Made by a program: the position numbers and the translations under genes. 64,000 bases of DNA from Henckelia pumila (lineage: Eukaryota; Streptophyta; Magnoliopsida; Lamiales; Gesneriaceae): assembly GCF_033568475.1 (NCBI RefSeq), contig NW_027331840.1, positions 558,001 through 622,000 on the forward strand, given 5' to 3'. Every line of letters begins with the position of its first letter. Within the stretch, counting starts at the first letter, position 1. Below, piece by piece: positions 1 to 64,000 of this stretch. Under the pieces are notes generated by a model, which ran no database searches, was not told where the DNA came from, and saw nothing but the letters and a program-made list of their open reading frames with translations.

Positions 1-1416
1 ACCAATTGATTAAATATATCAATATAGAAACAAAAATAAATAATTATATGTTTTACTCCAAAAATAAATAACTATATGTTTGGTAACAAAATAATTAGAA
101 AAAAACTGAAATGCAAATGTTAAAAAAATCGAACGTTTTCTATTTAAATATTTTCATTCCATGTTGTAAATTTTTTAAAAAGGAATAGAACAGAAAAAGG
201 AATAATCAAACAATCGAGTAAAAATGAAACACAAACCATGTCTTCCTCCCAAAAGAAAGAGAAACAAAATGCCAAAAAAAAAGTCCAAAAAATTAAATAA
301 AACCAATAAAATATATATAAAAAATAGGCTAAAAAATTTTTAAATGAAAATTTTTAAAGGGAAGAAAAGAAAGATGAAAACTAAAAGCCCAAAAAACTAA
401 ATTTTAAATAATATATATTTTTTAAAGAAGAAAATTGTGTAGTAGTGCAAAAACTATCAATATACAAGTATAAATTATAACAAGAAAATTACGCAATAAA
501 ATTTGGCATGATAAAACGAAACTACAAACGTGCATATTTTTTACCGTTGGAACAACTAATATTCAAGTCGGAAATAAATTAATAAATAAAGCTTTTTTAT
601 TATTTTTCATGGTTTAATCATGAAGAAAGATAATTTAATGAAGGTGTTAGCATTTTTTTCATCAAACAACGATGAATTCAAAATAAGTAAATTATCCATT
701 AACTTTCGAGATAAAAGATTACTTACGAAACCAAAATGAGGCGTAAAATGTTCATTGTGGGATTGGACGTGTTTAATTTGTTAGAAAATTACTAATTTGA
801 GTCGATATTAAACCAAGGAAATCACTTATATAAGTCCCAGAGTTACCATCTTTTACAAATAATAATAATAATTAAACATATGCATACGTACAAATAAGTA
901 CTTTTTTTATCTAAAATATATTTTTATATTTTTGCATAACATAACGAACCTTTATATAAAATATAATAAGATTCTAGTAATTTATATTTAATATTATGTT
1001 TTTATTATTAATTTATTATTTTTTATTTTATCTAAAAAATAGTATGATAGTCATGAGATAAGATTATTTTTGACAGAAAAAATTGTATGATATAATATAC
1101 ACAAGTAGTTACTGCATGTATGTCTCAATAATAATATTATAGTACAGATGCTTAACTAATTTTAAAACAGTGGAATGAAAATTCAACAAATTGTAAGACT
1201 GATTTAAACTCAAAATTTATCTTCCTTCTTGTGTTTAAGTGAGTGAGATTTCATTGAAAGAATAGTAATTTTGTAGTGATATCTTGTTCTTCAACTCAAT
1301 CACACTAATTTTGTAGGGCTTCTGTTTTTGGGCACAGCTCTGTTCCTTCTGCTAAGATTTAGGCGAGGAATGATTCGATTTCATTTTTATTCGAATGTCA
1401 AATTATCTGTACAATT

Positions 1417-1669
1417 TAAAAAACGGTTGACCCCGAAGTGGACCCCATCCCACATAAGTCAGAGGCCCATTGGCTCATGCGGGGTTAAATCTAGGGATGT
1501 GCACAAGTAGGCAGAGACATGAGGGAGGGAACAACATTGTCCAACCCCCAGAGCATACCCCCAAATATTTCAATGAGGAATATGCTCCACACGAGGATCG
1601 AACCCGCAAAGCTGGGAAATTTCTTCCCACGTCACCTCAGGCCTTATCAACTCGCCTATGCCCTGTGGG
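1417..1669 (-). mobile_element. tRNA-derived SINE, copy in unit 1
   Basis: The minus strand reads a tRNA-like head with a Pol III A-box-like TAGGCGAGTTGATAAGG and a B box GGTTCGATCC, a body, and a short T-run end next to GGTCAACCG. It is flanked by an 18-bp target-site duplication, CAAATTATCTGTACAATT, at 1399-1416 and 1670-1687. The T-ended tail resembles the Au-type plant SINEs, but that family assignment is tentative. Removing the SINE would leave an open frame across the site (see the kinase entry). Confidence 0.8.
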
Positions 1670-1790
1670 CAAATTATCTGTACAATTACATGTATCAGTT
1701 GAGGTATCTGTGACTTTAGACTCAATGGAAAAGAACAAAGCACAAAGATAGAGCACAACTTCACTGATACGCAAGCACAATTTTGTTGAG

Positions 1791-3325
1791 TTAATTTCAA
1801 ATTTGTCGAGATCTTTATTTCCATTCGGCCTCGATGGTCATCTGATAGGGAGGAAAAGAGAGGAAGAAGTTCAGGAGCTGCTGACGTTAGAGGGATATAC
1901 TGATACATATGAAGATAGAGGAGCAAAGGGGCATGATCTCAGACTTTTCACATATGCATCTATTCTTGCGGCTACAGATAACTTCTCCTATAAGAATAAA
2001 CTGGGAGAGGGTGGTTTTGGCCCTGTTTATAAGGTATAACAAAATAATTACTTTGTTTCTTTGAATATTAATTGAACATTCTTGATTAAAAATTATCTTC
2101 TAGAGGATGCATCCCTCATTTGGTGTCATGTTTTTTAATAAAAATTTTGTTACAGGGTGTGACACCTGAAGGGCACCACATAGCAGTAAAGGTTCTGTCG
2201 CGAAGCTCGGGACAGGGATTGCTCGAGTTTAAAAACGAGCTAATACTTATTTCAAAACTGCAACATGTCAACCTTGTGAAACTAATAGGTTTCTCCATTC
2301 ATGGAAATGATAAAATTATAGTATATGACTACATGCCTAACAAGAGTCTCGACTGTTTTCTCTTCGGTATGTAACTTTTCCTTTCCTAGTATCAATTAAA
2401 GAACGGCAGATTTAGATACCTAGTACATATGACAATATCTGTTTTTATGGCACAACAGATTCATCCAAGAGGGGGCTATTGGACTGGCTCAAACGTTTCA
2501 CTATTATCGAAGGGATTGCTCAAGGACTTCTATATCTGCACAAGTACTCGCGCCTGACGATAGTTCATCGAGACCTGAAGTCTGGTAACATATTACTCGA
2601 TGAAGATATGACTCCCAAGATTTCTGATTTCGGTCTGGCAAGAATCTTTAAGCAAAGTACCAGTGAAGCCAACACGGAAAGGCGAGTTGGGACCTAGTAA
2701 GAAACATATGATCATCCCTCTGTACCATTATTTTTTAAGTTTCTTTGTTTTCCAGATTTTGATAGAATTCTCTGCATTTGTAGTGGCTATATGGCACCTG
2801 AGTATGCAATGCAGGGGATATTTTCTTTGAAATCGGACGTTTACAGTTTCGGAGTTCTTGTTCTTGAGATTGTGAGCGGCAGGAAAAACAACAGCTTCCA
2901 CGACATTCAAGGTCCTCTAAATCTTGTGGAACATGTAAGCCTTTTTTACCATCGATTTTGCTATAGTTTCTGCTGAATGCAACCACCAACTAGCTAATTT
3001 TATCATTCTTCAGGCTTGGGAGCTATGGAGCAATGATTCTGCTGTAGAACTGATGGATCCAACACTGAGGGGTTCATGCAATATTCAACAACTACTCAGA
3101 TGCATTCACATCGGCCTTTTGTGCGTCGAGAATCGCGCGGTTGACCGGCCGAGCATCGAGGATGTTATATCCATGTTGAAGAATGAAATGAAGGATACTC
3201 CCATGCCCAAGAATCCAGCTTTCATCACGAGGGATAGTGTGATTGAGTTGAATAAGAAGATATCACTACAAAATAACTACTCTGTCAATGAAATCTCACT
3301 CACTCAAACAGAACAAGGAAGATAA
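1791..3325 (+). CDS. G-type lectin receptor kinase, kinase half only, unit 1
   Basis: Five exons can be placed by GT/AG sites and family alignment: about 1791-2033, 2156-2366, 2459-2696, 2784-2934 and 3014-3325. They encode a complete Ser/Thr kinase domain of the S-domain family, most like CES101 of Arabidopsis. Visible motifs are the glycine loop [10 protein letters not shown], the lysine in [16 protein letters not shown] (RD type), DFG, MAPEY and a DRPS-containing C-lobe. Juxtamembrane text ends [16 protein letters not shown]. The lectin, S-locus glycoprotein and PAN ectodomains are absent. Exon 1 has no ATG. A hydrophobic, basic-ended stretch at about 1319-1416 looks like the transmembrane exon, joined by a possible 86-bp intron (1705-1790), but a SINE with stops splits it. 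A kinase-only product from a cryptic start or a recent pseudogene are both possible. Confidence 0.8.
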
Positions 3326-4198
3326 ATTCTTCATTTAAATTGGTATTGCAATTTGTTGACTTTTAATTTTAGTTAGGAATTATTATTTGTAAAAGGTGTT
3401 GATTCAGAGAGGGACACATAAGTGATTTTCTTGTTAAAAATATAATAAATTAGTAAATTCAATAATAATAAAAAAAAACTTTAATTACTTTTCTTAATTC
3501 ATAAGAATAGATTAAGGAACCCATAAAGTGTGTCAAAAGTAAAATATATATATAAAAAAAATTGACAAAAATGTTTTATTTTACTATTTATTGTGCAATT
3601 CTAGATGTGTCAAAATTTAATACGAACCAAATTGACAAAAAAATATTGGATTAGGTTGACATTTTTGGGTTAAAGTCAGATCTAATTGGACCCGAAAAAT
3701 TAATTATGTAATAATTATATTTTTAAATAAAAATTTATTTTTATTTTTTAAGTTTTTAATGTATAATTAAATACACATAAAAATATTCAATTTGATTTAA
3801 ATACATGATAACAAATCTCGCTTAAATATAATTTAAATGTGAAGGAATAATTGTAAAAAATTTTAAATATAAAAACAACACAAACTAAAAACATATTTTT
3901 TAAAAAACAAATTTTTTTAAAAAATAATTAATATATGATGAAACTTTATGAAACAATACACAAAAAAGTTCTTTCCAACATACAATATATAAAAAAATAT
4001 TTCAATATTTCTTAATTCTATAAATAATTTTTAAAAAAATTTAGTCATCTAGGGTAAACCAAATCTAACCCAACCCGATTAATTTTTTTAGGTTCAAATT
4101 GATATGATCCAAAGACAAAAAATTCAACTCAATTTTGACATCATAAAACTATACAATAAATAATAACATCAAAAAATAATATTTCCATTCAGAATAGG

Positions 4199-4364
4199 AC
4201 TCTTTTGAGACGATTTCACAGATCTTTATCCATGATACAGTCAACCCTACCAATGTTTACAATAAAAAGTAATATTTTTGGCATAAAATATAATATTTTT
4301 TCATAAGTGACCCAAATAAGATACCGTCTCACAAAATTGACCCTTAAGACCGTCTCATAGGAGT
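4199..4364. mobile_element. MITE (ACTC..TGAGACG ends), unit 1
   Basis: This 166-bp segment has imperfect inverted ends: ACTCTTTTGAGACG on the left and, reversed, ACTCCTATGAGACGG on the right. Between them is AT-rich sequence with GTGACCCAAATAAGATACCG. It resembles a small non-autonomous DNA element common in several asterid genomes. The target-site duplication is not clear. Confidence 0.55.
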
Positions 4365-4653
4365 TTTTATCTTTCATTAAAGTTTTTTTTTTTTGCGGTA
4401 TAAAAGCAATTCTGGGTTGAATAGAAATAATTTTTTTAAAAATTTTGAGATATTTCTTAATTTAATAGAATGTATAACCTTTTATGTAGAACTTTATGTA
4501 TACATAACATTATCCTAACAATTTAACAAATAAGGAAATTCAAAAAATTAAATATTCCTTTCAAAACTGAATTAATTAGAATTAGAAGTAACTAATTATC
4601 AAGACGGAAATTCAAGAAATTAAATATTCCTTTAATTAGAAGTCGTCATCATC

Positions 4654-4797
4654 CTAGTAGTAATTGTAATCCTCCTTTTGATTGCCATCATCAATGTTTG
4701 TTCTCCTCTTCTTTCTCATTGTCTCCACCTGTTTAAGGGTCTTTTTCAATCTGGAGATGGATTTGAATCCTTACAAAGGACATGCTGAATTTTATGG
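4654..4797 (-). pseudogene. TOPLESS-like exon remnant, unit 1
   Basis: On the minus strand, after a possible acceptor (GGGATTGCAG), the frame reads HKIQHVLCKDSNPSPDLKKT. This resembles the TOPLESS stretch around WQHQLCKNPRPNPDIKTLF. It continues into a basic tail (MRKKRRTN) and a stop. It lies downstream of the stop of the F-box/TOPLESS-like gene, so it is either an unused exon or part of an alternative transcript. Its order relative to exon 2 matches TOPLESS, which points to a DNA-level duplication rather than a retrocopy. Confidence 0.5.
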
Positions 4798-4938
4798 CTG
4801 CAATCCCATGAATCACAAATTTTATGGCTGCAAACACATTTAAACATATGCCAAAGCAAAAGCAATTTCATACAAGAACAGCTAATAAGAGCCTTAAAGC
4901 TGATTGAAGATGGCTATGGGCAATTACCTTTCGATCAT

Positions 4939-5713
4939 TTAAGCTTCAATAATTGGTGGAAATTCGCTCTTGTCATGCGAGAATGGATTAAGATCTATAT
5001 ACCTTCTCAAATTACCAATCAAAAACTTACGTTGTGCCATCATGTTACTATATTTTGAAAATATCTCTTTATGCTCCCTGCAAGTGTAGAAACAACAATT
5101 CAAATTCAATTTTTCAGAAGAAGGAATTTCAGAAGAAGGATAAGGTGTTATAGAAAAAATTTAAACTGTCGAGAGGCAATAGCCTCCCTAAAATGATTAA
5201 ATGATTTTCTTCTGATGCACACACCATTAATTCTTTCGCAAAAATCTCAATGGCGTAGATCGAATGAAATATTACTCACATAGTTGGCACATGCAAGGAC
5301 ATGTACAGGTATCGAAACACAGGATTTGATAACTTTGAAATAAGGCATACCTGACAAGGTTTTCAAAAACTTTCTGCTTCATAATCTCCGTGAAAATTGT
5401 CTTTGATTCATTACTATCATTTATGTTTAAAAATCGACTTAGATATCCCTCAACTTCTTCCCACTCGCCCGCTTGCACTTGATCTTCAAAGTATTTTATC
5501 TTCTGTCGCCAAAGTAAACGAAAATATCTGCTCATTATCAGAGCACGCCAACTTTTGCACACGGCTTTGAATCTCATCAGAGATTTTGAAGGTAAACGTA
5601 GTAGAATTTCGGAGAGGAAATCGACGTTATTAGATAATAAAGAGATATCGGCACGTAGTTTTCCAGAATCTCCCTCGGCCGCCATAGATCGATGTTGTTT
5701 CAGCCTTCCTTCC

Positions 5714-5715
<2 letters not shown>
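4939..5715 (-). CDS. F-box / TOPLESS-fragment fusion gene, unit 1
   Basis: Two exons on the minus strand: 5715-5351 and 5077-4939, joined through CAG|GTATGC and TTGCAG|G, giving about 167 residues. Residues ~28-62 form an F-box (FLSEILLRLPSKSLMRFKAV, then CKSWRALI), the SKP1-binding part of SCF ubiquitin ligases. From about residue 70 the sequence changes to KYFEDQVQAGEWEEVEGYLS, which matches the CTLH region of TOPLESS co-repressors. Exon 2 continues that match (KYSNMMAQRKFLIGNLRRYI, then NPFSHDK). The LisH motif and the TOPLESS segment between the two exon matches are missing. The ATG at 5715 was chosen; a second in-frame ATG lies 10 codons in. An (AT)n tract abuts the start. Fusion is read directly; function in degrading or titrating TOPLESS partners is speculation. 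Confidence 0.7.

Positions 5716-5754
<39 letters not shown>
5716..5754. repeat. (AT)n microsatellite at F-box start, unit 1
   Basis: About 20 AT repeats lie immediately upstream of the F-box gene ATG (minus strand). The tract is longer in unit 2 and shorter in unit 3. Confidence 0.95.
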
Positions 5755-5760
<6 letters not shown>

Positions 5761-7709
5761 TATACTTACCAAACAGAGATTTTATTTGTCAAAACACAAG
5801 AGGAGATATATTGTTTGTTTTAAAATTGGAATTTTGAGATTATCTTTTCTCATATATAACATTATCTTTTGCTAAAATATTGATAAACCATTGCGTGTTT
5901 CCTGTATTTTTATTAACCTCACATATCTTATTCAATTTCGGACTATTGATTACTATATATCCTACGACGATCTGTTCTCCTGTTCTACTATTTCCATAAT
6001 ATCCTCTGGCAACATAGATTTTGTGTATGTTCAATATAATCTACGATCTATTATATCTATCTATCTTCAGACGGTTTATTGCGGGGGATGCGGTGGTGCT
6101 GTGGTGTCGTTTTATTTTTTTTATTTTTTATTTTTTTATTTTTTTTATAATATTTTGATTTTTCCTTATTTGTCTTTCGTTTTCTTTTTTTTTTTCCTTT
6201 TTTTTAATACAGTTTAGTTTTTTATATTGTCAATTTTTTTGGATCAATTTTTTTTTATAATTTATCTTTTTACAATATATAATATAAATAATACACCAAT
6301 TGATTAAATATATCAATATAGAAACAAAAATAAATAATTATATGTTTTACTCCAAAAATAAATAACTATATGTTTGGTAACAAAATAATTAGAAAAAAAC
6401 TGAAATGCAAATGTTAAAAAATCGAACGTTTTCTATTTAAATATTTTCATTCCATGTTGTAAATTTTTTAAAAAGGAATAGAACAGAAAAAGGAATAATC
6501 AAACAATCGAGTAAAAATGAAACACAAACCATGTCTTCCTCCCAAAAGAAAGAGAAACAAAATGCCAAAAAAAAAGTCCAAAAAATTAAATAAAACCAAT
6601 AAAATATATATAAAAAATAGGCTAAAAAATTTTTAAATGAAAATTTTTAAAGGGAAGAAAAGAAAGATGAAAACTAAAAGCCCAAAAAACTAAATTTTAA
6701 ATAATATATATTTTTTAAAGAAGAAAATTGTGTAGTAGTGCAAAAACTATCAATATACAAGTATAAATTATAACAAGAAAATTACGCAATAAAATTTGGC
6801 ATGATAAAACGAAACTACAAACGTGCATATTTTTTACCGTTGGAACAACTAATATTCAAGTCGGAAATAAATTAATAAATAAAGCTTTTTTATTATTTTT
6901 CATGGTTTAATCATGAAGAAAGATAATTTAATGAAGGTGTTAGCATTTTTTTCATCAAACAACGATGAATTCAAAATAAGTAAATTATCCATTAACTTTC
7001 GAGATAAAAGATTACTTACGAAACCAAAATGAGGCGTAAAATGTTCATTGTGGGATTGGACGTGTTTAATTTGTTAGAAAATTACTAATTTGAGTCGATA
7101 TTAAACCAAGGAAATCACTTATATAAGTCCCAGAGTTACCATCTTTTACAAATAATAATAATAATTAAACATATGCATACGTACAAATAAGTACTTTTTT
7201 TTATCTAAATATATTTTTATATTTTTGCATAACATAACGAACCTTTATATAAAATATAATAAGATTCTAGTAATTTATATTTAATATTATGTTTTTATTA
7301 TTAATTTATTATTTTTTATTTTATCTAAAAAATAGTATGATAGTCATGAGATAAGATTATTTTTGACAGAAAAAATTGTATGATATAATATACACAAGTA
7401 GTTACTGCATGTATGTCTCAATAATAATATTATAGTACAGATGCTTAACTAATTTTAAAACAGTGGAATGAAAATTCAACAAATTGTAAGACTGATTTAA
7501 ACTCAAAATTTATCTTCCTTCTTGTGTTTAAGTGAGTGAGATTTCATTGAAAGAATAGTAATTTTGTAGTGATATCTTGTTCTTCAACTCAATCACACTA
7601 ATTTTGTAGGGCTTCTGTTTTTGGGCACAGCTCTGTTCCTTCTGCTAAGATTTAGGCGAGGAATGATTCGATTTCATTTTTATTCGAATGTCAAATTATC
7701 TGTACAATT

Positions 7710-7962
7710 TAAAAAACGGTTGACCCCGAAGTGGACCCCATCCCACATGAGTCAGAGGCCCATTGGCTCATGCGGGGTTAAATCTAGGGATGTGCACAAG
7801 TAGGCAGAGACATGAGGGAGGGAACAACATTGTCCAACCCCCAGAGCATACCCCCAAATATTTCAATGAGGAATATGCTCCACACGAGGATCGAACCCGC
7901 AACGCTGGGGAATTTCTTCCCACGTCACCTCAGGCCTTATCAACTCGCCTATGCCCTGTGGG
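7710..7962 (-). mobile_element. tRNA-derived SINE, copy in unit 2
   Basis: Orthologous to the unit 1 SINE, in the same position and with the same 18-bp duplication (7692-7709 and 7963-7980). It reads GAACCCGCAACGCTGGGG where unit 1 has AAAGCTGGGA. It was inserted before the array was amplified. Confidence 0.8.
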
Positions 7963-8083
7963 CAAATTATCTGTACAATTACATGTATCAGTTGAGGTAT
8001 CTGTGACTTTAGACTCAATGGAAAAGAACAAAGCACAAAGATAGAGCACAACTTCACTGATACGCAAGCACAATTTTGTTGAG

Positions 8084-9619
8084 TTAATTTCAAATTTGTC
8101 GAGATCTTTATTTCCATTCGGCCTCGATGGTCATCTGATAGGGAGGAAAAGAGAGGAAGAAGTTCAGGAGCTGCTGACGTTAGAGGGATATACTGATACA
8201 TATGAAGATAGAGGAGCAAAGGGCCATGATCTCAGACTTTTCACATATGCATCTATTCTTGCGGCTACAGATAACTTCTCCTATAAGAATAAACTGGGAG
8301 AGGGTGGTTTTGGCCCTGTTTATAAGGTATAACAAAATAATTACTTTGTTTCTTTGAATATTAATTGAACATTCTTGATTAAAAATTATCTTCTAGAGGA
8401 TGCATCCCTCATTTGGTGTCATGTTTTTTAATAAAAATTTTGTTACAGGGTGTGACACCTGAAGGGCACCACATAGCAGTAAAGGTTCTGTCGCGAAGCT
8501 CGGGACAGGGATTGCTCGAGTTTAAAAACGAGCTAATACTTATTTCGAAACTGCAACATGTCAACCTTGTGAAACTAATAGGTTTCTCCATTCATGGAAA
8601 TGATAAAATTATAGTATATGACTACATGCCTAACAAGAGTCTCGACTGTTTTCTCTTCGGTATGTAACTTTTCCTTTCCTAGTATCAATTAAAGAACGGC
8701 AGATTTAGATACCTAGTACATATGACAATATCTGTTTTTATGGCACAACAGATTCATCCAAGAGGGGGCTATTGGACTGGCTCAAACGTTTCACTATTAT
8801 CGAAGGGATTGCTCAAGGACTTCTATATCTGCACAAGTACTCGCGCCTGACGATAGTTCATCGAGACCTGAAGTCTGGTAACATATTACTCGATGAAGAT
8901 ATGACTCCCAAGATTTCTGATTTCGGTCTGGCAAGAATCTTTAAGCAAAGTACCAGTGAAGCCAACACGGAAAGGCGAGTTGGGACCTAGTAAGAAACAT
9001 ATGATCATCCCTCTGTACCATTATTTTTTTAAGTTTCTTTGTTTTCCAGATTTTGATAGAATTCTCTGCATTTGTAGTGGCTATATGGCACCTGAGTATG
9101 CAATGCAGGGGATATTTTCTTTGAAATCGGACGTTTACAGTTTCGGAGTTCTTGTTCTTGAGATTGTGAGCGGCAGGAAAAACAACAGCTTCCACGACAT
9201 TCAAGGTCCTCTAAATCTTGTGGAACATGTAAGCCTTTTTTACCATCGATTTTGCTATAGTTTCTGCTGAATGCAACCACCAACTAGCTAATTTTATCAT
9301 TCTTCAGGCTTGGGAGCTATGGAGCAATGATTCTGCTGTAGAACTGATGGATCCAACACTGAGGGGTTCATGCAATATTCAACAACTACTCAGATGCATT
9401 CACATCGGCCTTTTGTGCGTCGAGAATCGCGCGGTTGACCGGCCGAGCATCGAGGATGTTATATCCATGTTGAAGAATGAAATGAAGGATACTCCCATGC
9501 CCAAGAATCCAGCTTTCATCACGAGGGATAGTGTGATTGAGTTGAATAAGAAGATATCACTACAAAATAACTACTCTGTCAATGAAATCTCACTCACTCA
9601 AACAGAACAAGGAAGATAA
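8084..9619 (+). CDS. G-type lectin receptor kinase, kinase half only, unit 2
   Basis: Exons at 8084-8326, 8449-8659, 8752-8989, 9078-9228 and 9308-9619. Splice sites and all kinase motifs are the same as in unit 1. The donor after the activation segment is TA|GTAAGA, so a frame-only reading sees a false stop (VGT then TAG); splicing to TTGTAG|TGG restores VGTYGYMAPEY. Coding differences from unit 1 are a few substitutions, such as GGGCCATGAT for GGGGCATGAT. The SINE again breaks the presumed membrane exon. Confidence 0.8.
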
Positions 9620-10489
9620 ATTCTTCATTTAAATTGGTATTGCAATTTGTTGACTTTTAATTTTAGTTAGGAATTATTATTTGTAAAAGGTGTTGATTCA
9701 GAGAGGGACACATAAGTGATTTTCTTGTTAAAAATATAATAAATTAGTAAATTCAATAATAATAAAAAAAAACTTTAATTACTTTTCTTAATTCATAAGA
9801 ATAGATTAAGGAACCCATAAAGTGTGTCAAAAGTAAAATATAATATATAAAAAAATTGACAAAAATGTTTTATTTTACTATTTATTGTGCAATTCTAGAT
9901 GTGTCAAAATTTAATACGAACCAAATTGACAAAAAAATATTGGATTAGGTTGACATTTTTGGGTTAAAGTCAGATCTAATTGGACCCGAAAAATTAATTA
10001 TGTAATAATTATATTTTTAAATAAAAATTTATTTTTATTTTTTAAGTTTTTAATGTATAATTAAATACACATAAAAATATTCAATTTGATTTAAATACAT
10101 GATAACAAATCTCGCTTAAATATAATTTAAATGTGAAGGAATAATTGTAAAAAATTTTAAATATAAAAACAACACAAACTAAAAACATATTTTTTAAAAA
10201 ACAAATTTTTTAAAAAATAATTAATATATGATGAAACTTTATGAAACAATACACAAAAAAGTTCTTTCCAACATACAATATATAAAAAAATTTCAATATT
10301 TCTTAATTCTATAAATAATTTTTAAAAAAATTTAGTCATCTAGGGTAAACCAAATCTAACCCAACCCGATTAATTTTTTTAGGTTCAAATTGATATGATC
10401 CAAAGACAAAAAATTCAACTCAATTTTGACATCATAAAACTATACAATAAATAATAACATCAAAAAATAATATTTCCATTCAGAATAGG

Positions 10490-10655
10490 ACTCTTTTGAG
10501 ACGATTTCACAGATCTTTATCCATGATACAGTCAACCCTACCAATGTTTACAATAAAAAGTAATATTTTTGGCATAAAATATAATATTTTTTCATAAGTG
10601 ACCCAAATAAGATACCGTCTCACAAAATTGACCCTTAAGACCGTCTCATAGGAGT
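10490..10655. mobile_element. MITE (ACTC..TGAGACG ends), unit 2
   Basis: Orthologous copy of the unit 1 MITE, with the same ends and body. Confidence 0.55.
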
Positions 10656-10945
10656 TTTTATCTTTCATTAAAGTTTTTTTTTTTTTGCGGTATAAAAGCA
10701 ATTCTGGGTTGAATAGAAATAATTTTTTTAAAAATTTTGAGATATTTCTTAATTTAATAGAATGTATAACCTTTTATGTAGAACTTTATGTATACATAAC
10801 ATTATCCTAACAATTTAACAAATAAGGAAATTCAAAAAATTAAATATTCCTTTCAAAACTGAATTAATTAGAATTAGAAGTAACTAATTATCAAGACGGA
10901 AATTCAAGAAATTAAATAGTCCTTTAATTAGAAGTCGTCATCATC

Positions 10946-11089
10946 CTAGTAGTAATTGTAATCCTCCTTTTGATTGCCATCATCAATGTTTGTTCTCCTC
11001 TTCTTTCTCATTGTCTCCACCTGTTTAAGGGTCTTTTTCAATCTGGAGATGGATTTGAATCCTTACAAAGGACATGCTGAATTTTATGG
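10946..11089 (-). pseudogene. TOPLESS-like exon remnant, unit 2
   Basis: Same remnant as in unit 1, in the same place downstream of the F-box/TOPLESS-like gene, with the LCKDSNPSPDLKK core intact. Confidence 0.5.
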
Positions 11090-11230
11090 CTGCAATCCCA
11101 TGAATCACAAATTTTATGGCTGCAAACACATTTAAACATATGCCAAAGCAAAAGCAATTTCATACAAGAACAGCTAATAAGAGCCTTAAAGCTGATTGAA
11201 GATGGCTATGGGCAATTACCTTTCGATCAT

Positions 11231-12005
11231 TTAAGCTTCAATAATTGGTGGAAATTCGCTCTTGTCATGCGAGAATGGATTAAGATCTATATACCTTCTC
11301 AAATTACCAATCAAAAACTTACGTTGTGCCATCATGTTACTATATTTTGAAAATATCTCTTTATGCTCCCTGCAAGTGTAGAAACAACAATTCAAATTCA
11401 ATTTTTCAGAAGAAGGAATTTCAGAAGAAGGATAAGGTGTTATAGAAAAAATTTAAACTGTCGAGAGGCAATAGCCTCCCTAAAATGATTAAATGATTTT
11501 CTTCTGATGCACACACCATTAATTCTTTCGCAAAAATCTCAATGGCGTAGATCGAATGAAATATTACTCACATAGTTGGCACATGCAAGGACATGTACAG
11601 GTATCGAAACACAGGATTTGATAACTTTGAAATAAGGCATACCTGACAAGGTTTTCAAAAACTTTCTGCTTCATAATCTCCGTGAAAATTGTCTTTGATT
11701 CATTACTATCATTTATGTTTAAAAATCGACTTAGATATCCCTCAACTTCTTCCCACTCGCCCGCTTGCACTTGATCTTCAAAGTATTTTATCTTCTGTCG
11801 CCAAAGTAAACGAAAATATCTGCTCATTATCAGAGCACGCCAACTTTTGCACACGGCTTTGAATCTCATCAGAGATTTTGAAGGTAAACGTAGTAGAATT
11901 TCGGAGAGGAAATCGACGTTATTAGATAATAAAGAGATATCGGCACGTAGTTTTCCAGAATCTCCCTCGGCCGCCATAGATCGATGTTGTTTCAGCCTTC
12001 CTTCC

Positions 12006-12007
<2 letters not shown>
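11231..12007 (-). CDS. F-box / TOPLESS-fragment fusion gene, unit 2
   Basis: Exons 12007-11643 and 11369-11231, with the same splice sites and the same predicted 167-residue product as unit 1. Both frames are open. The F-box core and the CTLH-like KYFEDQVQAGEWEEVE segment are unchanged. This suggests recent duplication or homogenisation, and no obvious decay since then. Confidence 0.7.

Positions 12008-12054
<47 letters not shown>
12008..12054. repeat. (AT)n microsatellite at F-box start, unit 2
   Basis: The longest of the three AT tracts next to the F-box gene start. Confidence 0.95.
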
Positions 12055-12060
<6 letters not shown>

Positions 12061-14011
12061 TATACTTACCAAACAGAGATTTTATTTGTCAAAACACAAG
12101 AGGAGATATATTGTTTGTTTTAAAATTGGAATTTTGAGATTATCTTTTCTCATATATAACATTATCTTTTGCTAAAATATTGATAAACCATTGCGTGTTT
12201 CCTGTATTTTTATTAACCTCACATATCTTATTCAATTTCGGACTATTGATTACTATATATCCTACGACGATCTGTTCTCCTGTTCTACTATTTCCATAAT
12301 ATCCTCTGGCAACATAGATTTTGTGTATGTTCAATATAATCTACGATCTATTATATCTATCTATCTTCAGACGGTTTATTGCGGGGGATGCGGTGGTGCT
12401 GTGGTGTCGTTTTATTTTTTTTATTTTTTATTTTTTTATTTTTTTTATAATATTTTGATTTTTCCTTATTTGTCTTTCGTTTTCTTTTTTTTTTTCCTTT
12501 TTTTTAATACAGTTTAGTTTTTTATATTGTCAATTTTTTTGGATCAATTTTTTTTTATAATTTATCTTTTTACAATATATAATATAAATAATACACCAAT
12601 TGATTAAATATATCAATATAGAAACAAAAATAAATAATTATATGTTTTACTCCAAAAATAAATAACTATATGTTTGGTAACAAAATAATTAGAAAAAAAC
12701 TGAAATGCAAATGTTAAAAAAATCGAACGTTTTCTATTTAAATATTTTCATTCCATGTTGTAAATTTTTTAAAAAGGAATAGAATAGAAAAAGGAATAAT
12801 CAAACAATCGAGTAAAAATGAAACACAAACCATGTCTTCCTCCCAAAAGAAAGAGAAACAAAATGCCAAAAAAAAAGTCCAAAAAATTAAATAAAACCAA
12901 TAAAATATATATAAAAAATAGGCTAAAAAATTTTTAAATGAAAATTTTTAAAGGGAAGAAAAGAAAGATGAAAACTAAAAGCCCAAAAAACTAAATTTTA
13001 AATAATATATATTTTTTAAAGAAGAAAATTGTGTAGTAGTGCAAAAACTATCAATATACAAGTATAAATTATAACAAGAAAATTACGCAATAAAATTTGG
13101 CATGATAAAACGAAACTACAAACGTGCATATTTTTTACCGTTGGAACAACTAATATTCAAGTCGGAAATAAATTAATAAATAAAGCTTTTTTATTATTTT
13201 TCATGGTTTAATCATGAAGAAAGATAATTTAATGAAGGTGTTAGCATTTTTTTCATCAAACAACGATGAATTCAAAAATAAGTAAATTATCCATTAACTT
13301 TCGAGATAAAAGATTACTTACGAAACCAAAATGAGGCGTAAAATGTTCATTGTGGGATTGGACGTGTTTAATTTGTTAGAAAATTACTAATTTGAGTCGA
13401 TATTAAACCAAGGAAATCACTTATATAAGTCCCAGAGTTACCATCTTTTACAAATAATAATAATAATTAAACATATGCATACGTACAAATAAGTACTTTT
13501 TTTATCTAAAATATATTTTTATATTTTTGCATAACATAACGAACCTTTATATAAAATATAATAAGATTCTAGTAATTTATATTTAATATTATGTTTTTAT
13601 TATTAATTTATTATTTTTTATTTTATCTAAAAAATAGTATGATAGTCATGAGATAAGATTATTTTTGACAGAAAAAATTGTATGATATAATATACACAAG
13701 TAGTTACTGCATGTATGTCTCAATAATAATATTATAGTACAGATGCTTAACTAATTTTAAAACAGTGGAATGAAAATTCAACAAATTGTAAGACTGATTT
13801 AAACTCAAAATTTATCTTCCTTCTTGTGTTTAAGTGAGTGAGATTTCATTGAAAGAATAGTAATTTTGTAGTGATATCTTGTTCTTCAACTCAATCACAC
13901 TAATTTTGTAGGGCTTCTGTTTTTGGGCACAACTCTGTTCCTTCTGCTAAGATTTAGGCGAGGAATGATTCGATTTCATTTTTATTCGAATGTCAAATTA
14001 TCTGTACAATT

Positions 14012-14264
14012 TAAAAAACGGTTGACCCCGAAGTGGACCCCATCCCACATGAGTCAGAGGCCCATTGGCTCATGCGGGGTTAAATCTAGGGATGTGCACA
14101 AGTAGGCAGAGACATGAGGGAGGGAACAACATTGTCCAACCCCCAGAGCATACCCCCAAATATTTCAATGAGGAATATGCTCCACACGAGGATCGAACCC
14201 GCAACGCTGGGGAATTTCTTCCCACGTCACCTCAGGCCTTATCAACTCGCCTATGCCCTGTGGG
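14012..14264 (-). mobile_element. tRNA-derived SINE, copy in unit 3
   Basis: Orthologous insertion with the same target-site duplication, 13994-14011 and 14265-14282. Confidence 0.8.
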
Positions 14265-14385
14265 CAAATTATCTGTACAATTACATGTATCAGTTGAGGT
14301 ATCTGTGACTTTAGACTCAATGGAAAAGAACAAAGCACAAAGATAGAGCACAACTTCACTGATACGCAAGCACAATTTTGTTGAG

Positions 14386-15920
14386 TTAATTTCAAATTTG
14401 TCGAGATCTTTATTTCCATTCGGCCTCGATGGTCATCTGATAGGGAGGAAAAGAGAGGAAGAAGTTCAGGAGCTGCTGACGTTAGAGGGATATACTGATA
14501 CATATGAAGATAGAGGAGCAAAGGGCCATGATCTCAGACTTTTCACATATGCATCTATTCTTGCGGCTACAGATAACTTCTCCTATAAGAATAAACTGGG
14601 AGAGGGTGGTTTTGGCCCTGTTTATAAGGTATAACAAAATAATTACTTTGTTTCTTTGAATATTAATTGAACATTCTTGATTAAAAATTATCTTCTAGAG
14701 GATGCATCCCTCATTTGGTGTCATGTTTTTTAATAAAAATTTTGTTACAGGGTGTGACACCTGAAGGGCACCACATAGCAGTAAAGGTTCTGTCGCGAAG
14801 CTCGGGACAGGGATTGCTCGAGTTTAAAAACGAGCTAATACTTATTTCGAAACTGCAACATGTCAACCTTGTGAAACTAATAGGTTTCTCCATTCATGGA
14901 AATGATAAAATTATAGTATATGACTACATGCCTAACAAGAGTCTCGACTGTTTTCTCTTCGGTATGTAACTTTTCCTTTCCTAGTATCAATTAAAGAACG
15001 GCAGATTTAGATACCTAGTACATATGACAATATCTGTTTTTATGGCACAACAGATTCATCCAAGAGGGGGCTATTGGACTGGCTCAAACGTTTCACTATT
15101 ATCGAAGGGATTGCTCAAGGACTTCTATATCTGCACAAGTACTCGCGCCTGACGATAGTTCATCGAGACCTGAAGTCTGGTAACATATTACTCGATGAAG
15201 ATATGACTCCCAAGATTTCTGATTTCGGTCTGGCAAGAATCTTTAAGCAAAGTACCAGTGAAGCCAACACGGAAAGGCGAGTTGGGACCTAGTAAGAAAC
15301 ATATGATCATCCCTCTGTACCATTATTTTTTAAGTTTCTTTGTTTTCCAGATTTTGATAGAATTCTCTGCATTTGTAGTGGCTATATGGCACCTGAGTAT
15401 GCAATGCAGGGGATATTTTCTTTGAAATCGGACGTTTACAGTTTCGGAGTTCTTGTTCTTGAGATTGTGAGCGGCAGGAAAAACAACAGCTTCCACGACA
15501 TTCAAGGTCCTCTAAATCTTGTGGAACATGTAAGCCTTTTTTACCATCGATTTTGCTATAGTTTCTGCTGAATGCAACCACCAACTAGCTAATTTTATCA
15601 TTCTTCAGGCTTGGGAGCTATGGAGCAATGATTCTGCTGTAGAACTGATGGATCCAACACTGAGGGGTTCATGCAATATTCAACAACTACTCAGATGCAT
15701 TCACATCGGCCTTTTGTGCGTCGAGAATCGCGCGGTTGACCGGCCGAGCATCGAGGATGTTATATCCATGTTGAAGAATGAAATGAAGGATACTCCCATG
15801 CCCAAGAATCCAGCTTTCATCACGAGGGATAGTGTGATTGAGTTGAATAAGAAGATATCACTACAAAATAACTACTCTGTCAATGAAATCTCACTCACTC
15901 AAACAGAACAAGGAAGATAA
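14386..15920 (+). CDS. G-type lectin receptor kinase, kinase half only, unit 3
   Basis: Exons at 14386-14628, 14751-14961, 15054-15291, 15379-15529 and 15609-15920. All kinase motifs and splice sites are kept. It shares GGGCACAACTCTG upstream with unit 4, where units 1 and 2 have GGGCACAGCTCTG, so units 3 and 4 may be the closer pair. Confidence 0.8.
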
Positions 15921-16792
15921 ATTCTTCATTTAAATTGGTATTGCAATTTGTTGACTTTTAATTTTAGTTAGGAATTATTATTTGTAAAAGGTGTTGATTC
16001 AGAGAGGGACACATAAGTGATTTTCTTGTTAAAAATATAATAAATTAGTAAATTCAATAATAATAAAAAAAAACTTTAATTACTTTTCTTAATTCATAAG
16101 AATAGATTAAGGAACCCATAAAGTGTGTCAAAAGTAAAATATATATATAAAAAAAATTGACAAAAATGTTTTATTTTACTATTTATTGTGCAATTCTAGA
16201 TGTGTCAAAATTTAATACGAACCAAATTGACAAAAAAATATTGGATTAGGTTGACATTTTTGGGTTAAAGTCAGATCTAATTGGACCCGAAAAATTAATT
16301 ATGTAATAATTATATTTTTAAATAAAAATTTATTTTTATTTTTTAAGTTTTTAATGTATAATTAAATACACATAAAAATATTCAATTTGATTTAAATACA
16401 TGATAACAAATCTCGCTTAAATATAATTTAAATGTGAAGGAATAATTGTAAAAAATTTTAAATATAAAAACAACACAAACTAAAAACATATTTTTTAAAA
16501 AACAAATTTTTTTAAAAATAATTAATATATGATGAAACTTTATGAAACAATACACAAAAAAGTTCTTTCCAACATACAATATATAAAAAAATATTTCAAT
16601 ATTTCTTAATTCTATAAATAATTTTTAAAAAAATTTAGTCATCTAGGGTAAACCAAATCTAACCCAACCCGATTAATTTTTTTAGGTTCAAATTGATATG
16701 ATCCAAAGACAAAAAATTCAACTCAATTTTGACATCATAAAACTATACAATAAATAATAACATCAAAAAATAATATTTCCATTCAGAATAGG

Positions 16793-16958
16793 ACTCTTTT
16801 GAGACGATTTCACAGATCTTTATCCATGATACAGTCAACCCTACCAATGTTTACAATAAAAAGTAATATTTTTGGCATAAAATATAATATTTTTTCATAA
16901 GTGACCCAAATAAGATACCGTCTCACAAAATTGACCCTTAAGACCGTCTCATAGGAGT
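16793..16958. mobile_element. MITE (ACTC..TGAGACG ends), unit 3
   Basis: Orthologous copy of the unit 1 MITE. Confidence 0.55.
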
Positions 16959-17247
16959 TTTTATCTTTCATTAAAGTTTTTTTTTTTTGCGGTATAAAAG
17001 CAATTCTGGGTTGAATAGAAATAATTTTTTTAAAAATTTTGAGATATTTCTTAATTTAATAGAATGTATAACCTTTTATGTAGAACTTTATGTATACATA
17101 ACATTATCCTAACAATTTAACAAATAAGGAAATTCAAAAAATTAAATATTCCTTTCAAAACTGAATTAATTAGAATTAGAAGTAACTAATTATCAAGACG
17201 GAAATTCAAGAAATTAAATAGTCCTTTAATTAGAAGTCGTCATCATC

Positions 17248-17391
17248 CTAGTAGTAATTGTAATCCTCCTTTTGATTGCCATCATCAATGTTTGTTCTCC
17301 TCTTCTTTCTCATTGTCTCCACCTGTTTAAGGGTCTTTTTCAATCTGGAGATGGATTTGAATCCTTACAAAGGACATGCTGAATTTTATGG
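17248..17391 (-). pseudogene. TOPLESS-like exon remnant, unit 3
   Basis: Same TOPLESS-like remnant as in units 1 and 2. Confidence 0.5.
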
Positions 17392-17532
17392 CTGCAATCC
17401 CATGAATCACAAATTTTATGGCTGCAAACACATTTAAACATATGCCAAAGCAAAAGCAATTTCATACAAGAACAGCTAATAAGAGCCTTAAAGCTGATTG
17501 AAGATGGCTATGGGCAATTACCTTTCGATCAT

Positions 17533-18309
17533 TTAAGCTTCAATAATTGGTGGAAATTCGCTCTTGTCATGCGAGAATGGATTAAGATCTATATACCTTC
17601 TCAAATTACCAATCAAAAACTTATGTTGTGCCATCATGTTACTATATTTTGAAAATATCTCTTTATGCTCCCTGCAAGTGTAGAAACAACAATTCAAATT
17701 CAATTTTTCAGAAGAAGGAATTTCAGAAGAAGGATAAGGTGTTATAGAAAAAATTTAAACTGTCGAGAGGCAATAGCCTCCCTAAAATGATTAAATGATT
17801 TTCTTCTGATGCACACACCATTAATTCTTTCGCAAAAATCTCAATGGCGTAGATCGAATGAAATATTACTCACATAGTTGGCACATGCAAGGACATGTAC
17901 AGGTATCGAAACACAGGATTTGATAACTTTGAAATAAGGCATACCTGACAAGGTTTTCAAAAACTTTCTGCTTCATAATCTCCGTGAAAATTGTCTTTGA
18001 TTCATTACTATCATTTATGTTTAAAAATCGACTTAGATATCCCTCAACTTCTTCCCACTCGCCCGCTTGCACTTGATCTTCAAAGTATTTTATCTTCTGT
18101 CGCCAAAGTAAACGAAAATATCTGCTCATTATCAGAGCACGCCAACTTTTGCACACGGCTTTGAATCTCATCAGAGATTTTGAAGGTAAACGTAGTAGAA
18201 TTTCGGAGAGGAAATCGACGTTATTAGATAATAAAGAGATATCGGCACGTAGTTTTCCAGAATCTCCCTCGGCCGCCATAGATCGATGTTGTTTCAGCCT
18301 TCCTTCCAT
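17533..18309 (-). CDS. F-box / TOPLESS-fragment fusion gene, unit 3
   Basis: Exons 18309-17945 and 17671-17533. It is open and spliced as in the other units. One exon 2 substitution (ACGTTGTG to ATGTTGTG on the plus strand) changes Arg to His in the segment MMAQRK. The AT tract next to the start is the shortest of the three, so promoter or 5' UTR spacing differs between copies. Confidence 0.7.
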
Positions 18310-18330
18310 TATATATATATATATATATAT
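18310..18330. repeat. (AT)n microsatellite at F-box start, unit 3
   Basis: Short AT tract of about 10 repeats upstream of the F-box gene start. Confidence 0.9.
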
Positions 18331-20290
18331 GTATATTATACTTACCAAACAGAGATTTTATTTGTCAAAACACAAGAGGAGATATATTGTTTGTTTTAAA
18401 ATTGGAATTTTGAGATTATCTTTTCTCATATATAACATTATCTTTTGCTAAAATATTGATAAACCATTGCGTGTTTCCTGTATTTTTATTAACCTCACAT
18501 ATCTTATTCAATTTCGGACTATTGATTACTATATATCCTACGACGATCTGTTCTCCTGTTCTACTATTTCCATAATATCCTCTGGCAACATAGATTTTGT
18601 GTATGTTCAATATAATCTACGATCTATTATATCTATCTATCTTCAGACGGTTTATTGCGGGGGATGCGGTGGTGCTGTGGTGTCGTTTTATTTTTTTTAT
18701 TTTTTATTTTTTTATTTTTTTTATAATATTTTGATTTTTCCTTATTTGTCTTTCGTTTTCTTTTTTTTTTTTTCCTTTTTTTTAATACAGTTTAGTTTTT
18801 TATATTGTCAATTTTTTTGGATCAATTTTTTTTTTATAATTTATCTTTTTACAATATATAATATAAATAATACACCAATTGATTAAATATATCAATATAG
18901 AAACAAAAATAAATAATTATATGTTTTACTCCAAAAATAAATAACTATATGTTTGGTAACAAAATAATTAGAAAAAAACTGAAATGCAAATGTTAAAAAA
19001 ATCGAACGTTTTCTATTTAAATATTTTCATTCCATGTTGTAAATTTTTTAAAAAGGAATAGAACAGAAAAAGGAATAATCAAACAATCGAGTAAAAATGA
19101 AACACAAACCATGTCTTCCTCCCAAAAGAAAGAGAAACAAAATGCCAAAAAAAAAGTCCAAAAAATTAAATAAAACCAATAAAATATATATAAAAAATAG
19201 GCTAAAAAATTTTTAAATGAAAATTTTTAAAGGGAAGAAAAGAAAGATGAAAACTAAAAGCCCAAAAAACTAAATTTTAAATAATATATATTTTTTAAAG
19301 AAGAAAATTGTGTAGTAGTGCAAAAACTATCAATATACAAGTATAAATTATAACAAGAAAATTACGCAATAAAATTTGGCATGATAAAACGAAACTACAA
19401 ACGTGCATATTTTTTACCGTTGGAACAACTAATATTCAAGTCGGAAATAAATTAATAAATAAAGCTTTTTTATTATTTTTCATGGTTTAATCATGAAGAA
19501 AGATAATTTAATGAAGGTGTTAGCATTTTTTTCATCAAACAACGATGAATTCAAAATAAGTAAATTATCCATTAACTTTCGAGATAAAAGATTACTTACG
19601 AAACCAAAATGAGGCGTAAAATGTTCATTGTGGGATTGGACGTGTTTAATTTGTTAGAAAATTACTAATTTGAGTCGATATTAAACCAAGGAAATCACTT
19701 ATATAAGTCCCAGAGTTACCATCTTTTACAAATAATAATAATAATTAAACATATGCATACGTACAAATAAGTACTTTTTTTTATCTAAAATATATTTTTA
19801 TATTTTTGCATAACATAACGAACCTTTATATAAAATATAATAAGATTCTAGTAATTTATATTTAATATTATGTTTTTATTATTAATTTATTATTTTTTAT
19901 TTTATCTAAAAAATAGTATGATAGTCATGAGATAAGATTATTTTTGACAGAAAAAATTGTATGATATAATATACACAAGTAGTTACTGCATGTATGTCTC
20001 AATAATAATATTATAGTACAGATGCTTAACTAATTTTAAAACAGTGGAATGAAAATTCAACAAATTGTAAGACTGATTTAAACTCAAAATTTATCTTCCT
20101 TCTTGTGTTTAAGTGAGTGAGATTTCATTGAAAGAATAGTAATTTTGTAGTGATATCTTGTTCTTCAACTCAATCACACTAATTTTGTAGGGCTTCTGTT
20201 TTTGGGCACAACTCTGTTCCTTCTGCTAAGATTTAGGCGAGGAATGATTCGATTTCATTTTTATTCGAATGTCAAATTATCTGTACAATT

Positions 20291-20543
20291 TAAAAAACGG
20301 TTGACCCCGAAGTGGACCCCATCCCACATGAGTCAGAGGCCCATTGGCTCATGCGGGGTTAAATCTAGGGATGTGCACAAGTAGGCAGAGACATGAGGGA
20401 GGGAACAACATTGTCCAACCCCCAGAGCATACCCCCAAATATTTCAATGAGGAATATGCTCCACACGAGGATCGAACCCGCAACGCTGGGGAATTTCTTC
20501 CCACGTCACCTCAGGCCTTATCAACTCGCCTATGCCCTGTGGG
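20291..20543 (-). mobile_element. tRNA-derived SINE, copy in unit 4
   Basis: Orthologous insertion, duplication at 20273-20290 and 20544-20561. Confidence 0.8.
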
Positions 20544-20664
20544 CAAATTATCTGTACAATTACATGTATCAGTTGAGGTATCTGTGACTTTAGACTCAAT
20601 GGAAAAGAACAAAGCACAAAGATAGAGCACAACTTCACTGATACGCAAGCACAATTTTGTTGAG

Positions 20665-22199
20665 TTAATTTCAAATTTGTCGAGATCTTTATTTCCATTC
20701 GGCCTCGATGGTCATCTGATAGGGAGAAAAAGAGAGGAAGAAGTTCAGGAGCTGCTGACGTTAGAGGGATATACTGATACATATGAAGATAGAGGAGCAA
20801 AGGGCCATGATCTCAGACTTTTCACATATGCATCTATTCTTGCGGCTACAGATAACTTCTCCTATAAGAATAAACTGGGAGAGGGTGGTTTTGGCCCTGT
20901 TTATAAGGTATAACAAAATAATTACTTTGTTTCTTTGAATATTAATTGAACATTCTTGATTAAAAATTATCTTCTAGAGGATGCATCCCTCATTTGGTGT
21001 CATGTTTTTTAATAAAAATTTTGTTACAGGGTGTGACACCTGAAGGGCACCACATAGCAGTAAAGGTTCTGTCGCGAAGCTCGGGACAGGGATTGCTCGA
21101 GTTTAAAAACGAGCTAATACTTATTTCGAAACTGCAACATGTCAACCTTGTGAAACTAATAGGTTTCTCCATTCATGGAAATGATAAAATTATAGTATAT
21201 GACTACATGCCTAACAAGAGTCTCGACTGTTTTCTCTTCGGTATGTAACTTTTCCTTTCCTAGTATCAATTAAAGAACGGCAGATTTAGATACCTAGTAC
21301 ATATGACAATATCTGTTTTTATGGCACAACAGATTCATCCAAGAGGGGGCTATTGGACTGGCTCAAACGTTTCACTATTATCGAAGGGATTGCTCAAGGA
21401 CTTCTATATCTGCACAAGTACTCGCGCCTGACGATAGTTCATCGAGACCTGAAGTCTGGTAACATATTACTCGATGAAGATATGACTCCCAAGATTTCTG
21501 ATTTCGGTCTGGCAAGAATCTTTAAGCAAAGTACCAGTGAAGCCAACACGGAAAGGCGAGTTGGGACCTAGTAAGAAACATATGATCATCCCTCTGTACC
21601 ATTATTTTTTAAGTTTCTTTGTTTTCCAGATTTTGATAGAATTCTCTGCATTTGTAGTGGCTATATGGCACCTGAGTATGCAATGCAGGGGATATTTTCT
21701 TTGAAATCGGACGTTTACAGTTTCGGAGTTCTTGTTCTTGAGATTGTGAGCGGCAGGAAAAACAACAGCTTCCACGACATTCAAGGTCCTCTAAATCTTG
21801 TGGAACATGTAAGCCTTTTTTACCATCGATTTTGCTATAGTTTCTGCTGAATGCAACCACCAACTAGCTAATTTTATCATTCTTCAGGCTTGGGAGCTAT
21901 GGAGCAATGATTCTGCTGTAGAACTGATGGATCCAACACTGAGGGGTTCATGCAATATTCAACAACTACTCAGATGCATTCACATCGGCCTTTTGTGCGT
22001 CGAGAATCGCGCGGTTGACCGGCCGAGCATCGAGGATGTTATATCCATGTTGAAGAATGAAATGAAGGATACTCCCATGCCCAAGAATCCAGCTTTCATC
22101 ACGAGGGATAGTGTGATTGAGTTGAATAAGAAGATATCACTACAAAATAACTACTCTGTCAATGAAATCTCACTCACTCAAACAGAACAAGGAAGATAA
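20665..22199 (+). CDS. G-type lectin receptor kinase, kinase half only, unit 4
   Basis: Exons at 20665-20907, 21030-21240, 21333-21570, 21658-21808 and 21888-22199. The kinase domain is complete. One private change is GGGAGAAAAAGAG (others GGGAGGAAAAGAG), a conservative Arg-to-Lys change in the juxtamembrane region. Downstream sequence is not shared with the other units and instead resembles the upstream region of the lectin fragment at 32864. Confidence 0.8.
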
Positions 22200-22352
22200 A
22201 TTCTTCATTTAAATTGGTATTGCAATTTGTTGACTTAGGAATTATTATTTGTAAAAGGTGTTGATTCAGAGAGGGACACATAAGTGGATTTCTTGTTAAA
22301 AATATAATAAATTAGTAAATTCAATAATAGAAATAAAAATAACTTTAATTAC

Positions 22353-23641
22353 TTTGCTTAAATCAGTCCACGTGTCGAGAAAAAGTGTGGATCAAAATAA
22401 GGTTACTTTCTTGGAAATATTCTTGTTGATGGACTCTTGTTTGAATATTCAAAACACGTATTATTATAATATATATATTCAGACCATTCAAAGAAATAAG
22501 CGGCCAATGCATTGAGTAATGAGTAACAAGTCCAAGTGAACCAAATAAATTATTTTATGACATGTTACAAATGTACTTAATTATTAGACAATATTTAGAA
22601 AATTATCTTTAAATATAGAGTATTTTTATTTTGAGAAAATAGTTGTAATGACCCTTTTACGACTTCTATTTTTAAAAATAGCCTTGTTTACTAAAATTTT
22701 TATGACATAGCTAATTTATATATTTAAAAATCCTAAAATACTCATATTTCTCGTTTTGCTCTCTCTTAATTTATTTTGTGTTTGATGTGTAAATTTATTT
22801 TACCAATCTTAAAATTGGTAAATTTATATAATTACAATTCGATTTAATTTTGATAAATATCTATTTATGTTAATAATACTATATTCATAAATATTACGAA
22901 TATTTAGTATTTACTTTAATATTTGGTTAATTTAATATAAAAATAATAAATTCATTATACCACCAGGCACCACCACAACAATAGCTATAGTTACTGTTCA
23001 TCACTAATTTATTTTTATTGATTTTTTGTTATTATTATTTATTTAATATTTAAAAATGTAGAAAAGGGAAAAAAAACGAAAGCTTTTTAATTAACGGTCA
23101 ACTATCTCATACAATATAAGAATTGTTTGTAATTTACTATTTCTTTTTTAAAAATGCTAATTTTATCTTCTATTTTACTATTAATTTTGGTAGAAAATTC
23201 CTCATCATATATTTAGAATTTTTTGGTATAAATTTTCTGATTTTTATTATGAACTTGTACGATATTCCGTACATCGTTATTTCAAAATGATCATATTCAT
23301 CTACGTCATGTTCTTAGGTCGACGAACAGAGTGCATATATCGCTTGTCTATTTCCTCTCTCGCCCTTTTTGTATTAGTTTGCCTCTTTTGCTATTTCATC
23401 TCTCGGCTATTTTGTTTGGAGTCGCAAGGTTAATTGATCTTGTCATTCAAGATTTGTGTTCTTGGTGATTTAATAATATGAAATTAAAGTCATCATAATA
23501 ATTTTTAGAAAACAACATCATCATAATAATATATCTAATAATTTGGATATATTATCACACGACTCCTGAAAAATATATAAAAAAAAACATAATCTAAACC
23601 TCGGTGACTGAGCTTGAAAGGAGGGAAACTTTAAACATTTA
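22353..23641. other. Intergenic, no gene recognised
   Basis: AT-rich DNA with many stops in all frames. The first part (about 22372-22460) matches 32698-32760, upstream of a lectin-receptor fragment. Shared pieces include CAGTCCACGTGT, TACTTTCTTG and TTGATNGACTCT. Nothing else is recognised. Confidence 0.6.
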
Positions 23642-23866
23642 AGGTCCGTTTGGTACCATGGATTCAGCATGATTATGGGCACATTTCTTTGTTAATCCTT
23701 TGTTTGGTGTAGTTTTTATTAAACTAGTTGTATCCACTCTCCAAAGGACTAGCCTTTATTAGAGTAGGTTAAATAAAGGGCAACTTGGAAATAGGTACCC
23801 AAACCAAACAAAAGTTTGAGTTTAGTACCTAAGGTTGCATTTTCCAAAAATGCCCTTATCCTTATT

Positions 23867-25252
23867 TTAATAATTATTATTTCTTGAATTATTATATGTG
23901 GAATCGGATTCGAAATCTGATTCACTTGATTCATCAAGATAATAAATATTTTCATCGTCAGATGAAAATTCAATTGTTTCTACCGGATAGAATCCAATAG
24001 TATATATTTCTTCAAGAAGTTTAACTTTATTCTTCTTTTCATTTCGTTTTGGACATTCATTCGCATAATGTCCTTCTTCGTTGCACAACCAACATGTGCA
24101 ATTCTTTCCTTTACCCTTTGGGCAAGGTGGTTTTTTGTTATCAAACTTTTTATAAAATTTTCTTTTATAAGATTTTCTGAAAAAATTCATTTTAAATTTC
24201 TTTTTCTTATAAGGAATGAATTTTCTATTAAAAGATTTATAAGGTTTATTGAATTTAGTTTGTTTTTGTCTTTTTAAATGTTTATATGGTTTATTAGTTT
24301 TGCAACCATACTCTTTTACTGTGAATTCCATTTTATCACAACAAAGGTTATTGTTTTGTTTGTAGGATTTAGAGATTCTTTTATTTAGTGTTACTTCATG
24401 ACATTTCTTTGTTATTATGTCTTTGATGAATTTAATAGCTCCTCCTAAAGTTTTAGCATAAGGACTTGTTAAGAATTCATCTTTACTGTGTATAGGTATA
24501 TTAGGTATCTTATTAAAGATACTTAGTTTATAATGTTCTTTTTTATCAACATCTATTAATTGATAATAATTTGTTTCATAATCACAAATAAATTCTTCTA
24601 AGTAACATAAATTGCATAATTTAATATTATCTAGAATAAAAATTGCTCTATTTTGTTCTATGTTCTTAGCTACCAGATTAGCATCATTATTGGATACTCC
24701 TAAAAATTCTTGATACAGAGCATCAATGAATAGTTCAAAATAACGATGTCCTGTCATTCCTTGTGGTAGATTAGTAATTACTAGGTTTTCAGCCCAAGTT
24801 CTGACTGCTCCTACTAGTGTCATTTTTATCATCACATGAGTTAAAACTTGAATATTCTCACTTTTGTCTAATAATGGTGTTAATTGAATTTGTATTGATA
24901 GTTCATTTGCCCAATGATCTATCTTTGATTTTCTTTCTTTAGCTGTTGAACAACCTAAATCTAAAATATTTTGTTTCACAAATCTTGACGTTTTTGATTC
25001 TCTAAGAATGTCTCTAACATCTTTATAAGATCCAGAGTATTGGTCTCTATTATATTTAAATTCTTCGTCATCTCTTCCGCCACTTCCTTCTACATTTGTT
25101 CGTAGATTTAATCGTGGTCTAGAATCATCTTCGGATTTTGATTCTGAAATATCCATATCTCTATATTGTTCTGATTCCTGATGTGAATAATATAATTCTT
25201 CTGTATTTATTCCTATTTGTTCAAAATCAGATTGGTCTGTTTCGCTAAACAT
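23867..25252 (-). CDS. Endogenous pararetrovirus coat protein (461 aa)
   Basis: An uninterrupted frame with the usual caulimovirus coat-protein architecture. There is an acidic N-terminal third, a central capsid region, a Lys/Arg/Phe-rich nucleic-acid-binding stretch (residues ~300-385), and one zinc knuckle, CTCWLCNEEGHYANEC (CX2CX4HX4C), near residue 400. An acidic Ser/Asp-rich tail follows. It starts 8 bases before the end of the preceding small ORF, the compact spacing typical of these viruses. Although open, it lies in a genome with other lesions and is best treated as an old viral copy. Confidence 0.8.
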   Translation of the reverse strand: MFSETDQSDFEQIGINTEELYYSHQESEQYRDMDISESKSEDDSRPRLNLRTNVEGSGGRDDEEFKYNRDQYSGSYKDVRDILRESKTSRFVKQNILDLGCSTAKERKSKIDHWANELSIQIQLTPLLDKSENIQVLTHVMIKMTLVGAVRTWAENLVITNLPQGMTGHRYFELFIDALYQEFLGVSNNDANLVAKNIEQNRAIFILDNIKLCNLCYLEEFICDYETNYYQLIDVDKKEHYKLSIFNKIPNIPIHSKDEFLTSPYAKTLGGAIKFIKDIITKKCHEVTLNKRISKSYKQNNNLCCDKMEFTVKEYGCKTNKPYKHLKRQKQTKFNKPYKSFNRKFIPYKKKKFKMNFFRKSYKRKFYKKFDNKKPPCPKGKGKNCTCWLCNEEGHYANECPKRNEKKNKVKLLEEIYTIGFYPVETIEFSSDDENIYYLDESSESDFESDSTYNNSRNNNY

Positions 25253-25538
25253 CTACATACTTATGTTTTCCATAACTAAGGGGATTTCTATACCATGATT
25301 CAATTTTGAATGGTGGTTCATCTTCCATTTTCCTTTTTCCTTTATCTATTGGAAGAATTTCCTTAAGATAGTTTAATATTTCATTACTATGTCTTTCTTG
25401 TTCAATTATTAATCTAGTTGTAGCTAAATCAATATATTCTTTGAAATTTTTCTCTAATTCTTGTATTGATAGATTAATCTTATTAATATTATTTTCTAAA
25501 TCTCCTAGATCTTTTTCTAATTTTATTAAGGACGTCAT
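25245..25538 (-). CDS. Small coiled-coil viral protein (virion-associated-like, 97 aa)
   Basis: The heptad-like N-terminal half (LEKDLGDLENNINKINLSI) predicts a coiled coil, and a Lys-rich patch follows. Its position between movement and coat protein genes, with short overlaps on both sides, matches the virion-associated protein or ORF III slot of caulimoviruses. The family is inferred from position and coiled coil, not from a diagnostic motif. Confidence 0.5.
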   Translation of the reverse strand: MTSLIKLEKDLGDLENNINKINLSIQELEKNFKEYIDLATTRLIIEQERHSNEILNYLKEILPIDKGKRKMEDEPPFKIESWYRNPLSYGKHKYVDV

Positions 25539-26475
25539 TGTGATGAAGTTGACTCATTAACAATAGCTTGTTTAATTTTAAGAATATTTTGATTCATGGT
25601 TCCAATCTTTTCAAGAATATCTTCATCGTTTCTAGCAAATGATAATGATCTTCTTGGTACAGATTGTTTTGTGATTTGGAGGTCATCTGAACTCCATCTT
25701 TTATAGGGATTTATTTCTTCAATAAATGCTTTTCGAGGGTGTTCAATTCTTGTAATATTTTCAAACATTCTTTCAACAGAAATTGTTGGTTTTGTTGAAA
25801 TTATTCCTGTTTGAGAATTATTACTTATTGCTAAACCGACAACATAGTTTCTATTGATCGGATGGTTTCCTGTTAACATAAGATTATTTCTATAAAAGTA
25901 ATAATCTAATGTTAAAACGTCGTTTATGTTTTTATCAAAAAGAGATATATTGTATTGTGGATAAATACAAAATTTCATCTTTTTGTAACATAAATTTCCT
26001 TCAATTTTTCCAAGGACAGAATCCTCAGAATTACGTATCCTTTTGTCACGAACTGTGATTTCAATTGGTGTATCTATTCCTTCTCGATAGTGAGCTGATA
26101 CTATTATTTCAATTCCTCCGATATGAACATATTTTAGTTCAGATCGTTCTTTTTCACTGGCTTTTGCTATAATGGTATCAATATCTTGAGTTGTTAATAA
26201 CTTCAGAGTATTGGACCTTAATTCATTATTTATTTTACAAGATCGTTCTTTTGTACGAATCGAATAATAAATTAAATTTTCCTAGGATTAATAAAATTTG
26301 AAATTTTACTTAATATTCCTGGTTGATCTATTAGATTAGTTTTTGAACTAGAAAACCCTGTTTTCTTTATCTCAGCAAACTTATTTTGATTAAATATAAT
26401 ATTCAAATTATACTCTTGGTTTTCTTCAGATTCATCAATCTGACTATTTTGATTTGGAATTGTTACTTCTGTCAT
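25535..26475 (-). pseudogene. Endogenous pararetrovirus movement protein, frameshifted
   Basis: This is a 30K-superfamily movement protein that would act at plasmodesmata. The N-terminal part (26475-26272) begins MTEVTIPNQNSQ. It runs into a stop where a one-base shift moves the reading frame near 26272. The core with an HIGGIEIIV strand and a GIDTPIEI motif is in the shifted frame, continuing to the C-terminal part (25978-25535). The same core motifs are seen in the movement protein of the second viral block. It is broken by at least one frameshift. Confidence 0.7.
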
Positions 26476-26476
26476 T

Positions 26477-26770
26477 TTAACTGATGATAGAACTTCTTAA
26501 TTTTTTTAAGGCTATTAAAAGCTTTTTTGTTGAATCTATTAGTTCTAATAAATTCTGAAAATCTTCGAAACTATCAATTGAAGATTGACAATTTTTAAGA
26601 TTTTTCAAATTATTTTCACAATTTTCTATATCAAAATTTATATTTTGAGAATATAAATGAAAAATATTCATTTTTGTATTTTCATACATTTTCCATTTAG
26701 TAAAAATTGTTACTTTTATTATTTTGTTTTTGTTGATCAGATTTCGATAACAATGTTTATTCTTTTTCAT
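26477..26770 (-). CDS. Unrecognised small viral ORF (97 aa)
   Basis: Lies just upstream of the movement protein and overlaps the previous ORF by 14 bases. Rich in Lys, Asn and Leu, with a helical C-terminal part (LLELIDSTKKLLIALKKL). No family recognised. Its position is that of an accessory ORF between the primer site and the movement protein. Confidence 0.35.
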   Translation of the reverse strand: MKKNKHCYRNLINKNKIIKVTIFTKWKMYENTKMNIFHLYSQNINFDIENCENNLKNLKNCQSSIDSFEDFQNLLELIDSTKKLLIALKKLRSSIIS

Positions 26771-26984
26771 AACAGATTGTTATGTCTTCAATTTCGTCAT
26801 TTTCAGAAATCTGAATTACCATTTTCCAGTTGCTTGAAAAATGTTCTTTTTTATGATTTTTGAAATAAAAGGTTTGGAGATCTTTTATTTTATTCCATAA
26901 TCGATCTATTTGACGTAAATCTTTTAGTAAGATTATTTTATCAAATAAATTTTTAATCTTAATATCTAAAGTTAATCCAGACAT
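26757..26984 (-). CDS. Unrecognised small viral ORF (75 aa)
   Basis: The first ORF after the tRNA-primer site. The first ATG is at 26984, giving MSGLTLDIKIKNLFDKI. The frame is open upstream through the primer site. The product is charged and probably helical. No family recognised; it may be the counterpart of the small first ORFs of caulimoviruses. Confidence 0.35.
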   Translation of the reverse strand: MSGLTLDIKIKNLFDKIILLKDLRQIDRLWNKIKDLQTFYFKNHKKEHFSSNWKMVIQISENDEIEDITICYEKE

Positions 26985-27003
26985 TAATAATCTATTTAAC
27001 GGC

Positions 27004-27015
27004 TCTGATACCAAG
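27004..27015 (-). other. tRNA-Met primer-binding site, viral block 1
   Basis: The minus strand reads TTGGTATCAGAGCC here, complementary to the 3' end of plant initiator tRNA-Met. It is the start point of minus-strand DNA synthesis in Caulimoviridae, and it marks the map origin of this genome. Confidence 0.85.
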
Positions 27016-27599
27016 TTGCGGAATTCTTATGAATTTCTTATTCATGGTTTATAAATCTGATTCATTTATAACAGATGGTTGTTTTCATATGAATTTGGTT
27101 CCATTCGTTGGTTATTATTACAAATTTTAATTGATAAATTGATTCGAATATGGTTAAATCAGAATTATTTAAATGATATTCATAAAATGTATCATATTCA
27201 TGATCATCTTCTATTTCAAATCAGTTTTTTATTATTAATCTTCCATTTCTATAAAAGAGAATGACATGATTATAGTATGATGAGTTTTCAAAATTTTAAT
27301 AGGGGCAGCAGGAGGTTTTAGGAAGGTTACCGTGGTTGATCAATCCTTGATTTAAAGCAGAGGCCAAATCCTTGTTTTCCCTTAGCGATCACCTGATCAA
27401 ACGATACTCACTTTTGGATCTCCATGTTTACTTTGATCACGGATCTTTCAATCCTTGGCTTCCAGCCTTCTTCCTCCTTACGCCCTGCTTGTTTAGCTAG
27501 TTGCCATAAGGCTAGATTTGTTTATGATTTTATGTTTCTTAATTTCTGATAATTTTCATACGTCTTGTATGAACCAGATTGTAAGAAACTTATGAAGAG

Positions 27600-27780
27600 A
27601 GAGAGATACTCAAGCTTCAACTTGTTTATTTACAACACCAAACATCTCCTTTTATAGGCGTGGAGAAACGCATACATAAATAAAGAGGGGGACCACCCGA
27701 TACTACATAATGGAAAACAGCTCATTTTACATCTGAGTGGATGCCTTTAACATGTGGTGTGGTCCACGATTCATTTGTTT
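27600..27780 (-). promoter_or_regulatory. Pararetroviral pregenomic promoter region, block 1
   Basis: On the minus strand, a TATA box CTATAAAAGG at about 27649-27657 lies just after the transactivator-like ORF. An AATAAA signal follows at 27630-27625. A TATA box followed closely by a poly(A) signal at the start of a long leader (27600-27016) is the arrangement of 35S-type caulimovirus promoters. Confidence 0.6.
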
Positions 27781-28986
27781 TTACATTGTGTCACTTTCTG
27801 AATCACTGGTACATTCAGACCATTTCTTTATTGGTTTGTCTTCTTTGACAGCTGCTTCTTCTGTCTGAATGGGTTGGCAATGTCCACATTTGTGAGTGAA
27901 AATCATTGTTCTTAGTCTTTGACATAGCATTTGTTGGGTTTCTTGGGTCATGTCAACTCTTGCTTCATAGATTGGAGCTTCGAATTGAGCTAACATGACT
28001 TGTTCTTTCTTTTGGATTGTCTCCTTGTGTCCAGTGGTTAATAAAATTTTACTAGTTGCAAAATTTATTTTAACCTTTGAGTTTCCATCAATATTTCCTG
28101 TCTTTGAGATCATGTCAATCAATGTCTTTATTCTTATTTCAGGAAGTGTTGAGATATCCATTACTGGTTTCTCTTCATTTGATCCTTCGAATAAGAACTT
28201 GTCTTTTTGTTTTCGACATTGAATATATACCATTGGTTGATAGAATTTGTTATCATCCCAATCTGGAAGGGTTGAGTGAATACTCAATGTTAATACTGGA
28301 TCGTCCTTAAAGACTGCTTTCTTGAACTGGATAACACTATTTCTCAACTGATATGGAAATAGTTCTATTTCTTGATTGTTGGGACTGACTTCCAATCCAC
28401 TTAATAATCCATTTGAAAATAATCTTGCGACTTCATGCGCTGGAGCACCTTGTAGTGTTCTTGCTCTTGATATGCTCTGTGTGTCACAAGTTTGTAGTCA
28501 AGATTCTGCAGATGGTTTGGCTATTCTCAAATAGTTTAGTGTTTCAAAGAATTCAGTCCTGAGTTTTTCTGGAAAATTTGTTTTTTCAAAAATTGGTTTT
28601 TGTGGTCGTAGATTGACCATCTTTCTTTCTCTTGCTTCAAGGGCGCTTTTAAACGTCCTTTCTTTTTTTTTTTTTTCATTTTTCTCGGTGTTGGCTGTGA
28701 CCACCGGTTCTTTCTTCTTTTCTTTTTCTTTTCCTTTTTCACTTTCTTTTTCTTTGTTATCAGTGTTGGCTGTGACCACTGATTGTTTTTCTTTCATTTC
28801 TATTATTTTATCAAATGGAGTTGCCATTTTGATTGGTGTTCTTGGTGAAGATGATGACGACGAAGTTATCATCTTTTCTTCTGTCCTTTGAATCTTTTTA
28901 CTCAAATTCTTTTCCTTTAGTTGAAGAATTTGGATTTCTTCCTGTAAGTCAATCAATTGTTCTTTTAATTGATTTAATTGCTCCAT
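27781..28986 (-). pseudogene. Transactivator/viroplasmin-position ORF, one in-frame stop
   Basis: The frame runs from ATG 28986 to 27781 with a single in-frame TGA at 28500-28498. The N-terminal part is coiled-coil (LKEQLIDLQEEIQILQLKEK), followed by a Lys/Glu-rich low-complexity stretch with a repeated VVTANT motif. The C-terminal part is globular. Its place after the polymerase and before the pregenomic promoter is where ORF VI (translational transactivator) lies in related genera. Assignment is by position; I see no certain miniTAV signature. Confidence 0.5.
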
Positions 28987-28996
28987 TATGCACAAT

Positions 28997-28998
<2 letters not shown>

Positions 28999-29076
<78 letters not shown>
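28999..29076. repeat. (CA)n then (TA)n microsatellite
   Basis: About 25 CA repeats followed by about 14 TA repeats, directly upstream of the transactivator-like ORF on the minus strand. Confidence 0.95.
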
Positions 29077-29079
<3 letters not shown>

Positions 29080-29210
29080 GGTTAGAAATTTAACTCTTTG
29101 TCGTGAGTAACTCGGATAGTTTTATCATGCGTATCATTGCATTTATAAATTCTTTTGCAAGAATTGAATCAATCTGAGATTGATTGTTTTACTCATAGAG
29201 TAATTTATGT

Positions 29211-29367
29211 TTCTGAATATAAATCTCATTTCATCAATTTATATTCCCCATGCTTTCTGAGGCATGTTCGGATGACTGAAAGTCATAAAATAATTCAAGT
29301 TTCTGAATATAAATCTCATTTCATCAATTTATATTCCCCATTCTTTCTGAGGCATGTTCGGATGACA
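29211..29367. repeat. 90-bp direct repeat at polymerase 3' end
   Basis: TTCTGAATATAAATCTCAT recurs with a 90-bp period (29211 and 29301). The shared block runs through AGGCATGTTCGGATGAC. The second copy includes the end of the polymerase ORF, so the duplication spans the coding/non-coding border. Confidence 0.85.
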
Positions 29368-31369
29368 CGTGGTCATTTTCTGGATCACTTAGGATCTTTT
29401 TTGTTATTCCGTTACTAAGGATAGTATAATTTGGATGAAGTTCTCTGGTTAATGCGTCGGATAATGAATTATCCGTTCCTTTGACATGTTGAATCTCGAA
29501 CTGATAATGGTTTAATTCCAATTGCCATCTAATTAGCCTTGCTGCATTTCTCCCTGCATTTCTTGATATTTTTCTTGTCTTAAAATATGTCAAATTCATA
29601 TTATCTGTTCTTACCAAAAACGGTTTAGGGATAAGATAAATTTCATAAGTTCTTATTGTAAATATTAAAGCCAATAATTCTTTTTCGTTTGAATGATAAT
29701 TTAGTTGTGCACTTTGGAAAGTTCCTGATGTGTAATTACATAATTCTTCATTATTTCTGGTAGCTGTTTTAGTAAGTTCTTCTAAATTTCTTTCTCCTGT
29801 ATAAGCTTTTAAACATGCTCCCCAGTATTCATCTGAAGCGTCTGTTTCAATTATTATTATATCTTTATTGGAAGGAAAATATAACTCAGGAAGATTGCTA
29901 ATTATTATTTTTTTAATAGTATCTATGTAATTAGTATCTTCTTTCGACCATTTCCACTTATAGTCCTGTTTTAGTTTTACCTGAAGAGGTTTTCTGATTT
30001 CTGCAAGTTTCTTAATGTAATTTCCAGAATAAGTTAATAATCCTAAAAATCTTCTTAATTGATCTTTATCCTTGATTTCACTAGGAAAATCATGAATTTT
30101 CTTAAGTATATGCGGTTGTAAACAATGTTTTCCATCTTCTATTTGTAATCCTAAATAATTTATTTTTGTTTTGAATAATTGTGCTTTCTTTTCAGAAAGT
30201 ATAATTCCATCTTTATGACAAATATCTAATACCGTTATGAGGTCTTTATAATGTTGATCTAGTGTTTTTGAATAAATTAATATGTCATCTATATAAACAC
30301 AACAAAAATATATATATGATTTAAAAGATTCATCCATATATCTTTGAAAGATACCTGATTCTTGTTTAAGTCCGAAAGGTAATACAGTCCATTGATATTG
30401 TCCTCTTGGACAACTAAATGCTGTAAGTAATTGTGTTTGTGGTTCTAGCTGGATTTGCCAGAATCCTGATTTACAATCTAGACTGGAGAAATATTTCATT
30501 CCTCCTATATAAGATAATAAATCATTCTTGTTTGGGATGTAGTATCCATCCATAATTGTTGCATTATTCATTTTTCGATAATCAATTACCATTCTTTTCT
30601 TATCAGTATCTTTCTTACTGACATAAAAGGCTGGTGAAGAGTGTGGACTTTTACTAGGGATGATTATCTTAAGTTTTAATAATTCTTGAACTTTTTTTTC
30701 AAATATTTTTACATCATTCATGTTACATCTCCTTGGTGCTTCACGGATCGTGATATTAGGGTCTTTGAGTTTTATTGAAGCAATGAATTGTTTTCTTTTC
30801 TTAATTTTGTCCTGAGGATTTTCAGAACAAATATCATGAAATTTCTTCATGATTTCTTTCTCAGGATTAATCGTTAAAATATTCTCTATTTTAAGTTCTA
30901 TTGGATTTGTATTTCGTTTATGAAAATTCTTTGTAAATCCTTCATTTCGTACACGAAATGCTGTTCGAATTTTAGGAATGTAAATCATTGATGATTCTTT
31001 GTTTAAAGTTATGTGATCTTCAAACTGTGTAAAAGGAAGATATTCTCTTAAAAAGTTATTTCCTATTATAATGTCCATTCCTGATTCTATTTGGTATATA
31101 ATGGGTATTACAAATTTTGTTTCTTCAATCTCTATTTTTAATTTTTCTACTACTGTATTAAGCATGATTATTGATCCATCTCCTATTCGAACTTTTAATC
31201 ATTTATCATATTTCTTCCAATAATAATTTGGAAGTATATGTTTACTTCCTAAACACATACTTGCTCCTGTATCAACATAAGCATGTATATGATACGGTTT
31301 ATGTTCTTTTATTTTAATTTGTATTTTTATATAAATACTGTTTGGATTTGTTTTGTTTTTATTATCCAT
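29324..31369 (-). pseudogene. Endogenous pararetrovirus protease/RT/RNase H, one in-frame stop
   Basis: The frame runs from ATG 31369 to 29324, with one in-frame TGA at 31201-31199 near the N terminus. Upstream of that stop is the retropepsin motif YVDTGAS (about 31280). Downstream are the second protease motif DIIIGNNFL, the reverse transcriptase with SSLDCKSGFWQI and catalytic YIDD (about 30285), and RNase H with DASDEYWG, an E in SNEKE, RTDN and a final DAL motif. All catalytic acidic residues are present. The stop separates the protease active site from the polymerase. Confidence 0.8.
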
Positions 31370-32252
31370 TCTCTCAACTTTTTTTAAGTGATTTATAAGG
31401 ATTTTGAATAGATAAGGGTAGAATTGGTATTTTGAAACAAAATTTTCTCTCTCCAGGGAGTGGAAAATAAGTTTTTATGGGTTAGGTATTAAAATGTAAG
31501 TTGAAAATAGGTTTGGGTATTGATTGCAAATTTACCCTTAAATAAACCCACACAACACCCAACTATTAACAATCCTTATTTTTATCTCTCCTTAATTCCA
31601 ATAATACCCCTTTTATCTGCCAAAAATCCCCAACCCAGAAATCGTCAAAATCCATGACAGAACCAGAAGTCCCCTTCTCTCCACAAAGTTCTTCAAAATT
31701 TTGCATTCCAAGTTGACATCTTAAATTAGATTTATTCTGTAAATCGGGGGAAAATTTAATATGTAAATGAAAATTAACAGAAAATAACATATTAACTAGA
31801 TCCTTTCTTCTCCAATCTGTGATGTTTGTTCCAGAGGGACTCGAAGCCGTACGCAGACCTATCAATTAGATCGACTTTGTAAACCCACGACAAAACACAA
31901 ATATATCTCTCTCTCTGTAGCATTGTCGTTCAAATATACAAGTGTTTGGTTCTAGTTCTAGGCTACCCCTGCTGTTACATTTCGAGCTTGAGCAGATTGA
32001 AATCTGTGCAAATTTGAGTGCTCGGTTTGGGGTTTTTGACTTGCTACATGATTTTGAGTTGTGAGACCTGCTGGTGATCACTTTGTGTATTGAATTTTAG
32101 TTGTTTGGAGTGATTTTGGCATTGGTTTAGAGCTTCATTGTTGCTGGGTGAGATTCAAGTTTTCTGTCCACCAAGTTTTTGTGTATTTGCCTACTTGAGA
32201 TTGCTAATTCAAGCTATCGTAAGAATATATATATATATATATATATATAAAG

Positions 32253-32393
32253 AGTTCTTTTATGATGCCCAACAACTATGCTCAACTCCGTGCCATCATG
32301 TACAATAGGTCAGTTGACCAGCACAATTGGTGAGTTGACTTATACATGGTGGGCACGGAGTTGAGCATAGTTGTTGGGTACCATAAAAGAACT
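32253..32393. mobile_element. Foldback MITE (about 141 bp)
   Basis: Nearly perfect inverted arms of about 50 bp: AGTTCTTTTATGATGCCCAA on the left and its near complement ending CCATAAAAGAACT on the right. Arms include CAACTATGCTCAACTCCGTG. It sits between a (TA)n tract (32227-32248) and a (CA)n/(TA)n tract (32394-32482), so it looks inserted in a microsatellite. Confidence 0.75.
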
Positions 32394-32406
32394 ACACACA
32401 CACACA

Positions 32407-32482
<76 letters not shown>
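32394..32482. repeat. (CA)n then (TA)n microsatellite
   Basis: CA repeats with one CAGACA interruption, followed by TA repeats. Confidence 0.95.
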
Positions 32483-32487
<5 letters not shown>

Positions 32488-32863
32488 AGGGTATATTTGT
32501 CCATAAATTTTTATCTACTTAATTTATCTCATTTTTAAAAATCACACCATACGTAACATTTTTACTACAAATATTATATATCCTTCTCTATCAACAACTA
32601 ATCATTCTAATTATTATTCATTCGATTATCCCATCACATTTACCAAGCGGAGCCTTAGACAAAAACATTGCCTTGATGTCTTTCTACAGATAATATCAGT
32701 CCACGTGTTGACAAAATAAGGATACTTTCTTGTTGATTGACTCTGCTTTGACACGCAACTTTCTAGATCATTCAATTTCTTAAATATAAAGTTAGATAAA
32801 GAGATCCTCCTCTTCAGCTGGAGATCACTTTTCCTATTTTTTTTTCTCAGTATTACTTTCAAC

Positions 32864-33190
32864 ATGAAAATGAAATCCCAGAAATTGTTTAACATAAACA
32901 CCATATTCTGGATTCTTTGTAGCTTACTGCTCTCCCAAGACACCTTACAACAAGGGGAACAACTGAATTTCACCTCTCAATTAGTTTCTCAAAAGAAACA
33001 ATTTCACCTTAGGATTGTAGCTACATACCCAGCAGAGACGGTAACAAGAGTTATATAGTCGTATGGGACACGGCTTATGGTACATACCAGGTGTGGATTG
33101 GCAACAGGGATCATCCCGTTGTAAACAATGTGTCTTCAAGCCTGACTTTTCCAACGAGTGGCCGAGAAGTTGGGCCATGTGCTTAATTGC
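32864..33190 (+). pseudogene. G-type lectin receptor kinase, N-terminal fragment
   Basis: ATG at 32864 begins a signal peptide (hydrophobic FNINTIFWILCSLLLSQ), followed by DTLQQGEQL and LVSQKKQFHL, the typical start of S-domain receptor kinases. After a frameshift near 33030 the next frame reads TYQVWIGNRDHPVVNNVSSS, the VW-ANRD-P motif of the bulb-lectin domain. Similarity ends soon after (about 33165), so the rest of the ectodomain and the kinase are missing. It is the complementary half of the kinases in the tandem array and shares upstream sequence with the array's right flank. Confidence 0.65.
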
Positions 33191-33725
33191 TTTCTCTGGC
33201 CAAGAAGGTGAGTATCTCATGGGCCTAAATTCAAACCCAAGTACAATCAGTAATGAAGGAAGGGGGTCTCAGTCCAATTTGAGCGGGAACAACTTTATTT
33301 TGGAGTCAGTTATCGAATACAAAATGGGGATAACTGAAGGGCAGTTAATTAGTCGACACAATCAGAAGAAACGATCGAGGAAACAGAGTTTGAGGGCAGA
33401 TAAGAAGGCGATTTCAGAGAAGAGAACTCAGTCTGTGAGCTTGAAATTCGTCTGTAAAGTTTTTTGTTCTTCTTGCTTGATTGATTTGTAAAAGGATCTT
33501 ACTCAGTAATCAATAAGATGTAGGCATTTATGTTGAACCACGTGTGATTGTTGATATTGATTGCTATTATTTGGTTGAATTGCATCTAAGCTTCTGTAGT
33601 GATCTTGAACTAGAAGATTGATTGTATGTGAATCTGTGTTTGTGAACTTCGTCGAGTTTGTTGATCGATTATTAACAGTATTCTTATTTTGTGATTCAAT
33701 AAAGATGATCCTCGGGTTCAACCAT
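33191..33725. other. No gene recognised
   Basis: A plus-strand frame to 33489 gives a basic, low-complexity peptide without a recognisable domain. The rest is T-rich and could be an LTR fragment. Nothing supportable. Confidence 0.4.
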
Positions 33726-33893
33726 GTAATGGTCCGGGTGCATCCCATCTCTCTTTGGGGCCCGCAACCATTTTTGATACTCATGGTCTTCTCCCCACCT
33801 GGCTGGTGGAGTTTTTGCCCTCCCAAAGATTCGAACCTGGACCCAGGCATATATCCAAAGTTCTTTCAATCCTGGTACCATTGAGCTAGTCTA
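33726..33893 (-). mobile_element. tRNA-derived SINE, second family, minus copy
   Basis: The reverse strand reads TAGCTCAATGGTACCAGG (A box), GGTTCGAATC (B box) and a 3' body ending in CCGGACCATTACA. It lies head to head with the plus-strand copy split by the composite retroelement. Confidence 0.75.
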
Positions 33894-33909
33894 GATCAAT
33901 GGTACCAGG

Positions 33910-34283
33910 TGTAACGACCCACTGTATTAAGACGGGTCTTTTCAGCGTGCTTATGTCCTCACTCACACGCACCCTGAGAAACTTTCCAGGGGGTCACCCA
34001 TCCTATAATTTCCCCAAGTCAAGCACGCTTAACTTTGGAGTTCTTATGTGATGAGCTCCCGAAAAGAAGATGCACCTTCTTGATATGAGTAGTACATATG
34101 AAATCTTTTAAGCTCCTCAACTATGTAGTCCCATACCTACACAGTCTCAGAATCTCCTCTCATTTCGGCAGGATCGGTTCATTCATGTCTCCCTCCGCCT
34201 AGAAGCCTTTTTAGGAGCCGCTCATTGTCCGTGCAACCTCTTGGCACCGGCGATCACTCCCCGCCTCTTCAGCCCCGGGCGTT
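33910..34283 (-). mobile_element. Cassandra-like LTR fragment with 5S rRNA-like sequence
   Basis: The minus strand contains AGTTAAGCGTGCTTG and GGATGGGTGACCCCCTGG, which match the internal promoter part of plant 5S rRNA (plus positions about 33985-34075). A terminus GTCGTTACA follows. Cassandra is the known plant retrotransposon whose LTRs carry a 5S RNA sequence. Only one LTR-sized piece is present, joined at about 34283 to an unrelated LTR. Confidence 0.6.
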
Positions 34284-37081
34284 AAATTCGCATGCATAAT
34301 TAGGGAAAATAATTATTTAAAAATTTATATTTGGTTTAAATTACATTTATGTGTTATTATGTGAATTATGTGCATGATTAAATTTATTTTATCATTTAAC
34401 CCGCATTTATGGTATTTTTAGATTTTTGAGTAAATAAGTTATTTGATCGCGTAGACGGGACCATGGACGGACGAGATACCAACTTTTGAGCCAAAAATAT
34501 TTTATGAGTTTTATGAGCCTTAAAATATTATTTTAAGGTATTTTGTCAAGAAAATTTTAGTATTTAGTTATATATTTATTTAATAATTTATTTTTGGCCA
34601 AAATAAGTCATTTTATTGACTTTTATTAATATTTAAAAATCTCTTAAGTCTTAATTTCGGGATAATGGTTTTTAGTATGAGATTATTATTATTTTTAAGA
34701 TTTTTAAAGATTTTGCTTAAGGTATAATATCTTTATTTTGAGTAATATCTATTATTAATATATTATCTACCCAAAATTTAAACCTAAAACACTCCCTAAT
34801 CTATTCCAAACCCCATCAGACGCCTCCACCCTTTTCTTCAACCCCTTTTCACGCCTCTTAGCAGAAAACTCATCCCCCATAGCCGATGAAGCTCTAATTT
34901 TTAAGATTTTGATTCGTTCGTCGTCCCGGGAACCCGTATACGCATCCACTTTCGTCAATCAATTAAAAAGGAATGTCTAAAACTTTTATTTGGCCACCAT
35001 ATAAGCTATTACTCATGCATGATGTGTTTTATTTCAGATTTTTCATGGAAATTTTGAGTTTATGCATGTATGCCTTGTATTGATGCATGTTCTTGCTTGA
35101 TTGGTCATGACTCACGTTTTTGCCAAGCATGGTATGGTCCAGAGGCTGGGGCTCGGTCAATGGGTGTCCTAGGGTGCCTTAGGGTCGAGTGGTTCGAGTG
35201 GTTTGAGCCATGGTTGGTCTGAACCAAAACAATATCTTCTGGTTGCATAGAAGGTCGCAGTTTGAGCGGTTTTGGGAGAATGATTTGTGTGCACTGCATA
35301 GGACGGGTTTGAGGGAGATTCCAATTGGGTTAGAACCCCAAGACATAGAGGACGTTATCTCAGGTAGTTATCTAGCCAGTGATGGTCGGAGTTGGGCGGC
35401 CGAATGGCCGGAAGTCCGACATCGCGCGCAGCGCGTGAGCAGAAATTAGGCAGATTTTGTTTTGGTTCGTTCTCCTTCGTTAGGACTCCGTTTGGGCTGG
35501 TTTTTAGCTTTCTGGAAACTTCTTGAAGTCTTCTAGGTGTAGGTGGTGGTTCTCCGGCTATTTGGTGACCGGAGTAGGGCGGCCGATGCCTCTGAACAGA
35601 AGCTGGTCGCCCAGCCGAGAAGAGAAGGAGAGGGGTGATCTGGTTTGGGGTTTGGGGGGTTGCTGGGTCGGGTTATGGGTAAGGGTTGAGTGCTGGGTCG
35701 GGTCCGGTAGTCATGGGTCGGGTTAAGTCGGTCCGGGTCCGGGTTAGGTGGGCCGGGCTTGAGTATTTTAATTTTTAAATGTTTAATGTTTTAATTGGTT
35801 TTTGGGCCAATGAATTAGAAATAAAATTATTTGGACCTCCAAATAATTTTATTTGGGCCTTAAATAATTTATTTAAATTAGCACAATGATTTTTATGGGC
35901 TTGGGAGTCCATGAGAATTTTTGGGCCAGTCAGTGGATTTTGGGCCAGTCTAGAGTTTTATTGGGCTTAAGTTAAGTAATTGGGCTTAAATATTTTATTT
36001 AGGTCAAGTTAAGTTTAATTAAGTTATTTGGGCTAAAATATGATTATTGGATTTTATTTAAGTTTAATGGCCTTAGAGTGAGTGATCATCAGTCTGGACC
36101 AACCCATAAAAATTAACTAAGTCCGGAATACATATTTAATTCTTTTTTTTATGCATGAAGTTTATTTTAAGTATAAGTATATTTATTATTAATATTAATT
36201 AAATATATATTACAGACATATTTTAAGTGCATGCATACATGAAATAATTTATGATGTGTTTATGATTAAGAATTGAACATGAAAAATATTTTTATGGAAA
36301 TTGAAGTGGTGTGACAGCACAGAGGTGGTTTACCACCGGCACAGAGGTAGTTTTACTACCGGCATAGAAGTGGTTTTACCACTGGCACAGAGGTAGTTTA
36401 CTACCAGCATAGAGGTGGATTTATCCACCACCACGTACGATGGTTTCTAGACTGATCAGTCGGCACGGTTATTAGTCACATTCATGGATATGACCATACT
36501 CAGTTTTTATGATTATGACATGCTCAGTTATGCTATGTATGATTAGTTATGATGTATGTATGATGATCATAGTTATGGCTAGCAAGAATTCATGGTGCAT
36601 ATTTTTAAGAGCATGCATGCATACTCATGATATTATATGTATTTAGTATAATTATGTGATGCATTATTTTAAACCTCGTTATCAAGGATTAGACATGTTG
36701 AGCCTTTAGGCTCACTATGCTTATATGATGCATGTGAGTATAATGATGTCTATATAGCTCCTACCGGTGGCGAGGACGTATGAGCACACGGAGTAGTGGA
36801 CCCCGTGACCGTCGCAGTTATTTAGTTTATTATGTTGAGTTTTGAAACATGTTTTATTTTATTATTGTTTCCGCATATGAGATTTTTCAGCAGCATTGTT
36901 TATCATTTTAAATTGATGCATGAAACATTTTTAAGGATTTATTTATTTAATATTTTTTCAGGTTATTTAAGAAATGTATGTTATTTTTTTATACATATAT
37001 GTATGGGCGTATATGTATAGTATTATTTTTAGTACATTTTAGTATAAAAAAAAGTTTTTCCGCATTTTATTAGTAGTGGGA
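34284..37081 (+). mobile_element. Inverted copy of the long LTR
   Basis: Matches the LTR at 39238-41941 in opposite orientation, lacking about the first 30 and last 10 bases. Shared landmarks include GATCGCGTAGACGGGACC, the hairpin array and AATAAAATGCGG. Identity looks like roughly 90 percent by eye, so the copies are not recent. Open frames inside (for example 35210-35449) show no protein signature. Confidence 0.7.
36316..36435 (+). repeat. Array of five short hairpins in LTR
   Basis: Units of about 22 bp separated by GCACAGA or GCATAGA. Each contains its own palindrome: GGTGGT/ACCACC, GGTAGT/ACTACC, AGTGGT/ACCACT, GGTAGT/ACTACC, GGTGGAT/ATCCACC. The stems differ from unit to unit but stay paired. 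Confidence 0.85.
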
Positions 37082-37660
37082 AAAGGGTGGAGGCGTCTGA
37101 TGGGGTTTGGAATATATTATGGAGTGTTTTAGGTTTAAATTTTGGGTAGATAATATATTAATAATAGATATTACTCAAAATAAAGATATTATACCTTAAG
37201 CAAAATCTTTAAAACTCTTAAAAATAATAATAATCTGATACTAAAAACCATTATCCCGAAATTAAGACTTAAGAGATTTTTAAATATTAATAAAAGTCAA
37301 TAAAATGACTTATTTTGGCCAAAAATAAATTATTAAATAAATATATAACTAAATACTAAAATTTTCTTGACAAAATACCTTAAAATAATATTTTAAGGCT
37401 CATAAAACTCATAAAATATTTTTGGCTCAAAAGTTGGTATCTCGTCCGTCCACGGTCCCGTCTACGCGATCAAATAACTTATTTACTCAAAAATCTAAAA
37501 ATACAATAATTACGGGTTAAATGCTAAAATAAATTTTAAATCATGCATATAATTCACATAATAAGACATAAATGTCATTTAAACCAAATATAAATTTTTA
37601 AATAATTAATTTCCCTAATTATGCATGCGAATTTACGTATTAAAATTTCCGGGTGTTACA
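37082..37660 (-). mobile_element. Truncated 3' LTR of composite element
   Basis: Matches about 41362-41941, the first 579 bp of the LTR in minus orientation, ending GGTGTTACA. It is joined directly to the inverted LTR copy at 37081/37082, giving a foldback. Confidence 0.7.
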
Positions 37661-37678
37661 ATTCTCCCCCCCTTAAAT
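37661..37678 (-). other. Polypurine tract of composite element
   Basis: The minus strand reads TTTAAGGGGGGGAGAAT directly before the LTR start TGTAACACC. Confidence 0.7.
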
Positions 37679-39223
37679 TGAATTTCGTCCTCGAAATTCG
37701 ACTGATCAAACTCTAGTAACGGAGTCCTTAAAAAATCCAATTTACTATATCCACTATTACATATCTAGTTCCCAAGCTTCGGTATCCCAAAAGTCATGCT
37801 TCTACTGCGCACTCTGATAAACAAAATATTTTTTCTTTTCCAAATCTATTTATTTAAACGTAATGACTTGAACATCAAACCCAATACAACTTACTTGGTA
37901 ACACCAACCATGCGAACCCTTAAACCTTATCGAAGATTATCCAATTTTTTATTAAACTACCTCCACGATTATTCTTATTCTCAAAGATTAAAGAACCTAA
38001 TACAAAACATACTTATCATCAATTTTATACCTCATATAATTAAGAGTGCAAACTTAAAACCACAAACCATCAACTATAACCTTATGGTACAAGTGTCATC
38101 TCCAAGAAAATCATGACTTATTCGTCAAAGGAAAAAAAAAACTTAATAGTTAAATGAATGACAATATGATATCTGTGAACCCAACTAGCATGATTTGACA
38201 CATGCAGACTTAACTCCTAAAAATATATACTAGCCTCTATAAAGTAACATTTTAAATTCACCAAAACAGAAAATGATACAACCCTCGATTAATCAATCTT
38301 GCGAGGAATCCTACTCTTGGCTCAAGAAATAATTATATTGTTATCACAAAAACTTAATACCTTTTATCGGAATTTACCTTTATTGTTCTATTTATCGTTA
38401 CACCTTCATAAAAATTTTCTAGATAGTCCCGCTACCTCTTACCATCACAAACGCAATAATTTATCAATGAAATCATTCTAACTTAAAATCAATAAGTTAC
38501 TACAAAAATTCAAGTGACAACATATCTCATAAATATCAAACTTAGTTTCAACAAAATAAAAAAAACCGAATTCCCAAATTCAAAATTCCTCGTGGTCAAC
38601 ATGTCGTATAAAATGTCTTGGGGCATACGACATCACTAGACATTCTTCACGTAAATCGCAATGCACAACTAATTATTTTAAAACTTTGCTAACATAAAGT
38701 CTTAAGTCATAACATATGCTCCTGATAAATCATAATAAAACATTTAAAACTTACAGACCGGTAGTGGGATTTCTGAGCTTCACGTGACAGATGGACACCC
38801 TCCAAGGACCGTTCTCTGATACCAATTGAAACGCCTACTACTAATAAAATGCGGAAAAACTTTTTTTTTAAAAATAATACTATACATATACGCCCATACA
38901 TATATATATATATAAAATAACATACATTTCTTAAATAACCTGAAAAAAAATATTAAATAAATAAATCCTTAAAAAACCGAATTCCCAAATTCAAAATTCC
39001 TCGTGGTCAACATGTCGTATAACATGTCTTGGGGCATACGGCATCACTAGACATTCTTCACGTAAATCGCAATGCATAACTAATTATTTTAAAACTTTGC
39101 TAACATAAAGTCTTAAGTCATAACATATGCTCCTGATAAATCATAATAAAACATTTAAAACTTACAGACCGGTAGTGGGATTTCTGAGCTTCACGTGACA
39201 GATGGACACCCTCCAAGGACCGT
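37679..39223 (-). other. Non-coding internal region of composite element
   Basis: No gag, protease or polymerase motif is seen in any frame. Scattered short frames have no family signature. The last part contains a 411-bp tandem duplication. The element would depend on proteins from relatives. Confidence 0.6.
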
Positions 39224-39392
39224 TCTCTGATACCAATTGAAACGCCTACTACTAATAAAATGCGGAAAAACTTTTTTTAAAAAAATAATACTATACATAT
39301 ACGTCCATACATATATGTATATAAAAAATAACATACATTTCTTAAATAACCTGAAAAAAAAATATTAAATAAATAAATCCTTAAAAATGTTT
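38571..39392. repeat. 411-bp tandem duplication across LTR end and primer site
   Basis: TTCCCAAATTCAAAATTCCT starts at 38571 and again at 38982. Both copies contain the primer site and the LTR terminus ACGCCTACTACTAATAAAAT. The copies differ at a few positions (AAAATGTC versus ACATGTC; GCATACGAC versus GCATACGGC). Confidence 0.9.
39224..39235 (-). other. tRNA-Met primer-binding site of composite element
   Basis: The minus strand reads TGGTATCAGAGA two bases after the LTR end GCGTTTCA. A duplicate lies at 38813-38824 in the tandem duplication. Confidence 0.75.
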
Positions 39393-41941
39393 CATGTATC
39401 AATTTAAAATAATAAACAATGCCGCTGAAAAATGTCATATGCGGAAACAATAATAAAATAAAACATGTTTCAAAACTCAACACAATAAACTAAATAACTG
39501 CGACGGTCACGGGGTCCACTGCTCCGTGAGCTCATACGTCCTCGCCACCGGTAGGAGCTATATAGACATCATTATACTCACCTGCACCATATAAGCGTAG
39601 TGAGCCTAGGGGCTCAACATGTCTAATTCTTTATAACAAGGTTAAAAATAATGCATCACGTAGATACTAATACATATACATGTACATGAGCATGCATGGA
39701 AACATTTTTTTCATAACATAAATGTTGAATCATAAATCTTAAACATAACATAACTTTCTTCATCATACATAACATAATTGAGCATGTCATAAACATAAAA
39801 AACTGAGTATGGTCATATCCATGAATGTGACTAATAACTGTGCCGACTGATCAGTCTAAGAACCATCGTACGTGGCGGTGGATAAATCCACCTCTATGCT
39901 GGTAGTAAACTACCTCTGTGCCAGTGGTAAAACCACTTCTATGCCGGTAGTAGAACTACCTCTGTGTCAGTGGTAAAACCACTTCTATGCTATCACATCA
40001 CTTCAATTTCCATAAAAATATTTTTCATGCTCAACTCTTAATCATAAACACATCATAAAATATTTCATGTATGCATGCACTTAAAATATGTCCGTAATAT
40101 ATATTTAATTAATTGTTTAATAATAAATATACTCTTACTGAAAATAGAATTCATGCATAAAAATAATTAAATATATATTTCGGACTTAGTTTATTTTCAT
40201 GGATTGGTCCAGACTGCTGGTCTCTCTACTAAACTTCTTAACTGACTTAAAGCTCATTATCTAACTTAACCCATAATTAATAAATAATTTTAAAAATTAT
40301 AAATTTTACTAAATAAAATACTTTAAATATTATTGGGCTTATATAAAAATATTTAGGCCCATTAACTAATTGATTCATAAAAATTCTTGGACTGGCCCAA
40401 TAAAATCACTGACTGGCCCAAAAATTCCTATGGGCCCAAGAGCCCATAAAATCATTGGATTAACTTAAAAAATAATTTTGAAAGCCCAAATAATTTTATT
40501 TCTAATTAATTGGCCCAAAAACCAATTAAAACATAAAATACTTTAAAATTAAATTACTCGAGCCCGGCCCACCTAACCCGGACCCAGACTCACTTGACCC
40601 GACCCTAGACTCTACTGACCCGACCCACTACCCTGACCCGATCCGAAACCACCCTGAACCCTCAAACCCGATCCCCCTCCCTAACCATCTCGGCTGCGCG
40701 AGCAGCAGGCCTTCATGGCCTGCTGCCGCCCGGCTTCGGCCGCCCCTGGCCGGAGCCCTACCGCCCAGACGTAGCCCACGTCTAGGCGGTCCTAACCTAG
40801 CCCCTGAACCCAAGCCATGCTGCCCAGCCCTTCGCCAAACCGAGCCCTTCCCGTGAACCCTAAACCTGCGCACCTACAACCCCTTCCAACAGTTCCTGAT
40901 CGGCCAGCCCCCTTACCAGCCTATAACCTAGCCATGGCTCGAATCTTAGGACCCCAACTCACCTCTGACCCGAGTCCCAAGCCCCTGGACCGAGCCATGA
41001 TGAAGAAAAACGTGAATCATGCCAACAACAATATCAAACATACATCAAAACCTTTCATACAAGCATAACTCGAAAAGTTCCTGATAAAATCTGAATAAAA
41101 CTCATCATGCATGGTTAATAGCTTATATGGTGGCCAAAAGAAGGATTTAAACATGCCTTTTATTTATTTGACGAGAAGGACGCGTATACGAGGCTCCGGG
41201 ACGACGAACGACCAAAAATCTTCAAGGAGGGTTAATTGATTGACGAAAGTGGATGCGTATACGGGTCCCCGGGACGACGAACGAACCAAAATATTCAAAA
41301 CTAGAGCTTGATCGGCTATGGGGGATGAGTTTTCTGCTAAGAGGCGTGAAAAGGGGTTGAAGAAAAGGGTGGAGGCGTCTGATGGGGTTTGGAATAGATT
41401 AGGGAGTGTTTTAGGTTTAAATTTTGGGTAGATAATATATTAATAATAGATATTACTCAAAATAAAGATATTATATCTTAAGCAAAATCTTTAAAACTCT
41501 TAAAAATAATAATAATCTGATACTAAAACCATTATCCCGAAATTAAGACTTAAGAGATTTTTAAATATTAATAAAAGTCAATAAAATGACTTATTTTGGC
41601 CAAAAATAAATTATTAAATAAATATATAACTAAATACTAAAATTTTCTTGACAAAATACCTTAAAATAATATTTTAAGGCTCATAAAACTCATAAAATAT
41701 TTTTGGCTCAAAAGTTGGTATCTCGTCCGTCCACGGTCCCGTCTACGCGATCAAATAACTTATTTACTCAAAAATCTAAAAATACAATAATTACGGGTTA
41801 AATGCTAAAATAAATTTTAAATCATGCATATAATTCACATAATAAGACATAAATGTCATTTAAACCAAATATAAATTTTTAAATAATTAATTTCCCTAAT
41901 TATGCATGCGAATTTACGTATTAAAATTTTCGGGTGTTACA
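39238..41941 (-). mobile_element. 5' LTR of composite element (2.7 kb)
   Basis: Begins TGTAACACCCG at 41941 and ends GGCGTTTCA at 39238 on the minus strand. Contains the hairpin array (about 39878-39995) and a GC-rich interior (40560-40990) whose frames carry no recognised protein. Confidence 0.7.
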
Positions 41942-42098
41942 CCAGGATTGAAAGAACTTTGGATATATGCCTGGGTCCAAGGTTCGAATCCTGGGGAGGG
42001 CAAAAACTCCCCCAGCTAGGTGGGAAGAAGGTCATGAGTAGCAAAAATGGTTGCGGGCCCCCGAGAGAGATGGGATGCACCCAGACCATTACAAAAAA

Positions 42099-42275
42099 GG
42101 GCGCCCTTTAGCTCAATGGTACCAGGATTGAAAGAACTTTGGATATAGGGTCCAAGGTTCGAATCCTGGGGAGGGCAAAAACTCCCCCAACCAGGTGGGA
42201 AGAAGGCCATGAGTAGCAAAAATGGTTGCGGGCCCCCGAGAGAGATGAGACGCACCAGGACCATTACAAAAAAAA
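42099..42275 (+). mobile_element. Full-length tRNA-derived SINE, second family
   Basis: Head GCGCCCTTTAGCTCAATGG (A box), B box GGTTCGAATCCTGG, body with GGTTGCGGGCCCCCGAGAG, 3' end CCATTAC and an A-tail. It follows the previous SINE in tandem. Confidence 0.8.
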
Positions 42276-42825
42276 TCGGAAATTAAGACCCATATGTAGA
42301 GTCGTATGATTCCTACTATGGGCGGCAACCGCTCTTTGATGGTTGCTTCTGCATAGTCGAGCTGTAGACTATAAACTTAGCGCTGACTGGGAGGCAACCC
42401 GGTGTTCTCTTTTCATTATTTTTTTATCTTTTTCTAATCCAATGCCCCCGAGAGAGATGGGACGCACCCGAACCATTGCAAAAAAAGGTTTTTTTGTAAT
42501 GGTCCGGGTGCGTCCCATCTTTCTCTGGGGGCCCACAACCATTTTTGCTACTCACATGGCCTTCTCCCCACCTGGCTGGGAGAATTTTTGACCTCCCAAG
42601 ATTCGAACCTTGGACCTAGGCATATATCCAAAGTTCTTTCAATCTAGCAAAAGATAAAAAAAGAAAAAAATAATAATGAAAAGAGAACACCGGGTTGCCT
42701 CCCAGTCAGCGCTAAGTTTATAGTCTACAGCTCGACTATGCAGAAGCAACCATCAAAGAGCAGCTGCCGCTCATAGTAGGAATCATACGACTCTATGTAT
42801 GAGTCTTGATTTCTTTTTTTTTTTT
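42276..42825. repeat. Inverted repeat with SINE fragments between arms
   Basis: Arms 42281-42436 and about 42645-42812 are near complements: GAGTCGTATGATTCCTACTA on the left and its complement on the right, plus CTGGGAGGCAACCCGGTGTT. A 3' SINE fragment (plus, 42437-42488) and a longer minus SINE copy (42490-42644) lie between them. Another 3' SINE tip (minus) follows at 42823-42850. The GGGTTGCCTCCCAG motif resembles repeats seen near Ty3/gypsy elements. Confidence 0.7.
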
Positions 42826-42879
42826 GTAATGGTCCGGGTGCGTCCCATCAATCTCACATTTTGTTCCATTGGAGTGTCG

Positions 42880-43981
42880 CTAATCTTAGCACCCAACAAC
42901 CCTTTATCAGATATGAACTAGAGCATATTTTATTTTATTCAAGCAAATTCCATCTTTAGATTGTGCCACCTCAATGCCAAGAAAATTTTTATGTTCTCCT
43001 AAATCCTAGATTTTGATTGTCATGCATAAGAACTTCTTAAGATTTACAATGGAAGCCTCATGATTCCCTTTAATGACGATGTCATCAAAGTATACCAACA
43101 ATATAGTAATTTGACCCTGCATTTTCTTCACAAATAATGAGTGATCATGTGTTGATTGATCAAAACCAGCTTGCCTCATAATGTGGGAAAATTTGATATT
43201 CCATTATCTCGATGATTTTTTGAACCCATATATTGATTTCTTTAATCGACGTACTTTGATCTCCCTTTTACTTCAAAGTCCATTACTCACGGCCCCTCAG
43301 ACTTTGAAGGACTTGAGGCAAGCTCATGTAAATTTCTTCATCAAGATCACCTTGCAGGAAGGCGTTAGTAACATCCATTTGATATAATGGCCAATGAAAA
43401 ATGGCAGCAACACTTAATAAACATCAAAATGTAGTGATTTTTGCAACCAGTGAGAATGTGTCATGATAGTCATGAACCCCATGAAGTTGAGTATAGCCTT
43501 TAGAAACAAGGCGGGCTTTGAAACGATCTAAACTGTCATCAGCGTGGAATTTAATCTTGTACACCCATTTGTTACCAATAGGTACCTTGCTCGATGGTAA
43601 GTCCACAATATCCCATGTATTGTTAGCATCTAATGCGGTGAGTTCCATGTCCATTTATGCACACAAACGGGAATCTTTCACTGCCTCGTAGTAACTAGTA
43701 GGTTCACGAATGGCATAAATGGAGAGGAAAGCTTGATAGGAAGGTGAAAGATTGACATAACTGAGATAGTTACAAATTGAATGTAAAGAAGAGGATGGAG
43801 CAAGAGAACAAATTTGTCCAAATGGGTGGTCGAAAGGTTCGAGAATAACGACGAGCTAGAGGCTCATGTAAAAGGGTAGGAGAAGTAATTTGAATAGAAG
43901 CTGCAAGGACAGGAGGAGGACAGGGCTGAGGAGAAAATTCATAAGGATAGGTGATAGGTAATTGATGAAACATTGGTGCAG
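42880..43981 (-). pseudogene. Ty1/copia polymerase fragment (RT), part 2
   Basis: The minus strand reads copia reverse transcriptase: NKWVYKIKF and [13 protein letters not shown] (43654-43424), then frames down to about 42880 with a YFDD active-site variant near 43065-43076. Upstream is a Pro-rich linker (43973-43770). Frameshifts are present. It is the continuation of the integrase fragment at 51813-52320; the two were one element before the pararetroviral insertion. Confidence 0.65.
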
Positions 43982-44196
43982 GAAAAATGGGGGATAATTA
44001 TTGACTATGCCCCTAAAGTTTTCTAACTTTCCCAAAAATATACTAACACATTATTTGAGGCCAATTACGTCCTTCCTTTTATAAAAAAGTTCCCTGAAAT
44101 TTCCCCCAAAACTAAAAAGGTTCCCTGATATGTCCTCCAAACTAAAAAATTCTCTATACTATACTTTGTATAAAAATTTCCCTTTGGCTCACAAAA

Positions 44197-44208
44197 TGGT
44201 ATCAGAGC
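44197..44208 (+). other. tRNA-Met primer-binding site, viral block 2
   Basis: TGGTATCAGAGCC matches initiator tRNA-Met, just upstream of the first viral ORFs. Confidence 0.85.
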
Positions 44209-44286
44209 CTAGGTAATTTTATTCAGACTTTATATTATTCATTAAATCATACTTTTCTTTATTGAGGAAGAGATTTTCAACAAACC

Positions 44287-44430
44287 ATGGTTTCAAACAG
44301 GAGTTTGAACCAGGAGGATTTCATTTATATGAAATCTCATAAACAAGTGAATCTATTTAAAATAGATTCTTTACAAAAGAAACTTAGGTTTTTTATACTC
44401 TCTGAAGAGATTAAGAAATATGATATCTAG
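44287..44430 (+). CDS. Unrecognised small viral ORF (47 aa)
   Basis: Starts in a good context (CCATGG) 80 bases after the primer site and ends in the start region of the next ORF (ATGATATCTAG overlap). Charged, Lys-rich. No family recognised; its position is that of the first small ORF of a pararetrovirus. Confidence 0.45.
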   Translation: MVSNRSLNQEDFIYMKSHKQVNLFKIDSLQKKLRFFILSEEIKKYDI

Positions 44431-44791
44431 TTCTCAATTTTTAGAGATTACACCAGATTCCTCTAAACTTTCCGGAGATCTTAGAGAAATTCAAAAGACG
44501 GTACAATATTACAGCAATCAGTTGTATGAAATACCTCGACTGATTGGAGAAATCCTTAAGAAACAAGAAGAAATTCTTGTAACTCTTAAGGATCTTCAAA
44601 CCAAAATCATAAATCTAGAACACACTTCTAGTTCTAGAAAGGGAAATACAGGAGGAAGGTTACCTCTCTCATTTGGTACCGAGCCTCTGTTACATCAGAA
44701 AGGTAAAACCAAAATGGTTCAAAAACCTTTAACTGATGATGAGATGATGATTAATCTTATAAAAGCAGTATCAGAGAAAAACACTATCTGA
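44420..44791 (+). CDS. Small coiled-coil viral protein (123 aa)
   Basis: Predicted coiled coil in the middle (IGEILKKQEEILVTLKDL), then a Ser/Gly-rich linker and a basic patch (HQKGKTKMV). It overlaps the coat-protein start by one base (TGATG). Position and coiled coil resemble the virion-associated/ORF2 proteins of badna- and caulimo-type viruses. Confidence 0.5.
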   Translation: MISSSQFLEITPDSSKLSGDLREIQKTVQYYSNQLYEIPRLIGEILKKQEEILVTLKDLQTKIINLEHTSSSRKGNTGGRLPLSFGTEPLLHQKGKTKMVQKPLTDDEMMINLIKAVSEKNTI

Positions 44792-46194
44792 TGACTACTT
44801 TAGAAAGATTAAATCTCGAAGATCTACAAGATCTTGCGGATTCTTTTGCGAATCTCAAAGTAGTAGATCTAAAAATGAATTCCCCTGAGGGTGAACCACT
44901 CATTGGACAACCCACAGGGAATCCCCCTAGATATGTGGTAAAAATAGAAGAACCACATAGTGAGTTCCATGTTGGAGAAAATTCACATCCAGCAGGAACC
45001 AGATCAAGGAGTAGGATACCAATACATCAAACTCCTTATGGAAAAACTGTTTTAGACCCGATACATCCTTATGGAGTTATGTTAAACCTGGATGTTCTGG
45101 ACTTTAAAAACAGAGAAGATCTCATAGATGACTGGACATCAGCTATGAGAATTGCAGTAGGGACATTAGATCTCAATAAAGAAGGATTCATTAAACTTCT
45201 AGAAATGAGTCTAATGAGATCTGTTAAGATCGCATGAGAGATGACTATGCTAGAAACTAAGGAATCAATCTTAGCAGGAGAATCACTCAGCGAGATTGGA
45301 GGCAGAATGGCCACCCTATTTAAAGTACAATTCATAGGGGTAGACTATTTTAATAATCAAGATACAGAGAAAAAGAGAAGATATACTCAAGCTCTGTATA
45401 GTCTCGAATTACATGATATCTGTTTAGTTGATGAATACATTATGTTATTCACTAAATACAGATGGAATTCGGGAGTCGAGGAAAATATAGCTATTCAGCT
45501 ATTTTTCGCAAAAATGCCAAGTCCCTGGAGAGAAATGATGATTAAAAAATACGTTCCAGGAAATCTTGATACGTTGGCAAGACGCGCATCTTTTCTAAAA
45601 GGAAAATTGGCAGAATGGTGCCATATGGCAGCATTACAGAAGAACTACAAGAAAATAAGGGGTATAGATAAACGTACACCTTTATGTTGTAGAGAAAATG
45701 ATCTTCCAACAATCATTGGAAACATATCACAGGGATTTAAAAGAAAGAAATTCAGAAATAATCCCTATAATAAAAGAAAGAGAATTTCTTGGAAACCAAA
45801 AACATTTTGGTCCAAACAAAAGGCCAGATCTTATAGATCAGGTAGAAGAAGTGGACCTACAAGAACACCCCCAGCAACAAACTCATCACAAAGCAGGGGA
45901 AGAACACCATCAAGAAGAACTTTCAGAAGAACTCATACAAGAGCAAGTGAAAGTTTCAAGGATTGCAACTGCTGGACATGTGGAGCAAGAGAACATATAT
46001 CTACGAATTGTCCGGAAAACGAGAAAAAAGGAGTTAAACTCTTTGAAGCAACACCATATATGGATGATGCGGTTTTCTTTCAAGATCTAGTCCAAGTATA
46101 TCAATTTGAGAATATCCCCTCAGATGAAAGCATATACGAAGAAGAGATATTGTTTAGTCAAGAAGATTCTGAGGATGAATCAGAATCAGAATAA
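44791..46194 (+). pseudogene. Endogenous pararetrovirus coat protein, one in-frame stop
   Basis: A single frame of about 467 codons with one in-frame TGA at 45235-45237. The first part is acidic. The second part contains a capsid-like region, a long Arg/Lys-rich stretch (about 45745-45950), a zinc knuckle CNCWTCGAREHISTNC (CX2CX4HX4C) near 45965-46010, and an acidic tail ending DSEDESESE. The architecture is the same as the coat protein of block 1, but the sequence is clearly divergent. Confidence 0.75.
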
Positions 46195-47222
46195 AGAGGA
46201 AGTGTTTCGGCATGAAACACATGAAAGTTTGGCTGGATTCTTTAGCCAAACCACTATATCTCATAATATGGTCCAAAGGATTATGAGAGAAAATCCAACG
46301 TTACAAAAATACCAAGGATTTTCAGCAGGACAAGTAGAAAGAGTCTTAGGCAACCTCGGGCTTAGACAAAGAAGATATAATTTGATTTACAAAGTATCCA
46401 GAAGGGAAATGGCAATCCCTATGGAGTTAACAAGTAATCAAATAGAGATGCAGTTAATTCCTTTTGAAGAAGTAAGAGAGGAATTGCAGAAGCTAAAAAG
46501 TGAGGTAGCAAGAACAATGTCTTGGATTCATATTGGAGCAATCCAAATAATGATCAAGGCAACTTTTAAAGAAGGAATAGATTCACCCATAGATATCGTA
46601 GTATGTGATAAAAGAATGGGGAATATCCAAGATGTTGTTCTGGGTACGATCTCAGGAAATCTATGTGCAGGGAAAATTGTAGGAGTTATTTATCCAAGAA
46701 TAACCTACAATTTGGCTGACAGAGACTTTAGTCGAGCCTTGACGTTGCATCAAAACTTCAAAGAAAAAAAGATTAATGAAGGAAGATAATAGACCATATT
46801 CTATTACTTATCAAATTTCATATGCTCTTTCTAATACTCATCATTCCGAATTATTCATTAGAAATGAGTTTATTGAAATTCCAGAAATCTTTGGGAAAGT
46901 TGCTCAAGCAATATACCCGGAAAGAATCGAGTTTCCTTTAATTCAAGAAACATACATTCAAATACAAGATAAACCGGTTCTATACAGAGATCTTAAAATA
47001 GAACCCCGAAGGTTATCTTTTCAAGGTGACCGAATGACAAGTCGAATGTGGGAAAAATCTCCTATTCAGGAAATTCCACCAGAAGAAAAGGAGTTTTCAA
47101 TAATAGGAAAACTTAGATCTCCAGAAGGATGGAAAGAAGTCAAGATAGTATTCGAAATTACAAGTCATCGGAACCAATTTCCTTGTAACTCGATTTACTA
47201 TTTAGAGAAGCAGGTAACATGA
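46175..47222 (+). pseudogene. Endogenous pararetrovirus movement protein, frameshifted
   Basis: ATG at 46175 overlaps the coat-protein end by 20 bases. The 30K-type core has HIGAIQIMIKATFKEGIDSP and DKRMGNIQDVV. The frame ends at 46789, and the similarity continues in another frame from 46776 to 47222 (YQISYALSNTHH, matching the block 1 movement protein NYVVGLAISN region). Further open sequence to 47399 (GLINIGELEVQICGIPGKEV) follows in a third frame and may belong to this protein or to a linker before the protease. Coat before movement gene is the order in cavemovirus/solendovirus-like genomes. Confidence 0.65.
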
Positions 47223-47511
47223 ACTTACCACGGACTAATAAATATTGGAGAATTGGAAGTTCAAATCTGTGGAATTCCAGGAAAAGAAGTGGATCAACTC
47301 ATTCTTGGCCTAGAATTTTTGGAGGACCATAAACCATGGAAACGCCTTGAAAAAGGAATAGAGTTTATGGCAAAAGAAAAGACTTGGAGGATTCAATAAG
47401 AATTGTACGAGATGGAAAACTAAGAGAATTGGATAAGGGACAATCCCTTAATCAGATTCGAAAACTCTGTTTACAAACAGAGGAAGAAGCAACTGTTGAG
47501 ATTAGTAAGTC

Positions 47512-49650
47512 ATGAACATGATTTATTGGCGCATTGAAGAAGTGGAAATGAGTAACCATACTCTACCTTCTGAAGCCTTAGGAAAACTAAAGGTGAATAG
47601 GCTTAAGCGGATTACTGAGTTACAACACAGTTTGTTAAAAATGGCAGGGTCATTTAGTAATCCCTTTAAAAGATGTATGAACAATATAAGGCTGAATACT
47701 TTGCAACTTATATTGACTGAGGAGCAGGAATTTGTACAGAAAAAAGAGGAGTTTTTCCTGAAGAATGGGAAAAAGAATTGCCAAAAATTGCTGGACGAGA
47801 TTTCTCTCAGAATTTTAATTCTTTGCAAAGGAATAAAAAAAGCAGAGATCCTTATGGGAGGAGCAGGTCAAACACCTTTGTACAAGGTAAAGACGCCTCC
47901 AATCTATTTCCATGATACAGGAGCCGATATCCTGTTAGGAAATAACTTCTTACAAATGTTTAAGTACACACAAGACAATGAGTCAAGAAGACTTATGTTC
48001 ACTACAATTTGTGATCATAAAATTATCGTTCAACGACTCAAGGTTGCTTTTTATCGACAATTGTCGATCATATTTCGCAGCCAGCGTGGTGATAAAGGAC
48101 AACTTTTCCACCCAAAAATGAAAGACCCAAGAAGGTTTGGAGAAACCATGTTGAAAATAACAACAGAACAAAAACTCCAAACAGAGGATATGAAGCTTCT
48201 CAAGGTAACTCTTAATCACAGAGATATAGAGTTAGAAGATAAGGTATCCCTTGAAGATGTCAAAAAGAGGCTCAAAGAAAGTTACAACGAGCATCCTTTG
48301 GCATGGTGGGATAGAAATCAACTCAAAGCCAGCCTTACTCTAAAGGAAGGCAAAGAGTATGAATTCGTCAGATATAAGTCTATCCCAATGAACATAACAG
48401 ATCAAAGGGATATGAGAATGATTATCAAGGAACATTTGGACCTTGGTCTAATCAAGGAAGGAATTTCACCATATAGCAGCCCAGGTTTTCTGGTTAGGAA
48501 TCATGGTGAAATAAAAAGAGGGAAACCCAGATTAGTTATTAACTACCAAGGTATTAATAAAATCCTGGAGTTTGATGGGTACTTCATACCCAGTAGAGAA
48601 CATCTAATTAGCTGTGTACGAAATGCTAGAGTGTTCTCAAAATTTGATTGTAAGTCTGGATTTTACCAGATTCGAATGGAAGAAGGCAGTAAGAAATTTA
48701 CAGCCTTCTCTACACCACAAGGACATTATATTTGGGAAGTTATGCCTATGGGATTGGCTAATGCACCCCAAATATTTCAAAGAAAGATGGATAATATTTT
48801 TAAGGATTATTTCAACTTCATGTTTGTTTATATTGATGATATTCTTATAGCATCAAAAAATATAGATGAACATGTTAAACATTTAGAGATTTTCTCTAAA
48901 ATTTGTAAACAAAAAGGACTGGTTTTATCTGAAAAGAAAGCGGTCATAGCAACAAGGAAAATTGAATTCCTTGGAATTGAGATTGATGAAACTGGAATAA
49001 TTCTACAACCCCATATTGTGGAAAAGGTAAAGAATTTTCCAGATAAACTCAAAGATGTAAAACAACTCCAAAGTTTTCTAGGAGTAGTTAATTTTGCAGG
49101 AATGTTCATAAACAATCTGGCAATGTACAGAAAGGTGTTCAGTCATTTGTTAAAAAAGGATGCAAGGTTTATATGGACCGATGACCATACTAGAGGGGTG
49201 AACCAATTAAAGGAGATATGTAAGAATCTCCCAAAAATGGCTATACCCGTGGATGAAGATGATCTGGTGCTATTTACAGATGCTAGTGACGAATGGTGGG
49301 CAGCAGTGCTTACTAAAATCACTCCAGATGGAGAAATACCATGCAGATATTGTAGCGGTCTTTTTTCAAAATCCGAGGCTATCAGATGACATGTCAACGA
49401 GAAGGAATTTTATGCAGTTAAAAGGGCTTTCAAAAAATGGCCATTATTTTTACTTGCTAAAAAATTAACTTTGAAAGTTGATAACACTCAGGTAAAAGCT
49501 TTCTTAAGAAATAAGATTGAATCTAAACCTGAGAAAGCTAGGTTTTTAAGATGGCAAGCTTTATGTCAAAATTATATTTTTGATATTGTTATTATTAAAT
49601 CTCATGAAAATATTCTTGCAGATTTCTTAACAAGAGATGGAAGGCAGTGA
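47512..49650 (+). pseudogene. Endogenous pararetrovirus protease/RT/RNase H, broken
   Basis: The main frame contains the protease motif DILLGNNFL (about 47930), RT with FSKFDCKSGFYQI, catalytic YIDD (about 48830), and RNase H start DASDEWWAA. An in-frame TGA at 49387-49389 cuts RNase H. The same frame then continues with NEKEFYAVKR and LADFLTRDGR to a stop at 49648. The N-terminal protease active-site region (near 47715) reads in a different frame and has a stop at the expected DTG position. At least two lesions inactivate it. Confidence 0.75.
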
Positions 49651-50584
49651 CGTAGATTCCATCATGAAAATGCAGAGGCATCTCAGGGAACACCTTGGAT
49701 TGCTTCAAATCGAGTTCAACCAGCTTGTCATAAGTACTGATATGGCAGGCAGGTTACAACAAGCTGATCGGATCAAAGTATCCAATCGAATCACAGGATG
49801 TATGCAAGCCCAAACTTAACTATGGGATACTATTCAAGGTCCAATTATGCGGGCCATAGAGAGACCATTGGTTTCTCAGAAACAAGAAATGTTAAAACCA
49901 TTGGTTTTACAAGAGCAAGAAATACAGCCACCGGTTGTAAATCAAGAAACAAGCGCTAATCTATCATCAACTTTTGATGATCTAGACAAAGCAACAATCG
50001 ATGAGGAAAACTCATCAAGTCAACCCTCCACCTCTGGGGTAAAAGAGGAAGAGATCAATCTTAGGCCCAACACTGACAAGGGCAAAGCTAAGATTGATAC
50101 TAACCCAGCTGTCATTTCTCCGTTTCAGGTTTATCAACAAAGATGGGATAAATTAAATACAAGAAGTGAAATTAACCCAATCACTTGCAGGGTTGATGTT
50201 GCAGGAATATATCCAAGGGTTTGGCTAAAAAATAATGCCAACCCTAAGGATGTAAAACTATGGTATGAATTTGGGGCTTTGGCCTCAGTTTATACAACTT
50301 CACCAAGCTTCCAGGAAATATTACAGCTACCAAAATGGATTCAGGAAGCAGTCCAAAAAACATGGGCAAATAATGATCATTTGTCCAGAGGAGATGTGCT
50401 CGAGCTATACTTCTTTAGTGCAACTCCAGAACCAACAGGGAAAGGATCACATGAGCCCTTTCATTTCATCAAGCTAAGGAGACCTGACATAAATAATCAA
50501 AAATTTATCAAGGATCCTATATTGAAAGAGATACCATTAGTATCCACTTTTGGAGAAAATGAAATCTCAACCAGAAGGGCATAG
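49637..50584 (+). pseudogene. Transactivator-position viral ORF, one in-frame stop
   Basis: The frame starts at ATG 49637, overlapping the polymerase end by 14 bases, and ends at 50584, with one in-frame TAA at 49817-49819. The N-terminal part is helical; the middle is Gln/Ser/Glu-rich (SSSQPSTSGVKEEE). The C-terminal globular part (VYQQRWDKLN, LPKWIQEAVQ) lies where the translational transactivator is expected. The function is inferred from position. Confidence 0.55.
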
Positions 50585-51164
50585 GGTATTTGGGTTTGTC
50601 TCACCGAGATGGACAAGGTCAAGTTTCCATTCAAATTTTATCATAATTCCGTGAATGGATCATTCCTGTAAAACACAATGACAGGAAAAACTACGGCTTT
50701 TGCGGAAGAACTCTTCGAAAAGAAGAGGAACTTTTTGTGGAACAACAAGCTGCCGGGAAGTAAAGAAACTCGCCGAAAATTCTGTAACATGGCTCACATC
50801 GGAAGATGGTCAGAGAATATCTGCCCAGAATGTCCAAACCAGAAGGAGCCAGAATTCGGAAAAACCTTCAAACCCCGAACGGATCGTAAGGATTTTTCCG
50901 AGACAAGCAAAGGTGGACAGGGACCACCAAAACCGCGTTTTCCCAGGGGCCCACTGCAAAAGCAAAAGATGCCCCGACAACAATAAAGAAGGCATGTGAG
51001 GAGAATAAATCCAAAATAAAAAGTCAAGCATGTGACTCCTCCACTAGTAAAAGATGTCATCGGGCATGTGACTTGCCCACTAGCGAAAGATGCCTTCAAT
51101 AATGACATAAAGAATTCAAGACAACTGTAAGATTCTCTGAAGTTTCTCAGTGAAACGAGTGGAA

Positions 51165-51245
51165 CTTCAGCTATAAATACAGGCTCTTAAGGAAGCTGAA
51201 GACATCGATCATTCCCTTCAGTTTTCTTACAAAATAAAACATTGT
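51165..51245 (+). promoter_or_regulatory. Pararetroviral pregenomic promoter, block 2
   Basis: TATA box CTATAAATAC at 51171-51180, with an AATAAA signal at 51233-51238. Upstream (51030-51110) are repeated GTGACT and GATGCC-type motifs. The spacing fits a 35S-type promoter with a poly(A) signal in the leader. The leader continues to 51803 without a protein-coding frame. Confidence 0.6.
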
Positions 51246-51812
51246 AATATTTCTCTTTCTAAGTTTGTATTGAGTTTTACTTTTATGTATTTAAAAAACA
51301 AGGCTACTATGAGTAGCTAAACTAGTTATCTCCTCCTCTTCAAAGGAGGTTGATTTATGTAATAATATGTTGTCTGAATAAATTTCCTTAGTCTCTTGTT
51401 CATCCATGCTCTTTTTTTATAATTAATATTATATACCGTACGCCTTAAGGTAGAAAACGAATTAAGGCTGTGCTGGGTGTCGTTGAAGGAGCTTGTGCAG
51501 AAACCATCTGTTGCGACTGCGTGGTTGAGGTGTGAGGAGCACTTCGTAAAACTCGGCAGGTATGACCCGATGACACTATGGTCAAAGAGGTATTTAATTT
51601 TAATTAATCTTACGGAAGCATGATGGGCATATGCATAATTTTAATAAAATTGGGAAATAAAGGGCAAAATAGGTATTATTTAGTTTCAAGTACATGTTCG
51701 AGACACTTTTTAATTATTAAGGGATATTTTCAGGGCAAGAAAAACAAAAGGGATATAATTGGCCCGTTAACGAAACTAGAGGGATATATTTAGGAATTAT
51801 CCCGAAAAATGG

Positions 51813-52320
51813 TATTAGAAAAAGGAAATTCTTGTTCATAAAATTGAACGTCCCTGGAAATAAAAATTTTATGAGTGTCCAAGGCCTGAACTTTATAGCC
51901 TTTTTGGAAAGGTGCATATCCAAGAAAGACACGTGTCGTAGATCAAGGAGCAAATTTATCTCCTCTTGGCAAGACTGTGGCATAACAAAGACAGCCTAAG
52001 ACCCGCAAAATGGGAATAAGGTGGAGCCTGATGAAATAAGGCCTCATGTGGTGTGTTATTTGATAAAAGAGGAGTAGGGGTGCGATTGATAAGGTACACA
52101 GCCGTCAATACGCAATCACCACAATATTTAAGGGGAAGAGAGGCTCGAAGGCGTAAAGAATGAGTAATATCAAGGATACGACGGTGTTTATGTTCAACAA
52201 AGCCATTTTATTGAGGTATGTTCGGACAAGAGCTTTGGTGAATGATACTTAAGGAGGTAAACAAGGTAGTGCATGCTTGCTGAAAAAAGTCAGTGGCATT
52301 ATCAGTGGATGGTTTTAACA
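51813..52320 (-). pseudogene. Ty1/copia integrase fragment, part 1
   Basis: The minus strand reads copia integrase: TDNATDFFQQACTTLFTSL, HQSSCPN, an in-frame stop, NGFVEHKHRRILD, GDCVLTAVYLINR, and then VFLGYAPFQKGYKV with EFPFSN at the edge of the pararetroviral block. Order and orientation continue into the RT fragment at 42880-43981. Confidence 0.65.
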
Positions 52321-52376
52321 AGGTAGTGCATGGTTTTAACACAGTCAACCCATAGTTCTCTGTCCCAAGCAGCTGT

Positions 52377-52520
52377 TCAGTGATCAAGGTGAGTCCCAAT
52401 TAATAAGGTGTCTCTAATGTCCAGCTGCACAACAATGTCAGATGCAATATTCTCTAAACTATATGATCCTTCATACTTCTTAATTATAACATCCTTAATT
52501 CGGGAAAGTGCTTGCAACAT
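52377..52520 (-). other. Unrecognised exon-like frame (47 aa)
   Basis: A small frame starting MLQALSRIKDVIIKKYEG and containing VVQLDIRDTLL. It does not look like retroelement sequence and could be a captured host exon. No family recognised. The remaining sequence to 52825 holds nothing recognised. Confidence 0.2.
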
Positions 52521-52825
52521 TTTGAAATTTATGTGTACAAAAGGAAGATATAACAAGAGCTGTATTTAACACTTCTAAATTCTTCCTTGATCTTCATGTT
52601 TTTACATGTATGCATATGAATAGACAGAAAATTCAGCACCTTAACAATAACAAGTTAAGAACACAACAGTACTTTACCAAAAAAATTAAATGTTTCTGCA
52701 TACTGCATAGAATCAGCCAAGCTTATAGATGCTGAGCATATACATGTAAGGGCAAAGAGAAGACAAAATACATAAATATCAAAATCTAAAACTAACCAGC
52801 TTTAAAGCCAAATTGCTCAAGGTTT

Positions 52826-53887
52826 GTGTGCTGGTTCAGAGGTGAAAGAGTGGGTGCCCGGATAGCCAACTTGTGGCTAAGGGCTTTGATGACTCTTTAT
52901 GTAAACAATCTTTTGTTTAAATATAATTTACACTTTTGCCAAATTTATGTGGATGATATAATCTTTTGTGCTTCAAATGATAAACTTGTTGATGATTTTG
53001 TGAAGTGCATGTCCTCTACATTCGAGATGAGCATGGTTGGTGAGTTAACTTACTTTTTGGGATTACAAGTAAAACAAATGCATGATGGTATATTCTTGAG
53101 TCAAAGCAAGTATGCTAAAAATCTGGTGAAAAAGTTTCTGAATGATAACACTAAACACATGCGCACACCTATGGGGTCTAATGAAAAGCTGTCTAGGGAG
53201 GATGTTGCCGAAGGTGTTGACAACACCCTTTACAGAAGCATAATTGGTAGTCTTCTATACTTAAGTGCTACTAGACCTGATATCATTTATAGTGTTTGTC
53301 TATGTGCTAGATACCAGTCTAACCCAAAAATTACTCACCTAAAGGCTGTGAAACGTATACTGAAATATGTGGCAGGAACTGTGAATTTGGGTTTGTGGTA
53401 CACTAAAGAAACCAATTCGAATTTGGTAGGGTTTAGTGATGCTGATTGGGATGGGGATTTAGATGAGAGAAAGAGCACTTCGGGAGGATGTTTTTATTTG
53501 GGGAATAACTTAGTGTCATGGTACAGCAAGAAACAAAATTGTGTCTCATTGTCTACTGCCGAGTCTGAATATGTTGCTGTAGGAAGCTGTTGCTCTCAAC
53601 TCCTATGGATGAATCAAATGCTAAATGATTATGGTGTTAAGAGTGATACTCCTATTGTGTACTGTGATAATTCTAGTGCCATTGATATATCCAAAAATCC
53701 AGTACAACACTCTCGAACCAAACACATTGACATTAGACATCATTTCATTCGAGATTTGGTTGATAAAAGCATGATCTTAATTGAGTTTGTTGGTACAAAT
53801 AACCAATTAGCTGATATATTCACAAAAGCTTTGGATTTTGAGAGATTTTCAAGTCTAAAGAAGTCTCTCAGTATGTGTGCATTATAG
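52826..53887 (+). pseudogene. Sirevirus-like copia RT/RNase H, 5'-truncated
   Basis: Contains RT active site YVDDIIF, GELTYFLGLQVKQ, RPDIIYSVCLCARYQ, and RNase H with DADWDGD, STSGGCFYLG, SLSTAESEY, DNSSAI, and a tail ending ADIFTKAL. The frame begins abruptly at about 52830, after which text is rearranged before the RT core. Gag, protease and integrase are missing. The downstream extra ORF and purine tract support the Sirevirus lineage. Confidence 0.75.
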
Positions 53888-54873
53888 ACAGGATCGAGAT
53901 GTTGTCAGGAGTGTTGCCAACACCATGTGACAACACCTTTTCATGCATGTGCATTTTTAGGATTTTAGGCATTTTTGCATTCATGCATTCATTCTATTTT
54001 GTGATGTCTTGGATACTTTGTAACCATTGATTAGTTTTCACTCAGGATTATGTGCAATATTTTTTACAGCTTATGAATTAATTGAAGAAAATTTCTGACT
54101 AAGTCATGAAGTAGTGGAGGGACGTTTGTGTATTCCATGATCTTGTCCCAAATGAAAAGTGACTTTAAATAATTCAGAATGCCAAAAGAATAATTAAGCT
54201 TGAATTAAGTCAATCATCAAATTTGATTGACAATCAGAAGCAAATGGAAAAAGCTACCTAGAGGGGTCCATTTGAAGATCGTTCCTTTAGTGTGCAGGCT
54301 ACCACTTCTGCAATAATAATGAAAAAGGAAATTAAATTTTTTCTGAATCCTGAAGTGTTGCTGGGAGATGTTGCCAACATCGTGGATAACACCTCATTTG
54401 TCAACATGTATCTGCATATCTCTTTGCATTTTAAATTTATGTCACATTCTGTTTTAGACATAATTAGGACATTCATATTTTATTTTGTGAATATCGTAGG
54501 CTGAAAGGTTATAAATTCCGATCTAACAAAATTTTTGAATTTTGCCCTATCCTCCGAATTTTTGAATTTGAATATGAGTGGATTTTGTTACAGTGGTGTT
54601 ATATTCTGATGAGGAGTTAAAATTGGAAAATTTTGGTGAAATATTTGGCCAAGATTATCGTAGAAAATCAATGGGATTTTTGCCTTATTTAAATTGTCCT
54701 TATCATCATTTTCCTCTTAGTTACCGTTAGGGTCTTTGTTACCGTTGGGGCCTACTCAGAATACGAGTTAGAATAGGAAAAGGTTTGAGGGTTTATTTAT
54801 CTGGGATTTTATTTTTTTTAACTCTTTATATCTCTATTTTCATCTTGCATTCCCTCATCTTCTCTGTGTTATA
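53888..54873. other. Non-coding spacer between copia pol and extra ORF
   Basis: No gene recognised. It contains two copies of the palindromic motif GTTGCCAACA with a nearby ACAACACC or ATAACACC (53911-53940, 54366-54393). This is the usual place for a long untranslated spacer in Sireviruses. Confidence 0.6.
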
Positions 54874-56775
54874 TTGTCCTGCTCCCTTTCTAAATACTCT
54901 ACCCTCACATATTTTCATGGCAGGAAAGGTTTTGATTCCCAAGATATTCGCTCTGAAATGGGTTACAATGAAGATGCTGCTGAAGGTGTCACAACACCTA
55001 CATCACCACACCCCGTGGTTGAGCAAGCTATTGTTCCAGTTACTGAGGAACCTGTGCCTCTGGACTCTATCGCTCCAGGAGAGCCTTACAATGCCATTGA
55101 TGTGGATAATATGCCAGATATGAGCATTCTAAACAGGGTGTTTCCCACGAAACCCTTAACCCGCCGATCCAAGAGACAAGCTGGATATAATCCAGATTAC
55201 ACAGCCTCCAAACGATTCCGTGGGAAGGGTCAATCATCACGGCCGTCTATACTAGATACAGAGTATTCTTCAGGAGATGCAAGCGATGATGAAGATTTCA
55301 AATTGGTGCATCGAAAGAGGGGAAAAGCAAGTGACATGGAACCCTCTGTTCCAACCATCCCCGTTCCATTTGCATCAGCAGAGAATTCATCTTCTGATGG
55401 TGACTCCACAGAATCAGTAAACCCATCACCTGTTGCTGAAAAAGAAAAAGATGCATCTGCATCAATCCCGTCTGATGGACCATCTTCTACTGTTACCCTT
55501 GTGCCATCTGATGATGAGGAGATTTCCATATCCCAGTTCATGGCTAAGATGAAGAAAGGAAAAGGCAAGAAGCATATACCATCTCCAACTGCCCCTGTTC
55601 AGGAATCGAATGATGAACCTGATGAAGAGATGCTAGCTGAATTTGCTGACAATCGTCCTAAACCTTCTGAGAGTTCCAGCTCTACTTCAAGTGAAGATTC
55701 AAATTCTGAGGACGAGTTGGAAGAAGAGTCAGATTCTGGTGACTCTGAAGAAGTTGAAGAAGAAGGTGCTGAGGAAGGTGTTGCCGACACCCTGGACAAC
55801 ACCTTAGGAGAAGAGTATCGGGTAAATTCATCCTATTCCTCTGTTTTTATACCAAGGAAATTGCTGACTACTGGAAGAATTATGTTGATAGAGATTTTTT
55901 GGAAGAGCACAACATTGATCTTGAGAGCTATGGAGCTCAAAACATGGTGAAATTCTTTGAGGTAAGGAACCTTCTGTCTACTGTTACCACTGCTGGTTCA
56001 TATTGCAGAGAGATTGTGCGAGAATTCTACTGCAATCTCACTGAGGCTGTAAGGGATCCAAGATTCATGAAGTATGGGAAAGTATATGTGCGAGGGAAGA
56101 TCTTCTCATTCAGCCCTGCCATTATCAATGGATTCCTTCAGACTCCTGCCTCTGATGATGCTGAGTTTCCAACCATGGATGAGATGATATCTGTCATCAC
56201 TGGGGGGGCATGTTACCGCGTACCCAGCACATTCGAGAAAATTGTCTGCAGCCAAGCTTACATCGTTCTACTCTGTGCTTCATAAAACTACAGTGAAGAC
56301 CTGAACTCCATCTGGAAATTCCAGTGTGGTTACCAAGCATCAAGCTCCTGTCTTGTATGCTATTGGTAATGGGATTGCTTTTAACTATGGCCGACTTGTG
56401 TTTGACACAGTCATGGAATTTGCAGATGGTGCACAACCCACCTTGAAGCTGCCTTATCCATCACTCATCTACTCTATGCTACTGTCTCAAGAAATTGAGA
56501 AGGATGATGATGAAGTCCTTATTGAGCATGGGGAGTTGCTAAATATTGCACCGGCATTGCTCAAAGGAAGTCGGAGGATAGACCTTCCGTGGTCTGAAAC
56601 TGCTGATTATGCAGGTGTCATGGCAGTTGTTGCCAACACCTCCTCTGCTACCGCTGTATTTGTGCCCCTTTTACTGCTCACGATGTTGATCCTGCATTCA
56701 TTCAAGATCAATTGGTGCACGCTGAGCAGAAGATTGATCAAGCTAAGGCTGACCTTGCCTATTACGAAGGGTTAA
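54874..56775 (+). pseudogene. Sirevirus extra (envelope-like/plant transposon protein) ORF, decayed
   Basis: The first frame (54874-55950) encodes a Ser/Glu/Asp-rich, low-complexity protein with nuclear-signal-like SKRFRGKG and a long acidic tail (EEESDSGDSEEVEEEG). After frameshifts near 55845 and 56290, two more frames give a globular domain (YGKVYVRGKIFSFSPAIING and YAIGNGIAFNYG) like the putative plant transposon protein domain found in these ORFs. A possible ATG at 54918 (MAGK) lies in another frame. It follows pol and precedes the purine tract, as in Sireviruses. No convincing membrane anchor is seen, so envelope function is unsupported. Confidence 0.6.
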
Positions 56776-57150
56776 AGGCTCACTATGAGTCTCTTTTAAG
56801 GGGAGCTGGCCCTTCTGAACAAAAGGGGGGAGAATAAAGTGATGTGGCTAACTCCGAGAGCAATCAATTTTAATTTTTTTTTTTTGTTTGTGTTTGTGTT
56901 TGTTTAGCTTATTTGTTTTTATTAGGTTAAGCTTGTGTTGGTATTAATTGCTCTGTGTTGCTCTGCCTCTAATCAAAACTATTTTTCTATTTTTCCTGAT
57001 TGATTCGCATTGATTAATTCTCATTGCACTTATGGTTTCTGATTTGAGGTGTCATAGCTAAGTGTTGCCAACATCTTATGACAACACCTCAGCTTATACT
57101 TAGGGAGATAATCTATTCAGGGGAAGTTTTGTTGTGTTTTGTCCAAAAAG

Positions 57151-57166
57151 GCAAAAAGGGGGAGAT
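57151..57166 (+). other. Polypurine tract of Sirevirus-like element
   Basis: GCAAAAAGGGGGAGAT immediately before the LTR start TGAAAGGAA. This is the usual Sirevirus tract. Confidence 0.75.
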
Positions 57167-57935
57167 TGAAAGGAATATTTTATTCCTTAAAATCATCCTA
57201 ATTTTGAAAAAGATCTTATTTTATCTTTTGACTTTCTTGGACATGAAGTTATTTAATTTCTTTAATAACTTGATTGAATTAAAATTATCAGAATATTATA
57301 TTATCAAATATCTATTGATTTAAATTCCTTATTGTGCAGATTTGCCTTGATCAAGATCTAGAGTCCTACGTCTACAAGGAAACATTCTAAAGAAGGACTC
57401 TTGCTCTATTTATTGATGACATTCACGCACAAGTATACAGAGATAGAAAAAGAGAGAGACCGTGAGATTTCGAAGGCTTGTACGTTTGAAGGACTGCTGG
57501 AGCTTGACGGTTGAACTTAGTACTTGAAGCCGTGAAGAACAATTCGAAGATTGTAGATTGAAGAAGTGTGCTACTCATGTGTTTTAGGCTTCAAGAGTTT
57601 TTCTCCTTATTCTATTTTTCATTATTTTATTTCGTATAGAATGTTTTTAGGAGAAACTTTATTATTTATTTTCTCACTTGTGTTGAGAAATTGATTTTTA
57701 CAATAATCACTAGTTTTAGGGTTTGTAAAACTCTTTAAAAGTTTTCTATTGAAGTTTTGCCCTGAGGCACTGCAAGAGTATTTATACTCTTGCTTAATTC
57801 ATTTGAGTCTGTTTATTTTGGTTGCTTAATTATTTTATACACGCTTAAATTATATTCCGCTGCAAATTACTCAATATGTTATAATAGGTGTTGTCAACAC
57901 CTCAAACTGTTTATGTGCAACCCTTATTTCCTTAC
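57167..57935 (+). mobile_element. 3' LTR of Sirevirus-like element (769 bp)
   Basis: Starts TGAAAGGAA and ends TTCCTTACA, near-inverted termini. No matching 5' LTR is in the window. A palindromic GGTGTTGTCAACACC lies near the end (57886-57900). Confidence 0.65.
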
Positions 57936-58204
57936 ACATTTGACAGCTTGAAAATGAGCAACTCTCTTTGCTTCTTCAGGAAGCCATGACCAAGGATACA
58001 CAATTAAGATGCTGCTGCTGAATCAGACTCCAGCTTGAAATCTTACTTGTCTGAGGCATACTTGCATCCCATTTTTCACTCTTACGAAGAAGTGGAGTTG
58101 GTTGGAGTTAGAATCGATAAGAACGAGTCCCATGTTGCCAATGCCTCTCAAAATGATCTCAGTTCTTTGCCCCCTCATGGCGCATATCATCGTGAAAACG
58201 AGAC

Positions 58205-59603
58205 TGTCACGCCCCGAGACCGAGACGTGCCACCGGCGTTGTTTTAAATTCACACAAATTGTAAAACAACCAGCCTCGTAGTACAGTATATGCAAAACAG
58301 TCTTTTCTCATAAATAAAAGCTCCAAAATATTGTCTTTACAACTCGATAATCCAAAAATAACAAAACAAATGCGGAAGCGACTAAAACTTAAATAACAAA
58401 GTATTAATGTATTAATCCCAAAATAAAATAACCAAATAAACTCTTAAAATATTCTTCTATCACCATCCCCAAAACATATCTTGTTCACGCTCTTCTAAAT
58501 CATCATCTGCATCATCATCTGGGAGGGAAAAGGTAAGGGGTGAGTGTTTTGGGAAACACTCAGCAAGTGGAGGCCGATCGATCATACCAAAATATATACA
58601 TATATATTTATTTCAAAAACTCATGAATTAATTTAAATCATAAACATTTCATATCATGTCTCAACATAGCATATCATAAATAACATCATAACATATTTGA
58701 CATGACATAACATAATCTTTGACAAGACACTGAAATTCCTCTCATTACTCGTGGCTAACTGATCAGTCCCCTATATGTAATCCCTCTAAGGGGTGAGGTC
58801 ATAGAACGGTTATTATACCCACCGTATCAGGGCCATAACATAACATGGTTCGGAAATTCCCTTTCCACTCCTAATTCGAGTCATAACAGTGTCAAAACAT
58901 ATTTTCCAGCAAAACATTATCATGAACAATATTAAATAACAAAATTCCAACGATTAACATGAGCGATCGAATTTTGTAAAACATACATATAATTTTAAAG
59001 CATAAGCCCACTTACAGAATATACTTGTACGGAATCAAATACTTGACAAGGCTGGACCGAAACTTCAAAGAGGGATTCTTCGAAAATCCCACTATGCTCA
59101 CGTGTTGATAGCTTATAGAACAAGCAAGCACTAAATCCTCCAAATTTTCTAGCCCAAATTCTCGAAAGTTTGATGGCACAAGATGACAAATTCCTTTGAC
59201 TTTTATGGTGAAGGATTTAAGAAAACAAAAAAAAACAGGACAAAGTACTTTCCCAAATGACAGCCTTTAACTTAAATAAATCATCTACTATGGCTCGAGA
59301 TTTGAGAGTGTGAGGGAAGGGTTTCGGTGTGATAAAAAAAATCAGCAAAAGTTGGAAGAGAATTATGGCCGAGTGATGCGGCTTCTTGCTCTTAAAAAGG
59401 GGAGAAAAATCAGTCTTGATCTCGAGTTTTGAGGAAAGAAAATCTGCTTCCATATAACTTGATTTGATTGCTGCCAATACAAAGATTTATATCCAAGATT
59501 TCCGCCATCACCGTGCACTAATTAGAAGGAAATATTTGCCTTCCATGCTTGGGAGTTTTATTCCTTACGGATGAAACTTGGGGCCAAAGTCTCGGGTTTC
59601 ACA
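58205..59603 (-). repeat. 3' LTR of gag-only gypsy element (1399 bp)
   Basis: TGTCACGCCCC to GGGTTTCACA. By eye it differs from the other LTR at about five positions plus a small indel in an A-run (near 59230), so the insertion is recent. Confidence 0.9.
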
Positions 59604-59617
59604 TCCCTCCCTCCTTA
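59604..59617 (-). other. Polypurine tract of gag-only gypsy element
   Basis: The minus strand reads TAAGGAGGGAGGGA just before the 3' LTR. GTTTCGAGGACGAAACTTTTC lies just upstream, a motif shared with the composite element at 37681-37701. Confidence 0.7.
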
Positions 59618-59678
59618 TGAAAAGTTTCGTCCTCGAAACTTGGGTTAACTTGCTCTTAGGGGTCGCTATTCTAAATAG

Positions 59679-60887
59679 TTAAGTCAGTTCCTCAGGTATA
59701 AGTCCTAAATTCTTAGCGAACCTATTAGATGTAAACGAATGTGTGACACCAAAATCAAATGAAACATATGTAGACACATTGTTGATTAGAATGGCACCTG
59801 TCACGATTTTGTTTGAACCACCTGCTTCTTCTTGAGTAATGGCATAGACACGAGCATTGGGTTTATTTTCCTTTGATTGGCCTTGAGTAGTAGTATGTGG
59901 TCCTATCCTTGCCTTAATGGTTTCGGTACATTGAGCAATTCGGTGTCCGAATTTTCCATAGTTGAAACAGGCACCAGTGTTTCGACGACATTCCCCTTCA
60001 TGTCGGAGGTTGCAAGTGGGGCATAGCTTGATCTGTGGAGGGTTTGGAGCAACATAAGTTTCCTTGAAGGATTCATCATAATTGTTCGAATGCTTGGACA
60101 CGTGTTCGTGTGAAGAAGATTGGCCAGGCAGAGGTCGTTTGTTGTGGAAGTCATTCTCACGACGCTTGATATCTGATTCAGCTCGGATGGCCGCTCCCAT
60201 AAAGTCTGCAAAGTTGGCAGGCTGATAAACTGCTAATGCCGACTGTATACGACTGTTCAACCCCTTCTTGAAACGGTGCAACTTTAGATCGTCATCTCCC
60301 ATAATTGTTGGGGCATAGGACCCGAGCTCATTGAACTTGGAGGCGTATTCCACCACTGTCATATCTGGTGTTTGCGTAAGGTTTTCAAAATCGCTCAATT
60401 TCTGCATTCGAACCTCAGCTGGAAAGTACTGCTTCAGAAATGCGGTACGAAACTGTTGCCATGTGATTGGTCCCGCTGCTAACATGGCTGGTGAGACAGC
60501 TTCCCACCACTTACTTGCTTTGTCTTCGAGGAAGGGTATCGACACCTCTACTTTTAGTGCTTCAGGAACTTCAAGTAGACGCAGTTGGTCCTCCATCTTC
60601 TTCATCCAATTTCGTCCCACCTCTGGGTCAGCATCTCCCTTGAACATTTCAGTTCGATTCTTGCGAAGAGATTCATAATGGAATTTGACCCCATTCTGAG
60701 CAGGTGGAGGAGGTGGCGGATTGCCATTGTCGTTGCCGTTGCCATTTGTATTTCCCATCCCTTGGAGGGTCGTCGCCACTATTGCTGCGATAGCCGCAAG
60801 GTCTTCTCTGCTAAGACTGATTCCTGGAGGTGGATTCGCATTATCCCCACGATTGTTGTTGCGTGTTCTTGGGGGTTCTCCGGCCAT
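59679..60887 (-). CDS. Retrotransposon Gag with residual protease start (402 aa)
   Basis: ATG at 60887. It has a Pro/Asn/Gly-rich N terminus and a retrotransposon Gag core (KASKWWEAVSP, TWQQFRTAFLKQYFP, EFNELGSYAP). The zinc knuckle is altered: CFNYGKFGHRIAQC has Tyr where the second Cys is expected. The C terminus starts a retropepsin fold, but the active site reads DFGVTHSF rather than DSGATHSF, and the frame then stops. The protein could still form particles, but both nucleic-acid binding and protease activity look impaired. It resembles Gag of Tekay-type chromoviruses. Confidence 0.8.
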   Translation of the reverse strand: MAGEPPRTRNNNRGDNANPPPGISLSREDLAAIAAIVATTLQGMGNTNGNGNDNGNPPPPPPAQNGVKFHYESLRKNRTEMFKGDADPEVGRNWMKKMEDQLRLLEVPEALKVEVSIPFLEDKASKWWEAVSPAMLAAGPITWQQFRTAFLKQYFPAEVRMQKLSDFENLTQTPDMTVVEYASKFNELGSYAPTIMGDDDLKLHRFKKGLNSRIQSALAVYQPANFADFMGAAIRAESDIKRRENDFHNKRPLPGQSSSHEHVSKHSNNYDESFKETYVAPNPPQIKLCPTCNLRHEGECRRNTGACFNYGKFGHRIAQCTETIKARIGPHTTTQGQSKENKPNARVYAITQEEAGGSNKIVTGAILINNVSTYVSFDFGVTHSFTSNRFAKNLGLIPEELT

Positions 60888-61206
60888 TTCCTAAAGTAAA
60901 GGAGTTCTAAGAGTTTGTCGAAACACGATACTTAAAGAATAAAGGAAATAGCGGAATAAATGAATCAATAAATAATCCAAAGGAATAAAAGTTATTTTAT
61001 TGATTCCCAAAATGTCATGAAGGTGAACGAAACAAAACAAGCTAAGTCTCAAAAATACCAATATATCAAAACCGTGCTGAATAAAAAATCAAAACAATGA
61101 TGAAAGAACTAAGCTAGGTGGTAGCCTAATCTATGATTTCTTCATTCTCCGCTGCTTCCACGGGGCCCTCAATCTCTACTCCCTTCGGATTCTCTTCTAG
61201 TTCTTC

Positions 61207-61803
61207 CTATGGATCTTCTTCCGGATCGTCTACTTGCAGCTGGTTAACCGCATTGAGCAGTATGGCATTCTGAGTATTCAAGTCTTCCACTGTGTTCTGT
61301 AGTTGCTGGACTTGAACCTCTAGTTGTTGTATGTGAACTCGCATTTGTTGACGAACCAAAACTTGCTCGGCATCGAACTGTTGCCTCTTGCGCTTTTTAT
61401 GATCCGCCTGTTTGGTCAAGTGGCTCACAACACCGGAGAGTTCGGATATGGTGTCATGAGATGCCTCCATACTTTCTTTCATTTTCTTGTGCTCCACTAC
61501 AAACGCCTCCATTTTCTCTTTCGTCTTTTCATGCTCCATCTCAGATTTAGCAACCTGGTTGCGCAGAGCCTCCTCTCGAAAATGATTGATGTTAATGTCT
61601 TCTCGAAGGTAGATGTTATCACGCCTCACTTGTTCCAAATCGTGGAAGAATCTGTTGGCCTTTTTCTCCCAATCCTTCTGCTCACGCCTAGTGTCCGCTA
61701 ATTTAGCATAAAGTCGGGTGATCTTTAGCTTCTGATTATCAATGACGAGTTGTCTCATGCGAAAGATGGCATGGGCACGAGTACGAGGAAAACTTGGTGC
61801 CAT
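61207..61803 (-). CDS. Coiled-coil ORF between primer site and gag (198 aa)
   Basis: ATG at 61803 (MAPSFPRTRAHAIF); the frame is open further upstream to 61890. The product is almost wholly helical, with long heptad-like stretches (VHIQQLEVQVQQLQNTVEDL) and a basic patch KKRKRQQ, ending acidic (DDPEEDP). No known family is recognised. It is read in the same direction as gag with about 320 bases between. An extra ORF before gag is unusual for chromoviruses. It could be a structural or regulatory accessory protein, or a captured host fragment. Confidence 0.6.
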   Translation of the reverse strand: MAPSFPRTRAHAIFRMRQLVIDNQKLKITRLYAKLADTRREQKDWEKKANRFFHDLEQVRRDNIYLREDININHFREEALRNQVAKSEMEHEKTKEKMEAFVVEHKKMKESMEASHDTISELSGVVSHLTKQADHKKRKRQQFDAEQVLVRQQMRVHIQQLEVQVQQLQNTVEDLNTQNAILLNAVNQLQVDDPEEDP

Positions 61804-62230
61804 TTCCTGAACGGTACAAATGGAAAGGCTTAGGATACAAAATAAAATATCAGAAGTAGGAAAATTATTATTTTGTGGACAGTTACTCATGATAGGGATT
61901 TTTTTCGGAAATTTTTTCCAAAAATAGAAAATTTTGAGATTCTTTTAGGATTGAAACTACTGATCAAAAGAAGTATGAGACAATCGACGGAATCGAATTC
62001 TGAGATTCCCACGAAAAGTTATAGGCAATACCGATATTTCCAAAAATAGCAAAAACGCGAATTCGAGGACTCAAACGATCGAATTTGGGCTAAAAGCGTC
62101 ACTGTTAATACTTTGTATGAGTTTGACTCAGAGGGTCGTTTCGGGTCAGGATAGACTGGGCTTGGGTCGAAATTTGAAAACGTCAAATTTTTCGATAAGG
62201 AATCCCATCCGGATTTATGAACTTGGCGGC

Positions 62231-62243
62231 TTTGATACCACTT
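62231..62243 (-). other. Primer-binding site of gag-only gypsy element
   Basis: The minus strand reads TGGTATCAAAGCC three bases after the 5' LTR, close to the initiator tRNA-Met complement (one mismatch at A for G). Confidence 0.75.
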
Positions 62244-62246
62244 AAA

Positions 62247-63648
62247 TGTCACGCCCCGAGACCGAGACGTGCCACCGGCGTTGTTTTAAATTCACACAAA
62301 TTGTAAAACAACCAGCCTCGTAGTACAGTATATGCAAACCAGTCTTTTCTCATAAATAAAAGCTCCAAAATATTGTCTTTACAACTCGATAATCCAAAAA
62401 TAACAAAACAAATGCGGAAGCGACTAAAACTTAAATAACAAAATATTAATGTATTAATCCCAAAATAAAATAACCAAATAAACTCTTAAAATATTCTTCT
62501 ATCACCATCCCCAAAACATATCTTGTTCACGCTCTTCTAAATCATCATCTGCATCATCATCTGGGAGGGAAAAGGTAAGGGGTGAGTGTTTTGGGAAACA
62601 CTCAGCAAGTGGGGGCCGATCGATCATACCAAAATATATACATATATATTTATTTCAAAAACTCATGAATTAATTTAAATCATAAACATTTCATATCATG
62701 TCTCAACATAGCATATCATAAATAACATCATAACATATTTGACATGACATAACATAATCTTTGACAAGACACTGAAATTCCTCTCATTACTCGTGGCTAA
62801 CTGATCAGTCCCCTATATGTAATCCCTCTAAGGGGTGAGGTCATAGAACGGTTATTATACCCACCGTATCAGGGCCATAACATAACATGGTTCGGAAATT
62901 CCCTTTCCACTCCTAATTCGAGTCATAACAGTGTCAAAACATATTTTCCAGCAAAACATTATCATGAACAATATTAAATAACAAAATTCCAACGATTAAC
63001 ATGAGCGATCGAATTTTGTAAAACATACATATAATTTTAAAGCATAAGCCCACTTACAGAATATACTTGTACGGAATCAAATACTTGACAAGGCTGGACC
63101 GAAACTTCAAAGAGGGATTCTTCGAAAATCCCACTATGCTCACGTGTTGATAGCTTATAGAACAAGCAAGCACTAAATCCTCCAAATTTTCTAGCCCAAA
63201 TTCTCGAAAGTTTGATGGCACAAGATGACAAATTCCTTTGACTTTTATGGTGAAGGATTTAAGAAAACAAAAAGGAAAAACAGGACAAAGTACTTTCCCA
63301 AATGACAGCCTTTAACTTAAATAAATCATCTACTATGGCTCGAGATTTGAGAGTGTGAGGGAAGGGTTTCGGTGTGATAAAAAAAATCAGCAAAAGTTGG
63401 AAGAGAATTATGGCCGAGTGATGCGGCTTCTTGCTCTTAAAAAGGGGAGAAAAATCAGTCTTGATCTCGAGTTTTGAGGAAAGAAAATATGCTTCCATAT
63501 AACTTGATTTGATTGCTGCCAATACAAAGATTTATATCCAAGATTTCCGCCATCACCGTGCACTAATTAGAAGGAAATATTTGCCTTCCATGCTTGGGAG
63601 TTTTATTCCTTACGGATGAAACTTGGGGCCAAAGTCTCGGGTTTCACA
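62247..63648 (-). repeat. 5' LTR of gag-only gypsy element (1402 bp)
   Basis: Same sequence as the 3' LTR with few differences, including an AAAAAGGAAAAAC variant near 63272. The short frames found in both LTRs lack any protein signature. Confidence 0.9.
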
Positions 63649-63747
63649 GAGACACCACAAAACGTCCAACGCTACGAGGTTGAATCAGGGGAGAATACGT
63701 ATATGTATGATATTGAGACACCACACCATGATGGCCATCGATATTGA

Positions 63748-64000
63748 AGTTTGATACGTGTTTGATTTAGTGAAAATCTCTAGTTGTATAGAAAGCTCTG
63801 ACATTTTAGTTGTAAGTTTTGTTAGTTCGATGTAACTGAAAAACTGTCCCGTGGTTGCTAAGTTGGTAATGAAGCAAATCAGTCGGGATTCTTTTCCACC
63901 TCTTAATTTGTTGCACTTTTTAAGTCACTTGAATGTTTTGTCTTTTCCCCCGAAAATAAAGTATTTTTGGTTTTAAATAAGTAATTTATATTTGGTGGAA
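63748..64000 (+). other. Presumed 3' UTR and downstream of OSCA-like gene
   Basis: Follows the stop at 63745-63747. T-rich with no further coding frame. AATAAAGT at about 63955 could serve as a poly(A) signal. Confidence 0.4.

What the first reader, a model, noticed from the sequence alone, without database searches (positions are those of the whole stretch)
43982..51812. Second pararetroviral genome with the same kind of borders (element 2)
An unrelated viral genome, divergent in sequence and gene order, is bounded by GGGATAATT/AATTATCCC and a perfect GAAAAATGG duplication. It lies cleanly inside a copia element whose two halves rejoin at that point, so the empty site can be read directly. 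Two independent cases in one window make chance unlikely.
Basis: partly seen in the sequence, partly recalled or inferred. Interest (0 to 1): 0.9.

Follow-up and report, generated by a model that had tools for sequence, protein, structure and literature searches.

The report
Plant virus genomes with transposon ends
In this plant genome, whole plant-virus genomes of a kind that lacks an integration enzyme sit as clean units between DNA-transposon-type ends with the matching 9-base target duplication, in a large family of copies, which points to a real integration route where DNA-repair accidents were assumed.

Summary
Element 2 (43991-51803, 7813 bp) is a caulimovirid genome bounded by GGGATAATT/AATTATCCC and a perfect GAAAAATGG duplication. 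Two copia relatives run through the empty site with one copy of the 9-mer. The window's own genome holds a large family: of 29 copies paired, 15 have exact 9-bp and 7 exact 10-bp duplications; mismatched flanks gave 0 of 810. A subfamily (B) carries nearly the same virus between different ends: 7 of 10 copies read have exact 9-bp duplications. The swap limits are the tRNA-Met primer site and a point about 30 nt past a TATA-like box. RT, movement and coat genes are under purifying selection between A and B (dN/dS 0.08, 0.11-0.15, 0.20), and RT within A (0.15). Element 1 is an independent second case. Best reading: a replicating pararetrovirus lineage carries Mutator-type ends in a non-coding stretch and is inserted whole by a host Mutator-type transposase. 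Unit insertion is shown; circular intermediate and transposase are inferred.

The parts
43982..43990 (+). left copy of the 9-bp target-site duplication GAAAAATGG (host copia sequence)
   Evidence: single copy at the empty site in L017/L018
43991..44196 (+). left terminal block, begins GGGATAATTATTGACTATGCCCC; not alike subfamily B, whose ends differ
44197..44208 (+). TGGTATCAGAGC, initiator tRNA-Met primer-binding site (identity recalled); left limit of the swapped end block
44420..44791 (+). ORF of 123 aa, no Pfam family
44791..45237 (+). ORF of 148 aa, no Pfam family over cut-off
45241..46194 (+). coat protein ORF; zinc knuckle weak (0.014, under cut-off); dN/dS A-B 0.20
46106..47222 (+). 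movement protein, in two overlapping ORFs in this copy (46106-46789, 46776-47222); dN/dS A-B 0.15 and 0.11
47512..49389 (+). protease / reverse transcriptase / RNase H ORF; the RNase H match stops short of the family's end; dN/dS A-B 0.08
49847..50584 (+). ORF of 245 aa in the transactivator (TAV) position (position recalled), relatives of up to about 400 aa in Sesamum and Perilla; no integrase or transposase family
51591..51597 (+). TATTTAA, TATA-like box; RNA start about 30 nt downstream is inferred
51627..51803 (+). right terminal block, ends AATTATCCC; replaced as a whole in subfamily B
51804..51812 (+). right copy of the target-site duplication GAAAAATGG

Best explanation
Element 2 is one copy of a high-copy pararetrovirus (Caulimoviridae) lineage that carries Mutator-type terminal inverted repeats in a non-coding part of its genome and is inserted into chromosomes as a single genome-length unit with a 9-10 bp target duplication. 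Shown: clean unit insertion, empty site, many sister insertions, different end types on nearly the same virus, and purifying selection on viral genes between end types and, for RT, within one. Inferred: (i) the cutting and joining enzyme is a host MULE transposase acting in trans; (ii) the lineage multiplies through its own reverse transcriptase as circular DNA in which the two ends lie back to back in the leader between transcription start and tRNA primer site; (iii) ends were exchanged between lineages by template switching of strong-stop DNA, whose limits (RNA 5' end and primer site) match the observed swap limits.
For: Borders and duplication; empty site. Family A: 29 paired copies: 15 exact 9-bp, 7 exact 10-bp, 3 with 8/9, 1 with 7/9, 3 none; flanks of different copies, 810 combinations: 0 exact 9, 0 exact 10, 0 with 8/9, 10 with 7/9 or more. 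Subfamily B: 10 copies read: 7 exact 9-bp, 1 with 8/9, 1 with unreadable right border, 1 with different ends not scored. A and B agree 0.90 / 0.86 on the viral side and 0.59 / 0.59 (shuffled 0.56 / 0.58) on the end side of the two junctions. Left-end patterns with up to 3 mismatches: 133 (58 with at most 2) for A and 199 for B, reversed-pattern controls 0 and 0; 36 of 70 RT places have a listed left end 3.0-4.5 kb upstream, shifted control 0 of 350. dN/dS A-B: RT 0.08 (104 pairs), MP 0.15 and 0.11 (40 pairs each), CP 0.20 (20 pairs); MP and CP in other frames 0.5-3.4; RT within A, 55 deep pairs, 0.15 against 0.98 and 0.93 in the wrong frames. MULE transposase domains: 150 scored of 1188 candidates, over the cut-off. 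The MuDR end begins GAGATAATTGCC and a 9-bp duplication is called diagnostic of Mu (PMC2563033, passages).
Against: No back-to-back end junction was found in the genome by exact pattern: A 1 site, unrelated sequence; B 0. Within B ratios are 0.42 (RT), 0.95 and 0.90 (MP), 0.58 (CP); within A MP part 2 is 0.52 and CP 0.46, though MP part 1 is 0.19; the 8 other element-1 copies look neutral among themselves. So the latest bursts need no selection on viral genes. The joined leader of A folds no better than coding controls (z -3.8 against -0.8 to -5.5; B -6.2 to -8.6). The TATA-like box is kept in 4 of 6 B copies aligned. No MULE with matching ends was identified; the loci could not be cut. 3 of 29 pairs lack a duplication, and 8 of 37 copies tried could not be scored.
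Confidence: 0.62

Rival explanations
1. Pack-MULE-like hitchhiking: a MULE captured a whole viral genome and then amplified as an ordinary non-autonomous DNA transposon; viral genes are passive cargo. A and B would be separate captures of viral DNA with the same defined ends.
For: Ends, 9-10 bp duplications and unit insertion; near-neutral change within B and among most element-1 copies, and MP part 2 0.52 and CP 0.46 within A; no circle-junction relics; abundant MULE transposase domains.
Against: RT dN/dS 0.15 among 55 deep pairs that all carry A-type ends and MP part 1 0.19 within A; 0.08-0.20 between A and B; it needs repeated captures at the same two viral points.
Confidence: 0.28
2. Ordinary filler-DNA integration during double-strand-break repair, as assumed for endogenous caulimovirids.
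For: It is a published default (PMC10377300 section 3.1; PMC13308828 passages).
Against: Does not give constant ends plus exact 9-10 bp duplications in 22 of 29 copies or an exactly restored empty site.
Confidence: 0.02
3. A virus inserted by chance inside a pre-existing MULE at this locus, without ever moving as a unit.
For: Would explain the local anatomy of a single copy.
Against: Unit copies at other sites with their own duplications: 22 of 29 A copies and 7 of 10 B copies exact.
Confidence: 0.01

Closest known systems
Endogenous caulimovirids (cavemovirus/solendovirus-like by gene order; that likeness is recalled, not tested)
   Same: coat, movement, protease-RT-RNase H genes, tRNA-Met primer site, genome length, no integrase found
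   Different: published copies are attributed to repair-mediated insertion, often next to TA repeats or rearranged; here single genome-length units with TIRs and 9-10 bp duplications
Mutator-like elements / Pack-MULEs
   Same: 9-bp duplication, ends starting GGGATAATT against MuDR GAGATAATT, TIR-bounded cargo
   Different: cargo is a whole viral genome whose genes show purifying selection between subfamilies; no transposase family among its ORFs
Teratorn (piggyBac-herpesvirus fusion of medaka)
   Same: a whole virus genome between DNA-transposon ends, multiplying in the host genome (PMC10175614, abstract start and passages)
   Different: there a herpesvirus fused with a piggyBac transposon; here a reverse-transcribing virus with ends only
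LTR retrotransposons
   Same: RT, RNase H, tRNA primer
   Different: no terminal direct repeats, no integrase found, 9-bp instead of 4-6 bp duplication (4-6 bp recalled)

Membership tests
Caulimoviridae | RT/RNase H, movement protein and coat protein of the caulimovirid type | tested here: met
   PF00078 3.9e-35, PF01107 3.7e-22, PF22909 7.9e-7
Caulimoviridae | A3 aspartic protease | tested here: inconclusive
   element 2 0.0049, under cut-off; element 1 5.1e-22
Caulimoviridae | Met-tRNA primer site | tested here: met
   exact TGGTATCAGAGC at 44197; its identity as the Met-tRNA site is recalled
Caulimoviridae | no integrase | tested here: met
   none among 7 ORFs nor in 6 relatives of the 245-aa ORF
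Caulimoviridae | encapsidated circular dsDNA | not testable with these tools
   -
Mutator-like elements (non-autonomous) | target duplication of about 9 bp | tested here: met
   22 of 29 exact 9 or 10 bp
Mutator-like elements (non-autonomous) | terminal inverted repeats of Mu type | tested here: met
   23 of 31 arm match; MuDR start GAGATAATTGCC; beyond about 31 nt the arms of element 2 diverge
Mutator-like elements (non-autonomous) | mobilised by a MULE transposase | not testable with these tools
   transposase domains present, binding unknown
Pack-MULE | passively carried captured genes | tested here: inconclusive
   dN/dS 0.08-0.20 between A and B and RT 0.15 within A speak against; near-neutral ratios within recent bursts and repeated capture remain possible
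LTR retrotransposon | direct terminal repeats | tested here: not met
   none among the 20 largest of 44 direct-repeat families joins the ends

The most novel reading that the evidence does not exclude
A pararetrovirus with a true proviral cycle: its RNA leader hairpin is made of the two arms of a Mutator-type terminal repeat, so the same stretch serves as leader, strong-stop region and integration site, and a transposase borrowed from host MULEs integrates (and may excise) the circular viral DNA. The ends are exchanged between lineages by reverse-transcriptase template switching.
Probability: 0.35. Interest if true: 0.96.

Novelty: new variant of a known kind. Interest (0 to 1): 0.88.

Why it matters
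How integrase-less caulimovirids enter and multiply in plant genomes is stated to be speculative (PMC10377300, section 3.1 read) or unknown (PMC10175614, passage). Here the answer for one family can be read from sequence: unit insertion with transposon ends and target duplications. It makes the question testable elsewhere, for example in pepper, where a 100%-identity cluster of 951 solendovirus RT sequences is reported (PMC9794742, passages). It also adds a reverse-transcribing virus to the virus-transposon fusions known from DNA viruses such as Teratorn.

Tried and rejected
Fold energy of the joined leader as a test: rejected, 4 of 5 coding controls of the same length scored as low as or lower than A (z -3.9 to -5.5 against -3.8; the fifth -0.8); B scored -6.2 to -8.6 in 3 copies. 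Circle or head-to-tail junction relics: none; the only exact A-pattern site (C2:31498648) is unrelated sequence, B gave 0. Matching autonomous MULE: transposase places listed but their flanks could not be cut. Similar-looking ends GGTATAATTCATCACTGTGCCCC, 3 of 3 fetched, have no primer site and no similarity to the virus in the 430 bases read; they may be ordinary MULEs, not followed. Genus assignment by tree: not attempted. Element-1 dN/dS over all 36 pairs is uninformative (0.68 in frame, 0.52 and 0.89 off frame); only the comparison with the window copy shows third-position excess.
Full report
What is there. The window is G000:C86:558001-622000 of an 885-Mb plant genome with four large contigs of 183-233 Mb. 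The plant is not named. RT relatives of element 2 are annotated in Sesamum at up to 75% identity (one 77% hit has no name), and relatives of the 245-aa ORF in Sesamum and Perilla, so it is probably in or near Lamiales (inference; Lamiales recalled). The finding's borders are exact: GAAAAATGG, GGGATAATT, 7.8 kb, AATTATCCC, GAAAAATGG. Inside, on the plus strand, are two small ORFs, a coat protein, a movement protein, a protease-RT-RNase H gene and a 245-aa ORF in the position where relatives carry a transactivator (position recalled). Coat precedes movement protein, an order I recall for cavemoviruses and solendoviruses; I did not test the genus.

Empty site. The flanks joined without the block and one 9-mer (338 nt) find two genomic places that match from end to end at 92.5%, with one copy of the 9-mer (GAGAAATGG) and no gap at the junction. 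The right flank leads into copia reverse transcriptase.

A family that moves as a unit. Of the candidates for the first 210 bp 40 of 362 were scored, of those for the last 210 bp 40 of 367. From both lists I paired 20 sister copies by place: 16 span 7.8-7.9 kb, 4 span 10.5-17.5 kb. For 17 further right ends I fetched the place where a left end was expected. Of these 37 copies 8 could not be scored: 7 had no left end in the stretch fetched and 1 right end was matched but not fetched. In the 29 others 15 have an exact 9-bp duplication, 7 an exact 10-bp one, 3 match 8 of 9, 1 matches 7 of 9 and 3 none; in one of the last three (copy a) only the inner 29 nt of the left end matched, so its border is not real. 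Copies 14 and o share flanks and are probably one insertion duplicated. Flanks of different copies, 810 combinations, gave 0 exact at 9 or 10 bp, 0 with 8 of 9 and 10 with 7 of 9 or more. A left-end pattern with up to 3 mismatches occurs 133 times, 58 with at most 2, against 0 for the reversed pattern; the 3-mismatch hits are mixed and include at least one other end family.

The same virus with other ends. I read the ends of ten RT places that were not among the A pairs. Their ends are GAGTCAATTATGAATAAATCCCC and, inverted, GGGGTAATTATTTTAAAATCCC; the arms are 67-78% alike over 69-139 nt in 9 of 10 copies and 70% over 235 nt in the tenth. Seven of ten have exact 9-bp duplications, 1 matches 8 of 9, 1 has an unreadable right border and 1 has different ends and was not scored. 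This B left end occurs 199 times with up to 3 mismatches, reversed control 0. Of 70 RT places (one fragment row of 71 dropped) 36 have a listed A or B left end 3.0-4.5 kb upstream on the same strand; coordinates shifted by 20-100 kb gave 0 of 350. Only 14 A ends (at most 1 mismatch) and the first 100 of 199 B ends were given to that count.

Where the ends were exchanged. Between A and B the match stops abruptly on both sides: on the left about four nt before TGGTATCAGAGC, on the right at window 51626. Over 80 nt the viral side agrees 0.90 and 0.86, the end side 0.59 and 0.59, as in shuffled sequence (0.56, 0.58; 9 right and 7 left ends of the ten copies; 2 left ends lacked an exact primer site). 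In a circle these two limits enclose one block. A TATTTAA box lies at 51591-51597, so the right limit is near a predicted RNA start and the left limit is the primer site: the span of minus-strand strong-stop DNA (the replication scheme is recalled). Of 6 B copies aligned 4 keep the box. The published leader of most pararetroviruses is a large stem-loop, in many genera upstream of the primer site, thought possibly to stem from an inverted repeat (PMC5902531, passages and section 18). Joined end blocks do fold across each other (104 of 120 pairs in A), but 4 of 5 coding controls have z-scores as low, so the fold proves nothing for A; three B leaders scored below all five controls.

Selection. 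Nei-Gojobori counts on the RT piece (window, 12 A, 8 B copies): A-B 104 pairs, median dS 0.250, dN 0.020, ratio 0.08; A-A 78 pairs 0.19; B-B 28 pairs 0.42. Movement protein A-B 0.15 and 0.11 (40 pairs each), coat 0.20 (20 pairs); in the other frames 0.5-3.4. Within A, movement protein part 1 is 0.19 and part 2 0.52, coat 0.46; within B 0.95, 0.90 and 0.58. RT within A: 55 pairs with dS over 0.08 give 0.15 in frame and 0.98 and 0.93 out of frame; 23 close pairs give 0.41. So lineages that bear A ends evolved with a working RT, and probably movement protein. Close pairs look much more neutral, as after insertion. The 8 B RT pieces have no stops, but I had picked places listed as stop-free; 7 of 12 A pieces have at least one. 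In one search, 29 of 70 RT places are listed without stops. This is the main argument against passive hitchhiking and it is not absolute: repeated captures from a free virus would also give it.

Element 1. Borders TTAAATAAA with GGGCAACTT and GGGTAAATT ends. For its left end 40 of 529 candidates were scored; of 12 copies tried, 8 have both ends, and of these 5 have exact 9-bp duplications, 2 match 8 of 9, 1 matches 5 of 9; 3 had no right end in the stretch fetched and 1 only part of it. The circle is opened between coat stop (23867) and protease start, and the primer site lies inside (27002-27013). The 72 best RT places are 92-100% identical to it. Eight RT copies differ among themselves rather evenly over codon positions (552, 385, 555), whereas the window copy differs from them mainly at third positions (18/13/61 for L175 to 27/21/61 for L182), so selection is seen between subtypes there too.

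Mechanism. Shown: unit insertion with 9-10 bp duplications by constant inverted ends, in two virus lineages, with viral genes under selection in the element-2 lineage. Known from papers: 9-bp duplications are diagnostic of Mu insertion and the MuDR end begins GAGATAATTGCC (PMC2563033, passages). Inferred: a MULE transposase acts in trans; at least 150 PF10551 matches exist here, a number of them in open frames over 700 aa. Inferred and weaker: circular intermediate and template switching. No end-to-end junction relic was found.

Known or not. Caulimovirids have no integrase; integration is called speculative, with repair or LTR-retrotransposon machinery as hypotheses and one sentence on a transposon-derived integrase (PMC10377300, section 3.1; passages). 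PMC9794742 mentions a transposon-mediated process in general terms (passage). My searches for pararetroviruses or caulimovirids with TIRs, TSDs, transposase, MULE or Mutator showed no report of such elements. I saw titles and abstract starts only; some searches listed 20 of 100, 12 of 238 and 12 of 18 papers, and only open-licence PMC papers are held, so a report may exist that I did not see.

Noticed in passing
1-22340: Tandem array of about 6.3-kb units, three full copies sharing 97% of 15-mers and a partial fourth; an F-box gene piece with a TPR1-like domain recurs in it at 5272-5772, 11564-12007 and 17866-18348.
   Followed up: partly
34495-41702: Inverted repeat, arms around 34.5-37.4 and 38.5-41.7 kb, with a 411-bp tandem duplication at 38560-39387.
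   Followed up: no
L167-L169 (C1:46863337, C2:23963764, C3:81982661): Repeated ends GGTATAATTCATCACTGTGCCCC without primer site or viral similarity in the bases read; possibly an ordinary MULE family related to the element-2 ends.
   Followed up: partly
23778-31537: Element 1: independent pararetrovirus family with 9-bp duplications, circle opened between coat and protease genes.
   Followed up: yes
59679-60887: Ty3-type gag and protease ORF near the right end of the window.
   Followed up: no
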